Shown here: one piece after another, positions 1 through 38,300 of the stretch
Layout of the letters: the number at the start of each line of letters is the position of its first letter
How positions within the stretch are numbered: position 1 is the first letter of the stretch
Assembly (NCBI GenBank): GCA_944363735.1
Contig: CALVVB010000007.1
Span: 1 to 38,300 of the forward strand
Reading direction: 5' to 3'
Source of the DNA: an uncultured Bacilli bacterium
Lineage (GTDB): Bacteria > Bacillota_I > Bacilli_A > RF39 > UBA660
DNA: 38,300 bases
Translations under genes and position numbers: made by a program
Notes under the pieces: generated by a model
Database searches by the model: none
Told to the model about the DNA's origin: nothing
The model's input: only the letters and a program-made list of their open reading frames with translations

Positions 1-70
1 TCCTTTTCATTTTATCACTACTTTCCTTGAATATTATATCACTATTTAGACACTAAAAACAATCTTTTAC

Positions 71-105
71 TTTTCAAATTCTAAAATATAGTCTATACTT
101 ATAAT
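71..105 (+). promoter_or_regulatory. Putative promoter of the surface-apparatus cluster
   Basis: A TTTTCA -35-like box (71-76) lies 17 nt before TATACT (94-99), and a perfect TATAAT overlaps just after it (100-105). The following gene starts at 124 behind an AGGGGTG ribosome site. The TTTTCAAATT start is shared with the promoter before the coupling-protein gene at 24,685. The -35 is weak, so the exact start of transcription is uncertain. Confidence 0.4.
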
Positions 106-123
106 AGCGAAGGGGTGTAGCCT

Positions 124-1653
124 ATGATACTTAGAAAACCATATGCTCTTTTAATTCAATTTTTTCAAAGAATTCACTTACTATTAATTTTACTTTCAGC
201 ATATATATTTTATAAAATAATGTCTTTAAGAAGCTTTGTAGCAGACTTTTTAAAGACGGAAAGTTATAATTCTTATTATGAGCCAATAAGTAATCATATC
301 AATTTTATTGTTATTATTTCTATAATTGTCATAATCGCTATAACTGTTATTTTAATAATTTTATTGCATTACAAGAAAAAACCATGGAAAGTTTATTTAT
401 TCCCTATAGTAGAATATACTGTTATGCTAGGTGTCTTAATTTATGTTAGAAGCTACTTTGATGGATATAATGAATTATCTACAATAACTTCAATAATGGC
501 AGGAAGAGATTTATTAAATATAGTCTATTTTCCACAATATGTAATATTTATTATTTTTGGGATTAGATTTTTAGGAATAGATTTAAAAAAGTTTGGTTTT
601 AAAGAAGATGAAGAATATCTAGATATAAAAGAAGAAGATAGAGAAGAGTTTGAAGTAAATATTGATTTTGATAAAGATAATATAAAAAGAAATATTAAAA
701 AATTTTTTAGAAATGTTAAATATGTTTATTTTGAACACAAACTAATTTGTAATACCATTATAATAATTTTAGTTGCCTCTCTTACAGGATATACATATTA
801 CTATTTTGGAGTGTTACACAAGACTTATAAAGAAGGAAATACTTTTTCTGCTAATTACTATGATATAACTGTTAATAATAGTTATTTGACTAATAGAGAT
901 AGCAAAGGTAATCTCATTAGTGATAAACAGTATTATTTAGTTATTAATGTTACAGTTAAGAATAATGCTTCTAAAAGAGATATTAATTTAGATCGCTTTA
1001 GAATAATGAATAAAAGTGATGAATTTCATTATGTTACTAGAGAATATGACAATTTTAAAGATTTAGGTAAAAAATATAATGGTAAAAAATTAGATACACA
1101 AGATGAAACTACCTTTATATTAGTTTATAAAGTACCAACAAATCTAGATAAAAAGAAGTTTGTATTATATTATTCTGATGTTGCAAGTAGTGTTTTATTA
1201 AAGAAAATTAAGTTAAATGTAAAAGATGTTACAAAATTTGAAACTAAATCTGAAGTGAAAATAACAGAAGAGTTGACTTTGCCTACTAAAGATACTTTAA
1301 AAATTACAGATTTTAAATTAGTTAATGAAACAACTTATAGCAGATATTCATGTAGTGAAACAGGATGTACAATGATGGAATTACCATTGAAATCTAATAA
1401 CAAAATATTAGAAATTTCCTTTGTAAGTAATAATTTCACAGGGAAAAGTTTTGTTGACTTTTCTAATATATATGCTACAATAAATTATGAAGACAGTAAA
1501 GGTAAGATGAAGAGTGTTGAACCATATTCTTTGTTAACTAATTATAATGGAAACTATGCTTATTTTAGTATACCTAATGATATAAAAGATGATGCAAAGA
1601 TAGAACTGAAATTTACTTTTAGAAATGAACAGTACATTTATTATATAAATTAA
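124..1653 (+). CDS. Polytopic membrane protein with C-terminal extracellular beta domain
   Basis: This 509-residue protein has about five membrane segments (roughly residues 17-34, 59-82, 90-108, 130-152 and 208-229), with an acidic cytoplasmic loop near 160-190. About 280 residues follow outside the membrane. The start of that part (around 240-370) looks like the DUF4352-type immunoglobulin-like fold: an N-terminal YKEG..F pattern, then a strand resembling YYLVINVTVKN. It is the first gene of the co-directional cluster and is 13 nt from the next gene, so it is probably part of the same operon. A role as a membrane platform or surface component of the pilus/T4SS apparatus is inferred from context only; I do not recognise the whole protein. 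The start ATG is preceded by AGGGGTG at suitable spacing. Confidence 0.6.
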   Translation: MILRKPYALLIQFFQRIHLLLILLSAYIFYKIMSLRSFVADFLKTESYNSYYEPISNHINFIVIISIIVIIAITVILIILLHYKKKPWKVYLFPIVEYTVMLGVLIYVRSYFDGYNELSTITSIMAGRDLLNIVYFPQYVIFIIFGIRFLGIDLKKFGFKEDEEYLDIKEEDREEFEVNIDFDKDNIKRNIKKFFRNVKYVYFEHKLICNTIIIILVASLTGYTYYYFGVLHKTYKEGNTFSANYYDITVNNSYLTNRDSKGNLISDKQYYLVINVTVKNNASKRDINLDRFRIMNKSDEFHYVTREYDNFKDLGKKYNGKKLDTQDETTFILVYKVPTNLDKKKFVLYYSDVASSVLLKKIKLNVKDVTKFETKSEVKITEELTLPTKDTLKITDFKLVNETTYSRYSCSETGCTMMELPLKSNNKILEISFVSNNFTGKSFVDFSNIYATINYEDSKGKMKSVEPYSLLTNYNGNYAYFSIPNDIKDDAKIELKFTFRNEQYIYYIN

Positions 1654-1666
1654 AGGAGCGCTATAT

Positions 1667-3499
1667 ATGAAGAAAAAGGGTATTGATAAAAATAAAATTA
1701 TCAAAATTATTGTTGCGGCATTAGTAGTTATTATTCTTGTTATATTACTTTGGTTTTTATATTTTTATCCTAATAAAGTTTTTAGAGAAAATGAAAAATT
1801 ACTAGAAGAAGCTGGAATAAGATATTATGAAATTAATGATACTCGTCTTCCCAAAGAGGAAGATCGGGTAATTTCTGTTTCTTTAAACACTTTAGTTAAA
1901 CAGAAATATTTAGATGGACTTTATGAAGCTTATGGTAATAAACTTTGTGATTTGAATGAATCTAATGTTAAAGCTGTTAATAAAGATGGTAAATATGTTT
2001 ATTACACATATTTAAAATGTGGTAATCGTGAATCTTCAGTTGATCATGAAGGTCCTGTTATTACTCTTAATGGTTCTAAAAATATGACTGTTAGTAGAGG
2101 AGATACGTTTGAAGATCCTGGCATTAAGAGTGTTGTTGATAATGTAGATGGTAATATGGATAAATCTTTAGTATCTATTAAAGGAGAAGTTGATACTTCT
2201 AAAGTTGGCGTTTATGAAATTACTTATACTATTAGTGATAGTCTTGCTAATAAGACTGAAGTTATAAGAAAAGTAAGTGTAGAAGAAAGTTTAGCTAGTA
2301 CAGTAAAATCTAATACAGATAATGGTTATTATGTTGGAAATGTAGATAATAATTATATATATTTTAATAATATGTTATTTAGAATTGTAAGAGTAAATGA
2401 TGATAATAGTGTTCTTATTGTAAGTAATGATGCTCTTGCGAATGTTGATTATACTAATGATGGTAGATTTACAGATAGTGCTTTAGATAAATGGTTAAAT
2501 GATTATTTTTATAATTTATTAGAGCCTAGTTATCAAGATTTAATAAAATCTAGTAGTTGGTGTGATGATGAAATTAGTAGTAACAATATTACAACAACTG
2601 AATGTAGTAGACAAACAGATAAGAGAAGAGTTGGTATTTTATCATTACAAGATTATAATTTAAGTTATGATGGAACAAGTAGTTATCTTGATAAGAGTAA
2701 TTTTAGTTGGTATTCTAACTTAGCAGAAGATAATAAAGCCTGGGCTATTACCTCTACTGATAGATATCCAAATACCATTAATCAATCAGAAAGTACCAAC
2801 TTATTAAACGTAGTACCAGCCTTAAACCTAAAAGCTTCAACTACTGTATTAGATGGTGATGGTAGTTATTCTAACCCATATATTATCGTTAAGAAAAGTA
2901 CAGCAAGAAAAAGTAGTGAACTTAATAAAAGGCAAGTAGGAGAATATGTTAGATATTCAGGATATTTATTTAGAATAAGTAATATTTTAGATGATGGTAC
3001 TACTGAAGTAATTATGGACTCCGTTTTAAAATCTGATAATAGGCAAGTTGATATTAGTTATACAAATGGGAATAAACAGAAAGTTTATAATCCTAATCAA
3101 GAAGGTAATATCGGTTATAAAGTAAAAAATGATATGACTAGATATATTAATACAGACTTATTTGTTAGTAAAAATATAAGTGTTTCAATCTATAATAAAA
3201 ATATTACATACGAAGGAAAAAAGGATACTAAAAAATATAAACTTTTAATTACAATTCCATCTACGTTTGATATTTTTAGTGCTAAGAGTTCTACATCAAG
3301 TGATTCAGGTTATTGGTTAAGAGATTCTTCAAAACAAGAGAATACTAAAGCAGTTGTTAGATCTTTAGGAACTTTAACTTATTCAAATGCTTCTGATAAT
3401 TTAGAAGCTGGTGTAAAAGTTTTGGCATATTTTGACAAAAATGTTATAATAGAATCAGGTAAAGGTACATATTTAGATCCATATACACTTATAAGGTAA
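1667..3499 (+). CDS. Membrane-anchored multidomain surface protein (Ig-like plus tandem DUF6273-like modules)
   Basis: 610 residues with an N-terminal membrane anchor (about 11-32). Residues about 55-120 resemble the C-terminal half of pilin-like proteins, ending in a YYTYLKCG strand. Residues about 126-207 look like a DUF5011-type Ig domain (starts DHEGPVITLNG; ends in YEITYTISD). Two copies of a larger module follow (about 218-409 and 421-610). Each starts with a GYYVG/GEYVRYSG..FRI pattern and ends in a SYSNPYIIV/TYLDPYTLI pattern, as in DUF6273-like domains of Gram-positive surface proteins. No sortase signal is seen at the C terminus, so the N-terminal helix is the likely anchor. The gene is spaced 13 nt after its predecessor and 11 nt before the sortase. 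It could be an adhesin or tip component of the pilus; this is inference. Confidence 0.6.
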   Translation: MKKKGIDKNKIIKIIVAALVVIILVILLWFLYFYPNKVFRENEKLLEEAGIRYYEINDTRLPKEEDRVISVSLNTLVKQKYLDGLYEAYGNKLCDLNESNVKAVNKDGKYVYYTYLKCGNRESSVDHEGPVITLNGSKNMTVSRGDTFEDPGIKSVVDNVDGNMDKSLVSIKGEVDTSKVGVYEITYTISDSLANKTEVIRKVSVEESLASTVKSNTDNGYYVGNVDNNYIYFNNMLFRIVRVNDDNSVLIVSNDALANVDYTNDGRFTDSALDKWLNDYFYNLLEPSYQDLIKSSSWCDDEISSNNITTTECSRQTDKRRVGILSLQDYNLSYDGTSSYLDKSNFSWYSNLAEDNKAWAITSTDRYPNTINQSESTNLLNVVPALNLKASTTVLDGDGSYSNPYIIVKKSTARKSSELNKRQVGEYVRYSGYLFRISNILDDGTTEVIMDSVLKSDNRQVDISYTNGNKQKVYNPNQEGNIGYKVKNDMTRYINTDLFVSKNISVSIYNKNITYEGKKDTKKYKLLITIPSTFDIFSAKSSTSSDSGYWLRDSSKQENTKAVVRSLGTLTYSNASDNLEAGVKVLAYFDKNVIIESGKGTYLDPYTLIR

Positions 3500-3510
3500 A
3501 GGAGTAGTTT

Positions 3511-4293
3511 ATGAAGATTAAAAAGAAGTCATTGACAATTATTGGTATTATTATAATCTTTCTAGTTGCTTTTTTCTTGTTATTTTATAAGAATATGGGA
3601 AAAATAAGTGACTTTAAAGTTATAGATGAAAGTTCTAAAATAAAAGAAGCAGGTAATTATGGTGATGATGTTACTGGTTGGATTAGAGTAGAAGGAACAA
3701 ATATAGACTTACCTTTAATCGCTAGAAATAATGTAGCAGATGTTGGTAGACGTGATTATGAGTATGCTTGGACCAATTCTTTTCCAGATGAAAAAAGCAA
3801 TCATTTTACCTATATTTCTCATAATATTAGAAATGTCTCTAGCAACCCTATAGTTGGCGATGATAGTATGACTTATTTTGAACAACTTATGTCATTTATA
3901 TATCCTGATTTTATTAAAGAAAATCAATTTGTTGAATTTACTTATCCAAATGGTAAGACAACAATATTTAGAATATATGGAGTATCTTTAATTGAAGATA
4001 ATCAAGAAATGTCATTTTATGATACTTTTACAAATGATGAACTTAATGATTATATTAAGCAAGTAAAAAAAGAAAGTATGTATGACATGGATGTTGATGT
4101 CAATTCTAATGATATGCTTTTAACTTTATATACTTGTACAAGATTTTATGGAGGTAATACATATTCATTTAGAGTAGACGCTAGAGAATTACGGGAGGGT
4201 GAAAAAATGCAATATTCTACGGTTGATACTAATAACAATTACAAAGTAATTCAAGAGAAGATGGAAGAAGGTGAGAAAAATGAAAAAGTATAA
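3511..4293 (+). CDS. Sortase (class B-like transpeptidase)
   Basis: 260 residues: a short basic N terminus, one membrane anchor (about 7-26), then a sortase domain facing the outside. The triad is recognisable as His104 (YISHN), Cys209 (LYTCTR) and probably Arg221 (SFRVDAR). The WIRVEGTNIDLPLI strand is typical of the fold, and the insert between His and Cys fits class B. Sortases cleave a C-terminal sorting motif and attach proteins to the wall or to each other. No protein in this window ends in a recognisable sorting signal, so the substrate is unknown. The gene sits between two surface-protein genes and its end overlaps the next gene by 14 nt, suggesting coupled translation and a job in assembling the surface structure encoded here. 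Confidence 0.85.
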   Translation: MKIKKKSLTIIGIIIIFLVAFFLLFYKNMGKISDFKVIDESSKIKEAGNYGDDVTGWIRVEGTNIDLPLIARNNVADVGRRDYEYAWTNSFPDEKSNHFTYISHNIRNVSSNPIVGDDSMTYFEQLMSFIYPDFIKENQFVEFTYPNGKTTIFRIYGVSLIEDNQEMSFYDTFTNDELNDYIKQVKKESMYDMDVDVNSNDMLLTLYTCTRFYGGNTYSFRVDARELREGEKMQYSTVDTNNNYKVIQEKMEEGEKNEKV

Positions 4294-7054
4294 TTTATTA
4301 TTTATACCATTAGTAGTTTTAGCGGGATTTGCCGGTGTATGGTTATCTAATACTAACAATGTTGAAGCTGCTAATAATGAAGCATGTCAAGCAACATGGC
4401 TTAGAGATAATATTGTTAAAAAAGTAACAGTTGATACTAATGGTAATACCTCAACTCTTACAAATAACTCTGGATATAATTTAGACTATAAATTTATTCC
4501 TGATGGAAATGAAGGTGCTGCTATAACAGGTAGAATTAATAACGGTGCTAGTATTAATTTAACTGTTACAAATGGAGGTGCAATAATTTTCTATCTTGTT
4601 GAGGATATAAATGATAGTTGTACTGCTACAGCTGGTTCTGAAGTTGGTATTTCTCAAATTAATGCAAGTGGTTTAGTTTCTAATCCTTTATACAACGATA
4701 GTATCTGTGTTAATTATCGTAATAAGTGGGGCAATAATGAAACTATGAAAAATGCTGTTCCATATTGTTATTCTGCTACAACTTATGGTGTTTATTCAAG
4801 AGAACAAGTTCAAGGATGGATAAATACTGCTGAATCATTATATGAAAGTATAAATTCTGGTGGTAATACAGATATTACAATAGATAATTCATATCAAGAA
4901 GTAAAAGATGTTACTAAAACAGATAAGCTTGTTTGTGATGCTTTTAGTAACAATAATTATGAAACAATGCATAAATATTATCACGTTGAAACAGAAACAG
5001 TTGATAATTGTGCAGTTACTTGTAAAGAAGAAATAGAAGTAAACTTTAGTGATCCGGTTGCAACACAACCAGGAATGTGTTTCCAATATTTAATCGAAAT
5101 AAAATCTAAAGTAGTTTGTGATGGTAATTATACAGCACCGCCTCCAACAAGAAAACAAGCATGTTATCCTACTCCTCAATGTGTTTCTGGAACTTATTCT
5201 GGTACAGTTGGAGGTCCTAATGAAGATTTTGATAGTTGTGTTCAATCTTGTGATGGTGGTAAATATACCCAAAAATGTATAGATAGTTGTTATAATAAAG
5301 TTTATGGAAATGGTAGTAAAACAGTAAAAACTTCTTCTAATGAAAAATTAACTAAAGAAGATATTATTGCTTTATCTCCATTCAACAATTCAAATGAAAG
5401 TTTTTATGAAGCGAGAAAAATAGCTTTAAGTTGTCCAGGAACTAGTGATGCTCAAGCTTTGTATGAATATATGCAAAGAAATCCTGGTGGATATTATAGT
5501 GGTGGTAAATGGTATTCTAGTCATGAAAACTCAAGTATTTGTTCATTAGCACCTTATTATTTTAGAAGTCTTGAACAAACAAAACAAACTATAGCATTGA
5601 ACAGTGGTGATATTTCATACAGTGGTATTGGTAAAGGATACTTTAATTATGGAGACGGTATTCTAAGAGAAAATTATGGTAATACTTATTGTGATGATAC
5701 TTGTTATTGGGTTGGAAGTTGTCCTTCAGGTGCTCCATTAACAGAAACACTTGCTCAAGAACAATATGAAAAAGAAGTGCAAGAATATATGTCTAAAAAA
5801 CAAGCTTGTGAACAAAAGGCTGCTACTTGTACTAATGAGACAACTGACTATGAAATCGTTGTTGATAATTTAGATTATAATGATAGTAAAGATGATAAAG
5901 ATAAGAGTGATTGGCAAGAAGAATTTACTTCTTCACAAAAAATGAATAGCACTAATGTTACAGGAGACTTCCCTAGTATGGTTATATTAACTGATGGAAG
6001 TTGCGAAGATGGAAAAGATGATCCTTGGCATTATCACAATATTATTACATTCCCAGGTGCATGGATCAATAATAAAACAGGCCAAACCGTACATTCTATT
6101 CAGCCTGGTCATGAAGATTTCTATACATATGTAGGTAATGAATATTGTACAAAATTAAATTCTGTTCCTGTTAATACCGCTTGGTATGATTGGAAAGTTA
6201 ATCAAAATGGGAATCCATCTGCTTTAACTGATAGTGAGAAAAAACAAATAGAAGATAATATAGATATGAATATTAGAGGACATATTGATAATTATGGTTA
6301 CTTTGGTTGGGATTTCGATATTAGTTGTTTCTATGCTATAGATACTCCTACTAATGATAGAGAAGCTTGTTCAACTGATAATCCTGATTGGCCAGATTGT
6401 GATCCTGATGATAATGGAGGCAAGGGTGGAACTGATGGAGAGTCTCCAGTAAATAGTTACGATTATAGATCTGTTGCATTAGATAATTTATTCCCTAATA
6501 GCGTTACTCCAACTAGTTCAGGAGAATCTAGTAAAAATATTATAGCTTCTAACTTAATAAATGAAGTTGAGAGTTTAAGAAATAATAATCTTACTCCAGT
6601 TGACAACACTACAAGAGAAGTTGGATTTAACTGGACTTGTGCTGCTACTAATTTAGAGAATCCAGATTATATAGTTCAACCTGTAACTTTAATTAATCAA
6701 ATTCAAACTTTGGGAGACAGTATTTATGAAGGCGATGAATATTTAGATTATCATATCAGACTAACTCCTGAAACTATGAATAAAGTTAGAGCATATAATA
6801 AGAAATATGATAGTTATACTGAACCTACTAAAGGAAATGAAATATTAACTGCTGGTAATAAGAAAACGTCTGGAATTACAGTATATCGTAGTTACTTGCT
6901 TCATAAAGTACTTAACAATAATGAATTATTAAAATCAGGACTTATTGGCTGTAATAATGAAGATAATGGTACTTGTCCTAATGTTATAGATACTTCTACA
7001 GCTTGTTATAATGAATATATGGCCCAATCTTCTGTATTGAAAGGAGCTAATTAG
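4280..7054 (+). CDS. Large cysteine-rich secreted protein
   Basis: 924 residues from the ATG at 4280, which has AAGGTGA just upstream. The alternative GTG at 4271 would add three residues. A signal peptide covers about residues 1-30, with cleavage near NVEA/ANNEA. The mature protein carries 31 cysteines by my count, many in closely spaced pairs such as CVQSCDGG and CDDTCYW. This implies a disulfide-stabilised extracellular protein, which is unusual for a low-GC Gram-positive. There is no C-terminal anchor or sorting motif. The gene overlaps the sortase gene and is 1 nt from the pseudopilin gene at 7056, so it is translated as part of the pilus gene set. It may be a large pilus-associated adhesin or shell protein. 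I do not recognise the family. Confidence 0.6.
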   Translation: MKKYNLLFIPLVVLAGFAGVWLSNTNNVEAANNEACQATWLRDNIVKKVTVDTNGNTSTLTNNSGYNLDYKFIPDGNEGAAITGRINNGASINLTVTNGGAIIFYLVEDINDSCTATAGSEVGISQINASGLVSNPLYNDSICVNYRNKWGNNETMKNAVPYCYSATTYGVYSREQVQGWINTAESLYESINSGGNTDITIDNSYQEVKDVTKTDKLVCDAFSNNNYETMHKYYHVETETVDNCAVTCKEEIEVNFSDPVATQPGMCFQYLIEIKSKVVCDGNYTAPPPTRKQACYPTPQCVSGTYSGTVGGPNEDFDSCVQSCDGGKYTQKCIDSCYNKVYGNGSKTVKTSSNEKLTKEDIIALSPFNNSNESFYEARKIALSCPGTSDAQALYEYMQRNPGGYYSGGKWYSSHENSSICSLAPYYFRSLEQTKQTIALNSGDISYSGIGKGYFNYGDGILRENYGNTYCDDTCYWVGSCPSGAPLTETLAQEQYEKEVQEYMSKKQACEQKAATCTNETTDYEIVVDNLDYNDSKDDKDKSDWQEEFTSSQKMNSTNVTGDFPSMVILTDGSCEDGKDDPWHYHNIITFPGAWINNKTGQTVHSIQPGHEDFYTYVGNEYCTKLNSVPVNTAWYDWKVNQNGNPSALTDSEKKQIEDNIDMNIRGHIDNYGYFGWDFDISCFYAIDTPTNDREACSTDNPDWPDCDPDDNGGKGGTDGESPVNSYDYRSVALDNLFPNSVTPTSSGESSKNIIASNLINEVESLRNNNLTPVDNTTREVGFNWTCAATNLENPDYIVQPVTLINQIQTLGDSIYEGDEYLDYHIRLTPETMNKVRAYNKKYDSYTEPTKGNEILTAGNKKTSGITVYRSYLLHKVLNNNELLKSGLIGCNNEDNGTCPNVIDTSTACYNEYMAQSSVLKGAN

Positions 7055-7055
7055 T

Positions 7056-7517
7056 ATGAGTAAAGGTATGTTAATAGTTGGTATCATTATATTAGCAATT
7101 ATTACTTTTGGAGTTGTTAATATAGTTCAAAATTATCAAACTGGTAATGAACTTGATTATTATTTGTTAAGAGAGACAACCGAAGCGGCAATGACTGATG
7201 CAGTTGATGTTGGTTATTACCGCTTAAGCGGGTTGCTTAGAGTAGATAAAGAAAAATTTGTAGAAAGCTTTATTAGACGTTTTTCCCAAAACGTATCAAA
7301 TAGTCGTACTTATGATATTCGTTTTTATGATATTAATGAGACACCACCTAAAGTTAGTGTTTTAGTTCAATCTGAAACAGCGGCTAGTGTTAATGGAGAA
7401 TCTTTAAGTTTATCTAATAAAGTAGATGTTATTTTAGAATCAAATTACTATGATAATAAATATGTAAGTGATATGACTAGATCTGGCAAATTAGATTATA
7501 GTGATGTTGATAAATAA
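7056..7517 (+). CDS. TadE-like pseudopilin (putative)
   Basis: 153 residues. A very short leader (MSKG) is followed at once by a hydrophobic helix (about residues 5-24). After it comes a polar helix and a small soluble domain. A glycine directly before the hydrophobic segment is the arrangement seen in prepilins and TadE-type minor pilins, so cleavage after Gly4 is possible. No prepilin peptidase gene lies in the window. The gene is 1 nt after the cysteine-rich protein gene and 20 nt before the CpaB-like gene. An AAAGGAG ribosome site lies inside the end of the preceding gene. Pseudopilin identity rests on architecture and context, not on a recognised family signature. Confidence 0.5.
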   Translation: MSKGMLIVGIIILAIITFGVVNIVQNYQTGNELDYYLLRETTEAAMTDAVDVGYYRLSGLLRVDKEKFVESFIRRFSQNVSNSRTYDIRFYDINETPPKVSVLVQSETAASVNGESLSLSNKVDVILESNYYDNKYVSDMTRSGKLDYSDVDK

Positions 7518-7537
7518 AAAGAATAAGGAGGATTTTG

Positions 7538-8362
7538 ATGAATAATTTAGTTGTTGGTATAAAAAAATTCTTTACTAATAAGAATACAGTTACTGTTGTG
7601 GGTGTAATTCTTGCAATTGTCATCCTTTATGTTGGTTATAATATGCGTATTAATCAAGCGATAACACCTGTTACTGTTCCTTATGCTACACAAACAATTA
7701 AAGCTAGGACACAAATTACAGAAGATATGATTAGTACAATGGAGATTCCAAAATCAATGGTAACGGATTTAATCATTACAAATAGTGCAGATGTTATTGA
7801 TATGTATACTAATGGAGATAGTGTTATACCAGAAGGAAGTTTATTTTATAAAAGAAGCGTAGTATCGCGAGATCAACTACCTGATAGTATAATTTTAGAT
7901 TATCCTAAAGGTTATGTTTTATATAACTTAGATGTTGATATGGCTAGTACCTATAGTAACTCTATTTATCCTGGTAATTACATTGATATCTATCTAAAAG
8001 TTCAAAATGCTGAAGGTGCTGATGGTGCTATAATTGCTAGTGATAGAATTATGGTAGGTAAACTATTATCTAATGTTAAAGTTCTTGCAGTATTTGACAG
8101 TAATGGTAATAATGTATTTGCAAATCTTGATGAGAAGACTGCACCTTCACAAATTGTCTTTGCTGTACCAGAAGAATATCATATACTTCTTCGTAAAGCT
8201 AGTTTCTTAAGAGCTTATGAGTCTGAAATTATACCAGTTCCTACTGCAGAATCTTTAGACGATGAGCCAGGAGATGTAACTTTATCTAGTGAAGATTTAA
8301 GAAACTTTATTAATAATGTTACGGCTATGACAGAAGAAGATTTATCATATACACAGCAATAG
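7538..8362 (+). CDS. cpaB: CpaB/RcpC-like SAF-domain pilus assembly protein
   Basis: 274 residues from the ATG at 7538, which follows AAGGAGGA with 5 nt spacing; a TTG one codon upstream is less likely. One N-terminal membrane helix (about 19-36) is followed by a SAF domain. Its signature is seen near residues 55-75: an ATQTIKARTQITEDMIS stretch, then an IPKSMV strand. CpaB/RcpC proteins act outside the membrane in Flp/Tad pilus assembly. The neighbours are a pseudopilin gene upstream and the CpaF-type ATPase gene 16 nt downstream, the usual Tad order. The symbol is given by family similarity. Confidence 0.75.
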   Translation: MNNLVVGIKKFFTNKNTVTVVGVILAIVILYVGYNMRINQAITPVTVPYATQTIKARTQITEDMISTMEIPKSMVTDLIITNSADVIDMYTNGDSVIPEGSLFYKRSVVSRDQLPDSIILDYPKGYVLYNLDVDMASTYSNSIYPGNYIDIYLKVQNAEGADGAIIASDRIMVGKLLSNVKVLAVFDSNGNNVFANLDEKTAPSQIVFAVPEEYHILLRKASFLRAYESEIIPVPTAESLDDEPGDVTLSSEDLRNFINNVTAMTEEDLSYTQQ

Positions 8363-8377
8363 AAAGGGGATAATGTT

Positions 8378-9592
8378 ATGAACGATTCCATATTTGATAA
8401 GTTAGATTTTGGACTTTTTAAACCTTTAATAGATAATGATGATATAACAGATATTTCTTATTGTAACCATGGGCAAATTTGGATTCGTTCTTTAACAGAG
8501 GGATCTAAAAGAGTAGAGATTGAAGGGCTAAATGATGCTTTTGTTGAAAAGTTAGCCTTTCAGTGTTCTAATGTTATGGGTACAACATTTAATAATGCAA
8601 AACCATTTCTAGATGCAGAATCTACAGAACTTCGTCTTAACTTTGTTCATGATTCTATTGCTACTAATGGTATTGCTGTTGTTATTCGTAAAACCCCTGC
8701 TAAGATTAGACTTAATAAAGAAAAATTACTTAGTGAGGATTATTTTACTGCTAATATTCATGATATTTTAATGAAATGTGTTGAAGGACATTGTAACATA
8801 ATTGTAAGTGGTGAGACAGGCTCAGGTAAAACAGAATTTGTTAAATATCTAGCCAGTCATACTAAAGAAAATGAGAAAATTATTACAATAGAAGATACTT
8901 TGGAACTTCACCTTGATAAGATTTTTCCACATAGAGATATTGTGGCTATGAAAACTAATAACATTGCAAGTTACTCTGAAGTTTTAGTTACTTGTATGAG
9001 ACAAAATCCTAAATGGATTTTACTTTCAGAAGTTCGTAGCGCGGAAGCAGTTACTGCTGTTCGTAACTCAATTTCTTCAGGACATAATATTTTATCTACA
9101 ATTCATGCTGATAAGGCAAGTGCAATTCCATATCGTATGTATTCACTTCTTGAAAGTGATATTGATGTAGAACAGTTCTTAAATACAATATATAGATATA
9201 TTCAATTAGGTGTTCATATTAAAGCATATTACAGTAAAGAGTATGGAAAATTTCATCGTGAAGTAGATGAAGTAGTAGAGTTCTATGTAGATGATGATAA
9301 TAAACCTCAATCACATATTCTTTATCAAAAAACATTTGGAAAAGCTCCTGTACAAAATATGCCTAGTAAACATTTAAGAGAATATTTGGAGAATCAAAAT
9401 ATCTTCATTGACAATTTATTTACTAAAGGGGATTCGATGAGTAGTATTGATAATGAAGTTAGTAAAATAGTAGATACTTCACAAAATGAACAAGTTAGTG
9501 TAGTAGAAACACCTATTTTTAATAATAATACAAATCAAGGAGATCAAATATTACCTAAAGCTTCATTTATTACTGATACAGATATAGTTTAA
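8378..9592 (+). CDS. cpaF: CpaF/TadA-type secretion ATPase
   Basis: 404 residues of the GspE/VirB11 ATPase superfamily, CpaF branch. The Walker A motif GETGSGKT is at residues 145-152, the Walker B-like strand ILLSEVR at 214-220, and the histidine box TIHAD at 241-245. The usual GEVR of Walker B reads SEVR here. The N-terminal domain (1-110) matches the CpaF pattern of a strand contacting the nucleotide, followed by RKTP. The last ~60 residues are polar and probably disordered. CpaF powers Tad pilus extension at the cytoplasmic face of the TadB/TadC platform, whose genes follow directly. VirB11 belongs to the same superfamily and no other VirB11-like gene is present, so this ATPase might also serve the T4SS; that is inference. 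Confidence 0.9.
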   Translation: MNDSIFDKLDFGLFKPLIDNDDITDISYCNHGQIWIRSLTEGSKRVEIEGLNDAFVEKLAFQCSNVMGTTFNNAKPFLDAESTELRLNFVHDSIATNGIAVVIRKTPAKIRLNKEKLLSEDYFTANIHDILMKCVEGHCNIIVSGETGSGKTEFVKYLASHTKENEKIITIEDTLELHLDKIFPHRDIVAMKTNNIASYSEVLVTCMRQNPKWILLSEVRSAEAVTAVRNSISSGHNILSTIHADKASAIPYRMYSLLESDIDVEQFLNTIYRYIQLGVHIKAYYSKEYGKFHREVDEVVEFYVDDDNKPQSHILYQKTFGKAPVQNMPSKHLREYLENQNIFIDNLFTKGDSMSSIDNEVSKIVDTSQNEQVSVVETPIFNNNTNQGDQILPKASFITDTDIV

Positions 9593-9613
9593 AGAGGGGA
9601 GTGATTATAATAT

Positions 9614-10507
9614 ATGGTATTTTTCCTACTATTATTAATTGCTATTGTTATTTTGTTATATAGAAATTACAAAGGACAAAATGTTTCTAAATTTATTACA
9701 GATCAAGTTCAAGCAGTTTATGAAAGGTTCGCTCCTTACTCTTATAAAGTTGTAAGAGATAAAACTAAAGATTTAGGTCAGGAATATACAGCTAGACAGT
9801 ATTTAATTCAGATTTTAATTATGGGTGGTTTTGCTGGTATCGTTACCTATATGTATTTCTATAATATAGTTGTATCTATTATCTATATACTAATTGCTAT
9901 TGCTTTTATTCCCTATTTATCATTTTTAAGATGTAAAAGAGTATATAGTGAGTTTATCTTTGAACAAATTCAAGTATATACTACTAATACAATTATGGAA
10001 TTTGCAACAACTCAAAGTTTTGTTAAATCATTAGAAGGAGTAAGAGATTCTGGTATTTTAGAAGACCCTGTACTTAGTGATGTTAATAGAATGATAGAAA
10101 TGGCTTATGAAGAAGGTTCTATTGATGGAGCGTTAAATTTTATGAGTAATAAATATCCATATTATATAGTTAAGAATATGCACCAATTATTCTTACAAAT
10201 TACTAAAGAAGGTGCACAAGATACGGGAGAAAGTTTAGAAAATATGCAACTAGATATAGATACACTTGTTGAGAGTGTTTATCGTGATAGAATGGATAGG
10301 GCTACTTTTCATAAGAAATTTTTACAATATGGTATTATGTTATTCCTTTTAGTTATGTTAATACAATATATGCTTGGAAGTGAAAGTTATATTGAGTTAA
10401 TTAAAAGTCTTTGGGTACAAATAGTCCTTCACTTCATAATTATTTTTAATAGTTATTTCCTACTTAAAGGGGAAAAATATTATAATGAGAATGTGGGGGT
10501 TGAGTAG
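9614..10507 (+). CDS. tadB: TadB-like type II secretion F-domain platform protein
   Basis: 297 residues with membrane segments near 1-15, 60-82, 84-104, 237-253 and 262-282. The middle cytoplasmic part (about 115-230) has the helical T2SSF signature; the stretch around EFATTQSFVKSLEGVRDSG and the later QITKEGAQDTGESL pattern are typical. TadB and TadC form the inner-membrane platform on which the CpaF ATPase acts. The gene lies 21 nt after cpaF and 2 nt before tadC, so it is co-transcribed. An AGAGGGGAGTG ribosome site supports the ATG at 9614. Confidence 0.8.
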   Translation: MVFFLLLLIAIVILLYRNYKGQNVSKFITDQVQAVYERFAPYSYKVVRDKTKDLGQEYTARQYLIQILIMGGFAGIVTYMYFYNIVVSIIYILIAIAFIPYLSFLRCKRVYSEFIFEQIQVYTTNTIMEFATTQSFVKSLEGVRDSGILEDPVLSDVNRMIEMAYEEGSIDGALNFMSNKYPYYIVKNMHQLFLQITKEGAQDTGESLENMQLDIDTLVESVYRDRMDRATFHKKFLQYGIMLFLLVMLIQYMLGSESYIELIKSLWVQIVLHFIIIFNSYFLLKGEKYYNENVGVE

Positions 10508-10509
10508 AT

Positions 10510-11289
10510 ATGGAAATAGTAATTGTCGCAGTTGTTATCTTATTTATATTAATTTATAATAGAACTATAGATAAAGATAAATTTATTAATGATAATAAAA
10601 AATATTTTGAAGTACTAAAAGAAGATGATTATGACTTCTTGGTTTATGCAAAATATGGTGATAGTGCAGCTCCAAATATTTTATTTCAAAAAAGAATAAC
10701 TTATGCTATTGCGGTATTTTTCATATTTATGTTTTTGTTTATAGATGATGTTAGTCTAATAAACATAATCCTTTCTTGTTTGGTGGCAGTTCTTATATTT
10801 AAAATGCCATATATGCAATTAAAAAAATATTATAAAGCTCATTTGCATCAAATTGATATAATGTTGCCATACTATTTAAAGAGTTTAGAAATATTAATTC
10901 AACATTATACTGTTCCTGTAGCGATAGGTAAAAGTATTAATGATGCACCTGATATTTTTAAACCAGGGTTAAGGGAATTAATTGAAAAGATTAATTCTGG
11001 AGACTCTAGTATTAATCCTTATATGGATTTTGCTAATACATACCCAGTTAGAGACTCTATGAGAATGATGAGACTTCTTTATCGTTTAGGGCTTGGAGGA
11101 CAAGAGAAGAAACAAGAGAGACTTTTAATGTTTTCAAGGACTGTATCTAACTTACAAGCGAAGGCTCGTGAGACTAAATATAAAGAAAGACTTGATCATA
11201 TGGGTAATCAAACTATGATTATGCTTGTTGTTACAGGTGTTAGTGTTATGATTGTAATATTAGCGTCAATGTTAACAATGATTGCATAA
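10510..11289 (+). CDS. tadC: TadC-like platform protein
   Basis: 259 residues: an N-terminal helix (1-15), two helices near 70-100, a cytoplasmic T2SSF-like domain (about 115-225) and a C-terminal helix (234-257). The motif around DIMLPYYLKSLEILIQHY, then a PYMDFANTYPVRDS pattern, fits the TadC half of the Tad platform pair. It begins 2 nt after tadB, so translation is probably coupled. After it comes a 68-nt gap with a separate promoter for the small pilin gene, so this is the likely end of the first transcription segment, although no terminator is obvious. Confidence 0.75.
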   Translation: MEIVIVAVVILFILIYNRTIDKDKFINDNKKYFEVLKEDDYDFLVYAKYGDSAAPNILFQKRITYAIAVFFIFMFLFIDDVSLINIILSCLVAVLIFKMPYMQLKKYYKAHLHQIDIMLPYYLKSLEILIQHYTVPVAIGKSINDAPDIFKPGLRELIEKINSGDSSINPYMDFANTYPVRDSMRMMRLLYRLGLGGQEKKQERLLMFSRTVSNLQAKARETKYKERLDHMGNQTMIMLVVTGVSVMIVILASMLTMIA

Positions 11290-11294
11290 ATTTA

Positions 11295-11323
11295 GTTACA
11301 AAGTAACAAATATTTGGTATAAT
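11295..11323 (+). promoter_or_regulatory. Promoter for the Flp-like pilin gene
   Basis: A perfect TATAAT (11318-11323) carries an extended -10 TGG in front of it. GTTACA (11295-11300) lies 17 nt upstream and is itself part of the small inverted repeat GTTACAAAGTAAC (11295-11307). The start codon follows at 11358 behind AAAGGAGAG. A private promoter fits a pilin needed in large amounts. Confidence 0.65.
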
Positions 11324-11357
11324 TAATTTTATAAGATATGAAAGGAGAGATGCTTAA

Positions 11358-11519
11358 ATGAAGGAAGCGACTGGAGAATTAAATATGACTGTTATAACAA
11401 TAATAATGGTTGGTGCTATTCTTATATTCTTTTGGGCTTTTTGGGATAATATCCAAGCTGCTATTGAGGATCAATGGGAAACTTCAACTCAAATAGAAGA
11501 TAATCATGGTGTTAATTAA
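11358..11519 (+). CDS. Flp-like major pilin (53 residues)
   Basis: A 53-residue reading frame with an AAAGGAGAG ribosome site 7-8 nt before the ATG and its own extended -10 promoter. The protein starts MKEATGELNMTVITIIMVGA. A short polar leader ends in Gly6, followed by Glu and a long hydrophobic helix (about 9-30), then an acidic polar tail. This is the size and layout of Flp pilins, which are cut after a glycine by a prepilin peptidase. The canonical Flp Glu-Tyr pair is not present, so the assignment rests on size, helix and position between tadC and the TadE-like gene. It is probably the main subunit of the pilus. Confidence 0.65.
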   Translation: MKEATGELNMTVITIIMVGAILIFFWAFWDNIQAAIEDQWETSTQIEDNHGVN

Positions 11520-11540
11520 TTAGTAAGGATGTGATTAATA

Positions 11541-11999
11541 ATGAGAGATGCGATAGGACAAGTTTTTACATTACAAATAATTTTAGCTTTTGTACTTTTA
11601 ATTAATGGATATATGGCTTATTCTGTTAATTATACTAGAGCATTTCGAGTTAAGAATCAAATAGTTAATATTATAGAGCAGTATGAAGGACCAACTGATG
11701 AAGCGATGGCTAAAATAGGAAGTTATGTTGATGGGATGACTTATAAAGTTCCACAGACTCTTATTAACAACTTTAGAAATAATTATTCTTCAAACAGCGG
11801 AGAATCTGCTGTTAGTTGTCAAGATGGTTGGTGTTATATTGCTCATAATGTTAAAACTACAGGTGGCGATGGAGAATTAAATGGTACTTATTATTCTGTT
11901 ATTACTTTTGTCAACATAGATATACCTGTTATTAATAATTTGATAGGATTGGGAGACTTTTTGAGTGTTTCTGGTGAGACTAGAACAATTTATAGATAG
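11541..11999 (+). CDS. TadE-like minor pilin (putative)
   Basis: 152 residues. The leader MRDAIG is followed by a hydrophobic helix (QVFTLQIILAFVLLINGYMA, residues 7-26), then a polar region with a cysteine pair around residues 93-98 (SCQDGWC). Gly6 before the helix matches the layout of the neighbouring pilin and of the 7056 protein. TadE/TadF-type pseudopilins prime or cap Tad pili and carry a small extracellular domain stabilised by a disulfide. The gene is 21 nt after the pilin gene and 14 nt before the TadZ-like gene. No family signature beyond this layout was recognised. Confidence 0.55.
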   Translation: MRDAIGQVFTLQIILAFVLLINGYMAYSVNYTRAFRVKNQIVNIIEQYEGPTDEAMAKIGSYVDGMTYKVPQTLINNFRNNYSSNSGESAVSCQDGWCYIAHNVKTTGGDGELNGTYYSVITFVNIDIPVINNLIGLGDFLSVSGETRTIYR

Positions 12000-12013
12000 A
12001 AGGAAGTGAGATA

Positions 12014-12994
12014 ATGAACGTTATAATTGCTAATGAAGCGAAAGCAATGCTGTCTACTTTAGATATTGATGTTATTAAAAGTGTTGATGGCATTCATACA
12101 GCTGATGAAATTGTTGAGATGTTCAAAAACTTCTTTTATGCAAGAATGATTTTAGATATTACAGCTATTAAAGATTATAATGATATTACCAATATTCAAA
12201 AAATATCTATTGGTCTTGATGCTGATAAAATCATTCTTTTACTTCCTAATAATGAGGCCTCTACTTCTAGTAGTTATTTATCTAAAATTATTTCTATGGG
12301 GATATATAACTTTACTACAACAGTAGATGGGATTAAGTACTTTTTAGAGCATCCTAATACTTATAAAGATGTGGCTCATATACAACAACTTAATGATTTG
12401 TCTACTACTATTAATGAAAAAGTAGTAGCAGGATCTAGAATAATAGGAATAAAGAATGTTACTGATCATGCTGGTAGTACTACCTTAATTTATATGCTAA
12501 AGAAAGAATTAGAACAGTCTTATGGAATGAGTGTTGTGGCAATAGAAGTTAATAAACATGATTTTTCTTACTTCAATAGTAGTAATATGATATCTATAGA
12601 TGATGAACATTTAATGACTGAGATTGTGAAACATAATGATGTTGCAATTATCTTGGTAGATTTGAATGATTCTAGTAATGAAGGAGCTTGTAGTGATGTT
12701 TTATATTTAATAGAGCCTTCTTCTATTAAATTAAATAAATTAATGAGAAGAAATAGAAGAGTCTTTGAGGAGTTAAAGGGTAGAAAGATAATACTTAATA
12801 AGAGTTTACTTTCTAACAGTGATATTATGGATTTTGAATATGAGGGAAAGACTAAAGTCTTTTATAATATACCACCACTTAATGATAGAGTTAAAAATCC
12901 TGTTCTTAGTGATTTTTTATCTAAGATAGGACTTATTAATAAGACTAGTGAAAAAGAAAGTGGAGGGAAAATATTTGGGTTATTTAAACGATAA
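12014..12994 (+). CDS. TadZ/CpaE-like protein with degenerate P-loop
   Basis: 326 residues in two parts: an N-terminal receiver-like domain (about 1-115) and a ParA/MinD-like domain (about 140-300). TadZ/CpaE proteins place Tad pili at a cell site. The nucleotide loop should read roughly KGGxGKT; here residues 147-157 read KNVTDHAGSTT, which lacks the catalytic lysine while keeping the strand before and the TT after. A Walker B-like strand (VAIILVDLND) follows near residue 215. The protein may thus bind nucleotide poorly or not at all, as seen in some atypical TadZ proteins. It lies 14 nt after the minor pilin gene and ends the Tad section; a new promoter follows 3 nt later. Confidence 0.6.
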   Translation: MNVIIANEAKAMLSTLDIDVIKSVDGIHTADEIVEMFKNFFYARMILDITAIKDYNDITNIQKISIGLDADKIILLLPNNEASTSSSYLSKIISMGIYNFTTTVDGIKYFLEHPNTYKDVAHIQQLNDLSTTINEKVVAGSRIIGIKNVTDHAGSTTLIYMLKKELEQSYGMSVVAIEVNKHDFSYFNSSNMISIDDEHLMTEIVKHNDVAIILVDLNDSSNEGACSDVLYLIEPSSIKLNKLMRRNRRVFEELKGRKIILNKSLLSNSDIMDFEYEGKTKVFYNIPPLNDRVKNPVLSDFLSKIGLINKTSEKESGGKIFGLFKR

Positions 12995-12997
12995 TAA

Positions 12998-13026
12998 TTG
13001 ACAAATCTTAATATTTTATATATTAT
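12998..13026 (+). promoter_or_regulatory. Sigma-A promoter before the VirB2-like genes
   Basis: A perfect TTGACA (12998-13003), 17 nt spacer and TATTAT (13021-13026). The first VirB2-like gene starts at 13,050 with AAAGGAGA. It separates the Tad section from the T4SS section. Confidence 0.8.
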
Positions 13027-13049
13027 TATTGTAGTAAAGGAGAGTTTTT

Positions 13050-13418
13050 ATGAATAGTATGATGTTAATGAATATGTTTCAAATATTAGATGCAGTTAAT
13101 CCTGAAGATAATTGTCGTGGATTTGGTTTTATTGTTAGAATTATTAAAAATGGTTTATTTCCTATTTTACAAATAGGTATACCTATTGTTTTAATAGTTT
13201 TAGGTACACTTGATTTAGGTAAGGCAGTTATAAGTAGTGATGATAAAGCCGTTAAAGAAGCACAATCTAAATTAATTAAGAGATGTATTTATGCAATATT
13301 AGTATTCTTTATTGTAACACTTATTAATTTATTATTTACAATGGTAGGTAATATTGCTGGTGATGATGCTCCTGGATTAACACAATGGAGTCAGTGTTGG
13401 AGTAATCCAGAAGGTTAA
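13050..13418 (+). CDS. VirB2-like two-helix membrane protein, copy 1
   Basis: 122 residues with two membrane helices (about 35-55 and 75-98) joined by a short loop reading SSDDKAVKEAQSKLIKR. This layout is that of VirB2/TrbC-type T4SS pilins. A cysteine lies before the first helix (DNCRGFGF) and another after the second (WSQCW), both predicted outside, so a disulfide could close the hairpin. The next gene is a clear paralogue, and a third copy of the helix pair ends the 13,893 protein. It has a strong promoter just upstream and an intrinsic terminator just downstream, which points to a subunit made in excess. VirB2 identity is inferred from topology and neighbours. Confidence 0.6.
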   Translation: MNSMMLMNMFQILDAVNPEDNCRGFGFIVRIIKNGLFPILQIGIPIVLIVLGTLDLGKAVISSDDKAVKEAQSKLIKRCIYAILVFFIVTLINLLFTMVGNIAGDDAPGLTQWSQCWSNPEG

Positions 13419-13431
13419 TGATTTAGTAAAT

Positions 13432-13453
13432 AGCAATTTAATTGCTGTTTTTT
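13432..13453 (+). terminator. Intrinsic terminator after VirB2-like copy 1
   Basis: Stem AGCAAT/ATTGCT (13432-13437 and 13441-13446) with loop TTA, followed by GTTTTTT. It probably reduces read-through into the second copy. Confidence 0.75.
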
Positions 13454-13472
13454 CTATTTAAGGAATGATGAT

Positions 13473-13811
13473 ATGATTCAGATATTAGATAGTGTTGTAA
13501 ATGTTGAGAGTGCTTGTTATGGTTTTGATTTTATAGTAAGAATTATTAAAGATGGGATATTTCCTATTATGCAGATAGTAATACCTATTATTTTAGTAGT
13601 GCTTTGCACTTTAGATTTAGGTAGGGCTGTTATAGGAAGTGATGATAAAGAAAATAAGAAAATTTTAAAGAGAATTGTGAGAAGATTAGTTTATGCAATA
13701 TTAATTTTCTTCTTTGTTACAGTTATTAATCTTATATTTACTATGGTAGGTAATATTACAGAAAATGAAGCTTTAATTAGATGGAGTCAGTGTTGGAATA
13801 ATCCTATGTAA
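13473..13811 (+). CDS. VirB2-like two-helix membrane protein, copy 2
   Basis: 112 residues, a close paralogue of the 13,050 product. Both share the GF.FIVRIIK.G.FPI segment, the TLDLG.AVI.SDDK loop, the second helix ending LIFTMVGN and the C-terminal WSQCW. The loop has diverged (ENKKILKR instead of AVKEAQSK). The cysteine before helix one (SACYGF) and the one in WSQCW are kept. Start ATG at 13,473 follows AAGGA. A terminator stands on each side, so expression relies on read-through or on a promoter I cannot see. The duplication may allow a mixed or alternative pilus subunit. Confidence 0.6.
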   Translation: MIQILDSVVNVESACYGFDFIVRIIKDGIFPIMQIVIPIILVVLCTLDLGRAVIGSDDKENKKILKRIVRRLVYAILIFFFVTVINLIFTMVGNITENEALIRWSQCWNNPM

Positions 13812-13822
13812 AATTTATTTGA

Positions 13823-13854
13823 AATAGCAATTATAATTGCTATTTTATTTTTCT
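13823..13854 (+). terminator. Intrinsic terminator after VirB2-like copy 2
   Basis: A perfect 22-nt palindrome AATAGCAATTA/TAATTGCTATT (13823-13844) followed by TTATTTTTCT. Its core stem AGCAAT is the same as in the terminator after copy 1, consistent with duplication of gene plus terminator. Confidence 0.75.
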
Positions 13855-13892
13855 AATGATATACTTATATTATGATTGGAGTGGGACTTGAT

Positions 13893-15101
13893 ATGAAGAG
13901 AAGAATTTTAGTTATTATGCTGGTTATAGGTATTTTAGCTTTTAATGTAATTACTGTTAATGCGGATGATTTTTATGATGTTGATGATTTTGATACTGAC
14001 TATATATTTGATTCTTGTGTTAAAGACAAGACTTGTATGGTTGTTTGTAATTATGCTACTAGTACTCCACAAGTTACAATTTATTATGATTTTGTTGATA
14101 AAGAATGGCGCGTTTCTTGGTATTCTGCTGGTCGTGGTGGTAAAATGTATGATTCTAAGACAGGTAAACACAATCATGTTTTTTCAGATTCAGGTGATGC
14201 TATATATATTCCTAAAAAACATACTAATAACAATTTCACTTGTCCAAATTATGCATATCAAGATGAAAGTTTTACAAATAGCCACAATGAAATCTGTTTT
14301 GATAATAATGGTAAATGGTGTAAAGAAGATAAAAGCAATTTTGCTACAGATTTTAAAGATTCAATTGATAAAAAATATGATTTTAATGATGAATTAAAAA
14401 CGTACTTTGATTTGTGGTATAATAATGATGTTAAAAGTAGCTTAAGTTGTAATTCAATATATAGTGAAGAAAATAATGAAATTGCTAAAAATTTATTAGA
14501 TAGATTTAAAGGCGATATGGCAAATACGTTTGTTTTCAATGGAGCACCTGCGGAACAGTTACCTAGTTTCATTATTAATTCTTCATCCTGGAATTATATA
14601 GCTTCTACTATTGGTGATGATGTTGTAGAGGTAGCAAATGGTTGTCATTCCCAAACTGAACAAGCTTATGCAAATGGAGAGATTTCAGCTGAAGTATATA
14701 ATGATAGAATTAATAAGATAAAAAAAATAATCGAAGTTACTGAAACTGAGATTGCTATACAATTGGATCCTAATAAAAATGAAGCAAGCACAGATTATTG
14801 GAATCAAGAAATAGAATGTGAAGATATTTTTGAGTTTGATAAAGAGGGCTCTGTCGGATGGATGCTACAAACTATATTTGATTATATCAAAGTTATAGGA
14901 CCTGTTATTGTAGTATTATTAAGCGCTATTGACTTTATTAAAGCAGTAGTTGGTACTGACGAAAAAGCTATGAAAGAGGCACAGTCTAAACTTATTATTA
15001 GATTAGTTGCAGCTTTAGCATTGTTTTTAATTCCAACATTAATACAACTACTACTTAATTTTATTAATGTTACTTTGTCTGATGGGTGTTATCTAAAATA
15101 A
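13893..15101 (+). CDS. Secreted ectodomain fused to a VirB2-like helix pair
   Basis: 402 residues from the ATG at 13,893; upstream GTG or ATG codons would add residues before an evident signal peptide (MKRRILVIMLVIGILAFN, cleavage near VNA/DDF). A cysteine-containing extracellular domain follows (about 25-320), with pairs such as CVKDKTCMVVC near the start. The C-terminal ~80 residues carry two helices and the loop GTDEKAMKEAQSKLIIR, nearly identical to the loop of the 13,050 protein. Cysteines bracket this hairpin as well (IECEDIFEF before, DGCYLK at the end). It therefore looks like a VirB2-like hairpin fused to a large exposed domain, perhaps a tip or base subunit. The ectodomain family is not recognised. 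Confidence 0.6.
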   Translation: MKRRILVIMLVIGILAFNVITVNADDFYDVDDFDTDYIFDSCVKDKTCMVVCNYATSTPQVTIYYDFVDKEWRVSWYSAGRGGKMYDSKTGKHNHVFSDSGDAIYIPKKHTNNNFTCPNYAYQDESFTNSHNEICFDNNGKWCKEDKSNFATDFKDSIDKKYDFNDELKTYFDLWYNNDVKSSLSCNSIYSEENNEIAKNLLDRFKGDMANTFVFNGAPAEQLPSFIINSSSWNYIASTIGDDVVEVANGCHSQTEQAYANGEISAEVYNDRINKIKKIIEVTETEIAIQLDPNKNEASTDYWNQEIECEDIFEFDKEGSVGWMLQTIFDYIKVIGPVIVVLLSAIDFIKAVVGTDEKAMKEAQSKLIIRLVAALALFLIPTLIQLLLNFINVTLSDGCYLK

Positions 15102-15126
15102 AAAGTATTTAAAAGAGGTGATCTAA

Positions 15127-17133
15127 ATGAATAATCCTGACTTTTGGGTAGACGCAATACGTTCGGTATTTGCATTTATTGATTCTGTTGGATATCTTTT
15201 ATTGACTGCTGTATATAAAATATTTTTTACAGTTGCTAATGCTCAATTGTTAGAAGGAGATGTAGTTACAGAATTTTTTAGCCGAATACAATTAATTTTA
15301 GGGGTATTAATGACTTTTAAATTAGCTATTACTGCTCTTAATATTATCATTAATCCAGATATGTTTAAAGATAAGGAAAAAGGAGCAGGAAAAGTACTTA
15401 TGAGAATAGTTGTCTCTTTGATTTTACTTACTCTTGTTATTCCTGTTAATATTCCGGAAAATGAAGATAGTTCATTAAACCAACAAATACGTAATAATGG
15501 TTTTCTTTTTGGTTTTTTATATCAATTTCAAAATTCAGTTTTGCAAGATAATATATTGGGTAAGCTTATTTTAGGAAGTGATGTTGAAAGTAATGAAGGC
15601 AATTATGGGGATCTTAATAATTTGAGTGATATAGGTATGACGCTCTCAACAACAGTAGCTCAAGCCTTTATTACACCTACTTTAAAAGATAATGTGACTA
15701 ATCCTAAAATGGGACCTGATGGTCGAATTTCAGAAGAAGATGTTGCATGTTCTATTGTTTTAACTGATTATGAATATGGACTGCCGTCAACTTCATACGA
15801 GGATTATTTAAAGTATATAAATGATACTTGTGATTATGATGGTAAAGAGGTGTATATTTTTAATTACACACCTTTTGCTGGATTAGTATGCTCACTCATT
15901 ATGACTGTAATTATAATAGGATTTACTTTGGATATTGCTGTTAGAGCTATTAAATTAGCTATTTTGAGATTAATAGCACCTATACCTATTATTTCTTATA
16001 TTAGCCCAGGACAGGAAAAGAATGGAGCTTTTGGTAATTGGGTTAAAACTCTAGCTTCTACATATATAGATCTGTTTTTAAGACTAGCTATTATTTATTT
16101 CGGTGCTTATGTAATTTTAATAATTAGTGAAGGTGGTATAACAATATGGCAAAATACACCAGATGTATTTACTAGTTTGTTTTCAACTGTTTTTATAATT
16201 ATTGGTGTTTTAGTATTTATGAAAGAAGCTCCAAAGTTTTTCCAAGATATGTTAGGTATTAAAGGTGATGGTAAACTATTTAGTGGTATTGGTACTATGT
16301 TAGGTGCTGCTGCTTTAACAGGGGGGGTTGCTGGTTCTGTTGTTGCAAATGCTAAAACATCTTTTGGGGAACATCAAGATAAAGGCCATGGTATGTTTAA
16401 AAGTGTTTTAGGTGCTGTTGGTTCTGGTTTTGCTGGTGGTCTTGGTGGTGCTTTTGTAGGAGGAAAAGCTTTGTTAACTTCTGATAAAAATAAGGCAAGT
16501 GCTGTTAGAGCTGCTCAAATGAAAAGAAATACTATTAGACAAGGTGGTTCTACTTGGTGGGGTAGAGCAAAAGATACTGTGGCAAGTACATTAACAGGTT
16601 CTTCTCCTGCAGATGTATTAGATAGTAAAATTGAGAGTTATAATACTGCTGCAGGACTAGCTAAAAATATTATGGATATGGCTGATGCAGATGGTGATTG
16701 GAAATATGTAGATAATGCTGGAGTAGAGCATGGTAGTGTAAAAGATTTAAAAGAAAATTTAGAGAGATTAAGATATTCTAATGCTTCGTATGATGATATA
16801 GAAAGAGCTGAAAAACTATATAAAGCTGCTCAAAGTTCAAGAGTTTCTCAAGTTTTACGAGGTGTAGGCATTGATGAAGGTAATTTTGCTCCTCAAATGT
16901 GGCAAGATTATCAAAATCTTAGGAAACTTGATAAGGGTTATGGACTAGGCTTGTTAGAAAAGTTAGATACTCAAATTGAACATTACGATCCTACTGGACC
17001 TGGAGGAGCAGATGGTGCTGATAAGGGATTAGTTGGTACTTTCAAATCTGTTAGTCCAGTTGCTACATATAAGGCTCGTAATGTTCAGAATAGTGGTGAG
17101 TATAAAGCTCGTAAAGTTAATAAAACTAAATAA
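15127..17133 (+). CDS. VirB6/TrbL-like T4SS channel membrane protein
   Basis: 668 residues. Membrane segments lie near 15-40, 55-75, 90-107 and in a cluster from about 250 to 365. A glycine/alanine-rich stretch follows (about 385-450), and the last ~200 residues are soluble, polar and partly helical. This is the VirB6/TrbL layout, the polytopic core of the T4SS translocation channel. The motif around FTLDIAVRAIKLAILRLIAP and the ISYISPGQEK stretch resembles TrbL-type proteins of Gram-positive conjugation systems. The gene is followed 20 nt later by the PrgI gene, the usual order in Firmicutes T4SSs. A run of seven G lies in the coding sequence at 16,321-16,327, unusual in such AT-rich DNA. 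Confidence 0.75.
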   Translation: MNNPDFWVDAIRSVFAFIDSVGYLLLTAVYKIFFTVANAQLLEGDVVTEFFSRIQLILGVLMTFKLAITALNIIINPDMFKDKEKGAGKVLMRIVVSLILLTLVIPVNIPENEDSSLNQQIRNNGFLFGFLYQFQNSVLQDNILGKLILGSDVESNEGNYGDLNNLSDIGMTLSTTVAQAFITPTLKDNVTNPKMGPDGRISEEDVACSIVLTDYEYGLPSTSYEDYLKYINDTCDYDGKEVYIFNYTPFAGLVCSLIMTVIIIGFTLDIAVRAIKLAILRLIAPIPIISYISPGQEKNGAFGNWVKTLASTYIDLFLRLAIIYFGAYVILIISEGGITIWQNTPDVFTSLFSTVFIIIGVLVFMKEAPKFFQDMLGIKGDGKLFSGIGTMLGAAALTGGVAGSVVANAKTSFGEHQDKGHGMFKSVLGAVGSGFAGGLGGAFVGGKALLTSDKNKASAVRAAQMKRNTIRQGGSTWWGRAKDTVASTLTGSSPADVLDSKIESYNTAAGLAKNIMDMADADGDWKYVDNAGVEHGSVKDLKENLERLRYSNASYDDIERAEKLYKAAQSSRVSQVLRGVGIDEGNFAPQMWQDYQNLRKLDKGYGLGLLEKLDTQIEHYDPTGPGGADGADKGLVGTFKSVSPVATYKARNVQNSGEYKARKVNKTK

Positions 17134-17153
17134 TAAAAGGAGTGTGATATATA

Positions 17154-17477
17154 GTGAATTATTTAATACCTGCTAATACAAAGAGTGGAAAACTTATTCT
17201 TGGTATATTTAAACCTTTTGATTTAATATTACTGGGAACTGGGGTTCTGATTTCTCTTGTTATGTTGATGACATTTCCAATGTCTTCCAATTGGCAAGTT
17301 ATTATTGTGGTTTTACCAGGATTAATTAGTGCTTTTCTAGTTATTCCTATTCCTAATTACCATAATATCTTAACAATAATTATAGAATGTTATAATTTCT
17401 TTACTAATAGAAGGAATTATATATGGAAAGGTTGGTGTGTTAAAGATGTCGAAGATATCCCAAAAGAAGGTAAGTAG
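17154..17477 (+). CDS. PrgI/VirB3-like T4SS membrane protein
   Basis: 107 residues with two membrane helices (about 22-43 and 47-68) and a short C-terminal tail. Size, the N-terminal YLIPANTKSGKL and the position just before the VirB4 genes are typical of PrgI-family VirB3 proteins. The start is GTG at 17,154, behind AAAAGGAGTGTG. The end overlaps the next gene by about 30 nt, so the two are probably translated in a coupled manner. Confidence 0.8.
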   Translation: MNYLIPANTKSGKLILGIFKPFDLILLGTGVLISLVMLMTFPMSSNWQVIIVVLPGLISAFLVIPIPNYHNILTIIIECYNFFTNRRNYIWKGWCVKDVEDIPKEGK

Positions 17478-18006
17478 TCAATATACTGAAGATTGGTTAC
17501 CAATTAAAGGAATTCAAAATGGTTATATTATCTGTGAAGGAAAACAAAGAGTTACTGGAGTTAAAATTACTCCTCGTAATATCTTTATTCTTGATGAACA
17601 GGCTCAAGATAATGTCTTGATTAGTCTTAAAAACTTTTATAATATGATAGATTTTGAGTTTTGGTTGGTAGTTGCAGATAGACCTGTAGATATATCTGTT
17701 TATATGTCACAATTGCAACTTTTATATAATGATGCTACTTCTCCTGCAATTCGTAAACTTATATTACAAGATATAGATAAGGGTAATACTTTTGTTAATA
17801 ATAGTATTGTTGATACCGAGTATTACATTATGTTTAAAGATACTAGTGAAGATGTTTTACAGAAAAGAGTTAGAATGCTTATTAATGGTCTTGCAAGTTG
17901 TGGTCTTAATGCTTCACAAGTTAGTAATGATGACTTAAGAATAGTTTTAGAGAATTTCTTAAATGGGGGAGTTAATACAGAGTTTGGGACGGTGATGCCT
18001 GTATGA
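17446..18006 (+). CDS. VirB4 N-terminal domain as a separate protein
   Basis: 186 residues from the ATG at 17,446 (GGTG 8 nt before). An in-frame GTG at 17,437, 5 nt after AAAGG, is an equally possible start. The sequence matches the front part of Gram-positive VirB4/TraE-type proteins: a WLPIKGIQNGYIICEG start, a strand in which the ligand-binding domain is described by ITPRNIFILDE, then LKNFYNMIDFEFWLVV. It has no ATP-binding motif. It ends with a 4-nt overlap (ATGA) with the ATPase gene, so the usual single VirB4 polypeptide is split in two, coupled genes here. The two products probably form one complex. Confidence 0.65.
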   Translation: MSKISQKKVSSQYTEDWLPIKGIQNGYIICEGKQRVTGVKITPRNIFILDEQAQDNVLISLKNFYNMIDFEFWLVVADRPVDISVYMSQLQLLYNDATSPAIRKLILQDIDKGNTFVNNSIVDTEYYIMFKDTSEDVLQKRVRMLINGLASCGLNASQVSNDDLRIVLENFLNGGVNTEFGTVMPV

Positions 18007-19793
18007 GTATAAGTATTAAAAGTCAATTAGCTCCTAAAGGGCTACAATTTTATCCTAGTGATTTCTTTATCAGTGATAAGTATGCAACTATTCTTTCAGT
18101 TATATCTTATCCAAGATTCATCGCTCCAGGATATTTATCTACTCTTACATCTATGAGTGGTATTAAAATAGTTATTAAACATATTCCTGTACCGTTTAGT
18201 ACTATGTCTAAAATGATTAATAGACAAGTTGCAGATTTAAGAGAAAAATATCGTCAAGAAAAAGATCAAACGGCTAAAGAAAGTATTAGACAGGATGCTG
18301 AAAGTTTAGAGTCTTTTGTATCAATGTTAGCATCTAGTCAGTCTCGTATCTTTGACTTTCAAATGCATATTATGATAAATGCTGATACTAAAGAAGATCT
18401 AGAGCTTAAAAAAGTTAATGTTAAAAATTATCTAGATGCAATGGAGTTAAGAGCAGTATCTCTTAGATTTGAACAAGAAAAAGTCTTAAAAAGTATATTA
18501 CCAATATTTCCTAGTCAAGATATAGAAGAAAGAGTTGGTACACCTATTCCTTCTCCTACAATTGCAGCAATGTATCCTTTTATCTTTGATAGTATTAAAG
18601 ATCCAGGATTATCTGTTTTACTTGGAGTAGATTTCTCTGGTGGGGTAATTCTATTTAATCAATTCTTATATCAAATTAGAAAAGAAAATAATAGAAATAA
18701 TGCTAATATGATTATTCTTGGTACTTCTGGTAGTGGTAAATCTACTGCTGCTAAATTACTTTTAAGAACACATATTAGAAATGGTTGTCAGATAGTTGCA
18801 ATTGACCCTGAAAACGAATTAGAAGAGATGACTAGAACCTTTGGAGGAGATGTTGTTGATATCGGTAAAGGTGGAGAGTATGGTCTTATTAATCCATTAG
18901 AGGTTATTATTGATGCCGATGATGAAGAGATAAGTCAAGGATTAGGTTATACTGTACTTACTCGTACTTTACAATCATTAAGGGCTTTTATGAAGTATTA
19001 TGATCCATCTATAGAAGAAGATGTTTTAAATATGTTTAGTGAAATTGTTCAAGATACATATAAACGTTTTGGAATAGATTTTAATACTGATTTTTCTAAA
19101 TTTACATCAGCTGATTATCCAACTTTCTCTGATGTTTATGCTACTATTAAAGGTAGACTTATGTCTTTAACAGAACAAACTAGAGAAAAAGATATTATAC
19201 AAACATTAGAGTTAAAAATTAGACCTTTAATTAAAGAATTAAAATTCTATTTTGATGGTAAGACTACTATAACTGCTGATAGTGATTTTATGGTATTTAA
19301 TATAAAAGAATTTATGAATTCTGATACTAATATTAGAAATGCTTTATTCTTTAATGTATTAAAATATGCTTGGGGACTTTGTCTTGATGCTGATGTTAAT
19401 ACAATACTTATGGTTGATGAAGCACATGTGTTACTTGGTACTAATAATGAACAAGGAGCTGATTTCCTTGCGCAAGTACAAAGACGTGCTCGTAAATATA
19501 ATACTGGTACAATAATTATTACACAACAACCAAGTGATTTTTCTAGTCCTACTATTATTACTCAAGGTAAAGCAATATTTGATAACTCATCATATTATCT
19601 TGTTATGGGACTTAGAAAACAGGCAGTTGAAGATTTGTCATTACTAATAGACTTAAACGAAAATGAGAAGGATAGTATAAAACGCTATTCACAGGGCGAG
19701 GCATTATTCGTTTGTGGTAATAGAAGAATGAGAATAAATGTTGTTGTTACACAAGAAGAATTAGAATCATTTGGTAGTGCAGGAGGATTTTAG
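18003..19793 (+). CDS. VirB4-like T4SS ATPase
   Basis: 596 residues. Walker A GTSGSGKST is at residues 240-248 and Walker B TILMVDEAH at 467-475, followed by QVQRRARKYNTGTIIITQQ, the conserved arginine-rich and sensor region of the VirB4/TraC group. VirB4 is the main energising ATPase of all T4SSs, at the cytoplasmic face of the channel. Residues 1-220 are the remainder of the N-terminal domain, whose first part is encoded by the preceding gene. A coiled segment lies near 75-105 (ADLREKYRQEKDQTAKES). Confidence 0.9.
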   Translation: MSISIKSQLAPKGLQFYPSDFFISDKYATILSVISYPRFIAPGYLSTLTSMSGIKIVIKHIPVPFSTMSKMINRQVADLREKYRQEKDQTAKESIRQDAESLESFVSMLASSQSRIFDFQMHIMINADTKEDLELKKVNVKNYLDAMELRAVSLRFEQEKVLKSILPIFPSQDIEERVGTPIPSPTIAAMYPFIFDSIKDPGLSVLLGVDFSGGVILFNQFLYQIRKENNRNNANMIILGTSGSGKSTAAKLLLRTHIRNGCQIVAIDPENELEEMTRTFGGDVVDIGKGGEYGLINPLEVIIDADDEEISQGLGYTVLTRTLQSLRAFMKYYDPSIEEDVLNMFSEIVQDTYKRFGIDFNTDFSKFTSADYPTFSDVYATIKGRLMSLTEQTREKDIIQTLELKIRPLIKELKFYFDGKTTITADSDFMVFNIKEFMNSDTNIRNALFFNVLKYAWGLCLDADVNTILMVDEAHVLLGTNNEQGADFLAQVQRRARKYNTGTIIITQQPSDFSSPTIITQGKAIFDNSSYYLVMGLRKQAVEDLSLLIDLNENEKDSIKRYSQGEALFVCGNRRMRINVVVTQEELESFGSAGGF

Positions 19794-19819
19794 TAAGAAC
19801 GTAGAAAGGCAGTGGTATT

Positions 19820-21610
19820 ATGATAGAAGAAGATAGGAGAAAATGTAAAAAAAAGAAAAATAATAAAGATGGTAAAGAGAGTATAGATGTTTCTTCTTCT
19901 AAAACAGTGCTTATTTTTAAGCTTGTTGTAATAGCATTTGTCTTTTCTTCTTTTTTAGTATTATCAGTATCTTTTGTTAATAAAAATAAAATAGATAATA
20001 TTTTATTTGTTGATAATTCTGTTGCTTATAGTGATGCTGCAGAAGAGTATTATGATAGATTAGATAATGTATATAATGAATATAATAGTTCTAATAAAGA
20101 ATTTTCTAAATTAATTATTACTTCTACTTTTTCTATTTTATGTTTTCATATAGAAGGTTTTTCTTATCAAGATATGACAGAAGATAGGATGAGAGAAGTT
20201 GCAGATTTAATGCTTGATGAAGCTGAAAATGAAGATGGTAGTATTACCTATACTAAAAAAGGAAAAGAAGCTGCTAAAGAGAGTTTGGTTAATTATTTTA
20301 AAGAAATCGATTCTACTTTATTAGATGTTACTTGTGAAAGAATGGCTGAAGATGTTTTTGAGTATGTTGAAGCATATTTAGAATTTATTGGAGAAGAAGA
20401 GGAAGAAGAATCTTCATCTTCTTGTGATGGTAATTCTTATTGGTGGCCTATTGGTAGTGCGGAAACTACTACTGAAAATGGTGTTACTTTTGCTAGTGGA
20501 GATCCAGTACCTTCTACTATAACTGCTACTTTTGCAGGAAATGATTCTGTTCATAATGGCAATCATGGGGCGATTGATATTTCTAATGGTAATGGTGTTG
20601 GTGGTACTAATATAATTGCTGCTAAAGATGGAATTGTAATTTATCCTACAAGTGCAGAGCTAACTCAGTTTGCTGATAATGGATATGTAGGTAATCCTGA
20701 AGGTGGTGGCTTTGGTAACTATGTGGTTATTCAGCATTCTGATGGTAATTATACTTATTATGCTCATATGGCTCAAAATAGCATTACAGTTATGGCTGGT
20801 GATAATGTTAGACAGGGGCAAGTAATTGGTAAAATGGGACATTCTGGTAGTTCTACAGGAACTCATTTACATTTTGAGGTTAGAGCAGGTGGTAATTCTC
20901 ATTCAAATAGAGTTGATCCTTTAGAATATGTTAGCATTGATAATCCTCGCCCTGGTTGTGTTGATTTCTCATTAACTTCAACATCCTTATCAAAACAGGA
21001 ATTTATTTCTAAAATGGAAGCATATTGTACTAATAGTGGTAATAGTGATTTCTGTACTAATTTTTCGAATCATGCTGGAGAAGTTTATGATGTATCAATT
21101 GATTCAGGTGTTAATCCTGAACTTGTAGTAGTAACAGCAGGAACAGAACAAGGATGGCGTAAATGTGGTGGCCTTTATAACTTTTGGGGGATTGGTATAC
21201 CAAATGGTGCAGGTTGTAGTGCTGGGCCTCAGTTAACTTCTCTTGCCGCAGGAATTAGAGAATATGCTAGTACTTTAGCTGCTTACCAACCTGGTGGTAG
21301 CTCTGCATCTATGATTGAACAAAGAAATCAACAAAGAGAAGAAGCTGGTTGCGATGATGCAGGTCATGGGCCTCCTGGAAGTTTAGCAGGAATGCAGTCT
21401 GTTTATTCTTGGGTAGGTGATTATCGTTATAATCCTGGAAGTTCTTCTTTAGGAGGATGTTACTATTTAAATATAATTTATGGTGCTAATTATTGTAATA
21501 CTGTTCCATCTGGTAATAATGTTCCAACAACTGTTTGTGAACAAAATGATTATACTGCTTGGCAGTTACAGGAAAAGTTAGAACTTAGAAATGCAATATT
21601 TGGTTTATAG
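19820..21610 (+). CDS. Bifunctional wall hydrolase: M23 peptidase plus glucosaminidase-like domain
   Basis: 596 residues: basic N terminus, one membrane anchor (29-53), a helical region, then two enzyme domains outside. The LytM/M23 zinc peptidase has HxxxD at 249-253 (HGAID), His316 (YAHM) and HLH at 349-351 (THLHFEV). The C-terminal part (about 395-560) looks like a GH73/lysozyme-type glucosaminidase, with AGTEQGW (probable catalytic Glu443) and YNFWGIG. It fills the VirB1 role: opening peptidoglycan so that the T4SS can pass the thick wall. An acidic linker (EEEEEE near 192-197) separates anchor and enzyme. The gene lies 26 nt after virB4. Confidence 0.85.
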   Translation: MIEEDRRKCKKKKNNKDGKESIDVSSSKTVLIFKLVVIAFVFSSFLVLSVSFVNKNKIDNILFVDNSVAYSDAAEEYYDRLDNVYNEYNSSNKEFSKLIITSTFSILCFHIEGFSYQDMTEDRMREVADLMLDEAENEDGSITYTKKGKEAAKESLVNYFKEIDSTLLDVTCERMAEDVFEYVEAYLEFIGEEEEEESSSSCDGNSYWWPIGSAETTTENGVTFASGDPVPSTITATFAGNDSVHNGNHGAIDISNGNGVGGTNIIAAKDGIVIYPTSAELTQFADNGYVGNPEGGGFGNYVVIQHSDGNYTYYAHMAQNSITVMAGDNVRQGQVIGKMGHSGSSTGTHLHFEVRAGGNSHSNRVDPLEYVSIDNPRPGCVDFSLTSTSLSKQEFISKMEAYCTNSGNSDFCTNFSNHAGEVYDVSIDSGVNPELVVVTAGTEQGWRKCGGLYNFWGIGIPNGAGCSAGPQLTSLAAGIREYASTLAAYQPGGSSASMIEQRNQQREEAGCDDAGHGPPGSLAGMQSVYSWVGDYRYNPGSSSLGGCYYLNIIYGANYCNTVPSGNNVPTTVCEQNDYTAWQLQEKLELRNAIFGL

Positions 21611-21624
21611 GAGGTGGTTTTGAT

Positions 21625-22149
21625 ATGAATAAAACAACTAAAATTGAAATAATTATTATTATTTTATTAATTGCTATATTTGGTATTAGTTTTATATATA
21701 TGAAGACTACTGAAATAAAAAGTGAAGAGGAGAAGATAAATACAGAAGTTATAGCTCTTGCTGATGTTAATCGCTTTTTTACGATAGATTCAGCTGTTGC
21801 TAAATATTTTTCTTATATAACTTCTAAAAATAGTGAATATATTTTACAAGTATTAGATAAAGATTATGTAGAAAAAAATAATATAACATCTTCTAATATA
21901 TATAATTTTGTAGGTAATTATGATATGAATATAAAAAGTGATTTAGAAGAAGCTTATCAAGTTAGTTCTTATAAAAATGTTTATAAATATTATGTTAAAG
22001 TAGCGCTTAAATTAGAGACTTTATATGATTCAACTTTACAAGATTATGTTTATTATATAGTTACTATTAATGAAAATGAGTTAACTTTTGCTATTGAAAC
22101 TATCTCTAGTAATATATATGATCATAAAGTAAAAGGGGATGATTCATAA
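21625..22149 (+). CDS. Small membrane-anchored protein, VirB8-like candidate 1
   Basis: 174 residues: one N-terminal helix (about 8-26) and a soluble outer domain of ~145 residues with helix-then-strand character (KYFSYITSKNSEYILQVL followed later by beta-rich segments), as in NTF2-fold VirB8/TcpC proteins. There is no clear sequence signature, so the call rests on size, topology and position between the wall hydrolases. A TAGGAGGTGG ribosome site supports the start. It overlaps the next gene by 1 nt. Confidence 0.45.
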   Translation: MNKTTKIEIIIIILLIAIFGISFIYMKTTEIKSEEEKINTEVIALADVNRFFTIDSAVAKYFSYITSKNSEYILQVLDKDYVEKNNITSSNIYNFVGNYDMNIKSDLEEAYQVSSYKNVYKYYVKVALKLETLYDSTLQDYVYYIVTINENELTFAIETISSNIYDHKVKGDDS

Positions 22150-22616
22150 TGGTAAGAAATGTTAAAATAATTATATTCATAGTATTTGTCTTTCTAATTG
22201 CTTTTTTTATCTTTAGAAATATAAGAGGAGTGGAAGAAGCTTCTAGGAATCTCCCTAGTAATGAACAGTTAGAAGAGTTTAGTAATGTGTCCCCTAAAAG
22301 TTCTGTTAATAGTTATGAAGTTAAAGATATTCCTGATAGGGAACTTGCTACTATATATTATAATCATTTTAAAGACTTAATTATTAATAATGAAGAAGAA
22401 GCATATAAAAGACTTAGGAATAAAGACGATACAACATTAGCTAAATTTGAAGAATTAAAGAGTAGTTTAACTAATAATTATTATGGTAATAAAGTAGTTA
22501 GTTATAGAATATCTAAAAATAATGAAAAGTCCATTTATAGAATTGAAAATAGTGATAAAAAGACAATTATATTTTATGTAGATGCAGTTTTTAAATATGA
22601 AGTAGATATTGTTTAG
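22149..22616 (+). CDS. Small membrane-anchored protein, VirB8-like candidate 2
   Basis: 155 residues with one N-terminal helix (about 5-23) and an outer domain starting DIPDRELATIYYNHFKDLI, then beta-rich segments. The layout is the same as the preceding protein (anchor, helices, strands), so the two may be distant paralogues and may form a heteromer. They share a 1-nt overlap (TAATG), so translation is coupled. VirB8-like identity is tentative; a lipid- or wall-binding role is equally possible. Confidence 0.4.
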   Translation: MVRNVKIIIFIVFVFLIAFFIFRNIRGVEEASRNLPSNEQLEEFSNVSPKSSVNSYEVKDIPDRELATIYYNHFKDLIINNEEEAYKRLRNKDDTTLAKFEELKSSLTNNYYGNKVVSYRISKNNEKSIYRIENSDKKTIIFYVDAVFKYEVDIV

Positions 22617-22639
22617 TTGATAGTAAAGGTGGTGGTAAA

Positions 22640-23980
22640 ATGCCAGAAGAAATTGAAAACTTGGAAGATGAAAATAATGTAAATGAACAGGGGAATTCTT
22701 CTTCTAAATCATCACCTAGTAGTGCTGCTAGTAAAGCAGCTAGTAATATTATAGATTTTAATAAGTATAAAAGTAGAAAAAATAATAAAGCTAATATTGA
22801 TTCTAGCTCTGCTAAAAATAAATCTGGTAATAATCTTAAATCAACTATTCCTAAAAAGGGAAGCAGTGCTATTAATGGATTAAAGAATAAAGCTACTAAT
22901 GCAATGTTAGATAAAGTATCTAATGTTCATCCGGCTTTAAAAGCTCTAAGTGTTCTTAATAATATTAATAATGCTAGAAAAGCTAAAAAAGCTGCTAAAG
23001 CTGAAAAGTCAGAAAATGCAACTGCTAATGGTGAGGCTAGTGATAATAAAAGTAGCGAAAATACTACTAATACTACATCCTCTAATACAGATGATGGAAC
23101 TTTAAATGAATCTTTAAATCCTTTAAGTTCTATTTCTAATTTTAAAGATAGTATATTGGGAAACTTCAGTTTTTTTGGTCACATTTCTTTACCAAAAAAA
23201 ATTACTATAATAGGAATTGTTTTATTATCTGCTTCATTACTTTTAGGAGTAATACCATTGCTTATAATTTTTGGAGCTTTTAGTGGCCTTTTTGGTGCAG
23301 ATGAAATAACAGCAAGTGGAGGTACTGGTAATATTGATTATGGTGAATATGTATTATCTTCAGAAGGTGATGAAATATTACATCAGCCTCTTGATGAGTT
23401 TTTATCTTCAAAAGGTACTAGTTTAGAAGCATTTAATAATTTAATTGCTTCTAATGTAGAGAAGAATGGTTATGGTACACGTGAAGGTGTTGTAACTGCA
23501 GCTGTTACCTTAATTGCAGAACTTGGAAATAATTATAATGTTAAAGTCCCTTATTTTTGGGGAGGTGGACATGCTGATGGAGTTGTTGATGGTGCTTTAG
23601 GTTATTGGGGAAGCACACAGTGTCATACTTATGCTAATGGTCAATCCTATAACTATTGTGGACTAGATTGTTCTGGTTTTGTTCCTTGGGCAATTAAAAA
23701 TGGCGGATTTAATATTACACCTTTAGTTACTGGTGGTTTTCAAAGTTTACCTGGGGCAGAACGTGTTTCTTTAACAAATAGTGCTGTTTTACAACCAGGA
23801 GATTTATTGGAATCAAGTGGGCATGTAATATTAATAGTAGGAGTAGATGAGAATAATTATATATGTGCTGAAGCGGCAGGAAATGAAACAGGAGTATTGT
23901 TTTCTACTCATCCTTTTAATGCTTCTGGATATTGGGGGGTTAATATGGAAGGATTCTATAATACACGTGCAAGGAGCTAA
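22640..23980 (+). CDS. NlpC/P60 wall hydrolase with long disordered N-terminal tail
   Basis: 446 residues. The first ~185 are low-complexity, rich in Ser, Asn, Lys and Ala, and predicted cytoplasmic. One membrane helix follows (188-215). The outer C-terminal domain is an NlpC/P60 cysteine peptidase: Cys344 in GLDCSGFV, His395 in SGHVILIV, and a preceding PYFWGGGH pattern. This family cuts peptide stems of peptidoglycan. With the M23/glucosaminidase protein it gives the cluster two wall-opening enzymes, as in Gram-positive T4SSs. The long cytoplasmic tail is unusual for a wall hydrolase and could contact the ATPases. Confidence 0.85.
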   Translation: MPEEIENLEDENNVNEQGNSSSKSSPSSAASKAASNIIDFNKYKSRKNNKANIDSSSAKNKSGNNLKSTIPKKGSSAINGLKNKATNAMLDKVSNVHPALKALSVLNNINNARKAKKAAKAEKSENATANGEASDNKSSENTTNTTSSNTDDGTLNESLNPLSSISNFKDSILGNFSFFGHISLPKKITIIGIVLLSASLLLGVIPLLIIFGAFSGLFGADEITASGGTGNIDYGEYVLSSEGDEILHQPLDEFLSSKGTSLEAFNNLIASNVEKNGYGTREGVVTAAVTLIAELGNNYNVKVPYFWGGGHADGVVDGALGYWGSTQCHTYANGQSYNYCGLDCSGFVPWAIKNGGFNITPLVTGGFQSLPGAERVSLTNSAVLQPGDLLESSGHVILIVGVDENNYICAEAAGNETGVLFSTHPFNASGYWGVNMEGFYNTRARS

Positions 23981-23983
23981 AAT

Positions 23984-24673
23984 ATGAAAAGTAAGTGTTT
24001 GATATTAGTATTTTTAATTTTTATGATGTGTGGTTGTACTGCTGAAGTTAATCTTGATATAAGTGATAATAAAATAAAAGAAAGTGTAGATATTACTTTT
24101 TATCAAAATGCCCTTTATCCTAAAGATATTATAAAGTCATCTTTTAGAAATTATATTCCCGTGTATGCAAAAAATTTAATTGTTGATACTATGCCTGATG
24201 AACCTTTAGAAGGGATTAATTATTATACAAAAAAAGAAACAGATTTAGGTAATGGGTATAAATTTAATTATAGTTATGATTTTAATATAAATGAATATAA
24301 GAATGCTAGAACAGTTAAGGATGGTTTTAGATCTTATAATATTTCTTTTAATCGAGATGATCATACTATATCTTTATTTGCTGAAGGTACTTTATTATAC
24401 TTTAATGAATATCCAGAATTAGAAGAAGTTAAATTAAATATTAAAACAGATTATTTAGTTAGAGAAAATAATGCTGATGAAGTAAATGGTAATGTTTATA
24501 CTTGGATATTAGAAAAAGATGATTCTAATACTATTAATATGTTAATAGATACTAGTGATGTTGTTAAAAAGGTAGATAATACTAATATAATTATTATTGG
24601 TTCTATAATAGTTGTGATAATTTTTATATTTTTGCTGTTAGTGTTAAAAAACATAAAAAATAATAAAATATAA
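23984..24673 (+). CDS. Lipoprotein with C-terminal membrane helix
   Basis: 229 residues. A lipoprotein signal ends in MMCGC, with Cys18 as the probable lipidated residue. The middle is an extracellular beta-rich domain of ~175 residues. A second membrane helix lies at the C terminus (about 201-222), followed by a basic tail. It starts 3 nt after the NlpC/P60 gene, behind AAGGAG. It would be held to the outer membrane face at both ends. Function unknown; by position it is part of the T4SS set. A promoter for virD4 follows it. Confidence 0.6.
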   Translation: MKSKCLILVFLIFMMCGCTAEVNLDISDNKIKESVDITFYQNALYPKDIIKSSFRNYIPVYAKNLIVDTMPDEPLEGINYYTKKETDLGNGYKFNYSYDFNINEYKNARTVKDGFRSYNISFNRDDHTISLFAEGTLLYFNEYPELEEVKLNIKTDYLVRENNADEVNGNVYTWILEKDDSNTINMLIDTSDVVKKVDNTNIIIIGSIIVVIIFIFLLLVLKNIKNNKI

Positions 24674-24684
24674 TTAAAAATTTG

Positions 24685-24713
24685 TTTTCAAATTAGTAAA
24701 ATACTGGTATAAT
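24685..24713 (+). promoter_or_regulatory. Promoter before the coupling-protein gene
   Basis: TTTTCA (24685-24690), 17 nt spacer, then an extended -10, TGGTATAAT (-10 box at 24708-24713). The TTTTCAAATT start is shared with the promoter at the head of the cluster (71-80). The ATG of the coupling protein is 24 nt downstream behind GAGGGG. Confidence 0.65.
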
Positions 24714-24737
24714 AAGCGTTGAAATGAGGGGATTATT

Positions 24738-26909
24738 ATGAAGTTAAAATTTAGAGCTGATAAAGACGATGTAATGATTTTTATAGTCTTTGCTGTCTTT
24801 TTACTTTATATTGTAGCAATAGGTATTGTTAATCTACATTCTTTTGCAACGGAAGGATATTTTAGTGGTCTTAATCCGCTACCTGCCTTTACTCCTAAAT
24901 TTTTATGGATGACTTTACTTATTTATTTTTTAGCTTTAGTGGGTATGCTTATAAGTGTTAAATCTTATTTCTTTGAAATGGAAAAAGGAATTGGGTTTAC
25001 TAGTGAAAAGAAAGATAAAGGATATTCTAGATGGGCTAAAGATAAAGAGATAAAAGCAGAAGAAGATGTAGTTATGGTTACGCCAGGTCAAGAATATAGT
25101 GATGCAGCAGGTGTTCCTTTAATTTTAAATGATAAAGAAGCATGGGTTGATAATGGGGAATACCATACTTTAGTTATTGGTTCTACTGGTTCAGGTAAAA
25201 CTCAAACTGTTATTAAACCTACTGTTAAATTACTTGCCAAAGCAGGAGAATCTATGATTATTACTGACCCTAAGGGTGAGATTTATGAAGCGACTGCTAA
25301 TATGCTTCGTGATAAAGGGTATGATGTACAAATACTTAACTTCCGTGATCCACAAAATGGTAGTAGTTGGAATCCATTATCACTTCCTTATAGAATGTAT
25401 AAAAGCGGTAATCAAGATAAAGCGATTGAGTTACTAGATGACCTTGCTTTAAATATTTTATATGATGAATCTAGTAATAATAGTGATCCATTTTGGGAGA
25501 AAACATCAGCTGACTACTTTTCTGGTGTTGCTTTAGGACTTTTTGAAGATGCTAAAGAAGATGAAATTAATATTAATAGTATTAGTTTAATGACTACTGT
25601 TGGAGAAGAGAAGTTTGGTGGTTCTACTTATATTAAAGAATACTTCTCATTTAAAGATCCTGCTAGTGCATCTGTTATTAATGCATCAAGTACTATTAAT
25701 GCACCAACTGATACAAAAGGATCAATATTATCAGTATTTAGACAGAAAATTAAGTTATTTGCATCTCGTGAAAATTTATCAGAAATGCTTAGTCATAGTG
25801 ATATAGAACTAGCTGATATTGGAAGACGTAAAACTGCTTTATTTATAGTTGTACAAGATGAAAAGAAAACATATCATTCACTTGTTACAATACTTCTAAA
25901 ACAATGTTATGAAACATTAATCGGTGTTGCTCAGGAGAATGGAGGAGAACTTCCTGTTAGAACTAATTTCTTACTTGATGAGTTTGCAAATATGCCACCA
26001 CTTAAAGATGTTACTACTATGATTACTGCCGCTCGTTCTCGTCATATTAGATTTACCATGATTATTCAAAACTATGCACAGTTAAATCAAGTTTATGGTA
26101 AAGAAAATGCTGAAACCATTAGAGGTAACTGTGGTAATATAATTTATTTGATTTCTGCAGAACTTGCAGCGCTTGAAGAAATATCTAAAATGTGTGGTGA
26201 AGTTAAATCTAAATCTGATGATAAAACAGCTTCAACCCCTCTTGTTACAGTATCTGATTTACAGAGAATGAAACAGTTTGAAGTTATTATACTAAGAATG
26301 AGAATGCAACCATTTAAGACTAAATTTACACCTGACTTCAAACTTGATTGGGGTAGAACATTTCCAAAAGCAGCATATCCTGAAAGAGAGAAACTTCCAG
26401 TTCGTACTTTTGATATAAAGACCTTTGTTAAAGAGAAGAAGAAAGAAAAGTTACTTGAAATGATGAACAGTAATAATCCAGGTAGTGAAGGAGGAATCAC
26501 TCCTCCTGGATTTGTACCACCTAATTTGTTTGGAATAGGCCAAGGTTCTAATAATAGTATTCCTAAATCAAACAGTTCAACACTTCCGTTTATGAATTCT
26601 AATGTAGAAAATAGTTCATCTACTAAACCTTCATTTGATGTAGATGAACTTGTTAAGAAAATAGATGCTAAAATTGCTGAACTAGAAAAAGAAGAGGCAA
26701 TGAATAAACAGAAACAACAACAGAAGTTAGATGCTATGAAAGCTAAAGAAGAAAAACCTGTTAATGATGTTTCTCCAATTAAAGAAGTTGTTACTAAACC
26801 AATACCTGAAGTAGAAAAAGACATAAAAGAACAACCTAAAAAAGAAGTTAATTTAAGTCTTGATGATGAAGATGATGATGATTTTTTTGATGATTTCTTT
26901 GATGAATAA
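24738..26909 (+). CDS. VirD4/TraG-type coupling ATPase
   Basis: 723 residues. Two N-terminal membrane helices (about 12-33 and 53-75) and a VirD4/TraG ATPase domain: Walker A GSTGSGKT at 148-155, Walker B FLLDEFANMP at 411-420, and the conserved MIIQNYAQLNQVYG. Coupling proteins bring substrates to the T4SS channel. The C-terminal ~170 residues are disordered and polar, with a charged coiled stretch (about 640-670) and a very acidic end rich in D, E and F (LDDEDDDDFFDDFFDE). The promoter before it and the terminator after it make it a separate unit. No relaxase gene is in the window, so the substrate, DNA or protein, is open. Confidence 0.9.
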   Translation: MKLKFRADKDDVMIFIVFAVFLLYIVAIGIVNLHSFATEGYFSGLNPLPAFTPKFLWMTLLIYFLALVGMLISVKSYFFEMEKGIGFTSEKKDKGYSRWAKDKEIKAEEDVVMVTPGQEYSDAAGVPLILNDKEAWVDNGEYHTLVIGSTGSGKTQTVIKPTVKLLAKAGESMIITDPKGEIYEATANMLRDKGYDVQILNFRDPQNGSSWNPLSLPYRMYKSGNQDKAIELLDDLALNILYDESSNNSDPFWEKTSADYFSGVALGLFEDAKEDEININSISLMTTVGEEKFGGSTYIKEYFSFKDPASASVINASSTINAPTDTKGSILSVFRQKIKLFASRENLSEMLSHSDIELADIGRRKTALFIVVQDEKKTYHSLVTILLKQCYETLIGVAQENGGELPVRTNFLLDEFANMPPLKDVTTMITAARSRHIRFTMIIQNYAQLNQVYGKENAETIRGNCGNIIYLISAELAALEEISKMCGEVKSKSDDKTASTPLVTVSDLQRMKQFEVIILRMRMQPFKTKFTPDFKLDWGRTFPKAAYPEREKLPVRTFDIKTFVKEKKKEKLLEMMNSNNPGSEGGITPPGFVPPNLFGIGQGSNNSIPKSNSSTLPFMNSNVENSSSTKPSFDVDELVKKIDAKIAELEKEEAMNKQKQQQKLDAMKAKEEKPVNDVSPIKEVVTKPIPEVEKDIKEQPKKEVNLSLDDEDDDDFFDDFFDE

Positions 26910-26941
26910 TAAAAGTATTAAATTTGAAATAATAATTAAAT

Positions 26942-26980
26942 TAGTAGGTGAATTTGCTAAATTTTACCTACTTTTTTTAA
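26942..26980 (+). terminator. Intrinsic terminator ending the pilus/T4SS block
   Basis: Stem AGTAGGT/ACCTACT (26944-26950 and 26966-26972 approximately) with an extended AT pairing inside, followed by a run of T. It closes the 27-kb same-strand block before the NAD operon promoter. Confidence 0.8.
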
Positions 26981-26996
26981 AAATAAAAAATAAAGG

Positions 26997-27025
26997 TTGA
27001 CAAACAAACTTGTTATTAATATAAT
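26997..27025 (+). promoter_or_regulatory. Sigma-A promoter of the NAD salvage operon
   Basis: Perfect TTGACA (26997-27002), exactly 17 nt spacer, perfect TATAAT (27020-27025). This is the strongest promoter in the window by consensus. The start of the first gene at 27,103 leaves a leader of about 70 nt. Confidence 0.9.
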
Positions 27026-27040
27026 GTTAATAACAAGTTT
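27006..27040 (+). promoter_or_regulatory. 35-bp inverted repeat operator centred on the -10 box
   Basis: Arms of 14 nt (27006-27019 and 27027-27040, reading AAACTTGTTATTAA and its perfect complement) flank the 7-nt TATAATG that contains the -10 box. Perfect symmetry around the -10 of a consensus promoter points to repressor binding. The sequence does not look like the NiaR site as I remember it. The regulator is not in the window. Confidence 0.7.
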
Positions 27041-27102
27041 AATTACTTGATTATTTCTTGACTTTTGATATTAATAAAAAGTTAATAAGAGGAGGAGTGC
27101 TT

Positions 27103-27696
27103 ATGAAAGTTGAGAATTTAAAAGTTTATAATAAAGCTTTAATTGTTGTTGATATGGTTAATGGCTTTGTTAAGGAAGGAGTATTACATGATGAAGATAT
27201 CGCTAGAGTTATACCTAGGCAAATAGAACTTATTAAAGAGTATCATAATGAAGGAGAACTTATTATCTTTATTCAAGATACTCATACTAAAGAATCTACA
27301 GAACATAAGAGATTTCCAGATTGCCACTGTCTTAAAGGTAGTGGAGAAGAGAAAGTAGTTGAAGAGTTAGAACAATTTACTCTCTTTAATAATACTATAT
27401 GTATACCTAAAAACTCTACAAGTTTTATGGAGGCTCAATCTTTTAGAGATGTGATGGAGGAAGCTAGTAATATTAAAGAATTTGATATAGTAGGGTGCTG
27501 TACTGATATTTGTATATGTAATGGTTCTATAGGTCTTGCTAATTATTTAGATGAACATAATAGGGGAGCAATAGTAAGAGTACATCAAGATGCTGTGGCA
27601 ACTTTTGCAGAAGATAATAGACAAAACTATGTAGATGCAGCTTACTTACTTATGAAACAACAGGGAATTCAGTTAGTTAAAAAATTTAAACTTTGA
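27103..27696 (+). CDS. pncA: Nicotinamidase (cysteine hydrolase family)
   Basis: 197 residues. Converts nicotinamide to nicotinate in the Preiss-Handler salvage route. The isochorismatase/PncA triad is visible as Asp17 (IVVDMVNGF), Lys104 (IPKNSTSF) and Cys138 (CCTDICI); metal ligands are probably Asp59 and His61 (QDTHTK). The start at 27,103 is chosen because AGAGGAGGAG precedes it; an in-frame TTG at 27,058 has no ribosome site. It is first in an operon with pncB, a Nudix gene and nadE, behind the promoter/operator at 26,997-27,040. The gene ends with TGA, showing the standard code. Confidence 0.85.
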   Translation: MKVENLKVYNKALIVVDMVNGFVKEGVLHDEDIARVIPRQIELIKEYHNEGELIIFIQDTHTKESTEHKRFPDCHCLKGSGEEKVVEELEQFTLFNNTICIPKNSTSFMEAQSFRDVMEEASNIKEFDIVGCCTDICICNGSIGLANYLDEHNRGAIVRVHQDAVATFAEDNRQNYVDAAYLLMKQQGIQLVKKFKL

Positions 27697-27732
27697 TATT
27701 AATATTTTGATAAAAAGAAAGGAATGATATTT

Positions 27733-29187
27733 ATGATTAATAAAACGATAATGACTGATTTTTATGAATTAACAATGGCACAAACTTATTTTAATGAAGG
27801 GAAGAAAGATGAGATAGTCTACTTTGATGTTTTCTTCCGTAATAATCCTTTTGAAGGAGGTTATACAATTAGTGGAGGTTTAGATGAGAATATTAACTAT
27901 ATTAAAAACTTTAGTTTTGATAAAGAGTCTATTTCATATTTAAGAAGTTTAGGAACCTTTAGCGAAGAGTTTTTAGAATATCTTTCTAACCTTAAATTTA
28001 AAGGAGATATTTATGCTGTACCTGATGGAACTTTCATCTTTCCTAATGAGCCTGTAATGACAGTTAGAACTGATATTGTTACCGCTCAATTAATTGAAAC
28101 AGCATTACTTGCAAACTTTAATCATGCTTCACTTGTTACTACTAAAAGTAAAAGAATTACTAACGAAGCAGATGTTCCTGTTATGGAATTTGGTTTAAGA
28201 CGTGCAAGAGGGCTAGATTCAGGAGTTGAAGCTAGTAAATATTCTTATATTGGTGGATGTGTTGGTACTTCTAATACTTATGCAGGATATAAGTTTGGGG
28301 TACCTGTAATGGGAACAATGGCTCATTCTTTAATTATGGAAAACAATGATGAGTATGAAGCTTTCTTAAGTTATGCTAAAAGTAATCCTGAAAACTGTGT
28401 ATTTCTTGTTGATACTTATGATACTTTAAGAAGTGGTATACCTAATGCTATTAGAGTTGCTAGAGAGTTTCTTATTCCTAATGGTTATAAATTTAAAGGT
28501 ATAAGAATAGATAGTGGAGATTTAGCTTATCTTTCTAAAAAAGCTAGAAGAATGTTAGATGAAGCCGGTTTTTATGATACTACTATTTGTTTATCTAACG
28601 GATTAGACGAATATACAATTAGAGATTTAGTTAGACAAGGAGCAGTTTTTGATAGTCTAGGTGTTGGTGATAATATATCAGCTTCTAAAGAACGAGTTGG
28701 AGGAGTTTATAAATTAGTAGCAGTTGAAACTGATAATAAGATAAGTCCACGTATTAAAGTTAGTAATACAACTGCTAAAATTATTAATCCGGGTTATAAA
28801 AAAATATATCGGTTCTATGATAAAGATACTGGCTTTGCTCTAGGTGATGTAATTACCCTTAATGATGAAATAATTAATAAAAATCATTATACTTTAGTAC
28901 ATCCTGTTGATACTTGGAAAAAACAAGAACTTACTAATTATAATGTTAGAGAATTGTTAATTCCAATATTTAAAGATGGTAGTCTTATTTATAATGATAA
29001 AACATTATTAGAAAAGAGAAACTATTGTGAAGATGAATTTAATACTTTTTATCCTGAAATTACAAGAATTGAAAATCCACATGAATATTATGTTGATTTA
29101 TCAGATAAATTAAGAATATTAAAGAATAAGATGATTGAAGAACATAAAGGAAAGGTACTGATTAAAAAATGCGAAAAGAAAAATTAG
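27733..29187 (+). CDS. pncB: Nicotinate phosphoribosyltransferase
   Basis: 484 residues. Makes nicotinate mononucleotide from nicotinate and PRPP. Family marks: N-terminal TDFYELTMAQTYF, the GLRRARGLDSGVEA stretch, GTMAHS with the likely phospho-accepting histidine, and the IRIDSGDL phosphate/ribose-binding strand. The start at 27,733 is favoured because AAAGGA lies 9 nt upstream; the ATG at 27,724 is only 1-2 nt from that site. It lies 36 nt after pncA and overlaps the Nudix gene by 19 nt. Confidence 0.9.
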   Translation: MINKTIMTDFYELTMAQTYFNEGKKDEIVYFDVFFRNNPFEGGYTISGGLDENINYIKNFSFDKESISYLRSLGTFSEEFLEYLSNLKFKGDIYAVPDGTFIFPNEPVMTVRTDIVTAQLIETALLANFNHASLVTTKSKRITNEADVPVMEFGLRRARGLDSGVEASKYSYIGGCVGTSNTYAGYKFGVPVMGTMAHSLIMENNDEYEAFLSYAKSNPENCVFLVDTYDTLRSGIPNAIRVAREFLIPNGYKFKGIRIDSGDLAYLSKKARRMLDEAGFYDTTICLSNGLDEYTIRDLVRQGAVFDSLGVGDNISASKERVGGVYKLVAVETDNKISPRIKVSNTTAKIINPGYKKIYRFYDKDTGFALGDVITLNDEIINKNHYTLVHPVDTWKKQELTNYNVRELLIPIFKDGSLIYNDKTLLEKRNYCEDEFNTFYPEITRIENPHEYYVDLSDKLRILKNKMIEEHKGKVLIKKCEKKN

Positions 29188-29765
29188 AAGAATTACATAA
29201 TTATATAAATGAATTAAAAATTATAAAAAGAGAACTATTAGAATCATATAATAATTCTTATATTAAAGTAGAACATTATAACTGTTTACTTAATAATGGT
29301 ATTACTATAGTAAGAGATAAAATAATAAAAGGTAAAAGTAATGGTAATGCTGTTATTACTTTACCTGTTAATAAAGATAATGAATTTTTATTAGTAGTAC
29401 AACCTAGAATAGTTAAAGAAGGAGTTTTAGTAGAGTTTCCTGCTGGTTATATAGAAGATAGGGAAGATCCTTTAGTATCAGCAGAAGGAGAACTTTTAGA
29501 AGAGACTGGATATTATTCAGATAATTTTAAATACCTTGATACCTTTTATCAAGATCAAGGATGTAGTGAAGCTTGTAATCATGCTTATCTTGCTTTAAAC
29601 TGTGAAAAAATAAAAGAACAAAATTTAGATAAAGATGAGTTTGTTAGATACTTTTTATGTAATTATGATGAAGTATTAGAACTTGTTAAAATGGGTTATA
29701 TTAAAGATATACAATCTAAATATGCTTTAGAATTATCTAAAAAATATATTAAGGAGATGAGATAA
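29169..29765 (+). CDS. Nudix hydrolase, ADP-ribose pyrophosphatase-like
   Basis: 198 residues. Nudix box at about residues 97-119: G-x5-E-x7-GELLEETGY. The usual arginine of REUxEExG is Gly here, while the three metal-binding glutamates remain. The surrounding pattern (EFPAGYIEDREDP..SAEGELLEETG, then DTFYQDQGCSEACNHAYLA) is that of ADP-ribose pyrophosphatases. In this operon it could recycle ADP-ribose from NAD breakdown; an NAD(H)-mononucleotide step is also possible. The overlap with pncB (19 nt) and nadE (1 nt) fits coupled translation. Confidence 0.75.
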   Translation: MRKEKLEELHNYINELKIIKRELLESYNNSYIKVEHYNCLLNNGITIVRDKIIKGKSNGNAVITLPVNKDNEFLLVVQPRIVKEGVLVEFPAGYIEDREDPLVSAEGELLEETGYYSDNFKYLDTFYQDQGCSEACNHAYLALNCEKIKEQNLDKDEFVRYFLCNYDEVLELVKMGYIKDIQSKYALELSKKYIKEMR

Positions 29766-31693
29766 TGAAAGAATATGGCTTTGTTAGAGTTGGGGCAATA
29801 GTTAATAAATTAGTACTTGCTAGTCCAGTAGAAAATGCTAAAGAAATAGTTAGAATGATTAGAAAAGCTGATAGTGAAGGGGTTTCAATTGTTACTACTC
29901 CTGAACTTTCTTTAACTGGTTATACTTGTGGAGATTTATTTTTACAAGATAGTTTACTTGATCCTTTAGAAGATGCTTTAAAACTTGTTCTTGATGAAAC
30001 TAAAGATTTAGATATTATTTCTATTTTAGGTATGCCTATTAAATGTAATAATATGTTATTAAACTGTGCAGTTGTAATACAGAAAGGAGATATTTTAGGA
30101 ATTGTTCCTAAAACTTATATTCCTAATTACAGTGAATTTTATGAGAAAAGATGGTTTTCAAGTAGTAAAGACTTAAAATCTAAAGAAGTTAAATTATTAG
30201 GTAAAACTGTTCCTATTAGTGTTAATTTAATATTTAAAGATAAAGAAAAAGAGTCTATTGCTTTTGCTATTGAAATATGTGAAGATTTATGGTCAATTAT
30301 TTCGCCTAGTAATCATCATGCTTTAAATGGAGCATCTATTATCTTTAATCTTTCTAGTAGTAATGAAATTGTTGGTAAAGATAAGTATCGTAATAATTTA
30401 GTTAGTATAACATCTTCTAAAACTAAATCTGCTTATATTTATGCAAGTAGTGGAATGATGGAATCTAGTTCTGATTTGGTATTCAGTGGGGCTTCTATGA
30501 TTTATGAAAATGGAGTTAAACTAGCTTCTAATAAAAAGTTTGAGATTGAAAGTAATTTAATATATAGTGATATTGATGTAGATAGATTAGTTAATGAGAG
30601 AAGACGTAATAATAGTTATATGGAAGTGTTTTTAGATGATGATGTTAAAGTAATAGATGTTTTGATTAAAGAAAATGACAATGAACTTTCAAGACAATAT
30701 AATAAGTATCCTTTTGTACCTAGTAATATTTTAGAAAGAAATGAGAGATGTGAAGAAATTATAGAAATACAAGCTTCAGCTCTTGCAAGACGTCTTATTC
30801 AATTAAATAATACAAAATGTGTTATAGGGATATCTGGAGGACTTGATTCTACACTTGCCTTTCTAGTTATTGTTAGGACTTTTCAAAAACTTAATCGTGA
30901 TTATAAAGATATTATAGGTATTACTATGCCTGGTTTTGGTACTACTGATAGAACTTATCAAAATGCTCTAAATCTAGTAAAAGAGTATGGGGCTACTTTA
31001 AAAGAAATTAGTATAAAAGATGCATGTCTTTTACATATGAAAGATATCGATTTAGATGTTAATGATAGAAGTATTACTTATGAAAATATTCAAGCAAGAG
31101 AGAGAACACAAATATTAATGGATGTCGCTAATATGGTAGGGGGTATTGTTATTGGAACAGGAGATCTATCAGAACTTGCTTTAGGTTGGTGTACTTATAA
31201 TGGTGATCATATGAGTATGTATTCTGTTAATTCTTCTATTCCTAAAACTTTAGTTAGATATTTAGTAGAATATTTTATGAGTATTAGTGAAGGTAATAAA
31301 AAAGAAGTATTAAAAGATATATTAGATACCCCAATATCTCCAGAACTACTTCCTCCAAGTAAAGCTGGTAAAATGTTACAGACAACAGAATCATCTATTG
31401 GTCCTTATGTATTACATGACTTTTTCATTTATCATCTTTTAAGATATGGAGCATCTTTTAAGAAAATATATTTCCTTGCTAAACTTACCTTTAAAAATGA
31501 TTTTACAAGTGAAGAAATAAAAAAATGGTTAAAACTATTTGTTAAACGTTTTTATAAAGGGCAATTTAAAAGAAATGCTATACCAGATGGAGTAAAGGTA
31601 GGTACAGTTTCTCTATCTCCAAGAGGAGACTTAAGAATGCCTAGTGATGCAAATTATGAGAGTATTATAGAAGAGTTAGATAAATTTTCTTAA
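29765..31693 (+). CDS. nadE: Glutamine-dependent NAD+ synthetase
   Basis: 642 residues, two domains. The N-terminal nitrilase-type amidase (about 1-290) has the triad Glu47 (TTPELSLTGY), Lys116 (VPKTYIPNYSEFYE) and Cys172 (EICEDLW), and releases ammonia from glutamine. The C-terminal synthetase (about 325-642) has the PP-loop SGGLDS at 357-362 and the GTGDLSELALGW pattern. It amidates nicotinate adenine dinucleotide to NAD. The start overlaps the stop of the Nudix gene (TAATG). The NaMN adenylyltransferase (nadD) that would complete the pathway is not in the window. Confidence 0.95.
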   Translation: MKEYGFVRVGAIVNKLVLASPVENAKEIVRMIRKADSEGVSIVTTPELSLTGYTCGDLFLQDSLLDPLEDALKLVLDETKDLDIISILGMPIKCNNMLLNCAVVIQKGDILGIVPKTYIPNYSEFYEKRWFSSSKDLKSKEVKLLGKTVPISVNLIFKDKEKESIAFAIEICEDLWSIISPSNHHALNGASIIFNLSSSNEIVGKDKYRNNLVSITSSKTKSAYIYASSGMMESSSDLVFSGASMIYENGVKLASNKKFEIESNLIYSDIDVDRLVNERRRNNSYMEVFLDDDVKVIDVLIKENDNELSRQYNKYPFVPSNILERNERCEEIIEIQASALARRLIQLNNTKCVIGISGGLDSTLAFLVIVRTFQKLNRDYKDIIGITMPGFGTTDRTYQNALNLVKEYGATLKEISIKDACLLHMKDIDLDVNDRSITYENIQARERTQILMDVANMVGGIVIGTGDLSELALGWCTYNGDHMSMYSVNSSIPKTLVRYLVEYFMSISEGNKKEVLKDILDTPISPELLPPSKAGKMLQTTESSIGPYVLHDFFIYHLLRYGASFKKIYFLAKLTFKNDFTSEEIKKWLKLFVKRFYKGQFKRNAIPDGVKVGTVSLSPRGDLRMPSDANYESIIEELDKFS

Positions 31694-31759
31694 TATATTT
31701 TTGTATAAACGTCTTTGTTTCTGTTAACACTATGAAAGAAATGGAGATGTGATAATATT

Positions 31760-32203
31760 ATGACTAATAAAAAATATGATTATTTAGTAAAGAAACATAC
31801 TCCTAAAGAGGATAAAGTAAAATATGCTCTTATTGCTTTCCTCGTTGGAGGATTTTTAGGACTTTTAGGAGAATCTTTAATTAGAGTTTATATCATGCTT
31901 TTTGATATTTCTCGTAATGATGCTTCTACTTATATGATAGTAACGTTTATCTTCTTTGCTTCTCTTTTTACGGCTTTAGGATTTTTTGATAAGTGGGTTA
32001 GTAAAGTGAAAGCTGGACTTTTAATACCTATCACAGGTTTTGCCCATTCTATGATGAGTGCAGCTTTAGATTACAAACATGAAGGTCCTATATATGGTAT
32101 TGGTAGTAATGTCTTTAAACTAGCAGGATCAGTTATCTTCTACGGAGTAGTATCTGCTTGGTTCTTTGGACTTGTTAGATATTTATGGGAGGTTTTAGTA
32201 TGA
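31760..32203 (+). CDS. spoVAC: Stage V sporulation protein AC
   Basis: 147 residues with about four membrane helices. The family marks are the GGFLGLLGESL helix and the KAGLLIPITGFAHSMMSAALDYKHEG stretch split around residues 82-107. SpoVAC is a mechanosensitive inner-membrane channel used for dipicolinate movement in spores. Start behind GGAGATG at 31,743. It ends in TGA, overlapping the spoVAD start by 4 nt. Transcription is presumably by a forespore sigma factor, but no clear SigG-type box was found in the 66-nt gap. Confidence 0.9.
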   Translation: MTNKKYDYLVKKHTPKEDKVKYALIAFLVGGFLGLLGESLIRVYIMLFDISRNDASTYMIVTFIFFASLFTALGFFDKWVSKVKAGLLIPITGFAHSMMSAALDYKHEGPIYGIGSNVFKLAGSVIFYGVVSAWFFGLVRYLWEVLV

Positions 32204-33195
32204 TACTAAATTTTAGAAATGTTTATTTAGATAATGCTAGTACCGTATGTGGACCTTATGAAGCGAAAGGACCTCTTACTAGAAATTTTGATAAAAAATA
32301 TACTGATGATTTATACTGTAAAGAAAAGTCCTTTGAAAAGGCAGAGATTAGACTTCTTGAAGATAGTATCAAAATATTGCTAAAAAAAACAAAACTAACC
32401 CCTAAAGATATAGATTTAGTTATATCAGGTGATCTTTTAAATCAAATTACAGCATCATGTTATGGATCATTAAAATTAAATAGTCCTTTTCTTGGCATTT
32501 ATACAGCATGTGCTACTAGTATTGAAGGAATGTTAATAGGCTCTACTTTTATAGATAGTGGCAAAGTAAATAATGCTCTTATCTCTTGTTCATCTCATAA
32601 TATGTCAAGTGAAAAACAATTTAGAAATCCTACTGAATATGGTTCCCCAAAACCAATGACAGCGACTTTTACAGCGACTGGTGGGGCGAGTGTTCTTCTA
32701 TCTAATAAACCTAGTAAAGTAAGAGTTGTTAATGGCCTTATTGGGACTATAGTTGATTATAATCAAAAAGATGTTTTTAATATGGGAGCAGCAATGGCAG
32801 GTGCTGCTGCTGATACCCTTTATAAATACTTAAATGAAACTAATACTAAAGCTAGTGATTATGATTTAATATTAACTGGTGATTTAGGAAAATATGGTAA
32901 AGAAATTTTAAAAGACTTAATGTTTAGTGAATATAATATAGATTTATCTAAGAATTATAATGATTGTGGAACGATGTTATATGATTTAGAAAAACAAAAA
33001 GATGTAATGGCTGGAGGAAGTGGTCCTGTATGTTCAGCTTTAGTTAATTATAGCACAATTTTAAAAGGTCTTATGGAAAACAAATACAAAAAGGTATTGT
33101 TAATTGCAACAGGAGCTTTATTTTCTCCTACAATGGTATTTCAAAAGATGAATATCCTATCTATTGCAAATCTTATATGTTTGGAGGCGATATAG
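32200..33195 (+). CDS. spoVAD: Stage V sporulation protein AD
   Basis: 331 residues from the ATG at 32,200, preceded by GGGAGG; it overlaps spoVAC by 4 nt (ATGA). An ATG at 32,185 is less likely because it lies before this ribosome site. The protein has a thiolase-like fold; marks include FRNVYLDNASTVCGPYEAKG at the start and the GIYTACATSIEG and DCGTMLYD patterns. SpoVAD binds dipicolinic acid at the spore inner membrane. Length is near that of the family. Confidence 0.95.
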   Translation: MILNFRNVYLDNASTVCGPYEAKGPLTRNFDKKYTDDLYCKEKSFEKAEIRLLEDSIKILLKKTKLTPKDIDLVISGDLLNQITASCYGSLKLNSPFLGIYTACATSIEGMLIGSTFIDSGKVNNALISCSSHNMSSEKQFRNPTEYGSPKPMTATFTATGGASVLLSNKPSKVRVVNGLIGTIVDYNQKDVFNMGAAMAGAAADTLYKYLNETNTKASDYDLILTGDLGKYGKEILKDLMFSEYNIDLSKNYNDCGTMLYDLEKQKDVMAGGSGPVCSALVNYSTILKGLMENKYKKVLLIATGALFSPTMVFQKMNILSIANLICLEAI

Positions 33196-33546
33196 ATGTA
33201 TTTTATAAATTCATTTCTTTTCTGTGGACTTGTTTGTTTAATAGCAGAGTTAATTTTAGATAATACCAAACTAACTCCAGGACATATAACAGCAATGTTT
33301 GTAGTAATAGGAGCAGGTCTTGATGCTTTTGGAATTTATGATTTTTTTATCTCTAAAGTAGGAGGAGGCGCTCTTTTACCTATTACAAGTTTTGGTCACT
33401 CTTTAATTCATGGAGCCTTACTAGCAGCAGAATCACAAGGTATAATAGGTCTTTTGATGGGGATGTTTGATCTAACTGCAACAGGTATAACAGCAGCGAT
33501 TATCTTTACTTTTGTCTTTACTTTAATTTTTAAAGCAAAAGATTAG
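33196..33546 (+). CDS. spoVAE: Stage V sporulation protein AE (SpoVAEb type)
   Basis: 116 residues, mostly membrane helices, with the GGGALLPITSFGHSLIHGAL signature, which parallels the SpoVAC motif (GLLIPITGFAHSMM). Start ATG directly after the spoVAD stop, behind GGAGGCG. Completes the minimal C-D-E set; spoVAA, AB and AF are not in the window. Confidence 0.9.
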   Translation: MYFINSFLFCGLVCLIAELILDNTKLTPGHITAMFVVIGAGLDAFGIYDFFISKVGGGALLPITSFGHSLIHGALLAAESQGIIGLLMGMFDLTATGITAAIIFTFVFTLIFKAKD

Positions 33547-33578
33547 TTTTCGTAAATAATAATAGTAGGAGGTGGAAG

Positions 33579-34679
33579 ATGAAACTTCTTTTGATACTAT
33601 TATTATTTTTTTCGTGTCTAAATGTTTCGGCTAAAACTATTATTACTCCCTATTTAAAGGTGGGAGAAGTTCCTTCTAATTATCAAGTTAATGATAATGA
33701 AAAGATAGAGGTAGTTACTTATTATAAGCAAGAAAAAATTAATAAAGATTTTAAATATTTAGAAAAAGCTAATAAAGAATATACTATTAAGAGTGAAGAA
33801 ATAAAGTATGGAGAGTATGACAATTATCAGAAAAAGAGACTTGATAATAATATTTTAGATGAAGATATTAAGACTATATATTATTATCAAGATTTAAAAA
33901 AGATAGATAGTTTAACTATTAAAGATATTAATAACCTTCTTATTACAAAGTTAACCTTGAAATATAAAGATAATACTATTTATCAGTTAAATGATATTAA
34001 AAATGGGTATAAAATTAAACTGTCTAAAAAATATAGTCCTATCTATCTAACTTTAGAAATAACTTGTTTTTTAAATCAAGGTGATTTAGAAGGAAGTTTT
34101 TTTATAGAAAGTGATAACTATGTAAATAGAAAGATTAAAGTTACTGATAAGGGCTTTAATAATTTAAATATTAAATTAATTAATTGTTTAGAAAGAACTA
34201 TTTATGATAAAAAAATAAAAAAGACAACTAATATAGATGATAAATTTTATATAAATATTATTTCTGAAGAAACAATGTATCGTTATCGTAAAAAATATTA
34301 TAAGTATTATAAAGATGAATCTAAAATAGATAGTAAAATATTACCTGATTATAAGGTTGTCAGTACATTTAATAAGTATTATCTTTATCGTAAGGAGATA
34401 ATAGAAGTTTATGATAATATAATTCTTAATAATTATTTAGATTTAGATAAAGTAGTTAAAACTAGTACTATTCCTCTTAATAAATTAAAATTTAACTATA
34501 GTAATAATTGTGGATCTACAGTTTTATCTATTAAATATCAAGATTTTAAAGTAAATGCAGATATTACTTTTAATTGTGAAAAATATTCTAAAAGTAGAGT
34601 GAAAGTAGGTAAAACAAAATCTTTAAAAAGAGAAATATTTGGTATTTTGTTTAAGACATTATTTTTAAGAAAATTGTAG
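33579..34679 (+). CDS. Secreted protein of unknown function
   Basis: 366 residues. Signal peptide about 1-18 (LLLILLLFFSCLNVSA, cleavage before KTI). The rest is rich in Lys, Tyr, Ile and Asn, with predicted beta-strand character, a tyrosine/lysine-rich patch (YRYRKKYYKYYKDES) near residue 235, and a short basic C terminus. Four cysteines lie in the mature part. Start behind AGGAGGTG. It follows spoVAE by 32 nt, so it may be co-transcribed and act in the spore or forespore envelope; this is inference. I do not recognise the family. Confidence 0.55.
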   Translation: MKLLLILLLFFSCLNVSAKTIITPYLKVGEVPSNYQVNDNEKIEVVTYYKQEKINKDFKYLEKANKEYTIKSEEIKYGEYDNYQKKRLDNNILDEDIKTIYYYQDLKKIDSLTIKDINNLLITKLTLKYKDNTIYQLNDIKNGYKIKLSKKYSPIYLTLEITCFLNQGDLEGSFFIESDNYVNRKIKVTDKGFNNLNIKLINCLERTIYDKKIKKTTNIDDKFYINIISEETMYRYRKKYYKYYKDESKIDSKILPDYKVVSTFNKYYLYRKEIIEVYDNIILNNYLDLDKVVKTSTIPLNKLKFNYSNNCGSTVLSIKYQDFKVNADITFNCEKYSKSRVKVGKTKSLKREIFGILFKTLFLRKL

Positions 34680-34711
34680 ATTGAAAATAATAACTAGTTA
34701 TGTCGAAGTAC

Positions 34712-34740
34712 TTGTTTGTTACGTTAATTTTATTTATTAT
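34712..34740 (+). promoter_or_regulatory. Sigma-A-like promoter of the sigma-factor gene
   Basis: TTGTTT (34712-34717), 17 nt spacer, TATTAT (34735-34740), 27 nt before the start codon. A 12-bp palindrome, ATAACTAGTTAT (34690-34701), and AAGTACTT (34706-34713) lie at or upstream of the -35. Confidence 0.6.
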
Positions 34741-34767
34741 TAAAGCGAATAGAAAGGATATGTTTTT

Positions 34768-35412
34768 ATGCAAGAAGAAGCCTTAAAATATATTGGTATA
34801 GTTAAAAGTATTACTAGTAAGTATAGTTTTAGAAGTGATTATGATGATTTGTTTCAAGCAGGAATGTTAGGCTTACAAACAGCTTTACAAAAGTATGATA
34901 GTAGTAAAGAAACAAACTTTACAGATTATGCATATCTGTGGATAAAAGGAGAAGTGTTGAAAGCAGTTAATAATAATTATCAAGTTCATATTCCTAGTGA
35001 TATTTATAAGCTTTCTAAAGATATTAAAGATGCAAGAGAATACCTATCCCAAAATTTAGGTAGAGAACCTACTACTTTGGAAATAGCTTATTTTTTAGGG
35101 ATAAGTGAAGAAAAGGTAATTAGTATTATGAATGCTGTTACGACTCCTTATAGTTTAGATAATAGTTATTTAGATGATGATTATAATCTATATAACAAAA
35201 TAGCTTTGATAGAAAAAGGTTATGATGTAGGTGTTCTTGATTTAAAAGAAGCGATTATGGGACTTGAAGAAAGTGAAAGAGCATTAATAACTTCAAGATA
35301 TTATCAAGATATGACCCAACAGGAAACAGCTGATATACTTGGGTTATCTCAAGTTCAAGTTAGTAGAAAAGAAAATAAAATATTAGAAAAATTAAAAAGT
35401 AAAGTAGCATGA
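34768..35412 (+). CDS. Sigma-70 family factor, sporulation (SigF/G/B) type
   Basis: 214 residues. Region 2 is recognisable near 22-62 (DYDDLFQAGMLGLQTALQKYD...FTDYAYLWIKGEV), region 3 near 75-120 (LGREPTTLEIAYFLGISEEKV), and region 4 with a helix-turn-helix near 163-205 (SRYYQDMTQQETADILGLSQ). This order and the short length fit the SigF/SigG/SigB group. In Bacillus the sigF gene lies next to the spoVA operon, which supports a sporulation role; the spoIIAA/AB partners are absent here. Which sigma factor it is cannot be told from sequence alone. Confidence 0.75.
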   Translation: MQEEALKYIGIVKSITSKYSFRSDYDDLFQAGMLGLQTALQKYDSSKETNFTDYAYLWIKGEVLKAVNNNYQVHIPSDIYKLSKDIKDAREYLSQNLGREPTTLEIAYFLGISEEKVISIMNAVTTPYSLDNSYLDDDYNLYNKIALIEKGYDVGVLDLKEAIMGLEESERALITSRYYQDMTQQETADILGLSQVQVSRKENKILEKLKSKVA

Positions 35413-35417
35413 TAATA

Positions 35418-36011
35418 TTACTTGCTTTTTTCTTTTATCTTTTTATAAATATAAGTGATTAATAATATTCCTAATAATATATAGATAGGAACTTTTAGTT
35501 TTTTTACAAAATTATCTAATATAATCCAGTTATTCCCTAGGGCATAACCAACATAGACAAAGGCAAAAGTCCAAGGAATACTACCTAGAGTTGTATAAAT
35601 AACAAACTTAATAAACGGAACTCTACTTACTCCCATAGGTAAAGATATGAGAGTTCTAATTATGGGGAAGTTTCTTCCGATAAAAGCAGCCCATGGACCA
35701 TATTTATTAAACCATTTATCACATTTATCTATATCTTCTTCTTTCATAAAGAAAAATTTACCATAAGTCTTTATAAAAGGTCTTCCTCCAAAATATCCAA
35801 AAGCATAGATTATAATGGCACAAAATACACTGCCAAGTACTCCTATTAGTAATGCCATATAAAAAGAAAAAAATCCTCTACCTGCTAATATTCCTGCTGT
35901 TGCAAGTATAAGTTCACTTGGAATAATTATTATAACTGCCTCAAGTACCATTCCAAGAAACATTCCAAAATAGCCTAAATTAGTCATTAAAGAAGTAATA
36001 TAAGAATCCAT
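35418..36011 (-). CDS. DedA-family (SNARE-associated/VTT) membrane protein
   Basis: 197 residues with about five hydrophobic segments, including re-entrant ones. DedA marks: the EAVIIIIPSELILATAGILAG stretch near 24-44, FGYFGGRPFIKTYGKFFF, and the FIGRNFPIIRTLISLPMGVSR motif around 113-133. DedA proteins are linked to membrane lipid (undecaprenyl or phospholipid) flipping and envelope integrity. On the minus strand, start behind AAAGGTG; convergent with the sigma gene (5-nt gap) and divergent from the deacetylase gene. Confidence 0.9.
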   Translation of the reverse strand: MDSYITSLMTNLGYFGMFLGMVLEAVIIIIPSELILATAGILAGRGFFSFYMALLIGVLGSVFCAIIIYAFGYFGGRPFIKTYGKFFFMKEEDIDKCDKWFNKYGPWAAFIGRNFPIIRTLISLPMGVSRVPFIKFVIYTTLGSIPWTFAFVYVGYALGNNWIILDNFVKKLKVPIYILLGILLITYIYKKIKEKSK

Positions 36012-36047
36012 TGTATCACCTTTAATTAAATATATGTAAAAAAAAGA

Positions 36048-36076
36048 TTGTTTATCTCTTAAATATTGCGTATAAT
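36048..36076 (+). promoter_or_regulatory. Sigma-A promoter of the polysaccharide deacetylase gene
   Basis: TTGTTT (36048-36053), 17 nt spacer, perfect TATAAT (36071-36076). It also shows that the in-frame TTG at 36,066 cannot be the start codon, as it lies upstream of the -10. Confidence 0.75.
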
Positions 36077-36110
36077 TTTAGTAAATAATAATAGGGGAGA
36101 TAGTGATATT

Positions 36111-37385
36111 ATGAAAATTAAACCTATTAGAGTCTTAATTATTGTATCTATATTTATTAGTGTAATATCTATAGCTAGTGGTATTTATATTTATAATGAT
36201 ACTAAAAGAAGAGAAGAAGAAGCTTTAACTATTTCTAAAGCTAGAGAATCTTTAATTAAAGATGAAAATGAATTAATTAAAATAAAATCTAATTATAGTA
36301 GTATTGTAAAGACTACTAAAGATACTAAACTTTATTTAAATGATAATGGTAAGTATAAAGATGTTGGTAGTATAAATAAAGATAATATATTAGAGCTTGA
36401 ATCTATTAATAATATTAGTTTAGATAATAAATATTTTAAATTATTAGGTAGTGATTATTATGTGTCTTATAAAGATGTAATACCTACTACTGATACTATT
36501 AATAAAAGATACCTTAATTATATAGAGTTTCCATTAGAAGTTACTGCCAAAGAAAAGGCTGTTTATTATGATGAGAATTTTAATGAAGTTTTTGTAATAA
36601 AAAATTCTGTGACTGCTAAAGTCATAGTTAACTTTGATGATTATTATGGTATTTCTTTATTATCAAGATTAGTCTATGTCAAAAAAGAAGATGTTAATAA
36701 TGTAGTAGAGGTAGATAGTAGTGAAGATATGGCAGAGTCTGTTCCTGCAATACTTTATCATTTTATCTATTTAGATGGTGATACTAGTTGTGGAGATATT
36801 ATTTGTCATAGTGAAGAACAGATAGACTCTCATTTTAAGTTTCTTGCTGACAATAACGTTTTTACCTTAAATACAAGTGAAGTATTAAGCTTTATTAAGG
36901 GTGAGATTAATCTTCCTAAGAAGTCTATTTTAATTACTATTGATGATGGGGCAAGAGCAGAGAACTTTATCCCTTTTCTAGAAAAATATGGTTTAAATGC
37001 AACACTATTTTTAGTTAGTTCTTGGTATCCAGTTAGTAAGTTTTCATCTCCATATTTAGAAATAGCAAGTCATACTCATAATATGCATACGACTGGTGTT
37101 TGTCCTACTGGCCAGGGAGGTGGTATTAACTGTTTACCGGAAAGTGATATACTTAATGATTTAAAATTAAGTAGAGAAACATTAAACAATACCAAAGCCT
37201 TTTGTTTTCCTTTTTATGAATATAGTGATTATTCTATTAATTTAGTAAAAGAAGCAGGTTTTGAAATGTCTTTTATTGGTGGTTCAACAAAAATAAAAAA
37301 GGGCATAGATCCTTATAAAATACCAAGATATCCTATTTTAAGTAACTTTGGTGTAGAGTATATAAGTAATTTAGTATTAGGTTAA
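36111..37385 (+). CDS. Membrane-anchored polysaccharide deacetylase
   Basis: 424 residues from the ATG at 36,111 behind AGGGGAGA. N-terminal anchor about 5-28, a coiled stretch, a spacer of ~180 residues resembling an SH3-like or Ig-like region, then a NodB-type carbohydrate esterase domain (about 215-424). Catalytic marks: TIDDG (metal-binding Asp) and the histidine cluster SHTHNMH. Such enzymes remove acetyl groups from peptidoglycan or other amino-sugar polymers at the cell surface. The histidine motif has one residue more than the usual HTxxH, as in some Firmicutes members. Confidence 0.85.
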   Translation: MKIKPIRVLIIVSIFISVISIASGIYIYNDTKRREEEALTISKARESLIKDENELIKIKSNYSSIVKTTKDTKLYLNDNGKYKDVGSINKDNILELESINNISLDNKYFKLLGSDYYVSYKDVIPTTDTINKRYLNYIEFPLEVTAKEKAVYYDENFNEVFVIKNSVTAKVIVNFDDYYGISLLSRLVYVKKEDVNNVVEVDSSEDMAESVPAILYHFIYLDGDTSCGDIICHSEEQIDSHFKFLADNNVFTLNTSEVLSFIKGEINLPKKSILITIDDGARAENFIPFLEKYGLNATLFLVSSWYPVSKFSSPYLEIASHTHNMHTTGVCPTGQGGGINCLPESDILNDLKLSRETLNNTKAFCFPFYEYSDYSINLVKEAGFEMSFIGGSTKIKKGIDPYKIPRYPILSNFGVEYISNLVLG

Positions 37386-37390
37386 TATTT

Positions 37391-37454
37391 ACGAGAATTC
37401 GTAACTAATTTATTACATATTTTTCTTGCTATAGAGAAATTAATATGATACTAT
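37391..37454 (+). repeat. Direct repeat A, copy 1 (toxin promoter segment)
   Basis: This 64-nt segment is repeated at 37,809-37,872 with 7 differences by my count. It contains the toxin promoter. Together with repeat B it marks two tandem copies of one regulatory module around different peptide genes. Confidence 0.85.
37426..37454 (+). promoter_or_regulatory. Promoter of toxin-like gene 1
   Basis: TTGCTA (37426-37431), 17 nt spacer, TACTAT (37449-37454) preceded by TG (extended -10). The RNA would begin near 37,461, so the pairing element GAGGACATTTAAT (37462-37474) lies at its very 5' end. Confidence 0.8.
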
Positions 37455-37517
37455 TTATATAGAGGACATTTAATGGTTGGGTGTTATCTCCGAGTATTTA
37501 TATTTGGAGGTGATACT

Positions 37518-37610
37518 ATGAGTAAAAAAGACTTTTTAGTTTCAACACTACTTTTTATAATAATTTTACTTATTGTATTACTTTTTGTAGTTATCATTAT
37601 ATTAATATAA
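37518..37610 (+). CDS. Hydrophobic peptide, type I toxin-like (module 1)
   Basis: 30 residues: MSKKD, then an almost unbroken membrane helix of Leu, Ile, Val and Phe. Start behind TTTGGAGGTG. The leader can fold so that TCTCC (37487-37491 approximately) pairs with the GGAGG ribosome site, as in the Fst group. A sigma-A promoter in front, an opposing promoter behind and an overlapping terminator pair make this a typical type I toxin-antitoxin layout. The peptide does not carry the polar C-terminal tail of Fst itself, so the family link is by organisation, not by sequence. Confidence 0.65.
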   Translation: MSKKDFLVSTLLFIIILLIVLLFVVIIILI

Positions 37611-37614
37611 AAAC

Positions 37615-37737
37615 AAAACAAAAAGAAAGCACTTAACTAAACAGCAGTTTAATTAGGTGCGAAACCATTACAGGAGAAGCACTTAACACATGCGACGTTA
37701 AATGTTCTCTTTTTTATTTTATGTAAATTTCTTTTAC
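37615..37737 (-). ncRNA. Predicted antisense RNA (antitoxin) of module 1
   Basis: From the minus-strand promoter at 37,744-37,772 the RNA would start near 37,737 and end at the hairpin GCACCTAATTAAAC/GTTTAGTTAAGTGC (plus strand 37,629-37,660), followed on the minus strand by TTTCTTTTTGTTTT. Length about 120 nt. Its first ~20 nt form a small hairpin (ATGTAAA/TTTACAT). It is complementary to the 3' UTR of the toxin mRNA and, by a repeat, to the mRNA 5' end. Ends are predicted, not measured. Confidence 0.65.
37674..37719 (+). terminator. Terminator of toxin-like mRNA 1
   Basis: GAGAAGCACTTAAC (37674-37687) pairs imperfectly with GTTAAATGTTCTC (37697-37709), followed by TTTTTTATTTT. The 3' arm is also complementary to the mRNA 5' end. 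Confidence 0.7.
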
Positions 37738-37774
37738 ATATTCATAGTATCATAAATATTAACTTTTGTCAAAA
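37710..37774 (+). repeat. Direct repeat B, copy 1 (antisense promoter segment)
   Basis: 65 nt identical to 38,109-38,173. It carries the T-run of the toxin terminator, the 5' hairpin of the antisense RNA and the minus-strand promoter. Confidence 0.9.
37744..37772 (-). promoter_or_regulatory. Antisense RNA promoter, module 1
   Basis: On the minus strand: perfect TTGACA (plus-strand positions 37767-37772), 17 nt spacer, TACTAT (37744-37749), preceded by TG in extended -10 position. It is closer to consensus than the toxin promoter, as expected for an antitoxin RNA in excess. Confidence 0.85.
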
Positions 37775-37808
37775 TTTTATATTAACCTATTAAAGCTATA
37801 ATAATGTT

Positions 37809-37872
37809 ACGACAATCCGTAGCTAATTTATTACATATTTTTCTTGTTATGCAGAAATTAATGTGATACTAT
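37809..37872 (+). repeat. Direct repeat A, copy 2
   Basis: Second copy of the 64-nt segment at 37,391-37,454; 57 of 64 positions match by my count. Confidence 0.85.
37844..37872 (+). promoter_or_regulatory. Promoter of toxin-like gene 2
   Basis: TTGTTA (37844-37849), 17 nt spacer, TACTAT (37867-37872) with extended TG. The RNA would start near 37,879, directly at the pairing element AGGAACATTTAT (37879-37890). Confidence 0.8.
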
Positions 37873-37931
37873 ATTTGTAGGAACATTTATGTGGGTGTCG
37901 CCTCCTATTCTATAGGAAAGGAGGAAAAGGC

Positions 37932-38027
37932 ATGAAGGCAAAGACTTTTATCATAAAAGTGTTAAAACTCATACCTGTTATTTTATTTAATCTTGCTTTC
38001 TTAGTTCTAACCTTCAAAATAAAATAG
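37932..38027 (+). CDS. Hydrophobic peptide, type I toxin-like (module 2)
   Basis: 31 residues, MKAKTFIIKVLKLIPVILFN and on to FKIK: lysines at both ends and one membrane helix with a central proline. Start behind AAAGGAGGA. The leader contains GCCTCCTAT (37900-37908), which can pair with the downstream ATAGG/GGAGG and hide the ribosome site. Its sequence is unlike that of peptide 1, although the flanking control regions are near-identical, so the toxins differ while the module is shared. Confidence 0.65.
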   Translation: MKAKTFIIKVLKLIPVILFNLAFLVLTFKIK

Positions 38028-38136
38028 ACACTCATCAATAGCATTGAGAGTGCTTTAACCAATTAAAACATTGGAGGGACATTCACGTGCAAAAATAAAT
38101 GTTCCTCATTTTTTATTTTATGTAAATTTCTTTTAC
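38012..38136 (-). ncRNA. Predicted antisense RNA (antitoxin) of module 2
   Basis: Starts near 38,136 from the minus-strand promoter at 38,143-38,171 and ends after the hairpin at plus-strand 38,029-38,052 (CACTC-A-TCAAT with ATTGAGAGTG, one bulge), followed on the minus strand by a TTTTATTTT tract. It overlaps the 3' UTR and perhaps the last codons of the toxin gene. Ends are predicted. Confidence 0.6.
38074..38116 (+). terminator. Terminator of toxin-like mRNA 2
   Basis: GAGGGACATT (38074-38083) pairs with AATGTTCCTC (38098-38107), followed by ATTTTTTATTTT. As in module 1, the 3' arm is also complementary to the mRNA 5' end. Confidence 0.65.
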
Positions 38137-38173
38137 ATATTCATAGTATCATAAATATTAACTTTTGTCAAAA
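38109..38173 (+). repeat. Direct repeat B, copy 2
   Basis: Second, identical copy of the 65-nt segment at 37,710-37,774. Confidence 0.9.
38143..38171 (-). promoter_or_regulatory. Antisense RNA promoter, module 2
   Basis: Minus strand: TTGACA (38166-38171), 17 nt spacer, TACTAT (38143-38148). Identical to the module 1 antisense promoter because it lies in repeat B. Confidence 0.85.
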
Positions 38174-38262
38174 ATTTAACTTGATTTTTTAGTAAATGTT
38201 TTATTATTCATTTTGTTCTTTTCCCCTAGTTTGACAGTTTTAATATAAAAATCTTTGCAAGC

Positions 38263-38284
38263 CTAGATAAAATCTAGTTTTTTT
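38263..38284 (+). terminator. Possible intrinsic terminator at the window end
   Basis: Stem CTAGAT/ATCTAG (38263-38268 and 38272-38277) with loop AAA, followed by TTTTTTT. No gene upstream clearly needs it; the 90 nt before it hold nothing I can identify. Confidence 0.4.
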
Positions 38285-38300
38285 ATATTTTTATACTTGC

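Follow-up and report, generated by a model that had tools for sequence, protein, structure and literature searches.

Three consecutive genes of an uncultured Bacilli bacterium, HP1, HP2 and FUS (positions 13050-15101), were found to carry the same two-helix hairpin, which is bracketed on its outer face by a pair of invariant cysteines and which, judged by profile comparison, is a divergent T4SS_pilin (PF18895). We consider it just on the probable side that HP1 is a covalently clamped major pilin and FUS a minor subunit presenting a variable ectodomain. The whole stretch of DNA analysed, 38,300 nucleotides long, is referred to here as the window, and the genes and signals described between 7535 and 26909 lie on its forward (+) strand.

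HP1 (13050..13418) encodes a protein of 122 aa without a signal peptide, whose bracketing cysteines are C22 (codon 13113-13115) and C116 (13395-13397) and whose C-terminus carries an invariant W..CW. HP2 (13473..13811; 112 aa; C15, codon 13515-13517, and C107, 13791-13793) is a duplicate of HP1, 64% identical to it and confined to a subclade. FUS (13872-15101) is 409 aa long when counted from the first ATG and 402 aa from the ATG at 13893, where a signal peptide begins (13893..13967, ending in VNA and followed by DD); after it come a Cys-rich ectodomain of the type 'cluster 2' (13968..14813) and the C-terminal Cys-bracketed hairpin (14814..15101), with C316 (14817-14819) and C406 (15087-15089) in the 409-aa numbering. 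An earlier note, made from the letters of this DNA, had described one two-helix unit in three consecutive genes, the third as the C terminus of a 402-residue secreted protein, and both descriptions were borne out. It had also noticed EAQSKLI as identical in copies 1 and 3, which was confirmed for HP1 and FUS; but HP2 carries SDDKENKKILKRI in its place, and therefore only the start of the loop, and not a whole loop type as had been claimed, is common to all three. Likewise, a cysteine ahead of the first helix and another behind the second were indeed seen in each gene, but as a full count this falls short, as there are in-helix cysteines in HP1 (C79) and HP2 (C45) and eight more in the FUS ectodomain. 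FUS is more distant from HP1 and HP2 but still clearly homologous: alignment of the HP1 and FUS profiles with hhalign gave a probability of 99.7% and an E of 1.4e-25 over a region which includes the first cysteine, and their likeness is thus beyond chance. AF2 placed the helices of HP1 at 26-61 and 65-102 (pLDDT 81.8) and those of FUS at 321-353 and 357-396 (402-aa numbering), so that both bracketing cysteines of FUS are nearly equidistant, about 45 residues, from the turn.

In alignments of homologues the flanking cysteines were invariant in all three proteins. Counting unique sequences only (the genome sets from two releases overlap), we observed the first cysteine of HP1 in 74/74 sequences with a residue there and the second in 77/77, while both were retained in 14/14 HP2 and 86/86 FUS sequences. 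The background Cys frequency, 0.55% in ten neighbouring proteins, amounts to a 15% chance of any Cys per 30-residue flank. Orphan hairpins (30/30) and hairpin-enzyme fusions (36/36) also possess the bracket; what marks the FUS cases flagged in this survey is just a longer spacer, and these were aligned separately. The in-helix cysteines were considered as part of the clamp and left out, that of HP1 being unconserved (C79 position, 46/77) and that of HP2 conserved (C45, 14/14). Readable PF18895 relatives outside the window's family (Mollicutes, other Bacilli) were found to lack the bracketing cysteines.

The pilin-like identity claimed earlier was supported: PF18895 matched 16/19 FUS relatives and, with a best E of 1.4e-7, 23/35 HP1 orthologues. 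The VirB2 profile (TrbC, PF04956) found no match in a profile search of the genome and its proteins. With a PF18895 cut-off of 26.6 bits, the window copies gave no match (HP1), 14.0 bits (HP2) and 14.5 bits (FUS); hairpins of genomes in the family exceed the cut-off. Hydropathy and AF2 both gave two hydrophobic helices with a short charged loop, in agreement with the T4SS_pilin layout. A fold search with HP1 returned generic helix pairs and no pilin among the matches listed, a two-helix hairpin being an uninformative query, and sequence searches of HP1 and two FUS types against solved structures yielded nothing significant. For the FUS ectodomain, the AF2 mean pLDDT was 66 (five sequences), with no PDB match at E <= 0.001 and with VIA Z below 8, the model being a weak one.

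Natural fusions at both ends of the hairpin, together with its K/R-rich loop, indicated that the cysteines lie on the outer face, as the earlier note had predicted, and not in the cytoplasm. On the N-terminal side, FUS consists of signal peptide, ectodomain and then hairpin, and in genome G036 a GDSL-like domain is N-terminal to the hairpin. On the C-terminal side, CHAP, C39, M23, VanY, S11 and GDSL domains follow orphan hairpins. Since secreted or cell-wall domains are fused at either end, the hairpin should be oriented N-out/loop-in/C-out; the mean number of K/R residues is 4-8 in the loop, with almost none after helix 2. Both termini would thus be outside and the loop cytoplasmic or lumenal, as in VirB2-type pilins. 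A locus of a sister genus (L179:123-1025) encodes a GDSL/SGNH-like hydrolase followed by a C-terminal bracketed hairpin.

The three genes are preceded by a Tad-like module (7535..12994) comprising CpaB (7535), a TadA/VirB11-superfamily ATPase (8378), TadB-like (9614) and TadC-like (10510) proteins, a TadE-like pseudopilin (11541) and a gene at the TadZ position (12014). The TadA-type ATPase and CpaB, which together mark a Tad pilus, were both called by profile (TadA-family E 3e-31 and CpaB E 4e-9, neither reaching its equivalog cut-off), and TadB, TadC, TadE and TadZ by position and a look at the sequence only. Downstream are a VirB6/TrbL-like membrane protein (15127..17133; PF19597 E 1.5e-9), a VirB3-like small membrane protein (17154..17477; called by position and conservation, its profile match, to the start of NF045975, being very weak), the N-terminal part of VirB4 (17437..18006; NF045975 E 7.5e-16), the VirB4 ATPase (18003..19793; NF045975 E 1.1e-103), an M23 peptidase with many conserved cysteines and a putative VirB1-like role (19820..21610; PF01551 E 7e-22), an NlpC/P60-like protein (22640..23980; PF00877 E 0.0036, below cut-off) and a VirD4-type coupling ATPase (24738..26909; NF045973 302 bits, cut-off 250; PF02534 E 8e-58). 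The profile matches of VirB4, VirB6 and coupling ATPase, the combination that marks a T4SS, upheld the secretion-system neighbourhood proposed before. Two overlapping ORFs (17437-19793; 189 and 596 aa) make up VirB4, in relatives as well. An N-terminal hairpin of VirB6 was tried as a fourth copy of the unit and rejected, as profile comparison gave only 2-13% probability. For PF03432, the sole relaxase family searched, no match was found in the window (contig C7); it occurs in 13/35 genus genomes (in that of the window, on other contigs), as against 29/35 with this VirB4. The order Tad-HP1-FUS-T4SS recurs in relatives with enough flank. Elsewhere in the window, an exported-looking protein of 927 aa with 31 cysteines (4271-7054) adjoins a sortase (3511-4293) and an Ig-like surface protein (1667-3499), and a gene for a SpoVAC/SpoVAEB-type sporulation membrane protein (31760-32203) is present in a genome of 1.25 Mb.

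We also examined the expression layout, as read from sequence patterns. HP1 is preceded by a sigma-A-like promoter, TTGACA-17-TATTAT (12998..13026; 11/12 match). Promoters scoring 11/12 or better occurred before HP1 in 60/75 unique loci; for six other genes the figure was 0-1. Downstream of HP1 comes a terminator-like stem-loop with a T-tract (13428..13459; 66/75 unique loci), its AT-rich stem being missed by a stricter generic scan. For FUS, VirB6, VirB4, TadB and TadZ the corresponding counts are 0-1 promoters and 2-13 terminators per gene; HP2 has a terminator-like stem-loop (13820..13856; 14/15 unique loci) and no promoter. With its own promoter and terminator HP1 has the look of a unit expressed strongly and on its own, as is expected of a major pilin, and a minor-subunit role of FUS fits this layout. 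The T4CP gene (24738) has its own promoter-like site (at least 10/12) in 63/84 loci, unlike most cluster genes.

The FUS ectodomains fall into about 19 BLAST groups, and one to three FUS genes are found in tandem, some genomes having 2-3 with different ectodomain types. In 30/70 loci the ectodomain is absent and FUS (<250 aa) consists of signal peptide, linker and hairpin; its presence or absence has changed at least 3-4 times on the VirB4 tree. In a comparison of the window with genome G009, identity is 90-99% for most other genes (84% for M23, 77% for NlpC-like), but the FUS ectodomain (27%) is unrelated and VirB6 is only 48% identical. In two relatives with an unrelated ectodomain, the first 26 aa of FUS are 62-73% and the hairpin 69% identical to those of the window, and Ala24 of the signal peptide is invariant in five aligned homologues. 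An unrelated ectodomain between a kept signal peptide and a kept hairpin is what recombination through conserved ends would give. VirB6 is conserved very unevenly, with sharp divergence between otherwise near-identical genomes. At VirB4 identity of at least 96%, VirB6 identity was 0.73 with the same ectodomain type and 0.65 with a different one (permutation p 0.012, the tree not being fully controlled for), a weak co-variation which gives only a hint that FUS and VirB6 are co-inherited. A swappable ectodomain together with a diverging VirB6 points to recognition of a target or host, which the ectodomain may bring about.

The window belongs to a 1.25 Mb metagenome-assembled genome (MAG) related to Bacilli MAGs and of low GC (28% in the window). 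Among 439 VirB4 relatives in the genome collection, 80, which are 81-99% identical, were kept; many come from MAGs of animal guts, among them Ca. Onthousia and Ca. Faecimonas, and Faecimonas has been placed in the order RF39 (PMC8035907). Across the phylum the hairpin profile matched 10/295 genomes, all of the window's family (10/11 sampled), and 0/284 others; the one sampled family genome without hairpins (G107) is without VirB4 as well. All the family genomes used appear to be MAGs, and several contigs break at hairpin repeats. Besides the three genes, the window's genome has a further copy which is a hairpin only (G000:C63:62918-63109). The genome G293 has 15 hairpin matches at scattered places (loci L249-L260), most with C-terminal cell-wall or glycan-active enzymes; over the many loci with such fusions, the partners of the hairpin are VanY, S11, CHAP, C39, M23, GDSL, YkuD-like and GH99-like domains. 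As orphan hairpins also occur in G002 and G021, both without this VirB4, the module appears to work outside the T4SS too.

We propose that HP1 would be made in abundance and may polymerise, as the major subunit, into a VirB2-like filament or stalk (T4SS_pilin family). FUS would be a low-abundance subunit whose variable ectodomain is shown at the surface, the base or the tip, and both proteins would be inserted N-out/loop-in/C-out. The outer-face cysteines most likely form one intramolecular disulfide joining both outer ends of the hairpin, doing by redox chemistry what peptide cyclisation does in TrhA. Such a bond is plausible because all ten cysteines of FUS are invariant within its ectodomain type among homologues of only 31-44% identity, as would suit an ectodomain rich in disulfides. 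That the cysteines instead link separate chains, bind a metal or serve as lipidation sites seems to us improbable, though no classical disulfide oxidase, DsbA-like (PF13462) or VKOR (PF07884), was found in the 35 genus genomes and the habitat is likely the anaerobic gut, going by the sources of the MAGs. Against that reading, every paralogue group has exactly one invariant Cys position per outer end, and conserved Cys pairs occur in VirB6 (C208/C235, invariant) and in the NlpC-like protein too. The best candidate partner for extracellular disulfides is possibly a CcdA-thioredoxin fusion with a CFSC motif (G000:C63:36517-37671), which is present in most, not all, genus genomes.

Our model has against it the failure to find a disulfide oxidase or a pilin among the fold matches, and the PF18895 scores of the window's copies, which lie under the cut-off. 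The orphan hairpins of G002 and G021 also count against it, as they imply that hairpins are not only T4SS parts, and together with the enzyme fusions at many loci and the numerous matches in G293 they are what one would expect if the hairpin were a membrane anchor of general use that does not polymerise, clamping compactly with both termini outside (N-out/C-out) and tethering ectodomains and cell-wall enzymes, with HP1, HP2 and FUS only scaffolding the secretion channel. We regard this as rather unlikely, yet the likeliest of the alternatives: HP1 is almost a pure hairpin with its own promoter and terminator, it sits in an operon of pilus genes, and the similarity of the hairpin is to a pilin family and not to a known anchor. 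The same fusions, by their enzyme repertoire, and a T4SS with a VirD4 coupling protein and no relaxase in the cluster, would also suit cell-wall-attacking effectors which leave via this T4SS with the hairpin as export signal; but such enzymes remodel the own cell wall too and orphan hairpins exist without this VirB4, and we find this reading very hard to credit. A different difficulty arises from G293, where the cluster is split: HP1 lies directly downstream of TadZ on contig C7 with unrelated genes after it, and a short FUS, VirB6 and VirB4 are on contig C2, which links HP1 to Tad and FUS to the T4SS. HP1 may therefore serve the Tad machine, and this also counts against our model. HP1 is operon-linked to the Tad module rather than to VirB6 and directly follows TadZ in the loci with enough flank, as it would if HP1 were a Tad-linked membrane or filament subunit and FUS alone served the T4SS. 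On the other hand, Tad pili consist of type IV pilins and not of two-helix hairpins, HP1 and FUS are homologous, and both modules are contiguous in most genomes, so we give this reading little credence. To the same small degree we entertain a broader version of our own, in which the clamped pilin hairpin has turned into a general display or export module that builds the pilus and bears exchangeable FUS heads and cell-wall enzymes, the T4SS or pilus presenting or delivering them to neighbouring cells.

A search of the open-access literature gave no paper describing this cluster or the Cys bracket, though absence there is no proof of novelty; the Tad-like and relaxase-less T4SS cluster (7535-26909), kept across many uncultured Bacilli, is apparently undescribed. 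A 2025 review describes Gram-positive T4SSs as being without VirB11 and, Patescibacteria excepted, without VirB2-type pilins (PMC12857230). In contrast, many uncultured Bacilli combine a VirB2-like pilin with a TadA/VirB11-superfamily ATPase in one conserved cluster with no linked relaxase. The hairpin-enzyme fusions, in turn, offer a topology that can be tested for an entire class of hypothetical proteins, which they may also connect with secretion. One of the closest parallels is with Patescibacteria, monoderms with arrays of 2-11 VirB2 genes and T4SSs mostly without relaxase (PMC12102498, where PF18895 and PF04956 were used); the invariant Cys bracket, the ectodomain and enzyme fusions and the joined Tad-like module set the present cluster apart, and the main text of that paper makes no mention of disulfide or Tad. 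The window VirB4 is closest to the VirB4 profile of Mollicutes integrative conjugative elements (NF045975), and the pilin-like proteins of Mollicutes conjugative elements (Mbov_0395/MMCAP2_0565, NF045849; PF18895 hits) are small two-helix proteins as well; their readable relatives differ in having neither bracketing cysteines nor an ectodomain.

Furthermore, the archaeal Ced/Ted pilins CedA1 and TedC form T4SS-derived two-helix pili on single-membrane cells (PMC9905601). CedA1 is secreted without processing, comparable to the signal-less HP1, and the N-terminus of CedA reuses a pilin-like unit inside another protein, as the hairpins do; the paper mentions no cysteine or disulfide. The proposed role of FUS resembles that of PilB of Streptococcus sanguinis, a minor pilin made of a pilin module and a grafted adhesive module (PMC8179133), which differs in being of the type IV pilin class with an unrelated fold. 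For the clamp itself an analogue would be the H-pilus pilin TrhA, a VirB2-class hairpin whose outer ends are covalently joined by peptide cyclisation, which is essential for pilus assembly (PMC12037004). TrhA is closed by a peptide bond and the hairpins described here would be closed by a disulfide, so that the Cys bracket suggests that pilins can be closed covalently by a second kind of chemistry, one that can be directly tested on a small protein.
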